Shown: piece after piece, positions 1 through 64,000 of the stretch | Position numbering within the stretch: the first letter of the stretch is position 1 | Layout: each line of letters starts with the position of its first letter | DNA from: Pythium myriotylum | Lineage: Eukaryota; Oomycota; Peronosporomycetes; Pythiales; Pythiaceae | Length of the DNA stretch: 64,000 nt | Reading direction: 5' to 3' | NCBI GenBank assembly: GCA_023091665.1 | Contig: JALJCQ010000015.1 | Location: 1-64,000, forward strand | The notes under the pieces: model-generated | Database searches by the model: none | Seen by the model: only the letters and a program-made list of their open reading frames with translations | Told to the model about the DNA's origin: nothing | Position numbers and translations under genes: made by a program

Positions 1-1
1 T

Positions 2-394
2 GGCGTGATCGGCGGTCGAAGACCGGACTGATCTGGAGCTTCCTGAGGAGACGAATGAAGATCCGCGCGTGTCTCAGTCTGGGGAGACTGTGGACTTTGT
101 GGTGAAGCGTAACAGCCAGCTTGCCGAAAGACGGTCCTTTGCGTTATCATCTGTGGAGAATCGATGTTGGGATAACTTTAATCAGGGCGAGTTGGCATGA
201 CAGCCAGCTGAGCGGATGAGGACTGTTCGACTGGTAAAGATTATCAACGACCGCTTGGGCGCACTGGTTGAGTGAATGCGCGGAGTGCAGTGCCGGGTTC
301 CTTTAAAGACCTGCTGGTTTCAGATGAAGGGTGTGATGGCTGGGTGAAGTGTATCCGTACATTCATGGAAACACCTGAGGCAACATTTCTGGCG
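2..394. repeat. Direct repeat, left copy (~393 bp)
   Basis: This stretch is repeated almost exactly at 611-1002 in the same orientation. The left copy has one extra base near position 155 (ttatcatc against ttacatc). The two copies diverge abruptly after the shared sequence acatttctggcg. It lies within decayed coding sequence, so it is a local segmental duplication of a pseudogene and not a mobile-element terminus. Confidence 0.9.
9..200 (+). pseudogene. Unidentified gene fragment, left copy
   Basis: One frame is open for 63 codons (9-197) and ends at a TGA at 198-200. Its composition looks like real protein (for example a stretch reading ETVDFVVKRNSQLAERRSF). Coding-like text continues downstream only by changing frame (for example around 215-280), so the gene is broken. 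I do not recognise the family. The second copy of this segment (611-1002) has a 1-base deletion that shifts this frame, which confirms that it is not under coding constraint. It could be an old transposon gene or a decayed host gene; no function can be assigned. Confidence 0.45.
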
Positions 395-610
395 AAGACG
401 ATTGGAGGATCGTGAAGCCTCTGGTTCCGGTTAACGTCGGTTACCGTACCCCCCCCCCCCCCCCCCCCCCCCCCACCTAACTAGGAGACCATCTAGATGA
501 GCTGGTCGAAGGGGTCATACAAACGAGAAACACACCTGCTCAACACACAGCACTTGCGCGAACGAATCAAACCGCGAAGAAGTCGACAGGCGGGAGTAAT
601 GAGAAGTGGC
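395..610. other. Spacer between the direct repeats
   Basis: These 216 bp of unique sequence separate the two repeat copies. They contain the poly-C tract at 449-474. No ORF or RNA gene is recognised. Confidence 0.6.
449..474 (+). repeat. 26-base C homopolymer
   Basis: An uninterrupted run of 26 C follows ttaccgta and precedes acctaactagg. It may be a genuine mononucleotide tract able to form a C/G-quadruplex structure. It may also mark a join or sequencing artefact, because long C runs are unusual outside telomere-like or homopolymer-error contexts. Confidence 0.95.
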
Positions 611-1002
611 GGCGTGATCGGCGGTCGAAGACCGGACTGATCTGGAGCTTCCTGAGGAGACGAATGAAGATCCGCGCGTGTCTCAGTCTGGGGAGACTGT
701 GGACTTTGTGGTGAAGCGTAACAGCCAGCTTGCCGAAAGACGGTCCTTTGCGTTACATCTGTGGAGAATCGATGTTGGGATAACTTTAATCAGGGCGAGT
801 TGGCATGACAGCCAGCTGAGCGGATGAGGACTGTTCGACTGGTAAAGATTATCAACGACCGCTTGGGCGCACTGGTTGAGTGAATGCGCGGAGTGCAGTG
901 CCGGGTTCCTTTAAAGACCTGCTGGTTTCAGATGAAGGGTGTGATGGCTGGGTGAAGTGTATCCGTACATTCATGGAAACACCTGAGGCAACATTTCTGG
1001 CG
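611..1002. repeat. Direct repeat, right copy (~392 bp)
   Basis: This is the second copy of 2-394, with one base deleted relative to it. Beyond 1002 the right copy continues into further coding-like sequence that the left copy lacks, so the right copy is probably the original and the left copy the truncated duplicate. Confidence 0.9.
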
Positions 1003-1500
1003 TACTTGCGTACGCACTCGTTTGTCAGGCGGTTCGATGGTGCGCGAGGACGTATTGTGCCCATTGTGGGCGGCACAACGTGCAGCGCGATTCTTCGGGA
1101 TCAACATTTCGGATAGTGCACGCGACGACTATTTGGAGTCCTTAAAGAATTTGCCGGTAAAGATCGTTCCTTGGGTACGGCTTATCCGGGAGTGCGCGCT
1201 TTCTTGTAGGCAATGGGAGTACCCATTGGCTGGAAAGTCGCAGAAAAGAACCTGTATCGTGCGCAGTTGACTGGCAGTGCACGGGTGCTTGAAGTGATGC
1301 AGGAGGGTGGAGTATATTTGCTGCCTGTGGTGGTACCACCGTTTTCGTGGGGCCATATTGTTGTTGTTGCCCTCTGAAAGATGGAGTCGAAGGTGGTAAT
1401 CCTTTGGTAATCCTTCATAGCCCGGAAGCTCAGAATTTTGAGGGCTTGCACTGGCGTAAGGATATCGCTTACGTTCGCAAAATCGAGCTCAAGTAGGTCG
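880..1500 (+). pseudogene. Unidentified broken gene, downstream part
   Basis: Coding-like text runs left to right but jumps frames. One fragment is open at 880-1116, another at 1022-1270. A third ends around 1490 and includes a GHIVVV-like segment, then, after a frameshift near 1370, a stretch reading NPLVILHSPEAQNFEG. Several frame changes and in-frame stops mean no intact product. The last part faintly resembles the end of papain-like or OTU-like peptidase domains (hydrophobic strand around a His), but this is a weak impression and I do not assign the family. It lies just outside the tRNA/retroelement array and probably represents the pre-existing flank. Confidence 0.4.
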
Positions 1501-1799
1501 AGTCTAAGACCCTATGCCAATAAAACAGCCCGGTGCAACATGAGGCGTATCGGTGTTTCGTAGGGAGTCTAGCCAATCAGATTCGCCGTTGGGAAAGGTC
1601 ATGGATAGGCATTTGTTGGCGTCGCATCGGTCACCCCATAGCTCAGGCGGTTTGGGCGGGCGAATTCCAGTGGGGACAACGACGAATTGATCACCACTGC
1701 AAAGGACTGTGACGTGGTTCGGCGACTGTTGGGCCTACTGAGATTTAGGCGAACGACCTCGAAACCGTCGCAATACACTCTTGAGTAATTGTTGAAATC
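1501..1799. other. Unassigned junction region
   Basis: This region lies between the broken gene and the first recognisable sequence of element copy E1. It should contain the 3' end of E1, but the 18-bp E tail (TTTCAAGGCGTCTGTATT) and a clean partial tRNA are both absent. An A-box-like TAGCTCAGGCGG occurs in the stretch around 1635-1650 and a weak similarity to the tRNA target at 1567-1580. No gene is visible. Confidence 0.5.
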
Positions 1800-2063
1800 G
1801 CGGGAGAAGGTGTTTATGCCCTGGATTTCTTTTGCGCTAGAAAACGTATTGCAAACAACCGCATGTTGTTTTGCATGAAGGCACCGAGTGAAGGCGTAGA
1901 CTGGAGACTTGACACACAACCCGAAGCGAAGATTGTTGCACTTCGTCATACACCGGGCGAAGCCACGCGCGCACATGAGCACCCCCTGTCGTATATGTCA
2001 CACGCAATGCTCACACAGTTGGCATCGGGGGCCGCCATAAAACAGTGGCCAATTGCTCTCAGT

Positions 2064-5000
2064 TCACCGCAGGTGAAGCACCACTGCACGGATGACTTGC
2101 CATAGGTCTTGGATTTCTTCTGCGTGGTCCTTCCAGACGGGAGCAACGCGGATGGCTTTACCGAAGACAATGTCGGTCCAGGAGGGTCGAGATGGGAAGA
2201 ACACCGACATATCCCGGAAGATATCACGCCATATCACAGTTGGCAGTACACACTCGAAGAACAAATGACGCGCCGTCTCCACTGAGTTGCAGCCTGGTCG
2301 AACACAGTAGACGATGCCGGGATTCGACACCGTCATGAACGAGAAGCGCGAGCGAGTCGGTAACAAGCCGTACGCCAAGCGGAACTGGAGGTCTTCGTAA
2401 ATCGTGAGGAGCAACGCACGCAGACGCTTGCGGAGCTTGTTAAATCGCAGGACCACGCCCGTAGGCGCTCGAGGGTCGTGGAAGAACAACGGGTGGGTTC
2501 TCGTCGGCTCTGGAGCTTGCCACACCAGGCGGAGCAGCTGGGATCGTGGAATGCGCGGCACCCAGCACACACGGTCGTTGATCTTCACGCCGACTCGCGG
2601 ATGATGGTGCTCAGGCGCCGTCGGTAGCACTCCATCGACAGGGACAGAGCACATTGTGCACAGACGCCCGAATACTTGTGTGGCTTCCCCGTGAAGCTTG
2701 AGCAGCCACGTGTACTGTCGGTACGGGGTGATGGAGACTTGAGTGTAGTCGACATGTCGCTCAGCAAACTCGATTGCGCTTGGCCACTTGTTGCCTTCGC
2801 CAGCAAAGTCACGAAGAGATCGCAGCTGAAAGACGCGGGCAACTTGCCGACGGAAGCTTCGTTGCGGCTCTGCGATCATGCTGAGAGAGCGATGTTGAGA
2901 CGGCGTTGTGTCGGAACGGCTAGTTGGGAGGAACTGGAAATTCTTGTCGCCATGGAACCAGATCGGTTGGTCGAGTGCAGACGCAAGCCGTTCTTCTGGG
3001 GGGAGGTCGAGCCACGACACCGGCCACTTGATACCGTACCAAGTCTTCCAGGCCGCACGCCACCACGAAGAGAGCTGGTCCCACTCGATCGAGCCTCGAT
3101 GCCGCCACGGACTGACGGAGAGGAAGTCGAGTGGCCTCTGCGAGCCCCACCGCGGAAGACTGATCCGCAGCAGCTCAACTCCCGCTACCGTCCAGTTGCC
3201 GGTCGTCGATGTTGAAGCTGCCGTGAACTGAAGCAGGAGCTGCAGTGACTGTCGCTTGAGCACACCGTCGAGACTCGGTACCTGCAGACCCCTAGACTCG
3301 CGCGGCAGGTTGACAAATTCGTTCGAGATCAGCTGGACATGCCGAGCGTCGCGTTCATACCGCCGACTCAAGACGAAACGATGCAGCGCGGCTTGCCACT
3401 TCTTCACTCGTCCGGGTGGCACATCAACGTGAGCAGTGTAGTGCCACAGGCGCGAGAGCACCATGGTCTGGGCGACGAGGAGCCTGCCTTGGAGCGTCCG
3501 TGCGCGCCGAAACCACTGCTTGAACCCGTCGAAGAAGCGTCGATCGAGATCTTCAACAATCAACTCCGTCGTGCGTCGTTGGCCAAAAAGGAGACCGAGG
3601 AACTTGACCGTGGAGTCTTCATCGAGAACATGCACACCTGGAATGCCCGGACATCGCCGCGTTCGATGCAGCGACATCAGCACACACTTGTTAACGTTGA
3701 GCTTGGCGCCGGAGCCTCGACAGTATTCTTCGGCCAACCCAAGTTGCGCCTCGACACCAGCGATAGAGCCCGACAGTAACGTCGAGTCGTCGGCGAAGAA
3801 AACACTCGTGACGGTGGCATCCGCTGTCAAGCAGATCCTATGTTCTTCGTGCTGGCGGAGTAGGTTACCAAGCCGCTCGATAACAAGCAGGAACAGCAGC
3901 GCCGACAACGGATCACCTTGCTTGACTCCGCGCGTTGGGCAGAGAGGGTCTTGCACGAAGCCGTTGATCATGAGATGCGCGTGTGGTCGAGTGTACAGGA
4001 GCTTCACCCACCCCGAGAACGCCCCGCCACATCCCATCCGATCGAGCACCTGAAACATGTAGTTCCAGTTGGCGCGGTCATACGCCTTCTCAAAGTCGAG
4101 GAACATGGCGTAGGCTTCTTCGTCGCGCGCGGTGACGAGGTCTTGCAGGTCACTCACGAAACGAACGTGGTGGTGTAACGAGCGACCACGCACGAACGCC
4201 TTCTGGTCTTGGTGCACGAGCTTGGTCAGGAACAGCTGCAGTCGGAACGCGAGAACCTTCGACAGCGCCTTCACGTCGACACCCATCAAAGCAATTGGGC
4301 GATAGTTGCCTGGGTCAGCTCGGGATCCCTTCTTGTGCAGCAGACTGATCGCAGACTGGCGTTGGCACCGAAGGAGCTCTCCTCGCTGTAGCTGGTAGTT
4401 GAACACGATCTCCAGGCATTCACCGAACACGTCAGGAGCCACTTGGTAGAAGGCAGCTGGAAGTCCGTCCATCCCGGGTGCCGACGATGCCCGCATCTTC
4501 TTGATTGCACTAGCGATGTCCGCCGCTGTGATCGGAGCGTTGAGGATATTTTGCTCGTCTTCAGACAGTCGGCAGTCGATCGTGTCGAGCATCCGGTCAA
4601 TCTGGCTCTGCTCGGGTGCGTGGACGACAACACCACTGCGCTCGTCATCGCCCATGATACCACCCCAGTGCTGATTGAAGACAGCCACGATATCTGCGGG
4701 ATTGCTGGAGGCAGAGCCATCTTGAAGCCGCACTTCTTCGATGCTGACTCTCCGCAAGGATCCGTCCAGCGGCCGAAAGAAGTACTTGGATGACTTCTCC
4801 GCGTGTTGAGCCTGGAAGTCGAAAGCCGAGTCTTGGTTGTAAAGCCGTGCCGAGTTGATGCTGTCCTGGTAAGCCGTCAGTGCGGTCTGGAACACCGTCT
4901 GCGCGAGATCGCTTCGCTCCGACCGGTATGTAGCAGCCGCGTGGACAAGTGCTTGACGAGCTTCTGCGATGGCGGTCTCACCTTGACGCTTCAACCTGCG

Positions 5001-5996
5001 CTGCAGAGCTTGAAGCTGTCGACGCATGTCCTTCTTCCACTTGTGCCACATCTTGCCTGGGTTGGAGGAGCGCCGTAACGCAGCAAGCACAGTCGTCGCT
5101 TCGCCTTGGATAGCTTCAACGATATCGGGGAAGTCGAGCATCGCCGACTGGAAACGCCAGTACCCGTGGCCTTGAGGCTGGCTCATCGCGCGCAACACGA
5201 TTTGATGTGCGAGATGGTCGCCGGCACCCTTGGGCTCAAAGTACGAGGAATCACCGTATAGCGCGGTGCAGAAGTCTTCTGACATGAGGATGTAGTCGAG
5301 ACGGTTATGTCGAGGCTGTGGACCAGTGTAGACGCGTTCGTCGGGATGGTGGATTCGCCAGGCATCCACGACACCGAGCTGGGCCAACCACGCCACACAC
5401 GCGTTACCGCCGGTTGTCCCTGTCGCCCTTGGATCCGACGCATCGACGAGTGGGTCGAGTGGCGTGTTGAGATCACCGAGCACCAGGTGAGTCGCATTGT
5501 CTTCGAACACTTCGTACGGTAGCGCTTCGAAGAACCCCCTCTTCTCGAAGTTATCGACTGGCGCGTACACGTTGTGGATGTAGATCGGAGCACCGTTCGC
5601 GACGACCCGGACGACCAAGTAGCGGCCTGGAATAGTCAACGAAGACTGCTCACAAGCAGACTGAAAGCCGGGAAAGTCGGAGCGGAGCACGGTCATGACA
5701 CCACCCGATCGTGCAGCGACTGCGACTTGACTGTGCGCGTTGGTGTCGCTGACGAAGAGGTGGTGTTGAAATCTGGAGTCATGGTGGAATTGGAGCGTTG
5801 CAAGATGATGCGAGTCGCGCAGCTTGGTCTCTTGGACGCACGAGAGACTGTTCTTGATGAGCTGGTTCTCGATCAACAGGTGGCCGTTCTTCCTGATCCC
5901 GTTGGTGTTCACCGTCAACAGACTGATGTTCTCCCACGAGACCTCGGCCGCGTCCGCCTCGACCGCTTTAGCAGTCGAGGCAGAGCGGCCCGGCAC
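2064..5996 (-). pseudogene. ORF2 of E1 (endonuclease/RT), prematurely terminated
   Basis: The product is homologous to the 1388-residue ORF2 protein of E2 but stops after 1310 residues. Comparison with E2 shows that the Trp codon at about residue 1311 has become TGA (complement of 2064-2066), which removes the conserved WTERNGR-type motif and the C-terminal ~78 residues. Upstream, the endonuclease motifs (QETK, NVYAP, GDLN, RLDYI, GDH) and the reverse-transcriptase motifs (LDFEKAYD, GVKQGDPLS, FFADDS) are intact. The copy might therefore still give an almost complete enzyme, but loss of the tail and decay of the downstream DNA argue that it is inactive. The frame opens without an ATG, as in the other copies. 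Confidence 0.85.
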
Positions 5997-6102
5997 CTAG
6001 TGTCGCGACGCCGTTGACAGACGTGAGCTGGAGAACAGCTTCGTCGTCGGGGAAGTACAGGCCGCACGTGCGAAGATACTCGAGGTCGTCGAGAAGCTCG
6101 CC

Positions 6103-8547
6103 TTACCACTGGATCTTCTCCCACACGGCAAAGATCTGCGCGCCCAGGTCGGAGCGCAGCAGTGCCAACAGCACGTTGGGATGGAGCAGACGACCGTTGA
6201 GTGCTGGAATCCACCCGACTGGAGCTCCGGTGAGGCGGTGGATCCACATGTCGCTCTGGAAGATCTGCGGCGCCGTGCACATGAGCATCAACTCGAACAA
6301 CGAGAGCGCGCACGTGGCTCGCAAGAGCGCCGACATCCGCTCATCACGATACCACCGTCCCGTCATCTTGAAGATGTCATTGCGATCCTTCGGCAGCTTC
6401 TCACCGTAGTGCGCAGCCCACTTGTGCGCGAAGGTCGTACACGAGTTTGGATCAGTCGCGCTCAACACACGATTGATCATGTGGAGCTGTGCGAGTTCCT
6501 TGACGTTGCCGCTGAGGTCACTCATCTCACCGAGCAGCACGGAGTTGAACGCGAGCGGGGACTTCCCACCGGCAAGATGGCCGATCGTATCTGGGTTGGC
6601 CGTACTGCGGAGGGTCTTCCGAAGCGACTCCGCACGAACGTCAGCTGCAGCGATGTGGTTCGACTGGAGCTGGAGGTCGGCGGTAGGCTCGGTCGTCTCG
6701 AGTTCGGCGAGGATCTCTTGGATCGACGTCGCTTCCTTCGTCTTCATGACCAGAGTGTGATGCTTGGTCAAGAAGTGGCTCGACTCCTTGCTGGTCTTGA
6801 TCGTGTCGGGGCCCTTGACCTTGCGAGGCACGATCTGGAAACGCGGCAGGCTCGACTCGTTGAGCGCCACATTGCAGCAGTCGAGTTCGAACTCGATGGA
6901 GTTCAACACTTCGAAGTAGTTGCTCGTCGCGATTCCTTGCACGGGCTTCGGTCGCGCCTTTTGCAACATGTCTGCAAAGTCGTCGGCGTAGCGCGAGCGC
7001 TTGCCCTTCGACTTGGTTGGCTTGGTGCTGTTGTCCGGACGATCTGCGTTGGACGCTGGCAGGCCGAGCGGCGGTGGCGGCGGCGACAGAGACTTGGCAC
7101 CTGACTGCGGACTACCTGGTGGAGTCAACAGCGATCCCGCGTGCGTACCGACCGAGATGACGCTTGCAGAGTCTTGCGACTTGGATTCCGCGTGAGAGAC
7201 ACCGTTCTTCACCGCGTCTGCGTACGAGGTCGGGGCAGCCGGCTCGGACGGTTGCACTGATGCTGGAGGAGTGGGCATGCTGAGCTTGTCCAAGTCCAAC
7301 GCGCGTGGCGGCACCTGACCGAAACCACGTCGCTGGGACGGGAACGCGGCGTCGCGCGCCAGAGCTGGGTACATGCGGCTGCCGAAGATGACTTGGTCGC
7401 ACGTGAAGCCTTGCACACACAGCGCTCGCGGGCACGTCGCACTTCGAAAGTAGACGCGCCACGTTGCTGTCGTCATTCCGGACGCGAGGTTGACGTCGCG
7501 GAACGTGTCGTAGATCGGCTCGCTCCCGATGTCAAAGAACGCGCGCAGAAGACCTTCGTTGTCGAAGTTGCTGTCGACGCTCGAGATGTCGATGTAGAAG
7601 CGATCGGCGAGGACGTTGATCTGCTCGGTGACCACGGGGCTCCCGTTGTCCTTGAGGAAAGACGCCATGATCTTGTTGATGCCGGTACGTTCGAACGCGC
7701 GACCAGTGTCGATGGTCATCACGTAGCGAGCGCGCGGAAGCTCGTACGGGCGCGCTTGCTCAACCGACGTGAAGAGCGAGGCCCAGTCGCCACCGTTCTC
7801 GTACAGCGCGTCGATCGCCTCGATATCCGCAGCGCACGGTCGAGGCAGCACCACACGACTGGCCGCCGAGACGGGAGTTCTGTCGCGGCGGATCTCGGTC
7901 GGACGGCGAAGCAGAGCACCAAGCGAAGGCGTCGCACCTGCCGCGCTGGCAGGCGGTTGATGAGCATCCGGAATCGGATCCGGGGTCGACTGAGTCGTAG
8001 TCGAGTCTTCAGCAGTTGGATCGTCGGGACTTGAGGCGAGACTGAGTTGGAGCGAGGTCGCGGCCATCATCAAGTCGTCGTCGTCGTCGTCGCCACCGGA
8101 GACTGCAGCATTCGCGTTGGTCGCGGGCGAGTCGGTCGAACTGGATAGCGCGACGGAGATCTCGACCCCAGACGCTACCGGAGCGGAGCCTGTCACGAGC
8201 ACCGTCATACCGGCACCGACATCCACGATGCGGGCGGTAGAGGCGGGTCCGTCGGCGGTTGAAGGAGCGTCGGCGTCGTCGACCGCGGAGGTAGCCGTCG
8301 TGCCGGAGCTGACTGGGGCTTGCGCATTCACTGACTTCGAAGTCACGTGAGATACGGGCGCAGGCGTCGCAGAGTCGTCGGCAGTGTTACTGGCACCATC
8401 CAGACCAGATGGTGGCTCACAATGCGTGAGACTTCCCGAATCTTGTGCAGAGACGGGACGGAGCAGCTGCGCGTGAGGGTTCTCACCCACAAAGTCGAGG
8501 TCGGAGGGAGATGGGCGGGCCGAGTCGATCTGGTTCGCTGGCTTCAT
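6103..8547 (-). pseudogene. ORF1 of E1, internally deleted and truncated
   Basis: This 814-residue version corresponds to the 905-residue ORF1 of E2-E4. Two lesions are visible. First, 47 residues of the central RNA-binding-like region (about residues 311-357 of E2) are replaced by one Asn, an in-frame 138-bp loss. Second, a Gln codon CAA after ...EKIQW has become TAA, so the last 45 residues are missing and the stop falls before the ORF1/ORF2 overlap. The ATG at 8547 and the Ser/Thr/Ala/Pro-rich N-terminus are conserved. Both changes would be expected to impair RNA binding and ORF2 coupling. Confidence 0.85.
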
Positions 8548-8649
8548 CTTCGTTCGGCGGGAAGGCTGGGAGGCTGGTTGGCTGGTTACTTCGGCTGTTT
8601 GCTTGGATCCACTCGTGCTCGACGAGGCAAAACGAGAAGTGAGCCCGTC

Positions 8650-8661
8650 TAGCTCAGTCGG
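8650..8661 (+). promoter_or_regulatory. tRNA A box (reference copy)
   Basis: TAGCTCAGTCGG at tRNA nt 8-19 matches the RNA polymerase III A-box consensus TRGYNNARNGG. The retroelement insertion point (after nt 15-16) falls inside this box, so the partial left-hand tRNA copies lose it while the right-hand complete copies keep it. The same box lies at +7 to +18 in every full unit. Confidence 0.9.
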
Positions 8662-8693
8662 TAGAGCGCACGACTCTTAATCGTGTGGTCGTG

Positions 8694-8704
8694 GGTTCGA
8701 GCCC
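8694..8704 (+). promoter_or_regulatory. tRNA B box (reference copy)
   Basis: GGTTCGAGCCC at tRNA nt 52-62 is a perfect RNA polymerase III B box (GGTTCGANNCC). It is present at +51 to +61 in all 29 full copies. Confidence 0.93.
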
Positions 8705-8720
8705 CACGGTGGGTGTTTCC

Positions 8721-8730
8721 TTTTCCTTTT
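8721..8730 (+). terminator. Pol III T-run terminator (reference copy)
   Basis: Two TTTT runs (8721-8724 and 8727-8730) lie 5 and 11 nt after the tRNA discriminator base, preceded by TTT at 8716-8718. Four or more T on the sense strand is the normal RNA polymerase III stop. Units at 49102 and 50011 have lost the second T4 (it reads CCCTTT) but keep the first. Confidence 0.8.
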
Positions 8731-9005
8731 GCCCCTCTTTTCTTCACCCGTCGACACCATCCAGCCGTCGCTCTCCTCTTCGCCTTGCTTGCTCTTCCGT
8801 CGCCTCGCCTCGAAAATCCATCCTTTCTCTCTCCTTCGACCTTCCTGCCCTGCCGTTCTCGTACATCCTACCGCGTACCTCTTCCTGCTTTGGCGCTGCT
8901 TCACACTCTTGTCAACGGACCTCACATCGGACAAAACGAGCACAGCGCACACCACACTACGCCGTAGCTCTCGACCACCTTCTCAGCCTCACAAAGTACA
9001 AGACG

Positions 9006-9299
9006 ATGAGTGAGATCACGGCCGAGAGCAAGCTCGAGACCAAGAGCAAGCGCGAGCACAAGACCACGCCCGAGACCAAGACCAAGAGCAAGCCCGAGAC
9101 CAAGGCCAAGACCAAAACCAAGACGGCTCCACTCCACGCCGCCACCTCGCGAGCGACGCCATCACTCCACACTGCGTGGTGCATCCGCCGACGCGATTGT
9201 CTCGATCGTCTCGATCGACCCCGGACCCGAACGACATTCGGACATTCGGGCATTCGGGCATTCGGACATTTGGTCAGGTGCGCTCGCGTGCGCACGTGA
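9006..9299 (+). CDS. Short Lys-rich ORF in each array unit (doubtful gene)
   Basis: An ATG-started frame of 97 codons lies 363 nt after the tRNA start in every unit. Residues 1-42 are strongly Lys/Thr/Glu-rich (start MSEITAESKLETKSK), with 10 of 11 Lys codons being AAG, the codon read by the adjacent tRNA. The second half is Arg-rich and includes a translated CATTCGG microrepeat. Two alleles recur between units: Ile or Ser at residue 4, and Gly or Asp in the FGHS(G/D)IRAFG segment. No known domain is recognised. Near-identity of units makes conservation uninformative, and the purine-rich AAG/GAGACC composition may simply be low-complexity DNA. I judge it more likely non-coding spacer than a real gene. 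Confidence 0.2.
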   Translation: MSEITAESKLETKSKREHKTTPETKTKSKPETKAKTKTKTAPLHAATSRATPSLHTAWCIRRRDCLDRLDRPRTRTTFGHSGIRAFGHLVRCARVRT

Positions 9300-9551
9300 C
9301 AGAGTGCGCGGGTGACTGTTGTTGTTGTTGTGAGGGTGCGAGAAGGAGATAGAAGTGAAGCAATGTTTGTGGGGTGTTTGTATTGTATTTGTGTGTGATG
9401 TTTGAAGGCGGGCGGCGGTAGCGTGGTGTTTGTGTGGTTGTTGGGGTGTGTTGTGTGGTGTGAGGGTGTGTGTGGGCGCGTTGTGGTGGTTGTGGCGTGT
9501 GTGTGTTTGTGCGTGGTATGTGTACTGAAATGTGATAGGTAGGTGGTGTAA

Positions 9552-9624
9552 GCCCGTCTAGCTCAGTCGGTAGAGCGCACGACTCTTAATCGTGTGGTCG
9601 TGGGTTCGAGCCCCACGGTGGGTG
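9552..9624 (+). tRNA. tRNA-Lys(CTT), array copy 2
   Basis: This full 73-nt copy is identical to copy 1 and starts exactly 909 bp after it. Its 5' flank is the G/T-rich array spacer. The unit carries the Ile/Gly variant of the spacer ORF. Confidence 0.95.
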
Positions 9625-10460
9625 TTTCCTTTTCCTTTTGCCCCTCTTTTCTTCACCCGTCGACACCATCCAGCCGTCGCTCTCCTCTTCGCCTTGCTTG
9701 CTCTTCCGTCGCCTCGCCTCGAAAATCCATCCTTTCTCTCTCCTTCGACCTTCCTGCCCTGCCGTTCTCGTACATCCTACCGCGTACCTCTTCCTGCTTT
9801 GGCGCTGCTTCACACTCTTGTCAACGGACCTCACATCGGACAAAACGAGCACAGCGCACACCACACTACGCCGTAGCTCTCGACCACCTTCTCAGCCTCA
9901 CAAAGTACAAGACGATGAGTGAGATCACGGCCGAGAGCAAGCTCGAGACCAAGAGCAAGCGCGAGCACAAGACCACGCCCGAGACCAAGACCAAGAGCAA
10001 GCCCGAGACCAAGGCCAAGACCAAAACCAAGACGGCTCCACTCCACGCCGCCACCTCGCGAGCGACGCCATCACTCCACACTGCGTGGTGCATCCGCCGA
10101 CGCGATTGTCTCGATCGTCTCGATCGACCCCGGACCCGAACGACATTCGGACATTCGGGCATTCGGGCATTCGGACATTTGGTCAGGTGCGCTCGCGTGC
10201 GCACGTGACAGAGTGCGCGGGTGACTGTTGTTGTTGTTGTGAGGGTGCGAGAAGGAGATAGAAGTGAAGCAATGTTTGTGGGGTGTTTGTATTGTATTTG
10301 TGTGTGATGTTTGAAGGCGGGCGGCGGTAGCGTGGTGTTTGTGTGGTTGTTGGGGTGTGTTGTGTGGTGTGAGGGTGTGTGTGGGCGCGTTGTGGTGGTT
10401 GTGGCGTGTGTGTGTTTGTGCGTGGTATGTGTACTGAAATGTGATAGGTAGGTGGTGTAA

Positions 10461-10476
10461 GCCCGTCTAGCTCAGT
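10461..10476 (+). pseudogene. Partial tRNA-Lys left of B1 (target-site duplication)
   Basis: GCCCGTCTAGCTCAGT is tRNA nt 1-16, then the sequence switches to the element 3' end (TTTCAAGG on the plus strand). The same bases begin the complete tRNA at 11271 on the other side of B1, which makes this one arm of a 15-17 bp target-site duplication. Confidence 0.92.
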
Positions 10477-10707
10477 TTCAAGGCGTCTGTATTGCTGCAC
10501 TAGCATTTACGACTGACTTCTAACTGCTCGCTAATCCCGTGCGGGTTTTATGTTGCTAAGGTTCGGTTGAGTCTCGTGGTTGGCTGGTCGGTTTGTGCTG
10601 AGAGGATGAATCCTTGCGTCATGGTTCGTTGGGTTGTTGAGGTGGTTGTTCTGTTGTCGTTGAAGCTGGGTACTGGGTTAACTTGACCTTCATTTGCTGG
10701 TTTGCTG

Positions 10708-10893
10708 GTATGTTGATGCTGGGTGAGTTGAGTGTTGGTTGGGTTGAAGCTGGGTTGGCTGAATGCCGGTTGGGTTGATGCTGGGTTGCTTGAATGCTGG
10801 TTGGGTTGAGGTTGGTGTCGGTGAGTGCTGGTTGGGTTGAGGTTGGTGTCGGTGAGTGCTGGTTGGGTTGAGGTTGGTGTCGGTGAGTGTTGG
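10708..10893. repeat. 31-bp minisatellite inside B1
   Basis: Six tandem units of 31 bp start at 10708, 10739, 10770, 10801, 10832 and 10863. The last three are nearly identical (TTGGGTTGAGGTTGGTGTCG...) and the first three diverged. The 31-bp period is not a multiple of three, so the repeat is open in more than one frame and yields long Pro/Thr/Gln/Asn-rich ORFs that are probably not genes. B2 has one unit fewer, and B7 has two copies of the second unit and two of the fourth. Confidence 0.9.
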
Positions 10894-10979
10894 TTACCCA
10901 ACGGTCTCGTGAGTGAAGGTTGGTGGCTGGGTGCCGTGAGTGTTGGTCACGGCGTGGGTTGATCAGCGGTGGGTTGATA

Positions 10980-11156
10980 TTAGAGTCGACCGGGTGGCCG
11001 AGCTCTGGCGCGCGCTCTCCATGTGGTGAATGTCGGCTCTCCCGATGAAGCCGAAGGAAGCACGCATGGGATGCCGACTGGTCGGCGCGGTGGCGGCAGC
11101 GTCCCGATGCCAAGCTTCTTGCGCTTGGTCTTGGCTCTCGCAGAACCCTTGGTCAT
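10980..11156 (-). CDS. Small basic ORF in element B (MTKG...), unknown
   Basis: The first ATG after the B 5' end opens 58 codons in the sense orientation of B. The N-terminus is strongly basic (MTKGSARAKTKRKKLG here; Ala replaces Ser at residue 5 in the other copies), followed by a Pro/Arg-rich part. The same ORF lies at complement(12668..12844), (36290..36466), (47191..47367), (48001..48177), (48811..48987), (61524..61700) and (62334..62510). It has a plausible position for a leader ORF or for the captured 5' end of a host gene, but no family is recognised and it is far too short for a transposition protein. Coding status is uncertain. Confidence 0.25.
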   Translation of the reverse strand: MTKGSARAKTKRKKLGIGTLPPPRRPVGIPCVLPSASSGEPTFTTWRARARARPPGRL

Positions 11157-11270
11157 GGCGACTGGGTGTGGAGAGGGTCGGGGGTGATGGGCTGGCAGCT
11201 GGGCTGGGTGCTTGGACTGGACACTTCTGGACTTGGTCACTTGAGGGGTAGCGAGCAAATTGCGAAGTGA

Positions 11271-11343
11271 GCCCGTCTAGCTCAGTCGGTAGAGCGCACG
11301 ACTCTTAATCGTGTGGTCGTGGGTTCGAGCCCCACGGTGGGTG
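11271..11343 (+). tRNA. tRNA-Lys(CTT), array copy 3
   Basis: This full copy is regenerated at the right side of B1. The two bases before it (GA) follow the B 5' terminus AAGT. The unit has the Ile/Gly spacer variant and stands alone between B1 and B2. Confidence 0.95.
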
Positions 11344-12179
11344 TTTCCTTTTCCTTTTGCCCCTCTTTTCTTCACCCGTCGACACCATCCAGCCGTCGCT
11401 CTCCTCTTCGCCTTGCTTGCTCTTCCGTCGCCTCGCCTCGAAAATCCATCCTTTCTCTCTCCTTCGACCTTCCTGCCCTGCCGTTCTCGTACATCCTACC
11501 GCGTACCTCTTCCTGCTTTGGCGCTGCTTCACACTCTTGTCAACGGACCTCACATCGGACAAAACGAGCACAGCGCACACCACACTACGCCGTAGCTCTC
11601 GACCACCTTCTCAGCCTCACAAAGTACAAGACGATGAGTGAGATCACGGCCGAGAGCAAGCTCGAGACCAAGAGCAAGCGCGAGCACAAGACCACGCCCG
11701 AGACCAAGACCAAGAGCAAGCCCGAGACCAAGGCCAAGACCAAAACCAAGACGGCTCCACTCCACGCCGCCACCTCGCGAGCGACGCCATCACTCCACAC
11801 TGCGTGGTGCATCCGCCGACGCGATTGTCTCGATCGTCTCGATCGACCCCGGACCCGAACGACATTCGGACATTCGGGCATTCGGGCATTCGGACATTTG
11901 GTCAGGTGCGCTCGCGTGCGCACGTGACAGAGTGCGCGGGTGACTGTTGTTGTTGTTGTGAGGGTGCGAGAAGGAGATAGAAGTGAAGCAATGTTTGTGG
12001 GGTGTTTGTATTGTATTTGTGTGTGATGTTTGAAGGCGGGCGGCGGTAGCGTGGTGTTTGTGTGGTTGTTGGGGTGTGTTGTGTGGTGTGAGGGTGTGTG
12101 TGGGCGCGTTGTGGTGGTTGTGGCGTGTGTGTGTTTGTGCGTGGTATGTGTACTGAAATGTGATAGGTAGGTGGTGTAA
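11271..12179 (+). repeat. Single 909-bp tRNA-Lys unit 3
   Basis: One complete unit A lies between B1 and B2, with the same internal order as unit 1. It ends exactly 909 bp after its start, where the next partial tRNA begins. Confidence 0.95.
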
Positions 12180-12195
12180 GCCCGTCTAGCTCAGT
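12180..12195 (+). pseudogene. Partial tRNA-Lys left of B2
   Basis: tRNA nt 1-16 are followed directly by the element tail. Its partner is the complete tRNA at 12960. Confidence 0.92.
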
Positions 12196-12959
12196 TTCAA
12201 GGCGTCTGTATTGCTGCACTAGCATTTACGACTGACTTCTAACTGCTCGCTAATCCCGTGCGGGTTCTATGTTGCTAAGGTTCGGTTGAGTCTCGTGGTT
12301 GGCTGGTCGGTTTGTGCTGAGAGGATGAATCCTTGCGTCATGGTTCGTTGGGTTGTTGAGGTGGTTGTTCTGTTGTCGTTGAAGCTGGGTACTGGGTTAA
12401 CTTGACCTTCATTTGCTGGTTTGCTGGTATGTTGATGCTGGGTTGCTTGAGTGTTGGTTGGGTTGAAGCTGGGTTGGCTGAATGCCGGTTGGGTTGATGC
12501 TGGGTTGCTTGAATGCTGGTTGGGTTGAGGTTGGTGTCGGTGAGTGCTGGTTGGGTTGAGGTTGGTGTCGGTGAGTGTTGGTTACCCAACGGTCTCGTGA
12601 GTGAAGGTTGGTGGCTGGGTGCCGTGAGTGTTGGTCACGGCGTGGGTTGATCAGCGGTGGGTTGATATTAGAGTCGACCGGGTGGCCGAGCTCTGGCGCG
12701 CGCTCTCCATGTGGTGAATGTCGGCTCTCCCGATGAAGCCGAAGGAAGCACGCATGGGATGCCGACTGGTCGGCGCGGTGGCGGCAGCGTCCCGATGCCA
12801 AGCTTCTTGCGCTTGGTCTTGGCTCTCGCAGCACCCTTGGTCATGGCGACTGGGTGTGGAGAGGGTCGGGGGTGATGGGCTGGCAGCTGGGCTGGGTGCT
12901 TGGACTGGACACTTCTGGACTTGGTCACTTGAGGGGTAGCGAGCAAATTGCGAAGTTGC
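12195..12959 (-). mobile_element. Non-autonomous retroelement B2 (short form)
   Basis: This copy has the same structure as B1 but its module is 780 bp because one 31-bp minisatellite unit is missing. Its 5' junction is unusual: three bases (TGC) lie between the terminal AAGT and the tRNA, where most copies have GA. It contains the 58-codon MTKG ORF with Ala at residue 5. Confidence 0.88.
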
Positions 12960-13032
12960 GCCCGTCTAGCTCAGTCGGTAGAGCGCACGACTCTTAATCG
13001 TGTGGTCGTGGGTTCGAGCCCCACGGTGGGTG
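12960..13032 (+). tRNA. tRNA-Lys(CTT), array copy 4
   Basis: This full copy right of B2 is the first of sixteen consecutive units. Ile/Gly spacer variant. Confidence 0.95.
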
Positions 13033-13868
13033 TTTCCTTTTCCTTTTGCCCCTCTTTTCTTCACCCGTCGACACCATCCAGCCGTCGCTCTCCTCTTCGC
13101 CTTGCTTGCTCTTCCGTCGCCTCGCCTCGAAAATCCATCCTTTCTCTCTCCTTCGACCTTCCTGCCCTGCCGTTCTCGTACATCCTACCGCGTACCTCTT
13201 CCTGCTTTGGCGCTGCTTCACACTCTTGTCAACGGACCTCACATCGGACAAAACGAGCACAGCGCACACCACACTACGCCGTAGCTCTCGACCACCTTCT
13301 CAGCCTCACAAAGTACAAGACGATGAGTGAGATCACGGCCGAGAGCAAGCTCGAGACCAAGAGCAAGCGCGAGCACAAGACCACGCCCGAGACCAAGACC
13401 AAGAGCAAGCCCGAGACCAAGGCCAAGACCAAAACCAAGACGGCTCCACTCCACGCCGCCACCTCGCGAGCGACGCCATCACTCCACACTGCGTGGTGCA
13501 TCCGCCGACGCGATTGTCTCGATCGTCTCGATCGACCCCGGACCCGAACGACATTCGGACATTCGGGCATTCGGGCATTCGGACATTTGGTCAGGTGCGC
13601 TCGCGTGCGCACGTGACAGAGTGCGCGGGTGACTGTTGTTGTTGTTGTGAGGGTGCGAGAAGGAGATAGAAGTGAAGCAATGTTTGTGGGGTGTTTGTAT
13701 TGTATTTGTGTGTGATGTTTGAAGGCGGGCGGCGGTAGCGTGGTGTTTGTGTGGTTGTTGGGGTGTGTTGTGTGGTGTGAGGGTGTGTGTGGGCGCGTTG
13801 TGGTGGTTGTGGCGTGTGTGTGTTTGTGCGTGGTATGTGTACTGAAATGTGATAGGTAGGTGGTGTAA

Positions 13869-13941
13869 GCCCGTCTAGCTCAGTCGGTAGAGCGCACGAC
13901 TCTTAATCGTGTGGTCGTGGGTTCGAGCCCCACGGTGGGTG
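13869..13941 (+). tRNA. tRNA-Lys(CTT), array copy 5
   Basis: Full copy identical to copy 1. The unit is Ile/Asp type and is followed by a Ser-type unit. Confidence 0.95.
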
Positions 13942-14777
13942 TTTCCTTTTCCTTTTGCCCCTCTTTTCTTCACCCGTCGACACCATCCAGCCGTCGCTCT
14001 CCTCTTCGCCTTGCTTGCTCTTCCGTCGCCTCGCCTCGAAAATCCATCCTTTCTCTCTCCTTCGACCTTCCTGCCCTGCCGTTCTCGTACATCCTACCGC
14101 GTACCTCTTCCTGCTTTGGCGCTGCTTCACACTCTTGTCAACGGACCTCACATCGGACAAAACGAGCACAGCGCACACCACACTACGCCGTAGCTCTCGA
14201 CCACCTTCTCAGCCTCACAAAGTACAAGACGATGAGTGAGATCACGGCCGAGAGCAAGCTCGAGACCAAGAGCAAGCGCGAGCACAAGACCACGCCCGAG
14301 ACCAAGACCAAGAGCAAGCCCGAGACCAAGGCCAAGACCAAAACCAAGACGGCTCCACTCCACGCCGCCACCTCGCGAGCGACGCCATCACTCCACACTG
14401 CGTGGTGCATCCGCCGACGCGATTGTCTCGATCGTCTCGATCGACCCCGGACCCGAACGACATTCGGACATTCGGACATTCGGGCATTCGGACATTTGGT
14501 CAGGTGCGCTCGCGTGCGCACGTGACAGAGTGCGCGGGTGACTGTTGTTGTTGTTGTGAGGGTGCGAGAAGGAGATAGAAGTGAAGCAATGTTTGTGGGG
14601 TGTTTGTATTGTATTTGTGTGTGATGTTTGAAGGCGGGCGGCGGTAGCGTGGTGTTTGTGTGGTTGTTGGGGTGTGTTGTGTGGTGTGAGGGTGTGTGTG
14701 GGCGCGTTGTGGTGGTTGTGGCGTGTGTGTGTTTGTGCGTGGTATGTGTACTGAAATGTGATAGGTAGGTGGTGTAA

Positions 14778-14850
14778 GCCCGTCTAGCTCAGTCGGTAGA
14801 GCGCACGACTCTTAATCGTGTGGTCGTGGGTTCGAGCCCCACGGTGGGTG
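14778..14850 (+). tRNA. tRNA-Lys(CTT), array copy 6
   Basis: Full copy identical to copy 1. The unit is Ser/Gly type (AGC at spacer-ORF codon 4). Confidence 0.95.
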
Positions 14851-15686
14851 TTTCCTTTTCCTTTTGCCCCTCTTTTCTTCACCCGTCGACACCATCCAGC
14901 CGTCGCTCTCCTCTTCGCCTTGCTTGCTCTTCCGTCGCCTCGCCTCGAAAATCCATCCTTTCTCTCTCCTTCGACCTTCCTGCCCTGCCGTTCTCGTACA
15001 TCCTACCGCGTACCTCTTCCTGCTTTGGCGCTGCTTCACACTCTTGTCAACGGACCTCACATCGGACAAAACGAGCACAGCGCACACCACACTACGCCGT
15101 AGCTCTCGACCACCTTCTCAGCCTCACAAAGTACAAGACGATGAGTGAGAGCACGGCCGAGAGCAAGCTCGAGACCAAGAGCAAGCGCGAGCACAAGACC
15201 ACGCCCGAGACCAAGACCAAGAGCAAGCCCGAGACCAAGGCCAAGACCAAAACCAAGACGGCTCCACTCCACGCCGCCACCTCGCGAGCGACGCCATCAC
15301 TCCACACTGCGTGGTGCATCCGCCGACGCGATTGTCTCGATCGTCTCGATCGACCCCGGACCCGAACGACATTCGGACATTCGGGCATTCGGGCATTCGG
15401 ACATTTGGTCAGGTGCGCTCGCGTGCGCACGTGACAGAGTGCGCGGGTGACTGTTGTTGTTGTTGTGAGGGTGCGAGAAGGAGATAGAAGTGAAGCAATG
15501 TTTGTGGGGTGTTTGTATTGTATTTGTGTGTGATGTTTGAAGGCGGGCGGCGGTAGCGTGGTGTTTGTGTGGTTGTTGGGGTGTGTTGTGTGGTGTGAGG
15601 GTGTGTGTGGGCGCGTTGTGGTGGTTGTGGCGTGTGTGTGTTTGTGCGTGGTATGTGTACTGAAATGTGATAGGTAGGTGGTGTAA

Positions 15687-15759
15687 GCCCGTCTAGCTCA
15701 GTCGGTAGAGCGCACGACTCTTAATCGTGTGGTCGTGGGTTCGAGCCCCACGGTGGGTG
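15687..15759 (+). tRNA. tRNA-Lys(CTT), array copy 7
   Basis: Full copy identical to copy 1; Ile/Gly unit. Confidence 0.95.
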
Positions 15760-16595
15760 TTTCCTTTTCCTTTTGCCCCTCTTTTCTTCACCCGTCGACA
15801 CCATCCAGCCGTCGCTCTCCTCTTCGCCTTGCTTGCTCTTCCGTCGCCTCGCCTCGAAAATCCATCCTTTCTCTCTCCTTCGACCTTCCTGCCCTGCCGT
15901 TCTCGTACATCCTACCGCGTACCTCTTCCTGCTTTGGCGCTGCTTCACACTCTTGTCAACGGACCTCACATCGGACAAAACGAGCACAGCGCACACCACA
16001 CTACGCCGTAGCTCTCGACCACCTTCTCAGCCTCACAAAGTACAAGACGATGAGTGAGATCACGGCCGAGAGCAAGCTCGAGACCAAGAGCAAGCGCGAG
16101 CACAAGACCACGCCCGAGACCAAGACCAAGAGCAAGCCCGAGACCAAGGCCAAGACCAAAACCAAGACGGCTCCACTCCACGCCGCCACCTCGCGAGCGA
16201 CGCCATCACTCCACACTGCGTGGTGCATCCGCCGACGCGATTGTCTCGATCGTCTCGATCGACCCCGGACCCGAACGACATTCGGACATTCGGGCATTCG
16301 GGCATTCGGACATTTGGTCAGGTGCGCTCGCGTGCGCACGTGACAGAGTGCGCGGGTGACTGTTGTTGTTGTTGTGAGGGTGCGAGAAGGAGATAGAAGT
16401 GAAGCAATGTTTGTGGGGTGTTTGTATTGTATTTGTGTGTGATGTTTGAAGGCGGGCGGCGGTAGCGTGGTGTTTGTGTGGTTGTTGGGGTGTGTTGTGT
16501 GGTGTGAGGGTGTGTGTGGGCGCGTTGTGGTGGTTGTGGCGTGTGTGTGTTTGTGCGTGGTATGTGTACTGAAATGTGATAGGTAGGTGGTGTAA

Positions 16596-16668
16596 GCCCG
16601 TCTAGCTCAGTCGGTAGAGCGCACGACTCTTAATCGTGTGGTCGTGGGTTCGAGCCCCACGGTGGGTG
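16596..16668 (+). tRNA. tRNA-Lys(CTT), array copy 8
   Basis: Full copy identical to copy 1; Ile/Gly unit. Confidence 0.95.
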
Positions 16669-17504
16669 TTTCCTTTTCCTTTTGCCCCTCTTTTCTTCAC
16701 CCGTCGACACCATCCAGCCGTCGCTCTCCTCTTCGCCTTGCTTGCTCTTCCGTCGCCTCGCCTCGAAAATCCATCCTTTCTCTCTCCTTCGACCTTCCTG
16801 CCCTGCCGTTCTCGTACATCCTACCGCGTACCTCTTCCTGCTTTGGCGCTGCTTCACACTCTTGTCAACGGACCTCACATCGGACAAAACGAGCACAGCG
16901 CACACCACACTACGCCGTAGCTCTCGACCACCTTCTCAGCCTCACAAAGTACAAGACGATGAGTGAGATCACGGCCGAGAGCAAGCTCGAGACCAAGAGC
17001 AAGCGCGAGCACAAGACCACGCCCGAGACCAAGACCAAGAGCAAGCCCGAGACCAAGGCCAAGACCAAAACCAAGACGGCTCCACTCCACGCCGCCACCT
17101 CGCGAGCGACGCCATCACTCCACACTGCGTGGTGCATCCGCCGACGCGATTGTCTCGATCGTCTCGATCGACCCCGGACCCGAACGACATTCGGACATTC
17201 GGGCATTCGGGCATTCGGACATTTGGTCAGGTGCGCTCGCGTGCGCACGTGACAGAGTGCGCGGGTGACTGTTGTTGTTGTTGTGAGGGTGCGAGAAGGA
17301 GATAGAAGTGAAGCAATGTTTGTGGGGTGTTTGTATTGTATTTGTGTGTGATGTTTGAAGGCGGGCGGCGGTAGCGTGGTGTTTGTGTGGTTGTTGGGGT
17401 GTGTTGTGTGGTGTGAGGGTGTGTGTGGGCGCGTTGTGGTGGTTGTGGCGTGTGTGTGTTTGTGCGTGGTATGTGTACTGAAATGTGATAGGTAGGTGGT
17501 GTAA

Positions 17505-17577
17505 GCCCGTCTAGCTCAGTCGGTAGAGCGCACGACTCTTAATCGTGTGGTCGTGGGTTCGAGCCCCACGGTGGGTG
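17505..17577 (+). tRNA. tRNA-Lys(CTT), array copy 9
   Basis: Full copy identical to copy 1; Ile/Gly unit. Confidence 0.95.
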
Positions 17578-18413
17578 TTTCCTTTTCCTTTTGCCCCTCT
17601 TTTCTTCACCCGTCGACACCATCCAGCCGTCGCTCTCCTCTTCGCCTTGCTTGCTCTTCCGTCGCCTCGCCTCGAAAATCCATCCTTTCTCTCTCCTTCG
17701 ACCTTCCTGCCCTGCCGTTCTCGTACATCCTACCGCGTACCTCTTCCTGCTTTGGCGCTGCTTCACACTCTTGTCAACGGACCTCACATCGGACAAAACG
17801 AGCACAGCGCACACCACACTACGCCGTAGCTCTCGACCACCTTCTCAGCCTCACAAAGTACAAGACGATGAGTGAGATCACGGCCGAGAGCAAGCTCGAG
17901 ACCAAGAGCAAGCGCGAGCACAAGACCACGCCCGAGACCAAGACCAAGAGCAAGCCCGAGACCAAGGCCAAGACCAAAACCAAGACGGCTCCACTCCACG
18001 CCGCCACCTCGCGAGCGACGCCATCACTCCACACTGCGTGGTGCATCCGCCGACGCGATTGTCTCGATCGTCTCGATCGACCCCGGACCCGAACGACATT
18101 CGGACATTCGGGCATTCGGGCATTCGGACATTTGGTCAGGTGCGCTCGCGTGCGCACGTGACAGAGTGCGCGGGTGACTGTTGTTGTTGTTGTGAGGGTG
18201 CGAGAAGGAGATAGAAGTGAAGCAATGTTTGTGGGGTGTTTGTATTGTATTTGTGTGTGATGTTTGAAGGCGGGCGGCGGTAGCGTGGTGTTTGTGTGGT
18301 TGTTGGGGTGTGTTGTGTGGTGTGAGGGTGTGTGTGGGCGCGTTGTGGTGGTTGTGGCGTGTGTGTGTTTGTGCGTGGTATGTGTACTGAAATGTGATAG
18401 GTAGGTGGTGTAA

Positions 18414-18486
18414 GCCCGTCTAGCTCAGTCGGTAGAGCGCACGACTCTTAATCGTGTGGTCGAGGGTTCGAGCCCCACGGTGGGTG
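18414..18486 (+). tRNA. tRNA-Lys(CTT), array copy 10, T-stem variant
   Basis: This is the only copy with a changed tRNA body. Base 50 (position 18463) is A instead of T, so the T-stem reads GAGGG opposite CCCAC and its second pair becomes an A-A mismatch. The B box and anticodon are unchanged, so it should still be transcribed, but folding or processing may be weaker. Ile/Asp unit. Confidence 0.93.
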
Positions 18487-19322
18487 TTTCCTTTTCCTTT
18501 TGCCCCTCTTTTCTTCACCCGTCGACACCATCCAGCCGTCGCTCTCCTCTTCGCCTTGCTTGCTCTTCCGTCGCCTCGCCTCGAAAATCCATCCTTTCTC
18601 TCTCCTTCGACCTTCCTGCCCTGCCGTTCTCGTACATCCTACCGCGTACCTCTTCCTGCTTTGGCGCTGCTTCACACTCTTGTCAACGGACCTCACATCG
18701 GACAAAACGAGCACAGCGCACACCACACTACGCCGTAGCTCTCGACCACCTTCTCAGCCTCACAAAGTACAAGACGATGAGTGAGATCACGGCCGAGAGC
18801 AAGCTCGAGACCAAGAGCAAGCGCGAGCACAAGACCACGCCCGAGACCAAGACCAAGAGCAAGCCCGAGACCAAGGCCAAGACCAAAACCAAGACGGCTC
18901 CACTCCACGCCGCCACCTCGCGAGCGACGCCATCACTCCACACTGCGTGGTGCATCCGCCGACGCGATTGTCTCGATCGTCTCGATCGACCCCGGACCCG
19001 AACGACATTCGGACATTCGGACATTCGGGCATTCGGACATTTGGTCAGGTGCGCTCGCGTGCGCACGTGACAGAGTGCGCGGGTGACTGTTGTTGTTGTT
19101 GTGAGGGTGCGAGAAGGAGATAGAAGTGAAGCAATGTTTGTGGGGTGTTTGTATTGTATTTGTGTGTGATGTTTGAAGGCGGGCGGCGGTAGCGTGGTGT
19201 TTGTGTGGTTGTTGGGGTGTGTTGTGTGGTGTGAGGGTGTGTGTGGGCGCGTTGTGGTGGTTGTGGCGTGTGTGTGTTTGTGCGTGGTATGTGTACTGAA
19301 ATGTGATAGGTAGGTGGTGTAA

Positions 19323-19395
19323 GCCCGTCTAGCTCAGTCGGTAGAGCGCACGACTCTTAATCGTGTGGTCGTGGGTTCGAGCCCCACGGTGGGTG
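19323..19395 (+). tRNA. tRNA-Lys(CTT), array copy 11
   Basis: Full copy identical to copy 1; Ser/Gly unit following an Asp unit. Confidence 0.95.
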
Positions 19396-20231
19396 TTTCC
19401 TTTTCCTTTTGCCCCTCTTTTCTTCACCCGTCGACACCATCCAGCCGTCGCTCTCCTCTTCGCCTTGCTTGCTCTTCCGTCGCCTCGCCTCGAAAATCCA
19501 TCCTTTCTCTCTCCTTCGACCTTCCTGCCCTGCCGTTCTCGTACATCCTACCGCGTACCTCTTCCTGCTTTGGCGCTGCTTCACACTCTTGTCAACGGAC
19601 CTCACATCGGACAAAACGAGCACAGCGCACACCACACTACGCCGTAGCTCTCGACCACCTTCTCAGCCTCACAAAGTACAAGACGATGAGTGAGAGCACG
19701 GCCGAGAGCAAGCTCGAGACCAAGAGCAAGCGCGAGCACAAGACCACGCCCGAGACCAAGACCAAGAGCAAGCCCGAGACCAAGGCCAAGACCAAAACCA
19801 AGACGGCTCCACTCCACGCCGCCACCTCGCGAGCGACGCCATCACTCCACACTGCGTGGTGCATCCGCCGACGCGATTGTCTCGATCGTCTCGATCGACC
19901 CCGGACCCGAACGACATTCGGACATTCGGGCATTCGGGCATTCGGACATTTGGTCAGGTGCGCTCGCGTGCGCACGTGACAGAGTGCGCGGGTGACTGTT
20001 GTTGTTGTTGTGAGGGTGCGAGAAGGAGATAGAAGTGAAGCAATGTTTGTGGGGTGTTTGTATTGTATTTGTGTGTGATGTTTGAAGGCGGGCGGCGGTA
20101 GCGTGGTGTTTGTGTGGTTGTTGGGGTGTGTTGTGTGGTGTGAGGGTGTGTGTGGGCGCGTTGTGGTGGTTGTGGCGTGTGTGTGTTTGTGCGTGGTATG
20201 TGTACTGAAATGTGATAGGTAGGTGGTGTAA

Positions 20232-20304
20232 GCCCGTCTAGCTCAGTCGGTAGAGCGCACGACTCTTAATCGTGTGGTCGTGGGTTCGAGCCCCACGGTG
20301 GGTG
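20232..20304 (+). tRNA. tRNA-Lys(CTT), array copy 12
   Basis: Full copy identical to copy 1; Ile/Asp unit. Confidence 0.95.
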
Positions 20305-21140
20305 TTTCCTTTTCCTTTTGCCCCTCTTTTCTTCACCCGTCGACACCATCCAGCCGTCGCTCTCCTCTTCGCCTTGCTTGCTCTTCCGTCGCCTCGCCTC
20401 GAAAATCCATCCTTTCTCTCTCCTTCGACCTTCCTGCCCTGCCGTTCTCGTACATCCTACCGCGTACCTCTTCCTGCTTTGGCGCTGCTTCACACTCTTG
20501 TCAACGGACCTCACATCGGACAAAACGAGCACAGCGCACACCACACTACGCCGTAGCTCTCGACCACCTTCTCAGCCTCACAAAGTACAAGACGATGAGT
20601 GAGATCACGGCCGAGAGCAAGCTCGAGACCAAGAGCAAGCGCGAGCACAAGACCACGCCCGAGACCAAGACCAAGAGCAAGCCCGAGACCAAGGCCAAGA
20701 CCAAAACCAAGACGGCTCCACTCCACGCCGCCACCTCGCGAGCGACGCCATCACTCCACACTGCGTGGTGCATCCGCCGACGCGATTGTCTCGATCGTCT
20801 CGATCGACCCCGGACCCGAACGACATTCGGACATTCGGACATTCGGGCATTCGGACATTTGGTCAGGTGCGCTCGCGTGCGCACGTGACAGAGTGCGCGG
20901 GTGACTGTTGTTGTTGTTGTGAGGGTGCGAGAAGGAGATAGAAGTGAAGCAATGTTTGTGGGGTGTTTGTATTGTATTTGTGTGTGATGTTTGAAGGCGG
21001 GCGGCGGTAGCGTGGTGTTTGTGTGGTTGTTGGGGTGTGTTGTGTGGTGTGAGGGTGTGTGTGGGCGCGTTGTGGTGGTTGTGGCGTGTGTGTGTTTGTG
21101 CGTGGTATGTGTACTGAAATGTGATAGGTAGGTGGTGTAA

Positions 21141-21213
21141 GCCCGTCTAGCTCAGTCGGTAGAGCGCACGACTCTTAATCGTGTGGTCGTGGGTTCGAGC
21201 CCCACGGTGGGTG
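21141..21213 (+). tRNA. tRNA-Lys(CTT), array copy 13
   Basis: Full copy identical to copy 1; Ser/Gly unit. Confidence 0.95.
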
Positions 21214-22049
21214 TTTCCTTTTCCTTTTGCCCCTCTTTTCTTCACCCGTCGACACCATCCAGCCGTCGCTCTCCTCTTCGCCTTGCTTGCTCTTCCGTCG
21301 CCTCGCCTCGAAAATCCATCCTTTCTCTCTCCTTCGACCTTCCTGCCCTGCCGTTCTCGTACATCCTACCGCGTACCTCTTCCTGCTTTGGCGCTGCTTC
21401 ACACTCTTGTCAACGGACCTCACATCGGACAAAACGAGCACAGCGCACACCACACTACGCCGTAGCTCTCGACCACCTTCTCAGCCTCACAAAGTACAAG
21501 ACGATGAGTGAGAGCACGGCCGAGAGCAAGCTCGAGACCAAGAGCAAGCGCGAGCACAAGACCACGCCCGAGACCAAGACCAAGAGCAAGCCCGAGACCA
21601 AGGCCAAGACCAAAACCAAGACGGCTCCACTCCACGCCGCCACCTCGCGAGCGACGCCATCACTCCACACTGCGTGGTGCATCCGCCGACGCGATTGTCT
21701 CGATCGTCTCGATCGACCCCGGACCCGAACGACATTCGGACATTCGGGCATTCGGGCATTCGGACATTTGGTCAGGTGCGCTCGCGTGCGCACGTGACAG
21801 AGTGCGCGGGTGACTGTTGTTGTTGTTGTGAGGGTGCGAGAAGGAGATAGAAGTGAAGCAATGTTTGTGGGGTGTTTGTATTGTATTTGTGTGTGATGTT
21901 TGAAGGCGGGCGGCGGTAGCGTGGTGTTTGTGTGGTTGTTGGGGTGTGTTGTGTGGTGTGAGGGTGTGTGTGGGCGCGTTGTGGTGGTTGTGGCGTGTGT
22001 GTGTTTGTGCGTGGTATGTGTACTGAAATGTGATAGGTAGGTGGTGTAA

Positions 22050-22122
22050 GCCCGTCTAGCTCAGTCGGTAGAGCGCACGACTCTTAATCGTGTGGTCGTG
22101 GGTTCGAGCCCCACGGTGGGTG
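22050..22122 (+). tRNA. tRNA-Lys(CTT), array copy 14
   Basis: Full copy identical to copy 1; Ile/Gly unit. Confidence 0.95.
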
Positions 22123-22958
22123 TTTCCTTTTCCTTTTGCCCCTCTTTTCTTCACCCGTCGACACCATCCAGCCGTCGCTCTCCTCTTCGCCTTGCTTGCT
22201 CTTCCGTCGCCTCGCCTCGAAAATCCATCCTTTCTCTCTCCTTCGACCTTCCTGCCCTGCCGTTCTCGTACATCCTACCGCGTACCTCTTCCTGCTTTGG
22301 CGCTGCTTCACACTCTTGTCAACGGACCTCACATCGGACAAAACGAGCACAGCGCACACCACACTACGCCGTAGCTCTCGACCACCTTCTCAGCCTCACA
22401 AAGTACAAGACGATGAGTGAGATCACGGCCGAGAGCAAGCTCGAGACCAAGAGCAAGCGCGAGCACAAGACCACGCCCGAGACCAAGACCAAGAGCAAGC
22501 CCGAGACCAAGGCCAAGACCAAAACCAAGACGGCTCCACTCCACGCCGCCACCTCGCGAGCGACGCCATCACTCCACACTGCGTGGTGCATCCGCCGACG
22601 CGATTGTCTCGATCGTCTCGATCGACCCCGGACCCGAACGACATTCGGACATTCGGGCATTCGGGCATTCGGACATTTGGTCAGGTGCGCTCGCGTGCGC
22701 ACGTGACAGAGTGCGCGGGTGACTGTTGTTGTTGTTGTGAGGGTGCGAGAAGGAGATAGAAGTGAAGCAATGTTTGTGGGGTGTTTGTATTGTATTTGTG
22801 TGTGATGTTTGAAGGCGGGCGGCGGTAGCGTGGTGTTTGTGTGGTTGTTGGGGTGTGTTGTGTGGTGTGAGGGTGTGTGTGGGCGCGTTGTGGTGGTTGT
22901 GGCGTGTGTGTGTTTGTGCGTGGTATGTGTACTGAAATGTGATAGGTAGGTGGTGTAA

Positions 22959-23031
22959 GCCCGTCTAGCTCAGTCGGTAGAGCGCACGACTCTTAATCGT
23001 GTGGTCGTGGGTTCGAGCCCCACGGTGGGTG
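22959..23031 (+). tRNA. tRNA-Lys(CTT), array copy 15
   Basis: Full copy identical to copy 1; Ser/Gly unit, the last Ser type before E2. Confidence 0.95.
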
Positions 23032-23867
23032 TTTCCTTTTCCTTTTGCCCCTCTTTTCTTCACCCGTCGACACCATCCAGCCGTCGCTCTCCTCTTCGCC
23101 TTGCTTGCTCTTCCGTCGCCTCGCCTCGAAAATCCATCCTTTCTCTCTCCTTCGACCTTCCTGCCCTGCCGTTCTCGTACATCCTACCGCGTACCTCTTC
23201 CTGCTTTGGCGCTGCTTCACACTCTTGTCAACGGACCTCACATCGGACAAAACGAGCACAGCGCACACCACACTACGCCGTAGCTCTCGACCACCTTCTC
23301 AGCCTCACAAAGTACAAGACGATGAGTGAGAGCACGGCCGAGAGCAAGCTCGAGACCAAGAGCAAGCGCGAGCACAAGACCACGCCCGAGACCAAGACCA
23401 AGAGCAAGCCCGAGACCAAGGCCAAGACCAAAACCAAGACGGCTCCACTCCACGCCGCCACCTCGCGAGCGACGCCATCACTCCACACTGCGTGGTGCAT
23501 CCGCCGACGCGATTGTCTCGATCGTCTCGATCGACCCCGGACCCGAACGACATTCGGACATTCGGGCATTCGGGCATTCGGACATTTGGTCAGGTGCGCT
23601 CGCGTGCGCACGTGACAGAGTGCGCGGGTGACTGTTGTTGTTGTTGTGAGGGTGCGAGAAGGAGATAGAAGTGAAGCAATGTTTGTGGGGTGTTTGTATT
23701 GTATTTGTGTGTGATGTTTGAAGGCGGGCGGCGGTAGCGTGGTGTTTGTGTGGTTGTTGGGGTGTGTTGTGTGGTGTGAGGGTGTGTGTGGGCGCGTTGT
23801 GGTGGTTGTGGCGTGTGTGTGTTTGTGCGTGGTATGTGTACTGAAATGTGATAGGTAGGTGGTGTAA

Positions 23868-23940
23868 GCCCGTCTAGCTCAGTCGGTAGAGCGCACGACT
23901 CTTAATCGTGTGGTCGTGGGTTCGAGCCCCACGGTGGGTG
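23868..23940 (+). tRNA. tRNA-Lys(CTT), array copy 16
   Basis: Full copy identical to copy 1; Ile/Gly unit. Confidence 0.95.
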
Positions 23941-24776
23941 TTTCCTTTTCCTTTTGCCCCTCTTTTCTTCACCCGTCGACACCATCCAGCCGTCGCTCTC
24001 CTCTTCGCCTTGCTTGCTCTTCCGTCGCCTCGCCTCGAAAATCCATCCTTTCTCTCTCCTTCGACCTTCCTGCCCTGCCGTTCTCGTACATCCTACCGCG
24101 TACCTCTTCCTGCTTTGGCGCTGCTTCACACTCTTGTCAACGGACCTCACATCGGACAAAACGAGCACAGCGCACACCACACTACGCCGTAGCTCTCGAC
24201 CACCTTCTCAGCCTCACAAAGTACAAGACGATGAGTGAGATCACGGCCGAGAGCAAGCTCGAGACCAAGAGCAAGCGCGAGCACAAGACCACGCCCGAGA
24301 CCAAGACCAAGAGCAAGCCCGAGACCAAGGCCAAGACCAAAACCAAGACGGCTCCACTCCACGCCGCCACCTCGCGAGCGACGCCATCACTCCACACTGC
24401 GTGGTGCATCCGCCGACGCGATTGTCTCGATCGTCTCGATCGACCCCGGACCCGAACGACATTCGGACATTCGGGCATTCGGGCATTCGGACATTTGGTC
24501 AGGTGCGCTCGCGTGCGCACGTGACAGAGTGCGCGGGTGACTGTTGTTGTTGTTGTGAGGGTGCGAGAAGGAGATAGAAGTGAAGCAATGTTTGTGGGGT
24601 GTTTGTATTGTATTTGTGTGTGATGTTTGAAGGCGGGCGGCGGTAGCGTGGTGTTTGTGTGGTTGTTGGGGTGTGTTGTGTGGTGTGAGGGTGTGTGTGG
24701 GCGCGTTGTGGTGGTTGTGGCGTGTGTGTGTTTGTGCGTGGTATGTGTACTGAAATGTGATAGGTAGGTGGTGTAA

Positions 24777-24849
24777 GCCCGTCTAGCTCAGTCGGTAGAG
24801 CGCACGACTCTTAATCGTGTGGTCGTGGGTTCGAGCCCCACGGTGGGTG
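24777..24849 (+). tRNA. tRNA-Lys(CTT), array copy 17
   Basis: Full copy identical to copy 1; Ile/Gly unit. Confidence 0.95.
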
Positions 24850-25685
24850 TTTCCTTTTCCTTTTGCCCCTCTTTTCTTCACCCGTCGACACCATCCAGCC
24901 GTCGCTCTCCTCTTCGCCTTGCTTGCTCTTCCGTCGCCTCGCCTCGAAAATCCATCCTTTCTCTCTCCTTCGACCTTCCTGCCCTGCCGTTCTCGTACAT
25001 CCTACCGCGTACCTCTTCCTGCTTTGGCGCTGCTTCACACTCTTGTCAACGGACCTCACATCGGACAAAACGAGCACAGCGCACACCACACTACGCCGTA
25101 GCTCTCGACCACCTTCTCAGCCTCACAAAGTACAAGACGATGAGTGAGATCACGGCCGAGAGCAAGCTCGAGACCAAGAGCAAGCGCGAGCACAAGACCA
25201 CGCCCGAGACCAAGACCAAGAGCAAGCCCGAGACCAAGGCCAAGACCAAAACCAAGACGGCTCCACTCCACGCCGCCACCTCGCGAGCGACGCCATCACT
25301 CCACACTGCGTGGTGCATCCGCCGACGCGATTGTCTCGATCGTCTCGATCGACCCCGGACCCGAACGACATTCGGACATTCGGGCATTCGGGCATTCGGA
25401 CATTTGGTCAGGTGCGCTCGCGTGCGCACGTGACAGAGTGCGCGGGTGACTGTTGTTGTTGTTGTGAGGGTGCGAGAAGGAGATAGAAGTGAAGCAATGT
25501 TTGTGGGGTGTTTGTATTGTATTTGTGTGTGATGTTTGAAGGCGGGCGGCGGTAGCGTGGTGTTTGTGTGGTTGTTGGGGTGTGTTGTGTGGTGTGAGGG
25601 TGTGTGTGGGCGCGTTGTGGTGGTTGTGGCGTGTGTGTGTTTGTGCGTGGTATGTGTACTGAAATGTGATAGGTAGGTGGTGTAA

Positions 25686-25758
25686 GCCCGTCTAGCTCAG
25701 TCGGTAGAGCGCACGACTCTTAATCGTGTGGTCGTGGGTTCGAGCCCCACGGTGGGTG
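25686..25758 (+). tRNA. tRNA-Lys(CTT), array copy 18
   Basis: Full copy identical to copy 1; Ile/Gly unit. Confidence 0.95.
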
Positions 25759-26594
25759 TTTCCTTTTCCTTTTGCCCCTCTTTTCTTCACCCGTCGACAC
25801 CATCCAGCCGTCGCTCTCCTCTTCGCCTTGCTTGCTCTTCCGTCGCCTCGCCTCGAAAATCCATCCTTTCTCTCTCCTTCGACCTTCCTGCCCTGCCGTT
25901 CTCGTACATCCTACCGCGTACCTCTTCCTGCTTTGGCGCTGCTTCACACTCTTGTCAACGGACCTCACATCGGACAAAACGAGCACAGCGCACACCACAC
26001 TACGCCGTAGCTCTCGACCACCTTCTCAGCCTCACAAAGTACAAGACGATGAGTGAGATCACGGCCGAGAGCAAGCTCGAGACCAAGAGCAAGCGCGAGC
26101 ACAAGACCACGCCCGAGACCAAGACCAAGAGCAAGCCCGAGACCAAGGCCAAGACCAAAACCAAGACGGCTCCACTCCACGCCGCCACCTCGCGAGCGAC
26201 GCCATCACTCCACACTGCGTGGTGCATCCGCCGACGCGATTGTCTCGATCGTCTCGATCGACCCCGGACCCGAACGACATTCGGACATTCGGGCATTCGG
26301 GCATTCGGACATTTGGTCAGGTGCGCTCGCGTGCGCACGTGACAGAGTGCGCGGGTGACTGTTGTTGTTGTTGTGAGGGTGCGAGAAGGAGATAGAAGTG
26401 AAGCAATGTTTGTGGGGTGTTTGTATTGTATTTGTGTGTGATGTTTGAAGGCGGGCGGCGGTAGCGTGGTGTTTGTGTGGTTGTTGGGGTGTGTTGTGTG
26501 GTGTGAGGGTGTGTGTGGGCGCGTTGTGGTGGTTGTGGCGTGTGTGTGTTTGTGCGTGGTATGTGTACTGAAATGTGATAGGTAGGTGGTGTAA

Positions 26595-26667
26595 GCCCGT
26601 CTAGCTCAGTCGGTAGAGCGCACGACTCTTAATCGTGTGGTCGTGGGTTCGAGCCCCACGGTGGGTG
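26595..26667 (+). tRNA. tRNA-Lys(CTT), array copy 19
   Basis: Full copy identical to copy 1; Ile/Gly unit, the last before element E2. Confidence 0.95.
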
Positions 26668-27503
26668 TTTCCTTTTCCTTTTGCCCCTCTTTTCTTCACC
26701 CGTCGACACCATCCAGCCGTCGCTCTCCTCTTCGCCTTGCTTGCTCTTCCGTCGCCTCGCCTCGAAAATCCATCCTTTCTCTCTCCTTCGACCTTCCTGC
26801 CCTGCCGTTCTCGTACATCCTACCGCGTACCTCTTCCTGCTTTGGCGCTGCTTCACACTCTTGTCAACGGACCTCACATCGGACAAAACGAGCACAGCGC
26901 ACACCACACTACGCCGTAGCTCTCGACCACCTTCTCAGCCTCACAAAGTACAAGACGATGAGTGAGATCACGGCCGAGAGCAAGCTCGAGACCAAGAGCA
27001 AGCGCGAGCACAAGACCACGCCCGAGACCAAGACCAAGAGCAAGCCCGAGACCAAGGCCAAGACCAAAACCAAGACGGCTCCACTCCACGCCGCCACCTC
27101 GCGAGCGACGCCATCACTCCACACTGCGTGGTGCATCCGCCGACGCGATTGTCTCGATCGTCTCGATCGACCCCGGACCCGAACGACATTCGGACATTCG
27201 GGCATTCGGGCATTCGGACATTTGGTCAGGTGCGCTCGCGTGCGCACGTGACAGAGTGCGCGGGTGACTGTTGTTGTTGTTGTGAGGGTGCGAGAAGGAG
27301 ATAGAAGTGAAGCAATGTTTGTGGGGTGTTTGTATTGTATTTGTGTGTGATGTTTGAAGGCGGGCGGCGGTAGCGTGGTGTTTGTGTGGTTGTTGGGGTG
27401 TGTTGTGTGGTGTGAGGGTGTGTGTGGGCGCGTTGTGGTGGTTGTGGCGTGTGTGTGTTTGTGCGTGGTATGTGTACTGAAATGTGATAGGTAGGTGGTG
27501 TAA

Positions 27504-27519
27504 GCCCGTCTAGCTCAGT
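27504..27519 (+). pseudogene. Partial tRNA-Lys left of E2
   Basis: tRNA nt 1-16 stand at the exact 909-bp position where copy 20 would begin, then run into the E2 3' tail. The complete partner starts at 34862. Confidence 0.93.
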
Positions 27520-27701
27520 TTCAAGGCGTCTGTATTAACTAAAATTAATGCGACTATGACTACTCTAATCTACCTCGTCGATGAATATTATACACTTGAC
27601 TAGTATGTGACGAGGCTGGGAGCTTCAATTGTTGAGTTGTTGGTTGACTTCCGTTGGTCTTGACTGGTCTAGGTACTTGTTTTAGCACATCGGTTGGATA
27701 A

Positions 27702-27777
27702 CTGCGGTTAGCTCAAATGGTTATGAGCGTGGACCCCGATGTTGTCGGTCGCGCGGGTTCGATCCCCACCTCGGGGA
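27702..27777 (+). ncRNA. tRNA-like sequence in the E2 3' UTR (antisense)
   Basis: A TTAGCTCAAATGG A-box-like segment with a GCTC/GAGC D-stem is followed 30-odd bases later by GCGGGTTCGATCCCCAC, a T-arm with a perfect B-box core. The acceptor and anticodon stems pair poorly, so it is a degenerate tRNA or a tRNA-derived module rather than a functional tRNA. It is on the strand opposite to the element's ORFs. Confidence 0.55.
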
Positions 27778-27910
27778 GGTTTCTTGTGCTAGTGGTTTCG
27801 CTTGACTTCGGCCGCGAGGGTACGCTCTGATTCCAAAACGAGGTTGGTTTCGAGCCAGTATTGAAAGCAAGCACCCGCACTGAAGAAGAAGAAACGGCAG
27901 GAAATCGCTT

Positions 27911-30900
27911 TTATGCCAAAAAGCGAACTGCAAACAACCCCATGTTGTTTTGCAGGAAGGCACCGAAAGAAGGCGTAGACTGGAGACTTGACAACACAAC
28001 CTGAAGCGAAGCACGCTGCGCATCGTCGTACACACGTCGAAGACACGCACGCACATGAGCACCCACAGTCGTATACACCACACGCAGTGCTGCAATTGTT
28101 GGCATCGGGGACCGCCCGTTGAACAGTCGCCCATTGCGTTCAGTCCACAACAGGTGAAGCACCACAGCACGGATGACTTGCCACAGGTCTTGGATTTCTT
28201 CTGTGTGGTCCTTCCACACGGGAGCAACGCGGATGGCTTTACCGAAGACAATGTCGGTCCAGGAGGGTCGAGATGTGAAGAACACCGACATATCACGGAA
28301 GATGTCGCGCCATATCACAGTCGGCAGCACACACTCGAAGAACAAATGACGCGCCGTCTCCACTGAGTTGCAGCCTGGTCGAACACAGTACACGATGCCG
28401 GGATTTGCCACCGTCATGAACGAGAAGCGTGAGCGAGTCGGTAACAAGCCGTACGCCAAGCGGAACTGGAGGTCTTCGTATATCGGGAGAAGCAACACAC
28501 GAAGCCGCTTGCGTAGCTTGTTGAATCGGAGGACCACGTCTGTAGGCGCTCGAGGGTCGTGGAAGAACAGCGGATGCGTTCTCGTCGGCTCTGGAGCTTG
28601 CCACACCAGGCGGAGCAGTTGGGATCGTGGAATGCGCGGCACCCAGCACACACGGTCGTTGATCTTCACACCGACTCGCGGATGTTGGTGCTCAGGCGCC
28701 GTCGGTAGCACTCCATCGACTGGGACAGAGCACATTGTGCAGAGACGCCCGAAAACTTGCGTGGCTTCCTCGTGAAGCTTGAGCAGCCACGTGTACTGTC
28801 GATACGGGGTGATGGAGACTTGGGTGTAGTCGACATGTCGCTCAGCAAACTCGATCGCGCTCGGCCACTTGTCGCCTTCACCAGCGAAGTCACGAAGAGA
28901 TCGCAACTGAAAGACACGGGCAACTTGCCGACGGAAGCTTCGTTGCGGCTCTGCAATCATGCTGAGAGAACGATGCTGGGACGGCGTTGTGTCGGAACGG
29001 CTGGTTGGGAGGAACTGGAAGTTCTTGTCGCCATGGAACCAGATCGGTTGGTCGAGTGCAAACGCAAGACGGTCTTCTGGAGGGAGGTCGAGCCACGACA
29101 CCGGCCACTTGATAGCGTACCAAGTCTTCCAGGCCGCACGCCACCACGAAGAGAGCTGGTCCCACTCGATCGAGCCTCGATGCCGCCACGGACTGACGTA
29201 GAGAAAGTCGAGTGGCCTCTGCGGGCCCCACCGCGGAAGACTGATCCGCAGCAGCTCGACTCCTGCTACCGTCCAGTTGCCGGTCGTCGATGCCGAAGCT
29301 GCCGTGAACTGAAGCAGGAGCTGCAGTGACTGTCGCTTGAGCACACCGTCGAGACTCGGTACCTGCAGACCCCCAGACTCGCGCGGCAGGTTGACAAATT
29401 CGTTCGAGATCAACTGGACATGCCGAGCGTCGCGTTCGTAGCGCCGACTCAAGACGAACCGGTGTAGCGCGGCTTGCCACTTCTTCACTCGTCCTGGCGG
29501 CACAACAACGTGAGCAGTGTAGTGCCACAGACGTGAGAGCACCATGGTCTGGGCGACGAGGAGCCTGCCTTGGAGCGTCCGTGCGCGCCGAAACCACTGC
29601 TTGAACCCGTCAAAGAAGCGTCGATCGAGGTCTTCAACAATCAATTCCGTTGTGCGTCGTTGACCGAACAGGAGACCGAGGAACTTGACCGTGGAGTCTT
29701 CATCGAGAACCTGCACACCTGGTATGCCCGGGCATCGCCGCGTTCGATGCAGCGACATCAGCACACACTTGTTCACGTTGAGCTTGGCGCCGGAGCCTTG
29801 ACAGTATTCTTCGACCAACCCAAGTTGCGCCTCGACACCAGCGATAGAGCCCGACAGTAACGTCGAGTCGTCGGCGAAGAAAATACTCGCGACGGTGGCA
29901 TCCGCTGTCAAGCAGATCCCATGTTCTTCGTGCTGGCGGAGCAGGTTACCGAGTGGCTCGATAACAAGCAAGAACAGCAGCGCCGACAGCGGATCACCTT
30001 GCTTGACTCCGCGCGTTGGGCAGAGCGGGTCTTGCACGAATCCGTTGATCATGAGATGCGCGTGTGGTCGAGTGTACAGGAGCTTCACCCACCCCGAGAA
30101 CGCCCCGCCACATCCCATCCGATCGAGCACCTGAAACATGTAGTTCCAGTTGACGCGGTCGTACGCCTTCTCAAAGTCGAGGAACATGGCGTAGGCTTCC
30201 TCGTCGCGCGCGGTGACGAGGTCTTGCAGGTCACTCACGAAACGAACGTGGTGATGCAGAGAGCGACCACGCACGAAAGCCTTCTGGTCTTGGTGCACAA
30301 GCTTGGTCAGGAACAACTGCAGTCGGAAAGCGAGAACCTTTGACAGTGCCTTCACGTCGACACCCATCAAAGCAATTGGGCGATAGTTGCCTGGGTCAGC
30401 TCGGGATCCCTTCTTGTGCAGCAGACTGATCGCAGACTGGCGCTGACACCGAAGGAGCTCTCCTCGCTGAAGCTGGTAGTTGAACACGATCTCGAGGCAT
30501 TCACCGAAGACGTCAGGAGCCACTTGGTAGAACGAAGCTGGAAGCCCATCCATCCCGGGTGCAGACGATGCCCGCATCTTCTTGATTGCACTAGCAAGGT
30601 CCGCCGCTGTGATCGGAGCGTTGAGGATATTTTGCTCGTCTTCAGACAGTCGGCGGTCGATCGTGTCGAGCATCCGGTCAATCTGGCTCTGCTCAGGCTC
30701 TTGGACGACAACACCACCGCGCTCAACATCGCCCATGATACCGCCCCAGTGCTGACCGAAGACAGCCGCGATATCCGCGGGGTTGCTGGAGGCAGAGCCA
30801 TCTCGAAGCCGCACTTCCTCGATGCTGACTCTCCGCAAGGATCCGTCCAGCGGTCGAAAGAAGTACTTGGATGACATCTCCGCGTGTTGAGCCTGGAAGT

Positions 30901-32077
30901 CGAAAGCCGAGTCCTGGTTGTAAAGCCGCGCCGAGTTGATGCTGTCTTGGTATGCCGTCAGTGCGGTCTGGAACACCGTCTGCGCGCGATCGCTTCGCTC
31001 CGACCGGTATGCCGCAGCCGCGTGGGCAAGTGCCTGACGAGCTTCGGTGATGGCGGTCTCACCTTGACGCTTCAGCTTGCGCTGCAGAGCTTGAAGCTGA
31101 CGACGCATGTCCTTCTTCCACTTGTGCCACACCTTGCCCGGGTTGGAGGAGCGCCGTAACGCAGCAAGCACAGTCGTCGCTTCGCCTTGGATAGCTTCAA
31201 CGATATCGGGGAAGTCGAGCATCGCCGACTGGAAACGCCAGTACCCGTGGCCTTGAGGCTGGCTCATCGCGCGCAACACAACTTGATGTGCGAGATGGTC
31301 GCCGGCACCCTTGGGCTCAAAGTACGAGGAGTCACCGTATAGCGCGGTGCAGAAGTCCTCCGACATGAGGATGTAGTCGAGACGGTTGTGTCGAGGCTGT
31401 GGACCAGTGTAGACGCGTTCGTCGGGATGGTGGATTCGCCAGGCATCCACGACACCGAGTTGGGCCAACCACGCCACACACGCGTTACCGCCGGTCGTTC
31501 CTGTCGCCCTTGGATCCGACGCATCGACGAGGGGGTCAAGTGGCGTGTTGAGGTCACCGAGCACCAGGTGAGTCGCATTGTCTTCGAACACTTCGTACGG
31601 TAGCGCTTCGAAGAACCCCTTCTTCTCGAAGTTATCGACTGGCGCGTACACGTTGTGGATGTAGATCGGAGCACCGTTCGCGACGACCCGGACGACCAAG
31701 TAGCGGCCTTGAATAGTCAACGAAGACTGCTCACAAGCAGACTGAAAGCCGGGAAAGTCGGAGCGGAGCACTGTCATGACGCCACCCGATCGTGCAGCAA
31801 CGGCAACTGGACTGTGCGCGTTGGTGTCGCTGACGAAGAGGCGGTGTTGAAATCTGGTGTCATGGTGAAATTGGAGCGTTGCACGATGATGCGAGTCGCG
31901 CAGCTTGGTCTCTTGGACGCACGAGAGACTGTTCTTGATGAGCTGGTTCTCGATCAACAGGTGGCCGTTCTTCTTGATCCCGTTGGTGTTCACCGTCAAA
32001 AGACTGATGTTCTCCCACGAGACCTCGGCCGCGTCCGCCTCGACCGCTTTAGCAGTCGAGGCAGAGCGGTCCGGCAC
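27911..32077 (-). CDS. E2 ORF2: endonuclease and reverse transcriptase
   Basis: This 1388-residue protein is predicted to nick the tRNA target and copy element RNA by target-primed reverse transcription. The N-terminal apurinic-like endonuclease (about 23-270) shows TNG, QETK (E56), NVYAP (142-146), GDLN (174-177), RLDYI (232-236) and D260-H261. The reverse transcriptase (about 485-800) shows NYRPIAL (564), LDFEKAYD (633-640), GVKQGDPLS (690-698) and FADD (734-737). Near the C-terminus lie a C1231-x4-C-x7-H-x4-C zinc-binding motif and a WTERNGR motif, both typical of L1-clade elements; no RNase H is seen. The frame begins GTG directly after a TAG, and the first internal Met is near residue 101, inside the endonuclease. 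Translation therefore probably depends on +1 frameshifting or reinitiation from ORF1. Confidence 0.95.
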   Translation of the reverse strand: MPDRSASTAKAVEADAAEVSWENISLLTVNTNGIKKNGHLLIENQLIKNSLSCVQETKLRDSHHRATLQFHHDTRFQHRLFVSDTNAHSPVAVAARSGGVMTVLRSDFPGFQSACEQSSLTIQGRYLVVRVVANGAPIYIHNVYAPVDNFEKKGFFEALPYEVFEDNATHLVLGDLNTPLDPLVDASDPRATGTTGGNACVAWLAQLGVVDAWRIHHPDERVYTGPQPRHNRLDYILMSEDFCTALYGDSSYFEPKGAGDHLAHQVVLRAMSQPQGHGYWRFQSAMLDFPDIVEAIQGEATTVLAALRRSSNPGKVWHKWKKDMRRQLQALQRKLKRQGETAITEARQALAHAAAAYRSERSDRAQTVFQTALTAYQDSINSARLYNQDSAFDFQAQHAEMSSKYFFRPLDGSLRRVSIEEVRLRDGSASSNPADIAAVFGQHWGGIMGDVERGGVVVQEPEQSQIDRMLDTIDRRLSEDEQNILNAPITAADLASAIKKMRASSAPGMDGLPASFYQVAPDVFGECLEIVFNYQLQRGELLRCQRQSAISLLHKKGSRADPGNYRPIALMGVDVKALSKVLAFRLQLFLTKLVHQDQKAFVRGRSLHHHVRFVSDLQDLVTARDEEAYAMFLDFEKAYDRVNWNYMFQVLDRMGCGGAFSGWVKLLYTRPHAHLMINGFVQDPLCPTRGVKQGDPLSALLFLLVIEPLGNLLRQHEEHGICLTADATVASIFFADDSTLLSGSIAGVEAQLGLVEEYCQGSGAKLNVNKCVLMSLHRTRRCPGIPGVQVLDEDSTVKFLGLLFGQRRTTELIVEDLDRRFFDGFKQWFRRARTLQGRLLVAQTMVLSRLWHYTAHVVVPPGRVKKWQAALHRFVLSRRYERDARHVQLISNEFVNLPRESGGLQVPSLDGVLKRQSLQLLLQFTAASASTTGNWTVAGVELLRISLPRWGPQRPLDFLYVSPWRHRGSIEWDQLSSWWRAAWKTWYAIKWPVSWLDLPPEDRLAFALDQPIWFHGDKNFQFLPTSRSDTTPSQHRSLSMIAEPQRSFRRQVARVFQLRSLRDFAGEGDKWPSAIEFAERHVDYTQVSITPYRQYTWLLKLHEEATQVFGRLCTMCSVPVDGVLPTAPEHQHPRVGVKINDRVCWVPRIPRSQLLRLVWQAPEPTRTHPLFFHDPRAPTDVVLRFNKLRKRLRVLLLPIYEDLQFRLAYGLLPTRSRFSFMTVANPGIVYCVRPGCNSVETARHLFFECVLPTVIWRDIFRDMSVFFTSRPSWTDIVFGKAIRVAPVWKDHTEEIQDLWQVIRAVVLHLLWTERNGRLFNGRSPMPTIAALRVVYTTVGAHVRACLRRVYDDAQRASLQVVLSSLQSTPSFGAFLQNNMGLFAVRFLA
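32049..32077 (-). other. ORF1/ORF2 overlap, probable recoding or reinitiation site
   Basis: ORF1 and ORF2 overlap by 29 nt, with ORF2 in the +1 frame relative to ORF1. The ORF2 frame is closed immediately upstream by TAG (within CTAGGTGCC) and has no ATG in the overlap. The overlap is conserved in E3 (42041-42069) and E4 (56374-56402). It must be either a +1 frameshift site or a stop-and-restart signal around the ORF1 TAA. Confidence 0.7.
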
Positions 32078-34766
32078 CTAGTGTTGCGACGCCGTTGACA
32101 GCCGTAAGCTGGAGAACCGCTTCGTCGTCGGAGAAGTACAAGCCGCACGTGCGAAGATATTCGAGGTCGTCGAGAAGCTCGCCTTGCCACTGGATCTTCT
32201 CCCACACGGCAAAGATCTGTGCGCCCAAGTCGGAGCGCAGCAGTGCCAACAACACGTTGGGGTGGAGCAAACGACCGTTGAGTGCTGGAATCCACCCGAC
32301 TGGAGCTCCGGTAAGGCGCTGGATCCACATGTCGCTCTGGAAGATCTGCGGCGCCGTGCACATGAGCATCAACTCGAACAACGAGAGCGCGCACGTGGCT
32401 CGCAAGAGCGCCGACATCCGCTCATCACGATACCACCGTCCCGTCATCTTGAAGATGTCATTGCGATCCTTCGGCAGCTTCTCACCGTAGTGCGCAGCCC
32501 ACTTGTGCGCGAAGGTCGTACACGAGTTTGGATCAGTCGCGCTCAACACACGATTGATCATGTGGAGCTGTGCGAGTTCCTTGACGTTGCCGCTGAGGTC
32601 ACTCATCTCGCCGAGCAGCACAGAGTTGAACGCGAGCGGAGACTTCCCACCGGCAAGATGGCCGATCGTGTCCGGGTTGGCCGTGTTGCGGAGAGTCTTC
32701 CGAAGTGATTCCGCACGAACGTCCGCTGCAGCGATATGGTTCGACTGGAGCTGGAGGTCGGCGGTGGGCTCGGTCGTCTCGAGTTCGGCGAGGATCTCTT
32801 GGATTGACGTCGGTTCCTTCGTCTTCATGACCAGAGTGTGGTGCTTGGTCAAGAAGTGACTCGACTCCTTGCTGGTCTTGATCGTGTCGGGACCCTTGAC
32901 CTTGCGAGGCACGACCTGGAACCGCGGCAGGCTCGACTCGTTGAGCGCCGCATTGCAGCAGTCGAGTTCGAACTCGATGGAGTTCAACACTTCGAAGTAG
33001 TTGCTTGTCGCGATGCCTTGCACGGGCTTCGGTCGCGCCTTCTGTAACATGTCGGCAAAGTCGTCGGCGTAACGCGAGCGCTTGCCCTTGGACTTGGTCG
33101 ATTTGGTTCCGTTTTCCGGACGATCTGCGTTGGACGCGGACAGACCGAGCGGCGGTGGCGGCGGCGGCAGAGACTTGGCTCCAGGCTGCGGACTACCCGG
33201 AGGCGTCAACAGCGATCCCGCGTGCGTACCGACCGAGATGACGCTTGCAGAGTCTTGCGACTTGGACTCCGCTTGCGAGACACCGTTCTTCACCGCGTCT
33301 GCGTACGAAGTCGGAGCAGCCGGCTCGGACGGTTGCACTGGTGCTGGCGGAGTAGGCTGGTTGATCTTGTCCAAGTCCAAAGCGTGTGGCGACACCTGAC
33401 CGAAACCACGTCGCTGGGACGGGAACGCGGCGTCGCGCGCCAAAGCTGGGTACATGCGGTTGCCGAAGATGACTTGGTCGCACGTGAAGCCTTGCACACA
33501 CAGCGCTCGTGGGCACGTCGCACTTCGAAAGTAGACGCGCCACGTTGCTGTCGTCATTCCGGACGCGAGGTTGACGTCGCGGAACGTGTCGTAAATCGGC
33601 TCGCTGCCGATGTCGAAGAACGCGCGCAGAAGACCTTCGTTGTCGAAGTTGCTGTCGACGCTCGAGATGTCGATGTAGAAGCGATCGGCGAGGACGTCGA
33701 AGTCTTGGAACATGTACTTGCCACCGAGGATCTTGACTTCCTGACGCGCGAGGCGTTCGCACGCAGCACGTGACTTGACCTTGACGCGGATTTCTCCGCC
33801 ACGACCCTTGGAGATCTGGCCGAGTTCTTGAAGCTTGATCTGCTCGGTGACCACGGGGCTCCCGTTGTCCTTGAGAAAAGACGCCATGATCTTGTTGATG
33901 CCGGTACGCTCGAACGCGCGACCAGTGTCGATGGTCATGACGTAACGAGCGCGCGGGAGCTCGTACGGGCGCGCTTGTTCAACTGACGTGAAGAGCGAGG
34001 CCCAGTCGCCACCGTTCTCGTACAGCGCGTCAATCGCTTCGATATCCGCAGCACACGGTCGAGGCAGCACCACACGACTGGTCGCCGAGACGGGAGTTCT
34101 GTCACGGCGAATCTCGGTTGGACGGCGTAGAAGAGCACCAAGCGAAGGCGTCGCACCTGCCGCACTGGCAGGCGGTTGCTGAGCATCCGGAATCGGATCC
34201 GGGGTCGAATCAGTCGTAGTCGAGTCTTCAACAGTTGATTCGTCGGGGCTTGAGGCGAGACTGAGCTGGAGCGAGGTCGCCGCCATCATCAAGTCGTCGT
34301 CGTCATCGTCGCCACCGGAGACAGCAGTAGTCCCAGTGTTCGCGGGCGAGTCGGTCGAACTGGAAAGCGCAACGGAGATCTCGACTCCAGACGCCACCGG
34401 AGCGGAGCCTGTCACGAGCACCGTCATACCGGCACCGACATCCACGATGCGGGCGGTAGAGGCGGGTCCGTCGGCGGTTGAAGGAGCGTCGGCGTCGTCG
34501 ACCGCGGAGGTGGTGGTCGTGCCGGAGCTGACTGGGGCTTGCGCATTCACTGACTTCGAAGTCACGTGAGATACGGGCGCAGGCGTCGCAGAGTCGTCGG
34601 CAGTGTTACTGGCACCATCCAGACCAGATGGTGGCTCACAATGCGTGAGACTTCCCGAATCTTGTGCAGAGACGGGACGGAGCAGCTGCGCGGGAGGGTT
34701 CTCACCCACAAAGTCGAGGTCGGAGGGGGATGGGCGAGCCGAGTCGATCTGGTTCGCTGGCTTCAT
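32049..34766 (-). CDS. E2 ORF1: gag-like RNA-binding protein
   Basis: This 905-residue protein starts at ATG 34766, 95 nt from the element 5' end. Residues 1-230 are Ser/Thr/Ala/Pro-rich and disordered, with a six-Asp run at 153-158. Residues ~235-445 look folded; a segment beginning RFYIDISSVD (362 on) has the strand-helix spacing of an RRM-like RNA-binding domain. A SYADAV motif (487-492), seen near the RNA-binding region of many ORF1 proteins, is followed by a Pro-rich and basic linker and a C-terminal region rich in Leu/Ala helices. No CCHC zinc knuckle is present, which is unusual for some L1-like ORF1s. The expected role is to coat element RNA and accompany ORF2 protein; the RRM call is inference. 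Confidence 0.9.
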   Translation of the reverse strand: MKPANQIDSARPSPSDLDFVGENPPAQLLRPVSAQDSGSLTHCEPPSGLDGASNTADDSATPAPVSHVTSKSVNAQAPVSSGTTTTSAVDDADAPSTADGPASTARIVDVGAGMTVLVTGSAPVASGVEISVALSSSTDSPANTGTTAVSGGDDDDDDLMMAATSLQLSLASSPDESTVEDSTTTDSTPDPIPDAQQPPASAAGATPSLGALLRRPTEIRRDRTPVSATSRVVLPRPCAADIEAIDALYENGGDWASLFTSVEQARPYELPRARYVMTIDTGRAFERTGINKIMASFLKDNGSPVVTEQIKLQELGQISKGRGGEIRVKVKSRAACERLARQEVKILGGKYMFQDFDVLADRFYIDISSVDSNFDNEGLLRAFFDIGSEPIYDTFRDVNLASGMTTATWRVYFRSATCPRALCVQGFTCDQVIFGNRMYPALARDAAFPSQRRGFGQVSPHALDLDKINQPTPPAPVQPSEPAAPTSYADAVKNGVSQAESKSQDSASVISVGTHAGSLLTPPGSPQPGAKSLPPPPPPLGLSASNADRPENGTKSTKSKGKRSRYADDFADMLQKARPKPVQGIATSNYFEVLNSIEFELDCCNAALNESSLPRFQVVPRKVKGPDTIKTSKESSHFLTKHHTLVMKTKEPTSIQEILAELETTEPTADLQLQSNHIAAADVRAESLRKTLRNTANPDTIGHLAGGKSPLAFNSVLLGEMSDLSGNVKELAQLHMINRVLSATDPNSCTTFAHKWAAHYGEKLPKDRNDIFKMTGRWYRDERMSALLRATCALSLFELMLMCTAPQIFQSDMWIQRLTGAPVGWIPALNGRLLHPNVLLALLRSDLGAQIFAVWEKIQWQGELLDDLEYLRTCGLYFSDDEAVLQLTAVNGVATLGAGPLCLDC

Positions 34767-34861
34767 CTTCGTTCGACGGGAAGGCTGGGAGGCTGGTTGG
34801 CTGGTTACTTCGGCTGTTTGCTTGGATCGACTTGTGCTCGACGAGGCAAAACGAGAAGTGA

Positions 34862-34934
34862 GCCCGTCTAGCTCAGTCGGTAGAGCGCACGACTCTTAAT
34901 CGTGTGGTCGTGGGTTCGAGCCCCACGGTGGGTG
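34862..34934 (+). tRNA. tRNA-Lys(CTT), array copy 20
   Basis: Complete tRNA regenerated right of E2, preceded by ...GAGAAGTGA from the element 5' end. Ile/Asp unit. Confidence 0.95.
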
Positions 34935-35770
34935 TTTCCTTTTCCTTTTGCCCCTCTTTTCTTCACCCGTCGACACCATCCAGCCGTCGCTCTCCTCTTC
35001 GCCTTGCTTGCTCTTCCGTCGCCTCGCCTCGAAAATCCATCCTTTCTCTCTCCTTCGACCTTCCTGCCCTGCCGTTCTCGTACATCCTACCGCGTACCTC
35101 TTCCTGCTTTGGCGCTGCTTCACACTCTTGTCAACGGACCTCACATCGGACAAAACGAGCACAGCGCACACCACACTACGCCGTAGCTCTCGACCACCTT
35201 CTCAGCCTCACAAAGTACAAGACGATGAGTGAGATCACGGCCGAGAGCAAGCTCGAGACCAAGAGCAAGCGCGAGCACAAGACCACGCCCGAGACCAAGA
35301 CCAAGAGCAAGCCCGAGACCAAGGCCAAGACCAAAACCAAGACGGCTCCACTCCACGCCGCCACCTCGCGAGCGACGCCATCACTCCACACTGCGTGGTG
35401 CATCCGCCGACGCGATTGTCTCGATCGTCTCGATCGACCCCGGACCCGAACGACATTCGGACATTCGGACATTCGGGCATTCGGACATTTGGTCAGGTGC
35501 GCTCGCGTGCGCACGTGACAGAGTGCGCGGGTGACTGTTGTTGTTGTTGTGAGGGTGCGAGAAGGAGATAGAAGTGAAGCAATGTTTGTGGGGTGTTTGT
35601 ATTGTATTTGTGTGTGATGTTTGAAGGCGGGCGGCGGTAGCGTGGTGTTTGTGTGGTTGTTGGGGTGTGTTGTGTGGTGTGAGGGTGTGTGTGGGCGCGT
35701 TGTGGTGGTTGTGGCGTGTGTGTGTTTGTGCGTGGTATGTGTACTGAAATGTGATAGGTAGGTGGTGTAA
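34862..35770 (+). repeat. Single 909-bp tRNA-Lys unit 20
   Basis: One unit A lies between E2 and B3, Ile/Asp type, exactly 909 bp. Confidence 0.95.
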
Positions 35771-35786
35771 GCCCGTCTAGCTCAGT
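35771..35786 (+). pseudogene. Partial tRNA-Lys left of B3
   Basis: tRNA nt 1-16 then the element tail; partner tRNA at 36581. Confidence 0.92.
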
Positions 35787-36580
35787 TTCAAGGCGTCTGT
35801 ATTGCTGCACTAGCATTTACGACTGACTTCTAACTGCTCGCTAATCCCGTGCGGGTTTTATGTTGCTAAGGTTCGGTTGAGTCTCGTGGTTGGCTGGTCG
35901 GTTTGTGCTGAGAGGATGAATCCTTGCGTCATGGTTCGTTGGGTTGTTGAGGTTGTTGTTCTGTTGTCGTTGAAGCTGGGTACTGGGTTAACTTGACCTT
36001 CATTTGCTGGTTTGCTGGTATGTTGATGCTGGGTGAGTTGAGTGTTGGTTGGGTTGAAGCTGGGTTGGCTGAATGCCGGTTGGGTTGATGCTGGGTTGCT
36101 TGAATGCTGGTTGGGTTGAGGTTGGTGTCGGTGAGTGCTGGTTGGGTTGAGGTTGGTGTCGGTGAGTGCTGGTTGGGTTGAGGTTGGTGTCGGTGAGTGT
36201 TGGTTACCCAACGGTCTCGTGAGTGAAGGTTGGTGGCTGGGTGCCGTGAGTGTTGGTCACGGCGTGGGTTGATCAGCGGTGGGTTGATATTAGAGTCGAC
36301 CGGGTGGCCGAGCTCTGGCGCGCGCTCTCCATGTGGTGAATGTCGGCTCTCCCGATGAAGCCGAAGGAAGCACGCATGGGATGCCGACTGGTCGGCGCGG
36401 TGGCGGCAGCGTCCCGATGCCAAGCTTCTTGCGCTTGGTCTTGGCTCTCGCAGCACCCTTGGTCATGGCGACTGGGTGTGGAGAGGGTCGGGGGTGATGG
36501 GCTGGCAGCTGGGCTGGGTGCTTGGACTGGACACTTCTGGACTTGGTCACTTGAGGGGTAGCGAGCAAATTGCGAAGTGA
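35786..36580 (-). mobile_element. Non-autonomous retroelement B3
   Basis: 810-bp module, nearly identical to B1, with six minisatellite units, the 18-bp E-type tail and GA at the 5' junction. It carries the MTKG ORF with Ala at residue 5 and a TTGTTG variant (near 35950) that is shared with B4-B6. Confidence 0.88.
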
Positions 36581-36653
36581 GCCCGTCTAGCTCAGTCGGT
36601 AGAGCGCACGACTCTTAATCGTGTGGTCGTGGGTTCGAGCCCCACGGTGGGTG
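36581..36653 (+). tRNA. tRNA-Lys(CTT), array copy 21
   Basis: Complete tRNA right of B3. Ser/Gly unit. Confidence 0.95.
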
Positions 36654-37489
36654 TTTCCTTTTCCTTTTGCCCCTCTTTTCTTCACCCGTCGACACCATCC
36701 AGCCGTCGCTCTCCTCTTCGCCTTGCTTGCTCTTCCGTCGCCTCGCCTCGAAAATCCATCCTTTCTCTCTCCTTCGACCTTCCTGCCCTGCCGTTCTCGT
36801 ACATCCTACCGCGTACCTCTTCCTGCTTTGGCGCTGCTTCACACTCTTGTCAACGGACCTCACATCGGACAAAACGAGCACAGCGCACACCACACTACGC
36901 CGTAGCTCTCGACCACCTTCTCAGCCTCACAAAGTACAAGACGATGAGTGAGAGCACGGCCGAGAGCAAGCTCGAGACCAAGAGCAAGCGCGAGCACAAG
37001 ACCACGCCCGAGACCAAGACCAAGAGCAAGCCCGAGACCAAGGCCAAGACCAAAACCAAGACGGCTCCACTCCACGCCGCCACCTCGCGAGCGACGCCAT
37101 CACTCCACACTGCGTGGTGCATCCGCCGACGCGATTGTCTCGATCGTCTCGATCGACCCCGGACCCGAACGACATTCGGACATTCGGGCATTCGGGCATT
37201 CGGACATTTGGTCAGGTGCGCTCGCGTGCGCACGTGACAGAGTGCGCGGGTGACTGTTGTTGTTGTTGTGAGGGTGCGAGAAGGAGATAGAAGTGAAGCA
37301 ATGTTTGTGGGGTGTTTGTATTGTATTTGTGTGTGATGTTTGAAGGCGGGCGGCGGTAGCGTGGTGTTTGTGTGGTTGTTGGGGTGTGTTGTGTGGTGTG
37401 AGGGTGTGTGTGGGCGCGCTGTGGTGGTTGTGGCGTGTGTGTGTTTGTGCGTGGTATGTGTACTGAAATGTGATAGGTAGGTGGTGTAA
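36581..37489 (+). repeat. Single 909-bp tRNA-Lys unit 21
   Basis: One unit A of Ser/Gly type lies between B3 and E3. It has a private change in the G/T-rich part (GGCGCGCTG near 37418 instead of GGCGCGTTG). Confidence 0.95.
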
Positions 37490-37505
37490 GCCCGTCTAGC
37501 TCAGT
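37490..37505 (+). pseudogene. Partial tRNA-Lys left of E3
   Basis: tRNA nt 1-16 then the E3 tail; partner tRNA at 44854. Confidence 0.93.
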
Positions 37506-37687
37506 TTCAAGGCGTCTGTATTAACTATATTTAATACGACTATGAGTACTCTAATCTACCTCGTCGATGAATATTATACACTTGACTAATGTGTCACGAG
37601 GCTGGGGGCTTCAGTTGTTGAGTTGGTGGTCGACTTCCGTTGGTCTTGACTGGTTTAGGTACTTGTTTTAACATGTCGGTTCAATAG

Positions 37688-37761
37688 CTGCGGGTAGCTC
37701 AGACGTTTAAGAGTGTGGATCCGAAGTTACTGGTCGCGGGTTCGAACCCCGGCTCGGACAC
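37688..37761 (+). ncRNA. tRNA-like sequence in the E3 3' UTR (antisense)
   Basis: GGTAGCTCAGACG with a GCTC/GAGT D-stem is followed by GCGGGTTCGAACCCCGG, a near-perfect T-arm and B box. The anticodon arm does not fold cleanly and the acceptor stem only partly pairs. It is at the same place as the E2 tRNA-like sequence but differs at many positions, so the module is homologous or was replaced. Confidence 0.55.
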
Positions 37762-37902
37762 TTGCCTTGTGGTCTAAAATTCTGGTGCTTGACTTCGGTC
37801 GCGCGGGTCTCCTCTGGCTTGTGTTCGGGACGAACTCGAACTGCGATTGGTTGAAAACCCTCCACAGCCAAGAAGAAGAAGAAGAATCGGCACGAAATTC
37901 TT

Positions 37903-40900
37903 TTATGCCAAAAAGCGAACTGCAAACAACCCCATGTTGTTTTGCATGAAGGCACCAAGCGAAGGCGTAGACTGGAGACTTGACAACACAACCTGAAGCG
38001 AAGCACGCTGCACATCGTCGTACACACGTCGAAGACACGCACGCACATGAGCACCCACAGTCGTATACACCACACGCAGTGCTGCAATTGTTGGCATCGG
38101 GGACCGCCCGTTGAACAGTCGCCCATTGCGTTCAGTCCACAACAGGTGAAGCACCACAGCACGGATGACTTGCCACAGGTCTTGGATTTCTTCTGCGTGG
38201 TCCTTCCACACGGGAGCAACGCGGATGGCTTTACCGAAGACAATGTCGGTCCAGGAGGGTCGAGATGTGAAGAACACCGACATATCACGGAAGATGTCGC
38301 GCCATATCACAGTCGGCAGCACACACTCGAAGAACAAATGACGCGCCGTCTCCACTGAGTTGCAGCCTTGTCGAACACAGTACACGATGCCGGGATTTGC
38401 CACCGTCATGAACGAGAAGCGTGAGCGAGTCGGTAACAAGCCGTACGCCAAGCGGAACTGGAGGTCTTCGTATATCGGGAGGAGCAACACACGCAGACGC
38501 TTGCGGAGCTTGTTGAATCGGAGGACCACGTCAGTAGGCGCTCGAGGGTCGTGGAAGAACAGCGGATGCGTTCTCGTCGGCTCTGGAGCTTGCCACACCA
38601 GGCGGAGCAGTTGGGATCGTGGAATGCGCGGCACCCAGCACACACGGTCGTTGATCTTCACACCGACTCGCGGATGTTGGTGCTCAGGCGCCGTCGGTAG
38701 CACTCCATCGACTGGGACAGAGCACATTGTGCAGAGACGCCCGAAAACTTGCGTGGCTTCCTCGTGAAGCTTGAGCAGCCACGTGTACTGTCGATACGGG
38801 GTGATGGAGACTTGGGTGTAGTCGACATGTCGCTCAGCAAACTCGATCGCGCTCGGCCACTTGTCGCCTTCACCAGCGAAGTCACGAAGAGATCGCAACT
38901 GAAAGACACGGGCAACTTGCCGACGGAAGCTTCGTTGCGGCTCTGCAATCATGCTGAGAGAACGATGCTGGGACGGCGTTGTGTCGGAACGGCTGGTTGG
39001 GAGGAACTGGAAGTTCTTGTCGCCATGGAACCAGATCGGTTGGTCGAGTGCAAACGCAAGACGGTCTTCTGGAGGGAGGTCGAGCCACGACACCGGCCAC
39101 TTGATAGCGTACCAAGTCTTCCAGGCCGCACGCCACCACGAAGAGAGCTGGTCCCACTCGATCGAGCCTCGATGCCGCCACGGACTGACGTAGAGAAAGT
39201 CGAGTGGCCTCTGCGGGCCCCACCGCGGAAGACTGATCCGCAGCAGCTCGACTCCTGCTACCGTCCAGTTGCCGGTCGTCGATGCCGAAGCTGCCGTGAA
39301 CTGAAGCAGGAGCTGCAGTGACTGTCGCTTGAGCACACCGTCGAGACTCGGTACCTGCAGACCCCCAGACTCGCGCGGCAGGTTGACAAATTCGTTCGAG
39401 ATCAACTGGACATGCCGAGCGTCGCGTTCGTAGCGCCGACTCAAGACGAACCGGTGTAGCGCGGCTTGCCACTTCTTCACTCGTCCTGGCGGCACAACAA
39501 CGTGAGCAGTGTAGTGCCACAGACGTGAGAGCACCATGGTCTGGGCGACGAGGAGCCTGCCTTGGAGCGTCCGTGCGCGCCGAAACCACTGCTTGAACCC
39601 GTCAAAGAAGCGTCGATCGAGGTCTTCAACAATCAATTCCGTTGTGCGTCGTTGACCGAACAGGAGACCGAGGAACTTGACCGTGGAGTCTTCATCGAGA
39701 ACCTGCACACCTGGTATGCCCGGGCATCGCCGCGTTCGATGCAGCGACATCAGCACACACTTGTTCACGTTGAGCTTGGCGCCGGAGCCTTGACAGTATT
39801 CTTCGACCAACCCAAGTTGCGCCTCGACACCAGCGATAGAGCCCGACAGTAACGTCGAGTCGTCGGCGAAGAAAATACTCGCGACGGTGGCATCCGCTGT
39901 CAAGCAGATCCCATGTTCTTCGTGCTGGCGGAGCAGGTTACCGAGTGGCTCGATAACAAGCAAGAACAGCAGCGCCGACAGCGGATCACCTTGCTTGACT
40001 CCGCGCGTTGGGCAGAGCGGGTCTTGCACGAATCCGTTGATCATGAGATGCGCGCGTGGTCGAGTGTACAGGAGCTTCACCCACCCCGAGAACGCCCCGC
40101 CACATCCCATCCGATCGAGCACCTGAAACATGTAGTTCCAGTTGACGCGGTCGTACGCCTTCTCAAAGTCGAGGAACATGGCGTAGGCTTCCTCGTCGCG
40201 CGCGGTGACGAGGTCTTGCAGGTCACTCACGAAACGAACGTGGTGATGCAGAGAGCGACCACGCACGAAAGCCTTCTGGTCTTGGTGCACAAGCTTGGTC
40301 AGGAACAACTGCAGTCGGAAAGCGAGAACCTTTGACAGTGCCTTCACGTCGACACCCATCAAAGCAATTGGGCGATAGTTGCCTGGGTCAGCTCGGGATC
40401 CCTTCTTGTGCAGCAGACTGATCGCCGACTGGCGTTGGCACCGAAGAAGCTCGCCTCGCTGAAGTTGGTAGTTGAACACGATCTCCAGGCATTCACCGAA
40501 CACGTCAGGAGCCACCTGGTAGAAGGCAGCTGGAAGCCCGTCCATCCCGGGCGCTGACGATGCTCGCATCTTCTTGATTGCACTGGCGAGGTCCGCCGCT
40601 GTGATCGGAGCGTTGAGGATATTTTGCTCGTCTTCAGACAGTCGGCGGTCGATCGTGTCGAGCATCCGGTCAATCTGGCTCTGCTCAGGCTCTTGGACGA
40701 CAACACCACCGCGCTCAACATCGCCCATGATACCGCCCCAGTGCTGACCGAAGACAGCCGCGATATCCGCGGGGTTGCTGGAGGCAGAGCCATCTCGAAG
40801 CCGCACTTCCTCGATGCTGACTCTCCGCAAGGATCCGTCCAGCGGTCGAAAGAAGTACTTGGATGACATCTCCGCGTGTTGAGCCTGGAAGTCGAAAGCC

Positions 40901-42069
40901 GAGTCCTGGTTGTAAAGCCGCGCCGAGTTGATGCTGTCTTGGTATGCCGTCAGTGCGGTCTGGAACACCGTCTGCGCGCGATCGCTTCGCTCCGACCGGT
41001 ATGCCGCAGCCGCGTGGGCAAGTGCCTGACGAGCTTCGGTGATGGCGGTCTCACCTTGACGCTTCAGCTTGCGCTGCAGAGCTTGAAGCTGACGACGCAT
41101 GTCCTTCTTCCACTTGTGCCACACCTTGCCCGGGTTGGAGGAGCGCCGTAACGCAGCAAGCACAGTCGTCGCTTCGCCTTGGATAGCTTCAACGATATCG
41201 GGGAAGTCGAGCATCGCCGACTGGAAACGCCAGTACCCGTGGCCTTGAGGCTGGCTCATCGCGCGCAACACAACTTGATGTGCGAGATGGTCGCCGGCAC
41301 CCTTGGGCTCAAAGTACGAGGAGTCACCGTATAGCGCGGTGCAGAAGTCCTCCGACATGAGGATGTAGTCGAGACGGTTGTGTCGAGGCTGTGGACCAGT
41401 GTAGACGCGTTCGTCGGGATGGTGGATTCGCCAGGCATCCACGACACCGAGTTGGGCCAACCACGCCACACACGCGTTACCGCCGGTCGTTCCTGTCGCC
41501 CTTGGATCCGACGCATCGACGAGGGGGTCAAGTGGCGTGTTGAGGTCACCGAGCACCAGGTGAGTCGCATTGTCTTCGAACACTTCGTACGGTAGCGCTT
41601 CGAAGAACCCCTTCTTCTCGAAGTTATCGACCGGCGCGTACACGTTGTGGATGTAGATCGGAGCACCGTTCGCGACGACCCGGACGACCAAGTAGCGGCC
41701 TTGAATAGTCAACGAAGACTGCTCACAAGCAGACTGAAAGCCGGGGAAGTCGGAGCGGAGCACGGTCATGACGCCACCCGATCGTGCAGCAACGGCAACT
41801 TGACTGTGCGCGTTGGTGTCGCTGACGAAGAGGCGGTGTTGAAATCTGGAGTCATGGTGGAATTGGAGCGTTGCAAGATGATGCGAGTCGCGCAGCTTGG
41901 TCTCTTGGACGCACGAGAGACTGTTCTTGATGAGCTGGTTCTCGATCAACAGGGGGCCGTTCTTCTTGATCCCGTTGGTGTTCACCGTCAACAGACTGAT
42001 GTTCTCCCACGAGACCTCGGCCGCGTCCGCCTCGACCGCTTTAGCAGTTGAGGCAGAGCGGTCCGGCAC
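37903..42069 (-). CDS. E3 ORF2: endonuclease and reverse transcriptase
   Basis: Full-length 1388-residue ORF2, colinear with E2, with all endonuclease and RT catalytic motifs intact including FFADDS. Differences from E2 are scattered: the zinc-motif Pro becomes Gln (CVRQGC), Phe to Leu and Leu to Met occur near the C-terminus (SLGAFMQN), and Arg replaces His in the TRPRAHLM segment. As in E2, no ATG opens the frame. Several blocks match E1 or E4 more closely than E2, which suggests recombination between copies. Confidence 0.95.
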   Translation of the reverse strand: MPDRSASTAKAVEADAAEVSWENISLLTVNTNGIKKNGPLLIENQLIKNSLSCVQETKLRDSHHLATLQFHHDSRFQHRLFVSDTNAHSQVAVAARSGGVMTVLRSDFPGFQSACEQSSLTIQGRYLVVRVVANGAPIYIHNVYAPVDNFEKKGFFEALPYEVFEDNATHLVLGDLNTPLDPLVDASDPRATGTTGGNACVAWLAQLGVVDAWRIHHPDERVYTGPQPRHNRLDYILMSEDFCTALYGDSSYFEPKGAGDHLAHQVVLRAMSQPQGHGYWRFQSAMLDFPDIVEAIQGEATTVLAALRRSSNPGKVWHKWKKDMRRQLQALQRKLKRQGETAITEARQALAHAAAAYRSERSDRAQTVFQTALTAYQDSINSARLYNQDSAFDFQAQHAEMSSKYFFRPLDGSLRRVSIEEVRLRDGSASSNPADIAAVFGQHWGGIMGDVERGGVVVQEPEQSQIDRMLDTIDRRLSEDEQNILNAPITAADLASAIKKMRASSAPGMDGLPAAFYQVAPDVFGECLEIVFNYQLQRGELLRCQRQSAISLLHKKGSRADPGNYRPIALMGVDVKALSKVLAFRLQLFLTKLVHQDQKAFVRGRSLHHHVRFVSDLQDLVTARDEEAYAMFLDFEKAYDRVNWNYMFQVLDRMGCGGAFSGWVKLLYTRPRAHLMINGFVQDPLCPTRGVKQGDPLSALLFLLVIEPLGNLLRQHEEHGICLTADATVASIFFADDSTLLSGSIAGVEAQLGLVEEYCQGSGAKLNVNKCVLMSLHRTRRCPGIPGVQVLDEDSTVKFLGLLFGQRRTTELIVEDLDRRFFDGFKQWFRRARTLQGRLLVAQTMVLSRLWHYTAHVVVPPGRVKKWQAALHRFVLSRRYERDARHVQLISNEFVNLPRESGGLQVPSLDGVLKRQSLQLLLQFTAASASTTGNWTVAGVELLRISLPRWGPQRPLDFLYVSPWRHRGSIEWDQLSSWWRAAWKTWYAIKWPVSWLDLPPEDRLAFALDQPIWFHGDKNFQFLPTSRSDTTPSQHRSLSMIAEPQRSFRRQVARVFQLRSLRDFAGEGDKWPSAIEFAERHVDYTQVSITPYRQYTWLLKLHEEATQVFGRLCTMCSVPVDGVLPTAPEHQHPRVGVKINDRVCWVPRIPRSQLLRLVWQAPEPTRTHPLFFHDPRAPTDVVLRFNKLRKRLRVLLLPIYEDLQFRLAYGLLPTRSRFSFMTVANPGIVYCVRQGCNSVETARHLFFECVLPTVIWRDIFRDMSVFFTSRPSWTDIVFGKAIRVAPVWKDHAEEIQDLWQVIRAVVLHLLWTERNGRLFNGRSPMPTIAALRVVYTTVGAHVRACLRRVYDDVQRASLQVVLSSLQSTPSLGAFMQNNMGLFAVRFLA

Positions 42070-44758
42070 CTAGGGCCGCGACACCGTTGACAGACGTGAG
42101 CTGGAGAACCGCTTCGTCGTCGGAGAAGTACAAGCCGCACGTGCGAAGATACTCGAGGTCGTCGAGAAGCTCGCCTTGCCACTGGATCTTCTCCCACACG
42201 GCGAAGATCTGCGCGCCCAAGTCGGAGCGCAGCAGTGCCAACAGCACGTTGGGGTGGAGCAAACGACCGTTGAGTGCTGGAATCCACCCGACTGGAGCTC
42301 CGGTGAGGCGGTGGATCCACATGTCGCTCTGGAAGATCTGCGGCGCCGTGCACATGAGCATCAACTCGAACAACGAGAGCGCGCACGTGGCTCGCAAGAG
42401 CGCCGACATCCGCTCATCACGATACCACCGTCCCGTCATCTTGAAGATGTCATTGCGATCCTTCGGCAGCTTCTCACCGTAGTGCGCAGCCCACTTGTGC
42501 GCGAAGGTCGTACACGAGTTTGGATCAGTCGCGCTCAACACACGATTGATCATGTGGAGCTGTGCGAGTTCCTTGACGTTGCCGCTGAGGTCACTCATCT
42601 CACCGAGCAGCACGGAGTTGAACGCGAGCGGAGACTTCCCACCTGCAAGATGGCCGATCGTGTCCGGGTTGGCCGTGTTGCGGAGAGTCTTCCGAAGTGA
42701 TTCCGCACGAACGTCCGCTGCAGCGATATGGTTCGACTGGAGCTGGAGGTCGGCGGTGGGCTCGGTCGTCTCGAGTTCGGCGAGGATCTCTTGGATTGAC
42801 GTCGGTTCCTTCGTCTTCATGACCAGAGTGTGGTGCTTGGTCAAGAAGTGACTCGACTCCTTGCTGGTCTTGATCGTGTCGGGACCCTTGACCTTGCGAG
42901 GCACGACCTGGAACCGCGGCAGGCTCGACTCGTTGAGCGCCGCATTGCAGCAGTCGAGTTCGAACTCGATGGAGTTCAACACTTCGAAGTAGTTGCTTGT
43001 CGCGATGCCTTGCACGGGCTTCGGTCGCGCCTTCTGTAACATGTCGGCAAAGTCGTCGGCGTAACGCGAGCGCTTGCCCTTGGACTTGGTCGATTTGGTT
43101 CCGTTTTCCGGACGATCTGCGTTGGACGCGGACAGACCGAGCGGCGGTGGCGGCGGCGGCAGAGACTTGGCTCCAGGCTGCGGACTACCCGGAGGCGTCA
43201 ACAGCGATCCCGCGTGCGTACCGACCGAGATGACGCTTGCAGAGTCTTGCGACTTGGACTCCGCTTGCGAGACACCGTTCTTCACCGCGTCTGCGTACGA
43301 AGTCGGAGCAGCCGGCTCGGACGGTTGCACTGGTGCTGGCGGAGTAGGCTGGTTGATCTTGTCCAAGTCCAAAGCGTGTGGCGACACCTGACCGAAACCA
43401 CGTCGCTGGGACGGGAACGCGGCGTCGCGCGCCAAAGCTGGGTACATGCGGTTGCCGAAGATGACTTGGTCGCACGTGAAGCCTTGCACACACAGCGCTC
43501 GTGGGCACGTCGCACTTCGAAAGTAGACGCGCCACGTTGCTGTCGTCATTCCGGACGCGAGGTTGACGTCGCGGAACGTGTCGTAAATCGGCTCGCTGCC
43601 GATGTCGAAGAACGCGCGCAGAAGACCTTCGTTGTCGAAGTTGCTGTCGACGCTCGAGATGTCGATGTAGAAGCGATCGGCGAGGACGTCGAAGTCTTGG
43701 AACATGTACTTGCCACCGAGGATCTTGACTTCCTGACGCGCAAGGCGTTCGCACGCAGCACGTGACTTGACCTTGACGCGGATTTCTCCGCCACGACCCT
43801 TGGAGATCTGGCCGAGTTCTTGAAGCTTGATCTGCTCGGTGACCACGGGGTTCCCGTTGTCCTTGAGAAAAGACGCCATGATCTTGTTGATGCCGGTACG
43901 CTCGAACGCGCGACCAGTGTCGATGGTCATCACGTAACGAGCGCGCGGGAGCTCGTACGGGCGCGCTTGTTCAACTGACGTGAAGAGCGAGGCCCAGTCG
44001 CCACCGTTCTCGTACAGCGCGTCAATCGCTTCGATATCCGCAGCACACGGTCGAGGCAGCACCACACGACTGGTCGCCGAGACGGGAGTTCTGTCACGGC
44101 GAATCTCGGTTGGACGGCGTAGAAGAGCACCAAGCGAAGGCGTCGCACCTGCCGCACTGGCAGGCGGTTGCTGAGCATCCGGAATCGGATCCGGGGTCGA
44201 ATCAGTCGTAGTCGAGTCTTCAACAGTTGATTCGTCGGGGCTTGAGGCGAGACTGAGCTGGAGCGAGGTCGCCGCCATCATCAAGTCGTCGTCGTCACCG
44301 TCGCCACCGGAGACAGCAGTAGTCCCAGTGTTCGCGGGCGAGTCGGTCGAACTGGAAAGCGCAACGGAGATCTCGACACCAGACGCCACCGGAGCGGAGC
44401 CTGTCACGAGCACCGTCATACCGGCACCGACATCCACGATGCGGGCGGTAGAGGCGGGTCCGTCGGCGGTTGAAGGAGCGTCGGCGTCGTCGACCGCGGA
44501 GGTAGCCGTCGTGCCGGAGCTGACTGGGGCTTGCGCATTCACTGACTTCGAAGTCACGTGAGATACGGGCGCAGGCGTCGCAGAGTCGTCGGCAGTGTTA
44601 CTGGCACCATCCAGACCAGATGGTGGCTCACAATGCGTGAGACTTCCCGAATCTTGTGCAGAGACGGGACGGAGCAGCTGCGCGGGAGGGTTCTCACCCA
44701 CAAAGTCGAGGTCGGAGGGGGATGGGCGAGCCGAGTCGATCTGGTTCGCTGGCTTCAT
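42041..44758 (-). CDS. E3 ORF1: gag-like RNA-binding protein
   Basis: 905 residues, colinear with E2 ORF1. It has one Asp to Gly change in the acidic run (GGDGDDDD), an E1-like GTTATSAV segment near residue 82, Asn instead of Ser at DNGNPVV, and a different C-terminal end (PLCLNC). The RRM-like centre and the SYADAV motif are unchanged. It overlaps ORF2 by 29 nt. Confidence 0.9.
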   Translation of the reverse strand: MKPANQIDSARPSPSDLDFVGENPPAQLLRPVSAQDSGSLTHCEPPSGLDGASNTADDSATPAPVSHVTSKSVNAQAPVSSGTTATSAVDDADAPSTADGPASTARIVDVGAGMTVLVTGSAPVASGVEISVALSSSTDSPANTGTTAVSGGDGDDDDLMMAATSLQLSLASSPDESTVEDSTTTDSTPDPIPDAQQPPASAAGATPSLGALLRRPTEIRRDRTPVSATSRVVLPRPCAADIEAIDALYENGGDWASLFTSVEQARPYELPRARYVMTIDTGRAFERTGINKIMASFLKDNGNPVVTEQIKLQELGQISKGRGGEIRVKVKSRAACERLARQEVKILGGKYMFQDFDVLADRFYIDISSVDSNFDNEGLLRAFFDIGSEPIYDTFRDVNLASGMTTATWRVYFRSATCPRALCVQGFTCDQVIFGNRMYPALARDAAFPSQRRGFGQVSPHALDLDKINQPTPPAPVQPSEPAAPTSYADAVKNGVSQAESKSQDSASVISVGTHAGSLLTPPGSPQPGAKSLPPPPPPLGLSASNADRPENGTKSTKSKGKRSRYADDFADMLQKARPKPVQGIATSNYFEVLNSIEFELDCCNAALNESSLPRFQVVPRKVKGPDTIKTSKESSHFLTKHHTLVMKTKEPTSIQEILAELETTEPTADLQLQSNHIAAADVRAESLRKTLRNTANPDTIGHLAGGKSPLAFNSVLLGEMSDLSGNVKELAQLHMINRVLSATDPNSCTTFAHKWAAHYGEKLPKDRNDIFKMTGRWYRDERMSALLRATCALSLFELMLMCTAPQIFQSDMWIHRLTGAPVGWIPALNGRLLHPNVLLALLRSDLGAQIFAVWEKIQWQGELLDDLEYLRTCGLYFSDDEAVLQLTSVNGVAALGAGPLCLNC

Positions 44759-44853
44759 CTTCGTTCGACGGGAAGGCTGGGAGGCTGGTTGGCTGGTTAC
44801 TTCGGCTGTTTGCTTGGATCGACTTGTGCTCGACGAGGCAAAACGAGAAGTGA

Positions 44854-44926
44854 GCCCGTCTAGCTCAGTCGGTAGAGCGCACGACTCTTAATCGTGTGGT
44901 CGTGGGTTCGAGCCCCACGGTGGGTG
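44854..44926 (+). tRNA. tRNA-Lys(CTT), array copy 22
   Basis: Complete tRNA right of E3, GA at the junction. Ser/Gly unit. Confidence 0.95.
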
Positions 44927-45762
44927 TTTCCTTTTCCTTTTGCCCCTCTTTTCTTCACCCGTCGACACCATCCAGCCGTCGCTCTCCTCTTCGCCTTGCT
45001 TGCTCTTCCGTCGCCTCGCCTCGAAAATCCATCCTTTCTCTCTCCTTCGACCTTCCTGCCCTGCCGTTCTCGTACATCCTACCGCGTACCTCTTCCTGCT
45101 TTGGCGCTGCTTCACACTCTTGTCAACGGACCTCACATCGGACAAAACGAGCACAGCGCACACCACACTACGCCGTAGCTCTCGACCACCTTCTCAGCCT
45201 CACAAAGTACAAGACGATGAGTGAGAGCACGGCCGAGAGCAAGCTCGAGACCAAGAGCAAGCGCGAGCACAAGACCACGCCCGAGACCAAGACCAAGAGC
45301 AAGCCCGAGACCAAGGCCAAGACCAAAACCAAGACGGCTCCACTCCACGCCGCCACCTCGCGAGCGACGCCATCACTCCACACTGCGTGGTGCATCCGCC
45401 GACGCGATTGTCTCGATCGTCTCGATCGACCCCGGACCCGAACGACATTCGGACATTCGGGCATTCGGGCATTCGGACATTTGGTCAGGTGCGCTCGCGT
45501 GCGCACGTGACAGAGTGCGCGGGTGACTGTTGTTGTTGTTGTGAGGGTGCGAGAAGGAGATAGAAGTGAAGCAATGTTTGTGGGGTGTTTGTATTGTATT
45601 TGTGTGTGATGTTTGAAGGCGGGCGGCGGTAGCGTGGTGTTTGTGTGGTTGTTGGGGTGTGTTGTGTGGTGTGAGGGTGTGTGTGGGCGCGTTGTGGTGG
45701 TTGTGGCGTGTGTGTGTTTGTGCGTGGTATGTGTACTGAAATGTGATAGGTAGGTGGTGTAA

Positions 45763-45835
45763 GCCCGTCTAGCTCAGTCGGTAGAGCGCACGACTCTTAA
45801 TCGTGTGGTCGTGGGTTCGAGCCCCACGGTGGGTG
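45763..45835 (+). tRNA. tRNA-Lys(CTT), array copy 23
   Basis: Full copy identical to copy 1; Ser/Gly unit. Confidence 0.95.
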
Positions 45836-46671
45836 TTTCCTTTTCCTTTTGCCCCTCTTTTCTTCACCCGTCGACACCATCCAGCCGTCGCTCTCCTCTT
45901 CGCCTTGCTTGCTCTTCCGTCGCCTCGCCTCGAAAATCCATCCTTTCTCTCTCCTTCGACCTTCCTGCCCTGCCGTTCTCGTACATCCTACCGCGTACCT
46001 CTTCCTGCTTTGGCGCTGCTTCACACTCTTGTCAACGGACCTCACATCGGACAAAACGAGCACAGCGCACACCACACTACGCCGTAGCTCTCGACCACCT
46101 TCTCAGCCTCACAAAGTACAAGACGATGAGTGAGAGCACGGCCGAGAGCAAGCTCGAGACCAAGAGCAAGCGCGAGCACAAGACCACGCCCGAGACCAAG
46201 ACCAAGAGCAAGCCCGAGACCAAGGCCAAGACCAAAACCAAGACGGCTCCACTCCACGCCGCCACCTCGCGAGCGACGCCATCACTCCACACTGCGTGGT
46301 GCATCCGCCGACGCGATTGTCTCGATCGTCTCGATCGACCCCGGACCCGAACGACATTCGGACATTCGGGCATTCGGGCATTCGGACATTTGGTCAGGTG
46401 CGCTCGCGTGCGCACGTGACAGAGTGCGCGGGTGACTGTTGTTGTTGTTGTGAGGGTGCGAGAAGGAGATAGAAGTGAAGCAATGTTTGTGGGGTGTTTG
46501 TATTGTATTTGTGTGTGATGTTTGAAGGCGGGCGGCGGTAGCGTGGTGTTTGTGTGGTTGTTGGGGTGTGTTGTGTGGTGTGAGGGTGTGTGTGGGCGCG
46601 TTGTGGTGGTTGTGGCGTGTGTGTGTTTGTGCGTGGTATGTGTACTGAAATGTGATAGGTAGGTGGTGTAA

Positions 46672-46687
46672 GCCCGTCTAGCTCAGT
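46672..46687 (+). pseudogene. Partial tRNA-Lys left of B4
   Basis: tRNA nt 1-16 then the element tail. On its right B4 is followed by another partial tRNA (47482), not a complete one. Confidence 0.92.
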
Positions 46688-47481
46688 TTCAAGGCGTCTG
46701 TATTGCTGCACTAGCATTTACGACTGACTTCTAACTGCTCGCTAATCCCGTGCGGGTTCTATGTTGCTAAGGTTCGGTTGAGTCTCGTGGTTGGCTGGTC
46801 GGTTTGTGCTGAGAGGATGAATCCTTGCGTCATGGTTCGTTGGGTTGTTGAGGTTGTTGTTCTGTTGTCGTTGAAGCTGGGTACTGGGTTAACTTGACCT
46901 TCATTTGCTGGTTTGCTGGTATGTTGATGCTGGGTGAGTTGAGTGTTGGTTGGGTTGAAGCTGGGTTGGCTGAATGCCGGTTGGGTTGATGCTGGGTTGC
47001 TTGAATGCTGGTTGGGTTGAGGTTGGTGTCGGTGAGTGCTGGTTGGGTTGAGGTTGGTGTCGGTGAGTGCTGGTTGGGTTGAGGTTGGTGTCGGTGAGTG
47101 TTGGTTACCCAACGGTCTCGTGAGTGAAGGTTGGTGGCTGGGTGCCGTGAGTGTTGGTCACGGCGTGGGTTGATCAGCGGTGGGTTGATATTAGAGTCGA
47201 CCGGGTGGCCGAGCTCTGGCGCGCGCTCTCCATGTGGTGAATGTCGGCTCTCCCGATGAAGCCGAAGGAAGCACGCATGGGATGCCGACTGGTCGGCGCG
47301 GTGGCGGCAGCGTCCCGATGCCAAGCTTCTTGCGCTTGGTCTTGGCTCTCGCAGCACCCTTGGTCATGGCGACTGGGTGTGGAGAGGGTCGGGGGTGATG
47401 GGCTGGCAGCTGGGCTGGGTGCTTGGACTGGACACTTCTGGACTTGGTCACTTGAGGGGTAGCGAGCAAATTGCGAAGTGG
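46687..47481 (-). mobile_element. Non-autonomous retroelement B4 (first of a head-to-tail triplet)
   Basis: 810-bp module with six minisatellite units and the shared 18-bp tail. Its 5' junction reads AAGT-GG before the next partial tRNA. B4, B5 and B6 look identical apart from the junction dinucleotide. Confidence 0.88.
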
Positions 47482-47497
47482 GCCCGTCTAGCTCAGT
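47482..47497 (+). pseudogene. Partial tRNA-Lys between B4 and B5
   Basis: tRNA nt 1-16 sandwiched between two B elements, as expected if B5 inserted into the tRNA restored by B4, or if the pair arose by duplication. Confidence 0.92.
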
Positions 47498-48291
47498 TTC
47501 AAGGCGTCTGTATTGCTGCACTAGCATTTACGACTGACTTCTAACTGCTCGCTAATCCCGTGCGGGTTCTATGTTGCTAAGGTTCGGTTGAGTCTCGTGG
47601 TTGGCTGGTCGGTTTGTGCTGAGAGGATGAATCCTTGCGTCATGGTTCGTTGGGTTGTTGAGGTTGTTGTTCTGTTGTCGTTGAAGCTGGGTACTGGGTT
47701 AACTTGACCTTCATTTGCTGGTTTGCTGGTATGTTGATGCTGGGTGAGTTGAGTGTTGGTTGGGTTGAAGCTGGGTTGGCTGAATGCCGGTTGGGTTGAT
47801 GCTGGGTTGCTTGAATGCTGGTTGGGTTGAGGTTGGTGTCGGTGAGTGCTGGTTGGGTTGAGGTTGGTGTCGGTGAGTGCTGGTTGGGTTGAGGTTGGTG
47901 TCGGTGAGTGTTGGTTACCCAACGGTCTCGTGAGTGAAGGTTGGTGGCTGGGTGCCGTGAGTGTTGGTCACGGCGTGGGTTGATCAGCGGTGGGTTGATA
48001 TTAGAGTCGACCGGGTGGCCGAGCTCTGGCGCGCGCTCTCCATGTGGTGAATGTCGGCTCTCCCGATGAAGCCGAAGGAAGCACGCATGGGATGCCGACT
48101 GGTCGGCGCGGTGGCGGCAGCGTCCCGATGCCAAGCTTCTTGCGCTTGGTCTTGGCTCTCGCAGCACCCTTGGTCATGGCGACTGGGTGTGGAGAGGGTC
48201 GGGGGTGATGGGCTGGCAGCTGGGCTGGGTGCTTGGACTGGACACTTCTGGACTTGGTCACTTGAGGGGTAGCGAGCAAATTGCGAAGTGG
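47497..48291 (-). mobile_element. Non-autonomous retroelement B5 (middle of triplet)
   Basis: 810-bp module, sequence like B4, including the GG junction dinucleotide. The identical junction in B4 and B5 favours tandem duplication over two independent insertions. Confidence 0.88.
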
Positions 48292-48307
48292 GCCCGTCTA
48301 GCTCAGT
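48292..48307 (+). pseudogene. Partial tRNA-Lys between B5 and B6
   Basis: tRNA nt 1-16 between two B elements, preceded by AAGTG-G. Confidence 0.92.
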
Positions 48308-49101
48308 TTCAAGGCGTCTGTATTGCTGCACTAGCATTTACGACTGACTTCTAACTGCTCGCTAATCCCGTGCGGGTTCTATGTTGCTAAGGTTCGGTTG
48401 AGTCTCGTGGTTGGCTGGTCGGTTTGTGCTGAGAGGATGAATCCTTGCGTCATGGTTCGTTGGGTTGTTGAGGTTGTTGTTCTGTTGTCGTTGAAGCTGG
48501 GTACTGGGTTAACTTGACCTTCATTTGCTGGTTTGCTGGTATGTTGATGCTGGGTGAGTTGAGTGTTGGTTGGGTTGAAGCTGGGTTGGCTGAATGCCGG
48601 TTGGGTTGATGCTGGGTTGCTTGAATGCTGGTTGGGTTGAGGTTGGTGTCGGTGAGTGCTGGTTGGGTTGAGGTTGGTGTCGGTGAGTGCTGGTTGGGTT
48701 GAGGTTGGTGTCGGTGAGTGTTGGTTACCCAACGGTCTCGTGAGTGAAGGTTGGTGGCTGGGTGCCGTGAGTGTTGGTCACGGCGTGGGTTGATCAGCGG
48801 TGGGTTGATATTAGAGTCGACCGGGTGGCCGAGCTCTGGCGCGCGCTCTCCATGTGGTGAATGTCGGCTCTCCCGATGAAGCCGAAGGAAGCACGCATGG
48901 GATGCCGACTGGTCGGCGCGGTGGCGGCAGCGTCCCGATGCCAAGCTTCTTGCGCTTGGTCTTGGCTCTCGCAGCACCCTTGGTCATGGCGACTGGGTGT
49001 GGAGAGGGTCGGGGGTGATGGGCTGGCAGCTGGGCTGGGTGCTTGGACTGGACACTTCTGGACTTGGTCACTTGAGGGGTAGCGAGCAAATTGCGAAGTG
49101 A
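48307..49101 (-). mobile_element. Non-autonomous retroelement B6 (last of triplet)
   Basis: 810-bp module like B4/B5 but with the common GA junction dinucleotide before a complete tRNA at 49102. Confidence 0.88.
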
Positions 49102-49174
49102 GCCCGTCTAGCTCAGTCGGTAGAGCGCACGACTCTTAATCGTGTGGTCGTGGGTTCGAGCCCCACGGTGGGTG
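49102..49174 (+). tRNA. tRNA-Lys(CTT), array copy 24
   Basis: Complete tRNA right of the B triplet. Downstream T-runs are TTTT then CCC-TTT, so the second terminator run is weakened. Ser/Gly unit. Confidence 0.95.
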
Positions 49175-50010
49175 TTTCCTTTTCCCTTTGCCCCTCTTTT
49201 CTTCACCCGTCGACACCATCCAGCCGTCGCTCTCCTCTTCGCCTTGCTTGCTCTTCCGTCGCCTCGCCTCGAAAATCCATCCTTTCTCTCTCCTTCGACC
49301 TTCCTGCCCTGCCGTTCTCGTACATCCTACCGCGTACCTCTTCCTGCTTTGGCGCTGCTTCACACTCTTGTCAACGGACCTCACATCGGACAAAACGAGC
49401 ACAGCGCACACCACACTACGCCGTAGCTCTCGACCACCTTCTCAGCCTCACAAAGTACAAGACGATGAGTGAGAGCACGGCCGAGAGCAAGCTCGAGACC
49501 AAGAGCAAGCGCGAGCACAAGACCACGCCCGAGACCAAGACCAAGAGCAAGCCCGAGACCAAGGCCAAGACCAAAACCAAGACGGCTCCACTCCACGCCG
49601 CCACCTCGCGAGCGACGCCATCACTCCACACTGCGTGGTGCATCCGCCGACGCGATTGTCTCGATCGTCTCGATCGACCCCGGACCCGAACGACATTCGG
49701 ACATTCGGGCATTCGGGCATTCGGACATTTGGTCAGGTGCGCTCGCGTGCGCACGTGACAGAGTGCGCGGGTGACTGTTGTTGTTGTTGTGAGGGTGCGA
49801 GAAGGAGATAGAAGTGAAGCAATGTTTGTGGGGTGTTTGTATTGTATTTGTGTGTGATGTTTGAAGGCGGGCGGCGGTAGCGTGGTGTTTGTGTGGTTGT
49901 TGGGGTGTGTTGTGTGGTGTGAGGGTGTGTGTGGGCGCGTTGTGGTGGTTGTGGCGTGTGTGTGTTTGTGCGTGGTATGTGTACTGAAATGTGATAGGTA
50001 GGTGGTGTAA

Positions 50011-50083
50011 GCCCGTCTAGCTCAGTCGGTAGAGCGCACGACTCTTAATCGTGTGGTCGTGGGTTCGAGCCCCACGGTGGGTG
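50011..50083 (+). tRNA. tRNA-Lys(CTT), array copy 25
   Basis: Full copy identical to copy 1, with the same weakened second T-run as copy 24. Ser/Gly unit. Confidence 0.95.
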
Positions 50084-50919
50084 TTTCCTTTTCCCTTTGC
50101 CCCTCTTTTCTTCACCCGTCGACACCATCCAGCCGTCGCTCTCCTCTTCGCCTTGCTTGCTCTTCCGTCGCCTCGCCTCGAAAATCCATCCTTTCTCTCT
50201 CCTTCGACCTTCCTGCCCTGCCGTTCTCGTACATCCTACCGCGTACCTCTTCCTGCTTTGGCGCTGCTTCACACTCTTGTCAACGGACCTCACATCGGAC
50301 AAAACGAGCACAGCGCACACCACACTACGCCGTAGCTCTCGACCACCTTCTCAGCCTCACAAAGTACAAGACGATGAGTGAGAGCACGGCCGAGAGCAAG
50401 CTCGAGACCAAGAGCAAGCGCGAGCACAAGACCACGCCCGAGACCAAGACCAAGAGCAAGCCCGAGACCAAGGCCAAGACCAAAACCAAGACGGCTCCAC
50501 TCCACGCCGCCACCTCGCGAGCGACGCCATCACTCCACACTGCGTGGTGCATCCGCCGACGCGATTGTCTCGATCGTCTCGATCGACCCCGGACCCGAAC
50601 GACATTCGGACATTCGGGCATTCGGGCATTCGGACATTTGGTCAGGTGCGCTCGCGTGCGCACGTGACAGAGTGCGCGGGTGACTGTTGTTGTTGTTGTG
50701 AGGGTGCGAGAAGGAGATAGAAGTGAAGCAATGTTTGTGGGGTGTTTGTATTGTATTTGTGTGTGATGTTTGAAGGCGGGCGGCGGTAGCGTGGTGTTTG
50801 TGTGGTTGTTGGGGTGTGTTGTGTGGTGTGAGGGTGTGTGTGGGCGCGTTGTGGTGGTTGTGGCGTGTGTGTGTTTGTGCGTGGTATGTGTACTGAAATG
50901 TGATAGGTAGGTGGTGTAA

Positions 50920-50992
50920 GCCCGTCTAGCTCAGTCGGTAGAGCGCACGACTCTTAATCGTGTGGTCGTGGGTTCGAGCCCCACGGTGGGTG
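50920..50992 (+). tRNA. tRNA-Lys(CTT), array copy 26
   Basis: Full copy with normal T-runs. Ser/Gly unit, the last before E4. Confidence 0.95.
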
Positions 50993-51828
50993 TTTCCTTT
51001 TCCTTTTGCCCCTCTTTTCTTCACCCGTCGACACCATCCAGCCGTCGCTCTCCTCTTCGCCTTGCTTGCTCTTCCGTCGCCTCGCCTCGAAAATCCATCC
51101 TTTCTCTCTCCTTCGACCTTCCTGCCCTGCCGTTCTCGTACATCCTACCGCGTACCTCTTCCTGCTTTGGCGCTGCTTCACACTCTTGTCAACGGACCTC
51201 ACATCGGACAAAACGAGCACAGCGCACACCACACTACGCCGTAGCTCTCGACCACCTTCTCAGCCTCACAAAGTACAAGACGATGAGTGAGAGCACGGCC
51301 GAGAGCAAGCTCGAGACCAAGAGCAAGCGCGAGCACAAGACCACGCCCGAGACCAAGACCAAGAGCAAGCCCGAGACCAAGGCCAAGACCAAAACCAAGA
51401 CGGCTCCACTCCACGCCGCCACCTCGCGAGCGACGCCATCACTCCACACTGCGTGGTGCATCCGCCGACGCGATTGTCTCGATCGTCTCGATCGACCCCG
51501 GACCCGAACGACATTCGGACATTCGGGCATTCGGGCATTCGGACATTTGGTCAGGTGCGCTCGCGTGCGCACGTGACAGAGTGCGCGGGTGACTGTTGTT
51601 GTTGTTGTGAGGGTGCGAGAAGGAGATAGAAGTGAAGCAATGTTTGTGGGGTGTTTGTATTGTATTTGTGTGTGATGTTTGAAGGCGGGCGGCGGTAGCG
51701 TGGTGTTTGTGTGGTTGTTGGGGTGTGTTGTGTGGTGTGAGGGTGTGTGTGGGCGCGTTGTGGTGGTTGTGGCGTGTGTGTGTTTGTGCGTGGTATGTGT
51801 ACTGAAATGTGATAGGTAGGTGGTGTAA

Positions 51829-51844
51829 GCCCGTCTAGCTCAGT
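51829..51844 (+). pseudogene. Partial tRNA-Lys left of E4
   Basis: tRNA nt 1-16 then the E4 tail; partner tRNA at 59187. Confidence 0.93.
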
Positions 51845-52026
51845 TTCAAGGCGTCTGTATTAACTAAAATTAATGCGACTATGACTACTCTAATCTACCT
51901 CGTCGATGAATATTATACACTTGACTAGTATGTGACGAGGCTGGGAGCTTCAATTGTTGAGTTGTTGGTTGACTTCCGTTGGTCTTGACTGGTCTAGGTA
52001 CTTGTTTTAGCACATCGGTTGGATAA

Positions 52027-52102
52027 CTGCGGTTAGCTCAAATGGTTGTGAGCGTGGACCCCGATGTTGTCGGTCGCGCGGGTTCGATCCCCACCTCGGG
52101 GA
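52027..52102 (+). ncRNA. tRNA-like sequence in the E4 3' UTR (antisense)
   Basis: Same A-box/D-stem and B-box/T-arm module as E2, with one change (A to G in the D-loop side, TTGTGAGC). Confidence 0.55.
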
Positions 52103-52235
52103 GGTTTCTTGTGCTAGTGGTTTCGCTTGACTTCGGTCGCGAAGGTACGCTCTGATTCCAAAACGAGGTTGGTTTCGAGCCAGTATTGAAAGCAAGCACC
52201 CGCACTGAAGAAGAAGAAACGGCAGGAAATCGCTT

Positions 52236-55200
52236 TTATGCCAAAAAGCGAACTGCAAACAACCCCATGTTGTTTTGCAGGAAGGCACCGAAAGAAGGCG
52301 TAGACTGGAGACTTGACAACACAACCTGAAGCGAAGCACGCTGCGCATCGTCGTACACACGTCGAAGACACGCACGCACATGAGCACCCACAGTCGTATA
52401 CACCACACGCAGTGCTGCAATTGTTGGCATCGGGGACCGCCCGTTGAACAGTCGCCCATTGCGTTCAGTCCACAACAGGTGAAGCACCACAGCACGGATG
52501 ACTTGCCACAGGTCTTGGATTTCTTCTGTGTGGTCCTTCCACACGGGAGCAACGCGGATGGCTTTACCGAAGACAATGTCGGTCCAGGAGGGTCGAGATG
52601 TGAAGAACACCGACATATCACGGAAGATGTCGCGCCATATCACAGTCGGCAGCACACACTCGAAGAACAAATGACGCGCCGTCTCCACTGAGTTGCAGCC
52701 TGGTCGAACACAGTACACGATGCCGGGATTTGCCACCGTCATGAACGAGAAGCGTGAGCGAGTCGGTAACAAGCCGTACGCCAAGCGGAACTGGAGGTCT
52801 TCGTATATCGGGAGAAGCAACACACGCAGACGCTTGCGGAGCTTGTTGAATCGGAGGACCACGTCTGTAGGCGCTCGAGGGTCGTGGAAGAACAGCGGAT
52901 GCGTTCTCGTCGGCTCTGGAGCTTGCCACACCAGGCGGAGCAGTTGGGATCGTGGAATGCGCGGCACCCAGCACACACGGTCGTTGATCTTCACACCGAC
53001 TCGCGGATGTTGGTGCTCAGGCGCCGTCGGTAGCACTCCATCGACTGGGACAGAGCACATTGTGCAGAGACGCCCGAAAACTTGCGTGGCTTCCTCGTGA
53101 AGCTTGAGCAGCCACGTGTACTGTCGATACGGGGTGATGGAGACTTGGGTGTAGTCGACATGTCGCTCAGCAAACTCGATCGCGCTCGGCCACTTGTCGC
53201 CTTCACCAGCGAAGTCACGAAGAGATCGCAACTGAAAGACACGGGCAACTTGCCGACGGAAGCTTCGTTGCGGCTCTGCAATCATGCTGAGAGAACGATG
53301 CTGGGACGGCGTTGTGTCGGAACGGCTGGTTGGGAGGAACTGGAAGTTCTTGTCGCCATGGAACCAGATCGGTTGGTCGAGTGCAAACGCAAGACGGTCT
53401 TCTGGAGGGAGGTCGAGCCACGACACCGGCCACTTGATAGCGTACCAAGTCTTCCAGGCCGCACGCCACCACGAAGAGAGCTGGTCCCACTCGATCGAGC
53501 CTCGATGCCGCCACGGACTGACGTAGAGAAAGTCGAGTGGCCTCTGCGGGCCCCACCGCGGAAGACTGATCCGCAGCAGCTCGACTCCTGCTACCGTCCA
53601 GTTGCCGGTCGTCGATGCCGAAGCTGCCGTGAACTGAAGCAGGAGCTGCAGTGACTGTCGCTTGAGCACACCGTCGAGACTCGGTACCTGCAGACCCCCA
53701 GACTCGCGCGGCAGGTTGACAAATTCGTTCGAGATCAACTGGACATGCCGAGCGTCGCGTTCGTAGCGCCGACTCAAGACGAACCGGTGTAGCGCGGCTT
53801 GCCACTTCTTCACTCGTCCTGGCGGCACAACAACGTGAGCAGTGTAGTGCCACAGACGTGAGAGCACCATGGTCTGGGCGACGAGGAGCCTGCCTTGGAG
53901 CGTCCGTGCGCGCCGAAACCACTGCTTGAACCCGTCAAAGAAGCGTCGATCGAGGTCTTCAACAATCAATTCCGTTGTGCGTCGTTGACCGAACAGGAGA
54001 CCGAGGAACTTGACCGTGGAGTCTTCATCGAGAACCTGCACACCTGGTATGCCCGGGCATCGCCGCGTTCGATGCAGCGACATCAGCACACACTTGTTCA
54101 CGTTGAGCTTGGCGCCGGAGCCTTGACAGTATTCTTCGACCAACCCAAGTTGCGCCTCGACACCAGCGATAGAGCCCGACAGTAACGTCGAGTCGTCGGC
54201 GAAGAAAACACTCGTGACGGTGGCATCCGCTGTCAAGCAGATCCCATGTTCTTCGTGCTGGCGGAGCAGGTTACCGAGTGGCTCGATAACAAGCAAGAAC
54301 AGCAGCGCCGACAGCGGATCACCTTGCTTGACTCCGCGCGTTGGGCAGAGCGGGTCTTGCACGAATCCGTTGATCATGAGATGCGCGCGTGGTCGAGTGT
54401 ACAGGAGCTTCACCCACCCCGAGAACGCCCCGCCACATCCCATCCGATCGAGCACCTGAAACATGTAGTTCCAGTTGACGCGGTCGTACGCCTTCTCAAA
54501 GTCGAGGAACATGGCGTAGGCTTCTTCGTCGCGCGCGGTGACGAGGTCTTGCAGGTCACTCACGAAACGAACGTGGTGATGCAGAGAGCGACCACGCACG
54601 AAAGCCTTCTGGTCTTGGTGCACAAGCTTGGTCAGGAACAACTGCAGTCGGAAAGCGAGAACCTTTGACAGTGCCTTCACGTCGACACCCATCAAAGCAA
54701 TTGGGCGATAGTTGCCTGGGTCAGCTCGGGATCCCTTCTTGTGCAGCAGACTGATCGCAGACTGGCGCTGACACCGAAGGAGCTCTCCTCGCTGAAGCTG
54801 GTAGTTGAACACGATCTCGAGGCATTCACCGAAGACGCCAGGAGCCACTTGGTAGAACGAAGCTGGAAGCCCATCCATCCCGGGTGCAGACGATGCCCGC
54901 ATCTTCTTGATTGCACTAGCAAGGTCCGCCGCTGTGATCGGAGCGTTGAGGATATTTTGCTCGTCTTCAGACAGTCGGCGGTCGATCGTGTCGAGCATCC
55001 GGTCAATCTGGCTCTGCTCAGGCTCTTGGACGACAACACCACCGCGCTCAACATCGCCCATGATACCGCCCCAGTGCTGATTGAAGGCAGCCGCGATATC
55101 CGCGGGGTTGCTTGATGCTGAGCCATCTTGAAGCCGCACTTCTTCGATGCTGACTCTCCGCAAGGATCCGTCCAGCGGTCGAAAGAAGTACTTGGATGAC

Positions 55201-56402
55201 TTCTCCGCGTGTTGAGCCTGGAAGTCGAAAGCCGAGTCTTGGTTGTAAAGACGCGCCGAGTTGATGCTGTCTTGGTATGCCGTCAGTGCGGTCTGGAACA
55301 CCGTCTGCGCGCGATCGCTTCGCTCCGACCGGTATGCCGCAGCCGCGTGGGCAAGTGCCTGACGAGCTTCGGTGATGGCGGTCTCACCTTGACGCTTCAG
55401 CTTGCGCTGCAGAGCTTGAAGCTGACGACGCATGTCCTTCTTCCACTTGTGCCACACCTTGCCCGGGTTGGAGGAGCGCCGTAACGCAGCAAGCACAGTC
55501 GTCGCTTCGCCTTGGATAGCTTCAACGATATCGGGGAAGTCGAGCATCGCCGACTGGAAACGCCAGTACCCGTGGCCTTGAGGCTGGCTCATCGCGCGCA
55601 ACACAACTTGATGTGCGAGATGGTCGCCGGCACCCTTGGGCTCAAAGTACGAGGAGTCACCGTATAGCGCGGTGCAGAAGTCCTCCGACATGAGGATGTA
55701 GTCGAGACGGTTGTGTCGAGGCTGTGGACCAGTGTAGACGCGTTCGTCGGGATGGTGGATTCGCCAGGCATCCACGACACCGAGTTGGGCCAACCACGCC
55801 ACACACGCGTTACCGCCGGTCGTTCCTGTCGCCCTTGGATCCGACGCATCGACGAGGGGGTCAAGTGGCGTGTTGAGGTCACCGAGCACCAGGTGAGTCG
55901 CATTGTCTTCGAACACTTCGTACGGTAGCGCTTCGAAGAACCCCTTCTTCTCGAAGTTATCGACTGGCGCGTACACGTTGTGGATGTAGATCGGAGCACC
56001 GTTCGCGACGACCCGGACGACCAAGTAGCGGCCTTGAATAGTCAACGAAGACTGCTCACAAGCAGACTGAAAGCCGGGAAAGTCGGAGCGGAGCACTGTC
56101 ATGACGCCACCCGATCGTGCAGCAACGGCAACTGGACTGTGCGCGTTGGTGTCGCTGACGAAGAGGCGGTGTTGAAATCTGGTGTCATGGTGAAATTGGA
56201 GCGTTGCACGATGATGCGAGTCGCGCAGCTTGGTCTCTTGGACGCACGAGAGACTGTTCTTGATGAGCTGGTTCTCGATCAACAGGTGGCCGTTCTTCTT
56301 GATCCCGTTGGTGTTCACCGTCAACAGACTGATGTTCTCCCACGAGACCTCGGCCGCGTCCGCCTCGACCGCTTTAGCAGTCGAGGCAGAGCGGTCCGGC
56401 AC
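52236..56402 (-). CDS. E4 ORF2: endonuclease and reverse transcriptase
   Basis: 1388 residues with the full endonuclease, RT and C-terminal CCHC-type motifs. The N-terminal and C-terminal parts match E2 (for example HRATLQFHHDTRFQHRL). The middle has E1-like residues (AEKSSKYFF, EVRLQDG, FNQHW and TSVFFADDS), and one private Asp to Gly (VAPGVFGE). It shares the ATG-less start and ORF1 overlap of the family and appears competent. Confidence 0.95.
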   Translation of the reverse strand: MPDRSASTAKAVEADAAEVSWENISLLTVNTNGIKKNGHLLIENQLIKNSLSCVQETKLRDSHHRATLQFHHDTRFQHRLFVSDTNAHSPVAVAARSGGVMTVLRSDFPGFQSACEQSSLTIQGRYLVVRVVANGAPIYIHNVYAPVDNFEKKGFFEALPYEVFEDNATHLVLGDLNTPLDPLVDASDPRATGTTGGNACVAWLAQLGVVDAWRIHHPDERVYTGPQPRHNRLDYILMSEDFCTALYGDSSYFEPKGAGDHLAHQVVLRAMSQPQGHGYWRFQSAMLDFPDIVEAIQGEATTVLAALRRSSNPGKVWHKWKKDMRRQLQALQRKLKRQGETAITEARQALAHAAAAYRSERSDRAQTVFQTALTAYQDSINSARLYNQDSAFDFQAQHAEKSSKYFFRPLDGSLRRVSIEEVRLQDGSASSNPADIAAAFNQHWGGIMGDVERGGVVVQEPEQSQIDRMLDTIDRRLSEDEQNILNAPITAADLASAIKKMRASSAPGMDGLPASFYQVAPGVFGECLEIVFNYQLQRGELLRCQRQSAISLLHKKGSRADPGNYRPIALMGVDVKALSKVLAFRLQLFLTKLVHQDQKAFVRGRSLHHHVRFVSDLQDLVTARDEEAYAMFLDFEKAYDRVNWNYMFQVLDRMGCGGAFSGWVKLLYTRPRAHLMINGFVQDPLCPTRGVKQGDPLSALLFLLVIEPLGNLLRQHEEHGICLTADATVTSVFFADDSTLLSGSIAGVEAQLGLVEEYCQGSGAKLNVNKCVLMSLHRTRRCPGIPGVQVLDEDSTVKFLGLLFGQRRTTELIVEDLDRRFFDGFKQWFRRARTLQGRLLVAQTMVLSRLWHYTAHVVVPPGRVKKWQAALHRFVLSRRYERDARHVQLISNEFVNLPRESGGLQVPSLDGVLKRQSLQLLLQFTAASASTTGNWTVAGVELLRISLPRWGPQRPLDFLYVSPWRHRGSIEWDQLSSWWRAAWKTWYAIKWPVSWLDLPPEDRLAFALDQPIWFHGDKNFQFLPTSRSDTTPSQHRSLSMIAEPQRSFRRQVARVFQLRSLRDFAGEGDKWPSAIEFAERHVDYTQVSITPYRQYTWLLKLHEEATQVFGRLCTMCSVPVDGVLPTAPEHQHPRVGVKINDRVCWVPRIPRSQLLRLVWQAPEPTRTHPLFFHDPRAPTDVVLRFNKLRKRLRVLLLPIYEDLQFRLAYGLLPTRSRFSFMTVANPGIVYCVRPGCNSVETARHLFFECVLPTVIWRDIFRDMSVFFTSRPSWTDIVFGKAIRVAPVWKDHTEEIQDLWQVIRAVVLHLLWTERNGRLFNGRSPMPTIAALRVVYTTVGAHVRACLRRVYDDAQRASLQVVLSSLQSTPSFGAFLQNNMGLFAVRFLA

Positions 56403-59091
56403 CTAGTGTTGCGACGCCGTTGACAGCCGTAAGCTGGAGAACCGCTTCGTCGTCGGAGAAGTACAAGCCGCACGTGCGAAGATATTCGAGGTCGTCGAGA
56501 AGCTCGCCTTGCCACTGGATCTTCTCCCACACGGCAAAGATCTGTGCGCCCAAGTCGGAGCGCAGCAGTGCCAACAACACGTTGGGGTGGAGCAAACGAC
56601 CGTTGAGTGCTGGAATCCACCCGACTGGAGCTCCGGTAAGGCGCTGGATCCACATGTCGCTCTGGAAGATCTGCGGCGCCGTGCACATGAGCATCAACTC
56701 GAACAACGAGAGCGCGCACGTGGCTCGCAAGAGCGCCGACATCCGCTCATCACGATACCACCGTCCCGTCATCTTGAAGATGTCATTGCGATCCTTCGGC
56801 AGCTTCTCACCGTAGTGCGCAGCCCACTTGTGCGCGAAGGTCGTACACGAGTTTGGATCAGTCGCGCTCAACACACGATTGATCATGTGGAGCTGTGCGA
56901 GTTCCTTGACGTTGCCGCTGAGGTCACTCATCTCGCCGAGCAGCACAGAGTTGAACGCGAGCGGAGACTTCCCACCGGCAAGATGGCCGATCGTGTCCGG
57001 GTTGGCCGTGTTGCGGAGAGTCTTCCGAAGTGATTCCGCACGAACGTCCGCTGCAGCGATATGGTTCGACTGGAGCTGGAGGTCGGCGGTGGGCTCGGTC
57101 GTCTCGAGTTCGGCGAGGATCTCTTGGATTGACGTCGGTTCCTTCGTCTTCATGACCAGAGTGTGATGCTTGGTCAAGAAGTGGCTCGACTCCTTGCTGG
57201 TCTTGATCGTGTCGGGGCCCTTGACCTTGCGAGGCACGATCTGGAAACGCGGCAGGCTCGACTCGTTGAGCGCCACATTGCAGCAGTCGAGTTCGAACTC
57301 GATGGAGTTCAACACTTCGAAGTAGTTGCTCGTCGCGATTCCTTGCACGGGCTTCGGTCGCGCCTTCTGTAACATGTCGGCAAAGTCGTCGGCGTAACGC
57401 GAGCGCTTGCCCTTGGACTTGGTCGATTTGGTTCCGTTTTCCGGACGATCTGCGTTGGACGCGGACAGACCGAGCGGCGGTGGCGGCGGCGGCAGAGACT
57501 TGGCTCCAGGCTGCGGACTACCCGGAGGCGTCAACAGCGATCCCGCGTGCGTACCGACCGAGATGACGCTTGCAGAGTCTTGCGACTTGGACTCCGCTTG
57601 CGAGACACCGTTCTTCACCGCGTCTGCGTACGAAGTCGGAGCAGCCGGCTCGGACGGTTGCACTGGTGCTGGCGGAGTAGGCTGGTTGATCTTGTCCAAG
57701 TCCAAAGCGTGTGGCGACACCTGACCGAAACCACGTCGCTGGGACGGGAACGCGGCGTCGCGCGCCAAAGCTGGGTACATGCGGTTGCCGAAGATGACTT
57801 GGTCGCACGTGAAGCCTTGCACACACAGCGCTCGTGGGCACGTCGCACTTCGAAAGTAGACGCGCCACGTTGCTGTCGTCATTCCGGACGCGAGGTTGAC
57901 GTCGCGGAACGTGTCGTAAATCGGCTCGCTGCCGATGTCGAAGAACGCGCGCAGAAGACCTTCGTTGTCGAAGTTGCTGTCGACGCTCGAGATGTCGATG
58001 TAGAAGCGATCGGCGAGGACGTCGAAGTCTTGGAACATGTACTTGCCACCGAGGATCTTGACTTCCTGACGCGCGAGGCGTTCGCACGCAGCACGTGACT
58101 TGACCTTGACGCGGATTTCTCCGCCACGACCCTTGGAGATCTGGCCGAGTTCTTGAAGCTTGATCTGCTCGGTGACCACGGGGTTCCCGTTGTCCTTGAG
58201 AAAAGACGCCATGATCTTGTTGATGCCGGTACGCTCGAACGCGCGACCAGTGTCGATGGTCATGACGTAACGAGCGCGCGGGAGCTCGTACGGGCGCGCT
58301 TGTTCAACTGACGTGAAGAGCGAGGCCCAGTCGCCACCGTTCTCGTACAGCGCGTCAATCGCTTCGATATCCGCAGCACACGGTCGAGGCAGCACCACAC
58401 GACTGGTCGCCGAGACGGGAGTTCTGTCACGGCGAATCTCGGTTGGACGGCGTAGAAGAGCACCAAGCGAAGGCGTCGCACCTGCCGCACTGGCAGGCGG
58501 TTGCTGAGCATCCGGAATCGGATCCGGGGTCGAATCAGTCGTAGTCGAGTCTTCAACAGTTGATTCGTCGGGGCTTGAGGCGAGACTGAGCTGGAGCGAG
58601 GTCGCCGCCATCATCAAGTCGTCGTCGTCATCGTCGCCACAGGAGACAGCAGTAGTCCCAGTGTTCGCGAGCGAGTCGGTCGAACTGGAAAGCGCAACGG
58701 AGATCTCGACACCAGACGCCACCGGAGCGGAGCCTGTCACGAGCACCGTCATACCGGCACCGACATCCACGATGCGGGCGGTAGAGGCGGGTCCGTCGGC
58801 GGTTGAAGGAGCGTCGGCGTCGTCGACCGCGGAGGTGGTGGTCGTGCCGGAGCTGACTGGGGCTTGCGCATTCACTGACTTCGAAGTCACGTGAGATACG
58901 GGCGCAGGCGTCGCAGGGTCGTCGGCAGTCGCGCTGGCACCATCCGGACCAGATGGTGGCTCACAATGGGTGAGGCTTCCCGAATCTTGTGCAGAGACGG
59001 GACGGAGCAGCTGCGCGGGAGGGTTCTCACCCACAAAGTCGAGGTCGGAGGGGGATGGGCGAGCCGAGTCGATCTGGTTCGCTTGCTTCAT
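56374..59091 (-). CDS. E4 ORF1: gag-like RNA-binding protein
   Basis: 905 residues, colinear with E2 ORF1. Private changes include MKQANQ at the start, GPDGASATADDPA near residue 50, and Ser to Leu and Gly to Cys around the acidic run (DSLANTG, AVSCGDD). A central segment has the E1-like NVALNESSLPRFQI residues. The C-terminus is E2-like (PLCLDC). RRM-like region and SYADAV motif intact. Confidence 0.9.
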   Translation of the reverse strand: MKQANQIDSARPSPSDLDFVGENPPAQLLRPVSAQDSGSLTHCEPPSGPDGASATADDPATPAPVSHVTSKSVNAQAPVSSGTTTTSAVDDADAPSTADGPASTARIVDVGAGMTVLVTGSAPVASGVEISVALSSSTDSLANTGTTAVSCGDDDDDDLMMAATSLQLSLASSPDESTVEDSTTTDSTPDPIPDAQQPPASAAGATPSLGALLRRPTEIRRDRTPVSATSRVVLPRPCAADIEAIDALYENGGDWASLFTSVEQARPYELPRARYVMTIDTGRAFERTGINKIMASFLKDNGNPVVTEQIKLQELGQISKGRGGEIRVKVKSRAACERLARQEVKILGGKYMFQDFDVLADRFYIDISSVDSNFDNEGLLRAFFDIGSEPIYDTFRDVNLASGMTTATWRVYFRSATCPRALCVQGFTCDQVIFGNRMYPALARDAAFPSQRRGFGQVSPHALDLDKINQPTPPAPVQPSEPAAPTSYADAVKNGVSQAESKSQDSASVISVGTHAGSLLTPPGSPQPGAKSLPPPPPPLGLSASNADRPENGTKSTKSKGKRSRYADDFADMLQKARPKPVQGIATSNYFEVLNSIEFELDCCNVALNESSLPRFQIVPRKVKGPDTIKTSKESSHFLTKHHTLVMKTKEPTSIQEILAELETTEPTADLQLQSNHIAAADVRAESLRKTLRNTANPDTIGHLAGGKSPLAFNSVLLGEMSDLSGNVKELAQLHMINRVLSATDPNSCTTFAHKWAAHYGEKLPKDRNDIFKMTGRWYRDERMSALLRATCALSLFELMLMCTAPQIFQSDMWIQRLTGAPVGWIPALNGRLLHPNVLLALLRSDLGAQIFAVWEKIQWQGELLDDLEYLRTCGLYFSDDEAVLQLTAVNGVATLGAGPLCLDC

Positions 59092-59186
59092 CTTCGTTCG
59101 ACGGGAAGGCTGGGAGGCTCGTTGGCTGGTTACTTCGGCTGTTTGCTTGGATCGACTTGTGCTCGACGAGGCAAAACGAGAAGTGA

Positions 59187-59259
59187 GCCCGTCTAGCTCA
59201 GTCGGTAGAGCGCACGACTCTTAATCGTGTGGTCGTGGGTTCGAGCCCCACGGTGGGTG
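59187..59259 (+). tRNA. tRNA-Lys(CTT), array copy 27
   Basis: Complete tRNA right of E4. Ile/Gly unit. Confidence 0.95.
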
Positions 59260-60095
59260 TTTCCTTTTCCTTTTGCCCCTCTTTTCTTCACCCGTCGACA
59301 CCATCCAGCCGTCGCTCTCCTCTTCGCCTTGCTTGCTCTTCCGTCGCCTCGCCTCGAAAATCCATCCTTTCTCTCTCCTTCGACCTTCCTGCCCTGCCGT
59401 TCTCGTACATCCTACCGCGTACCTCTTCCTGCTTTGGCGCTGCTTCACACTCTTGTCAACGGACCTCACATCGGACAAAACGAGCACAGCGCACACCACA
59501 CTACGCCGTAGCTCTCGACCACCTTCTCAGCCTCACAAAGTACAAGACGATGAGTGAGATCACGGCCGAGAGCAAGCTCGAGACCAAGAGCAAGCGCGAG
59601 CACAAGACCACGCCCGAGACCAAGACCAAGAGCAAGCCCGAGACCAAGGCCAAGACCAAAACCAAGACGGCTCCACTCCACGCCGCCACCTCGCGAGCGA
59701 CGCCATCACTCCACACTGCGTGGTGCATCCGCCGACGCGATTGTCTCGATCGTCTCGATCGACCCCGGACCCGAACGACATTCGGACATTCGGGCATTCG
59801 GGCATTCGGACATTTGGTCAGGTGCGCTCGCGTGCGCACGTGACAGAGTGCGCGGGTGACTGTTGTTGTTGTTGTGAGGGTGCGAGAAGGAGATAGAAGT
59901 GAAGCAATGTTTGTGGGGTGTTTGTATTGTATTTGTGTGTGATGTTTGAAGGCGGGCGGCGGTAGCGTGGTGTTTGTGTGGTTGTTGGGGTGTGTTGTGT
60001 GGTGTGAGGGTGTGTGTGGGCGCGTTGTGGTGGTTGTGGCGTGTGTGTGTTTGTGCGTGGTATGTGTACTGAAATGTGATAGGTAGGTGGTGTAA

Positions 60096-60168
60096 GCCCG
60101 TCTAGCTCAGTCGGTAGAGCGCACGACTCTTAATCGTGTGGTCGTGGGTTCGAGCCCCACGGTGGGTG
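60096..60168 (+). tRNA. tRNA-Lys(CTT), array copy 28
   Basis: Full copy identical to copy 1; Ile/Gly unit. Confidence 0.95.
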
Positions 60169-61004
60169 TTTCCTTTTCCTTTTGCCCCTCTTTTCTTCAC
60201 CCGTCGACACCATCCAGCCGTCGCTCTCCTCTTCGCCTTGCTTGCTCTTCCGTCGCCTCGCCTCGAAAATCCATCCTTTCTCTCTCCTTCGACCTTCCTG
60301 CCCTGCCGTTCTCGTACATCCTACCGCGTACCTCTTCCTGCTTTGGCGCTGCTTCACACTCTTGTCAACGGACCTCACATCGGACAAAACGAGCACAGCG
60401 CACACCACACTACGCCGTAGCTCTCGACCACCTTCTCAGCCTCACAAAGTACAAGACGATGAGTGAGATCACGGCCGAGAGCAAGCTCGAGACCAAGAGC
60501 AAGCGCGAGCACAAGACCACGCCCGAGACCAAGACCAAGAGCAAGCCCGAGACCAAGGCCAAGACCAAAACCAAGACGGCTCCACTCCACGCCGCCACCT
60601 CGCGAGCGACGCCATCACTCCACACTGCGTGGTGCATCCGCCGACGCGATTGTCTCGATCGTCTCGATCGACCCCGGACCCGAACGACATTCGGACATTC
60701 GGGCATTCGGGCATTCGGACATTTGGTCAGGTGCGCTCGCGTGCGCACGTGACAGAGTGCGCGGGTGACTGTTGTTGTTGTTGTGAGGGTGCGAGAAGGA
60801 GATAGAAGTGAAGCAATGTTTGTGGGGTGTTTGTATTGTATTTGTGTGTGATGTTTGAAGGCGGGCGGCGGTAGCGTGGTGTTTGTGTGGTTGTTGGGGT
60901 GTGTTGTGTGGTGTGAGGGTGTGTGTGGGCGCGTTGTGGTGGTTGTGGCGTGTGTGTGTTTGTGCGTGGTATGTGTACTGAAATGTGATAGGTAGGTGGT
61001 GTAA

Positions 61005-61020
61005 GCCCGTCTAGCTCAGT
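61005..61020 (+). pseudogene. Partial tRNA-Lys left of B7
   Basis: tRNA nt 1-16 then the element tail. The right side of B7 is another partial tRNA at 61815. Confidence 0.92.
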
Positions 61021-61814
61021 TTCAAGGCGTCTGTATTGCTGCACTAGCATTTACGACTGACTTCTAACTGCTCGCTAATCCCGTGCGGGTTCTATGTTGC
61101 TAAGGTTCGGTTGAGTCTCGTGGTTGGCTGGTCGGTTTGTGCTGAGAGGATGAATCCTTGCGTCATGGTTCGTTGGGTTGTTGAGGTGGTTGTTCTGTTG
61201 TCGTTGAAGCTGGGTACTGGGTTAACTTGACCTTCATTTGCTGGTTTGCTGGTATGTTGATGCTGGGTGAGTTGAGTGTTGGTTGGGTTGAAGCTGGGTT
61301 GGCTGAATGCCGGTTGGGTTGAAGCTGGGTTGGCTGAATGCCGGTTGGGTTGATGCTGGGTTGCTTGAATGCTGGTTGGGTTGAGGTTGGTGTCGGTGAG
61401 TGCTGGTTGGGTTGAGGTTGGTGTCGGTGAGTGTTGGTTACCCAACGGTCTCGTGAGTGAAGGTTGGTGGCTGGGTGCCGTGAGTGTTGGTCACGGCGTG
61501 GGTTGATCAGCGGTGGGTTGATATTAGAGTCGACCGGGTGGCCGAGCTCTGGCGCGCGCTCTCCATGTGGTGAATGTCGGCTCTCCCGATGAAGCCGAAG
61601 GAAGCACGCATGGGATGCCGACTGGTCGGCGCGGTGGCGGCAGCGTCCCGATGCCAAGCTTCTTGCGCTTGGTCTTGGCTCTCGCAGCACCCTTGGTCAT
61701 GGCGACTGGGTGTGGAGAGGGTCGGGGGTGATGGGCTGGCAGCTGGGCTGGGTGCTTGGACTGGACACTTCTGGACTTGGTCACTTGAGGGGTAGCGAGC
61801 AAATTGCGAAGTGA
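61020..61814 (-). mobile_element. Non-autonomous retroelement B7 (minisatellite variant)
   Basis: 810-bp module with a distinct minisatellite order: the GAAGCTGGGTTGGCTGAATG unit is doubled and the GAGGTTGGTGTCGG unit occurs twice instead of three times. Junction AAGT-GA before the partial tRNA of B8. Confidence 0.88.
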
Positions 61815-61830
61815 GCCCGTCTAGCTCAGT
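61815..61830 (+). pseudogene. Partial tRNA-Lys between B7 and B8
   Basis: tRNA nt 1-16 between two B elements of different internal type, which favours two separate insertions here. Confidence 0.92.
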
Positions 61831-62622
61831 TTCAAGGCGTCTGTATTGCTGCACTAGCATTTACGACTGACTTCTAACTGCTCGCTAATCCTGTGCGGGT
61901 TTTATGTTGCTAAGGTTCGGTTGAGTCTCGTGGTTGGCTGGTCGGTTTGTGCTGAGAGGATGAATCCTTGCGTCATGGTTCGTTGGGTTGTTGAGGTGGT
62001 TGTTCTGTTGTCGTTGAAGCTGGGTACTGGGTTAACTTGACCTTCATTTGGTGGTTTGCTGGTATGTTGATGCTGGGTGAGTTGAGTGTTGGTTGGGTTG
62101 AAGCTGGGTTGGCTGAATGCCGGTTGGGTTGATGCTGGGTTGCTTGAATGCTGGTTGGGTTGAGGTTGGTGTCGGTGAGTGCTGGTTGGGTTGAGGTTGG
62201 TGTCGGTGAGTGCTGGTTGGGTTGAGGTTGGTGTCGGTGAGTGTTGGTTACCCAACGGTCTCGTGAGTGAAGGTTGGTGGCTGGGTGCCGTGAGTGTTGG
62301 TCACGGCGTGGGTTGATCAGCGGTGGGTTGATATTAGAGTCGACCGGGTGGCCGAGCTCTGGCGCGCGCTCTCCATGTGGTGAATGTCGGCTCTCCCGAT
62401 GAAGCCGAAGGAAGCACGCATGGGATGCCGACTGGTCGGCGCGGTGGCGGCAGCGTCCCGATGCCAAGCTTCTTGCGCTTGGTCTTGGCTCTCGCAGCAC
62501 CCTTGGTCATGGCGACTGGGTGTGGAGAGGGTCGGGGGTGATGGGCTGGCAGCTGGGCTGGGTGCTTGGACTGGACACTTCTGGACTTGGTCACTTGAAG
62601 GGTAGCGAGCAAATTGCGAAGT
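61830..62622 (-). mobile_element. Non-autonomous retroelement B8
   Basis: 808-bp module. The 5' junction has no extra bases: AAGT is followed directly by the tRNA. Private changes include CCTGTGCGGG near 61890, TTTGGTGG near 62050 and GAAGGGTAGC near 62600. Minisatellite order is as in B1. Confidence 0.88.
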
Positions 62623-62695
62623 GCCCGTCTAGCTCAGTCGGTAGAGCGCACGACTCTTAATCGTGTGGTCGTGGGTTCGAGCCCCACGGTGGGTG
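62623..62695 (+). tRNA. tRNA-Lys(CTT), array copy 29
   Basis: Complete tRNA right of B8, abutting it with no filler bases. Ile/Gly unit, the last full copy in the window. Confidence 0.95.
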
Positions 62696-63531
62696 TTTCC
62701 TTTTCCTTTTGCCCCTCTTTTCTTCACCCGTCGACACCATCCAGCCGTCGCTCTCCTCTTCGCCTTGCTTGCTCTTCCGTCGCCTCGCCTCGAAAATCCA
62801 TCCTTTCTCTCTCCTTCGACCTTCCTGCCCTGCCGTTCTCGTACATCCTACCGCGTACCTCTTCCTGCTTTGGCGCTGCTTCACACTCTTGTCAACGGAC
62901 CTCACATCGGACAAAACGAGCACAGCGCACACCACACTACGCCGTAGCTCTCGACCACCTTCTCAGCCTCACAAAGTACAAGACGATGAGTGAGATCACG
63001 GCCGAGAGCAAGCTCGAGACCAAGAGCAAGCGCGAGCACAAGACCACGCCCGAGACCAAGACCAAGAGCAAGCCCGAGACCAAGGCCAAGACCAAAACCA
63101 AGACGGCTCCACTCCACGCCGCCACCTCGCGAGCGACGCCATCACTCCACACTGCGTGGTGCATCCGCCGACGCGATTGTCTCGATCGTCTCGATCGACC
63201 CCGGACCCGAACGACATTCGGACATTCGGGCATTCGGGCATTCGGACATTTGGTCAGGTGCGCTCGCGTGCGCACGTGACAGAGTGCGCGGGTGACTGTT
63301 GTTGTTGTTGTGAGGGTGCGAGAAGGAGATAGAAGTGAAGCAATGTTTGTGGGGTGTTTGTATTGTATTTGTGTGTGATGTTTGAAGGCGGGCGGCGGTA
63401 GCGTGGTGTTTGTGTGGTTGTTGGGGTGTGTTGTGTGGTGTGAGGGTGTGTGTGGGCGCGTTGTGGTGGTTGTGGCGTGTGTGTGTTTGTGCGTGGTATG
63501 TGTACTGAAATGTGATAGGTAGGTGGTGTAA
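62623..63531 (+). repeat. Single 909-bp tRNA-Lys unit 29
   Basis: One Ile/Gly unit lies between B8 and E5, exactly 909 bp. Confidence 0.95.
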
Positions 63532-63547
63532 GCCCGTCTAGCTCAGT
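63532..63547 (+). pseudogene. Partial tRNA-Lys left of E5
   Basis: tRNA nt 1-16 then the E5 tail. The right-hand partner lies outside the window. Confidence 0.92.
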
Positions 63548-63729
63548 TTCAAGGCGTCTGTATTAACTAAAATTAATGCGACTATGACTACTCTAATCTA
63601 CCTCGTCGATGAATATTATACACTTGACTAGTATGTGACGAGGCTGGGAGCTTCAATTGTTGAGTTGTTGGTTGACTTCCGTTGGTCTTGACTGGTCTAG
63701 GTACTTGTTTTAGCACATCGGTTGGATAA

Positions 63730-63805
63730 CTGCGGTTAGCTCAAATGGTTATGAGCGTGGACCCCGATGTTGTCGGTCGCGCGGGTTCGATCCCCACCTC
63801 GGGGA
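63730..63805 (+). ncRNA. tRNA-like sequence in the E5 3' UTR (antisense)
   Basis: Identical to the E2 module at 27702-27777: A-box-like TTAGCTCAAATGG and B-box core GGTTCGATCCC, with degenerate acceptor and anticodon stems. Confidence 0.55.
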
Positions 63806-63938
63806 GGTTTCTTGTGCTAGTGGTTTCGCTTGACTTCGGCCGCGAGGGTACGCTCTGATTCCAAAACGAGGTTGGTTTCGAGCCAGTATTGAAAGCAAGC
63901 ACCCGCACTGAAGAAGAAGAAACGGCAGGAAATCGCTT

Positions 63939-64000
63939 TTATGCCAAAAAGCGAACTGCAAACAACCCCATGTTGTTTTGCAGGAAGGCACCGAAAGAAG
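63939..64000 (-). CDS. E5 ORF2, C-terminal end (partial)
   Basis: Reading the minus strand from the window edge gives the same last residues as E2 ORF2 (ending LFAVRFLA, then TAA). Only about 20 codons are inside the window. Confidence 0.85.
   Translation of the reverse strand, partial: SFGAFLQNNMGLFAVRFLA

Follow-up and report, generated by a model that had tools for sequence, protein, structure and literature searches.

The window, which is the whole 64-kb stretch analysed here and the start of contig C15 of the Pythium myriotylum genome (58.7 Mb, 55 contigs), harbors an apparently recently active L1-like LINE that, together with an S element of the same 3' end, very probably enters the box A of tRNA genes by target-primed reverse transcription (TPRT). 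Box A is an internal RNA polymerase III (Pol III) promoter element of tRNA genes. The copies in the window occupy a tandem tRNA-Lys array, whose features are listed below.

8643..64000, plus strand: tandem tRNA-Lys(CTT) array, unit of 909 bp, 29 complete tRNAs in the window; it extends past the window
1829..8642, minus strand: E1, an older LINE copy, 94.6-95.4% identical to E2, without its last ~390 bp and with a ~140-bp deletion in ORF1
10476..11270, minus strand: S1, non-autonomous S element carrying the last 18 nt of the LINE
12195..12959, minus strand: S2, S element
27504..27518, plus strand: left target copy of E2, tRNA-Lys nt 1-15, on the 3' side of E2 (array alignment, joined-flank test)
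27519..34861, minus strand: E2, full-length LINE, 3' end at 27519, 5' end at 34861 (or 34860) beside a complete tRNA
27911..32077, minus strand: E2 ORF2, 1388 aa, APE-type endonuclease, reverse transcriptase, C-terminal CCHC
32049..34766, minus strand: E2 ORF1, 905 aa, overlapping ORF2, no Pfam match
34862..34934, plus strand: complete tRNA-Lys adjoining E2 (ARAGORN), its nt 1-15 being the second target copy
35786..36580, minus strand: S3, S element
37505..44853, minus strand: E3, full-length LINE, 97.8% identical to E2
46687..49101, minus strand: S4-S6, three S elements head to tail with only tRNA nt 1-15 between them
51844..59186, minus strand: E4, full-length LINE, 99.4% identical to E2
61020..62622, minus strand: S7-S8, two S elements head to tail
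63547..64000, minus strand: E5, 3' part of a further LINE that extends past the window end (its ORF2 runs on to C15:68105)

The array shows 41 tRNA-Lys starts in the window, 29 complete (all 29 called by ARAGORN) and 12 cut, four by the LINE and eight by S elements. Tandem tRNA arrays are already known in Phytophthora infestans (PMC9584435). The LINE 3' end joins directly onto tRNA-Lys nt 1-15 at 27504, 37490, 51829 and 63532, the 5' ends of E2, E3 and E4 abut complete tRNAs at 34862, 44854 and 59187, and the same tRNA site is occupied by the eight S elements (10461, 12180, 35771, 46672, 47482, 48292, 61005 and 61815). E2-E4, the E5 part and the S elements are all antisense to tRNA-Lys with their 3' ends joined to tRNA nt 15. 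The S elements at this site are an addition to the earlier note, as is the status of E1 as an older copy without 3' end, for which the junction check was confined to the 5' side.

When the flanks of E2-E4 and S1-S3 are joined at nt 15 (45 + 45 bases), the uninterrupted repeat reappears letter for letter at all six sites tested, which bears out the identical breakpoint, the antisense orientation and the duplication leaving a complete tRNA that the earlier note had described. In the Tyr array on contig C3, the 1,111-bp spacing is broken once by an 8,469-bp step, which exceeds one unit by 7,358 bp, as much as LINE and duplication together occupy in the window. The breakpoint had been placed after nt 15-16, of which nt 15 stands and nt 16 does not: the junction reads CTCAG-TTTCAAGG even in Ala and Tyr tRNAs, whose nt 16 is a base other than T, so that the nick would fall after nt 15 or one base earlier. 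CTCAG sites by themselves cannot separate TCA^G from TCAG^; at the Val, box B and antisense Glu sites described below the G of GTTTCAAGG can be element-derived, and the nick may therefore be TCA^G. The 'long duplication' first proposed proves to be mostly about 15 bp, with a range of ~12-18 bp in insertions read at both ends (in box A, Asn 15 bp, Ile-AAT 15, Tyr 16 and Lys 15-16) and a single 36-bp case in an S element in the box A of tRNA-Ala(CGC) (L064/L088). This case and one 5' junction with nine extra bases (L060) suggest that the second cut is not rigid. No tRNA was present at the guessed 5' junction positions of three loci (L061, L063, L072).

E2, E3 and E4 (7.34-7.35 kb) each carry ORF1 (905 aa) and ORF2 (1388 aa), and the proposal of a two-ORF L1-like element is upheld by the profile match of ORF2 to human L1 ORF2p. 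ORF2 is of L1 type, with an APE-type endonuclease followed by a reverse transcriptase within one ORF. Pfam finds RVT_1 (E 2.9e-33) and Exo_endo_phos (24.3 bits in E2 with a cut-off of 24.5, and 28.3 bits in E1); among solved structures human L1 ORF2p is closest (E 3.3e-57 as a single sequence, 6.9e-106 as a profile) and R2 far weaker, and the endonuclease model (pLDDT 85.6) has L1-EN as its best Foldseek match (E 1.5e-13). Residues N30, E56, D175, N177, D234, D260 and H261 and the FADD motif at 734-737, whose catalytic roles we presume from L1, are invariant in 16 aligned sequences, across which the CCHC residues C1231, C1236, H1244 and C1249 are also unchanged. As in non-LTR elements, the family has target site duplications, no LTRs and occasional 5' truncation (the copy at L044). 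The predicted ORF1 fold has a mean pLDDT of 60 and no PDB match at E 0.001 (the best were tandem-RRM proteins, 1.2e-3); an ORF1 match occurs in Pythium insidiosum (53% identity, 58% of the query covered). The ORF2 relatives number 66, many of them metagenome proteins, and those named by organism are all oomycete, including Globisporangium splendens (52-66% where aligned), Peronospora matthiolae, Lagenidium giganteum and Aphanomyces; one further name breaks off after 'Plasmo'. A search of IMG/VR with an ORF2 alignment returned 13 stretches, none confirmed as relatives, and two IMG/VR contigs matching the junction pattern had neither a tRNA nor an ORF2 relative and were discarded as chance matches.

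Over the whole genome, the 17-nt 3' end is found at 220 places at ≤1 mismatch (control 0), and four patterns give 217 exact 3' ends, 11 + 33 LINE-type and 69 + 104 S-type (backwards control 0 for each). Flanks were read for 213 of the 217 (100 of the 104 places of the latter pattern), and 207 of the 213 are tRNA box A, in 17 different tRNA 5' 16-mers (LINE 42/44, four with slippage; S 165/169, two with slippage), where a simple base-frequency model expects ~0.1; because arrays have been amplified, the S counts and part of the LINE counts are too high, and independent events are far below 213. The target is the box A of many tRNAs and not tRNA-Lys, to which the earlier note had restricted it; the 17 tRNA 5' sequences contradict that restriction, while insertion inside the tRNA body is confirmed and the genome-wide check for copies with unrelated flanks returned box A in these 207. 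Taking the window and the loci fetched together, the complete tRNAs next to element 5' ends represent 11 amino-acid types: after fetched 5' ends ARAGORN called Thr (3 anticodons), Ala (2), Cys, Asn, Ile (2), Phe, Pro (a case known from the 5' junction only), Trp and Met and an intron-bearing Tyr tRNA, also complete, with Lys besides; fetched locus L055 gave no ARAGORN tRNA call.

TRGCTCAG stands in 199/213 flanks, and TRGCTCAGNNGGTAGAGC, which represents complete TRGCTCAG-type genes of one D-loop length, matches at least 394 places. The TGGCCGAG class, which we take to be Leu and Ser tRNAs, has 96 places in the genome and 0/213 flanks, and the TNGTNTAGTGGTTAGNA class has 287 places (control 1) and TAGTCTAG, in a tRNA-Glu on C16, as its sole corresponding flank, these class figures being gene counts and not independent events. 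A LINE 5' end also abuts a tRNA-Pro carrying GTCTAGTGG. Since 31 of the 96 TGGCCGAG places lie in the very stretch of C11 where CTCAG-type Thr and Trp genes are hit, the sparing of these genes shows, as far as flanks can tell, that the target sequence decides which tRNAs are hit.

The endonuclease itself would thus pick the site, and we regard as rather unlikely the alternative that targeting is set by the Pol III machinery (TFIIIC/TFIIIB), as for TRE5-A of Dictyostelium, with the breakpoint marking the reach of a tethered endonuclease. That alternative draws on the six non-box-A flanks among the 213, five of which lie in a tRNA gene or at most 6 nt away. One is in box B of a tRNA-Ala, GGGTTCA^A (L043, 3' side only read), and one enters a tRNA-Glu from the opposite strand, CTATCCTAA^CC, with a ~16-bp duplication (L045). 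The three upstream flanks (C23 twice, C43) stand 3-6 nt from the tRNA: two are ~6 nt upstream of tRNA-Ala(CGC), TATCAG^TTG, with duplications of 15 and 16 bp (L047 and L089, C23), and one is 3 nt upstream of a tRNA-Val, GGTCA^AG, with a duplication of 12-15 bp (L046/L067). These upstream and box B flanks also fit partial guidance by Pol III factors. However, the TGGCCGAG genes are Pol III genes as well and go unhit even in the C11 stretch, and the sixth flank lies outside any tRNA, at a box-A-like site, GCTGCTCAG^AGG (L044). Its 30-bp truncated insert and 18-bp duplication show the apparent signature of TPRT, and the site suggests direct sequence recognition. A mix of sequence recognition and Pol III guidance is possible.

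The array spacers (836 bp) are nearly identical, 29 of them differing by 0-2 bases from the reference spacer, and the runs of S elements look duplicated, S4 and S5 having the same 5' variant, as would be expected if all array copies were one insertion spread by unequal crossing-over. As an account of the array this is very improbable and for E2-E4 it is refuted, because their nearest relatives are in other tRNA genes on other contigs and the insertions occupy 17 tRNA 5' sequences. In a comparison of 14 copies over up to 4.6 kb, the divergence of E2 is 0.02-0.07% from copies located in Ile-TAT, Cys and Ala (C18) genes versus 0.50% from E4 and 2.69% from E3, its neighbours in the array, and the tree of the 14 copies places E2, E3 and E4 in separate groups, each with copies from other tRNA genes. 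LINE similarity thus ignores the host tRNA, and E2-E4 are independent insertions; the single segmentally duplicated insertion that the earlier note had wanted checked is contradicted in that copies sharing an array resemble each other less than copies from different tRNA genes do. The ORF2 score of E5 equals that of E2, and the refutation covers E2-E4 alone and not E5 or the S runs. The ORF2 copies scored (at least 34) are 98-100% identical and two have a stop, which would mean that the LINE was recently active, and the E2/E3 changes by codon position (5, 6 and 29, mostly third) are as for a protein apparently under selection. That the elements lie in tRNA genes merely because these exist in hundreds of copies in the genome, without sequence choice, has a negligible probability and is refuted by the census, where the same box A nucleotide recurs far beyond chance.

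The S elements (~0.76-0.79 kb) have no blastn similarity to E2 or E1, and yet they share with the LINE the 3' end AATACAGACGCCTTGAAA and a similar 5' start, CACTTC. A hairpin is predicted directly before the shared tail in 5/5 end variants (15 fetched or window copies; unshuffled sequences only), and its inner stem differs between the S and LINE forms. The oomycete core promoter motifs are INR (YCAYTYY) and FPR (MWTTTNC) (PMC3599244); the S 5' end matches both and the LINE 5' end matches INR only, so that both elements look like Pol II transcripts that would start at the first bases of the element. The 5'-end patterns are less specific than the 3'-end pattern. That of S has 192 places versus 4 in the control, and 64 of the 71 exact places listed are followed directly by a tRNA start; the other seven are two with ~120 extra bases before tRNA-Cys (one being L041), the antisense Glu site, three on C17 and one on C29. 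The C17 places, together with one-mismatch places at C1, adjoin long ORFs, which would be explained if the S 5' end were read as an ordinary oomycete INR+FPR promoter. That of the LINE has 39 places versus 29 in the control; a tRNA start comes next at 21 of the 39, in one case with nine extra bases in between. Rfam found nothing except tRNA above the gathering score in the odd 5' flanks.

In the mechanism that we propose, the APE-type endonuclease would act at nt 14-15, nicking TRGCTCA^G or TRGCTCAG^ on the tRNA-sense strand, and the 3'-OH so exposed would prime cDNA synthesis from the RNA 3' end ...GACGCCUUGAAA(C). The opposite strand would presumably be cut afterwards, near nt -1/+1, and ~nt 1-15 would be duplicated, leaving on one side the old upstream flank of the tRNA with nt 1-15 and on the other a complete tRNA that retains the two internal promoter boxes and faces the element 5' end head to head. 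The mostly 15-16-bp duplication would restore both gene and target. tRNA promoters are internal (PMC5911963), and the complete tRNA copy beside the element should therefore still be a promoter and the tRNA presumably expressed.

Two kinds of irregular junction can be accommodated. Six junctions, of which the three on C1 may be copies of a single event, have additional GTTTCA units; these would fit re-annealing of a TCA primer end to the UGA adjacent to GAAAC in the RNA, as though transcription had run on through the antisense box A kept beside the element. One tRNA-Ala gene on C23 is interrupted by two S elements linked through tRNA-Phe nt 1-15, and Ala sequence flanks the pair at either end. 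This arrangement would fit a dimeric read-through RNA that was retrotransposed, although recombination between loci is another possible source. It is possible, though we would not call it probable, that specificity is partly self-templated through the antisense tRNA nt 1-15 kept past the 3' end of each copy: a read-through RNA would carry UGAGCUA after GAAAC, pairing with the nicked box A primer TAGCTCA. If so, every tRNA with such a box A would be within reach of a guide that the element brings along, and each insertion would renew both guide and target.

A LINE that takes a conserved internal promoter motif as its landing site across many tRNA families, with a duplication that rebuilds the complete gene, would have a multi-site and apparently low-harm home and may be able to multiply in essential genes while leaving them intact. 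Whether tRNA genes serve as safe harbours becomes testable at one nucleotide, and the system provides an APE endonuclease that is apparently specific for box A. No APE-type LINE inside a tRNA box A was found in the literature searched; subscription papers and Repbase Reports were outside its scope, and such a LINE may have been described before. Mutsu, Keno and Dewa are members of the Tx1 clade, and in the same literature neither these nor other Tx1-clade elements were found inserting in box A. The Tx1 clade is, like the present LINE, described as target-specific with an APE-derived endonuclease (PMC4640811), and Dewa is placed in a tRNA-Leu spacer (PMC3706591).

TRE5 and TRE3 of Dictyostelium resemble the present LINE in being of L1 type and in using tRNA genes of many kinds, described as harmless sites (PMC5911963, PMC5391098). 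They are reported to insert ~47 bp upstream or 40-150 bp downstream with the help of Pol III factors, TRE5-A outside the tRNA gene at a distance (PMC3706591), whereas the present LINE sits inside the gene at one position, 207/213 of the flanks read being inside box A. Non-LTR elements inside tRNA genes are represented by NeSL-1_TV, LIN15_SM and LIN25_SM, specific for tRNA-Pro, tRNA-Arg and tRNA-Glu genes (PMC4640811); each is listed there for one tRNA, whereas the present LINE hits many. Target-specific elements outside the Tx1 and R1 clades are stated to carry a restriction-like endonuclease (PMC4640811), and the present LINE has an APE-type enzyme and not the NeSL-type one. The DNA transposons Dada-tIA, -tIB and -tY_PMar are described as inserting inside tRNA genes at TAGCTC, part of box A (PMC3706591), but unlike the present LINE they are DDE transposons with a six-base duplication, one tRNA for each family and no reverse transcription. 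Utopia offers another likeness, as a site-specific LINE of oomycetes in a multicopy small-RNA gene, the difference being that its target is the U2 snRNA gene and its reverse transcriptase NeSL-related (PMC4640811), whereas the LINE described here targets tRNA box A.

Within the mixed tRNA array at C11:1613000-1728000, which comprises Thr and Trp genes together with a TGGCCGAG-type gene, insertions were seen in CTCAG-type genes only, that is, in those whose box A has CTCAG. Elsewhere, the gene adjoining a LINE on C18 (L055, C18:626310-626460) has a normal box A and received no tRNA call from ARAGORN; it is possibly a decayed tRNA gene.

Some 5' junctions are unusual. At L041 (C14:1594440-1594800) a complete tRNA-Cys is set apart from the S 5' end by about 120 bp of extra sequence, and so it is at C46:50927, the latter known from the listing of the S 5'-end pattern only. 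An Rfam search at L041 returned no family over threshold, and at both sites the extra sequence is perhaps the product of a template jump. At L060 (C13:1584080-1584280), nine additional bases separate the LINE 5' end from tRNA-Met. Near the contig end, window positions 1-1100 hold a direct repeat, ~600 bp in size, together with 26 consecutive C; this is a possible assembly or subtelomeric feature.

S elements also occur in multiples:

window 46672-49102, S elements head to tail
window 61005-62622, S elements head to tail
C4 about 2511000-2593000, S elements head to tail
C23:901420-903200 (L090, L091), outside the window, an S-S pair

In the three head-to-tail runs, tRNA nt 1-15 is the sole sequence between neighbouring S elements, and the runs may reflect serial insertion into a renewed target or unequal crossing-over. 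The two S elements on C23 are linked by nt 1-15 of tRNA-Phe, and the pair is placed within a tRNA-Ala gene, flanked by tRNA-Ala nt 1-15 on one side and a complete tRNA-Ala copy on the other; it may be a read-through dimer or the product of recombination between loci.
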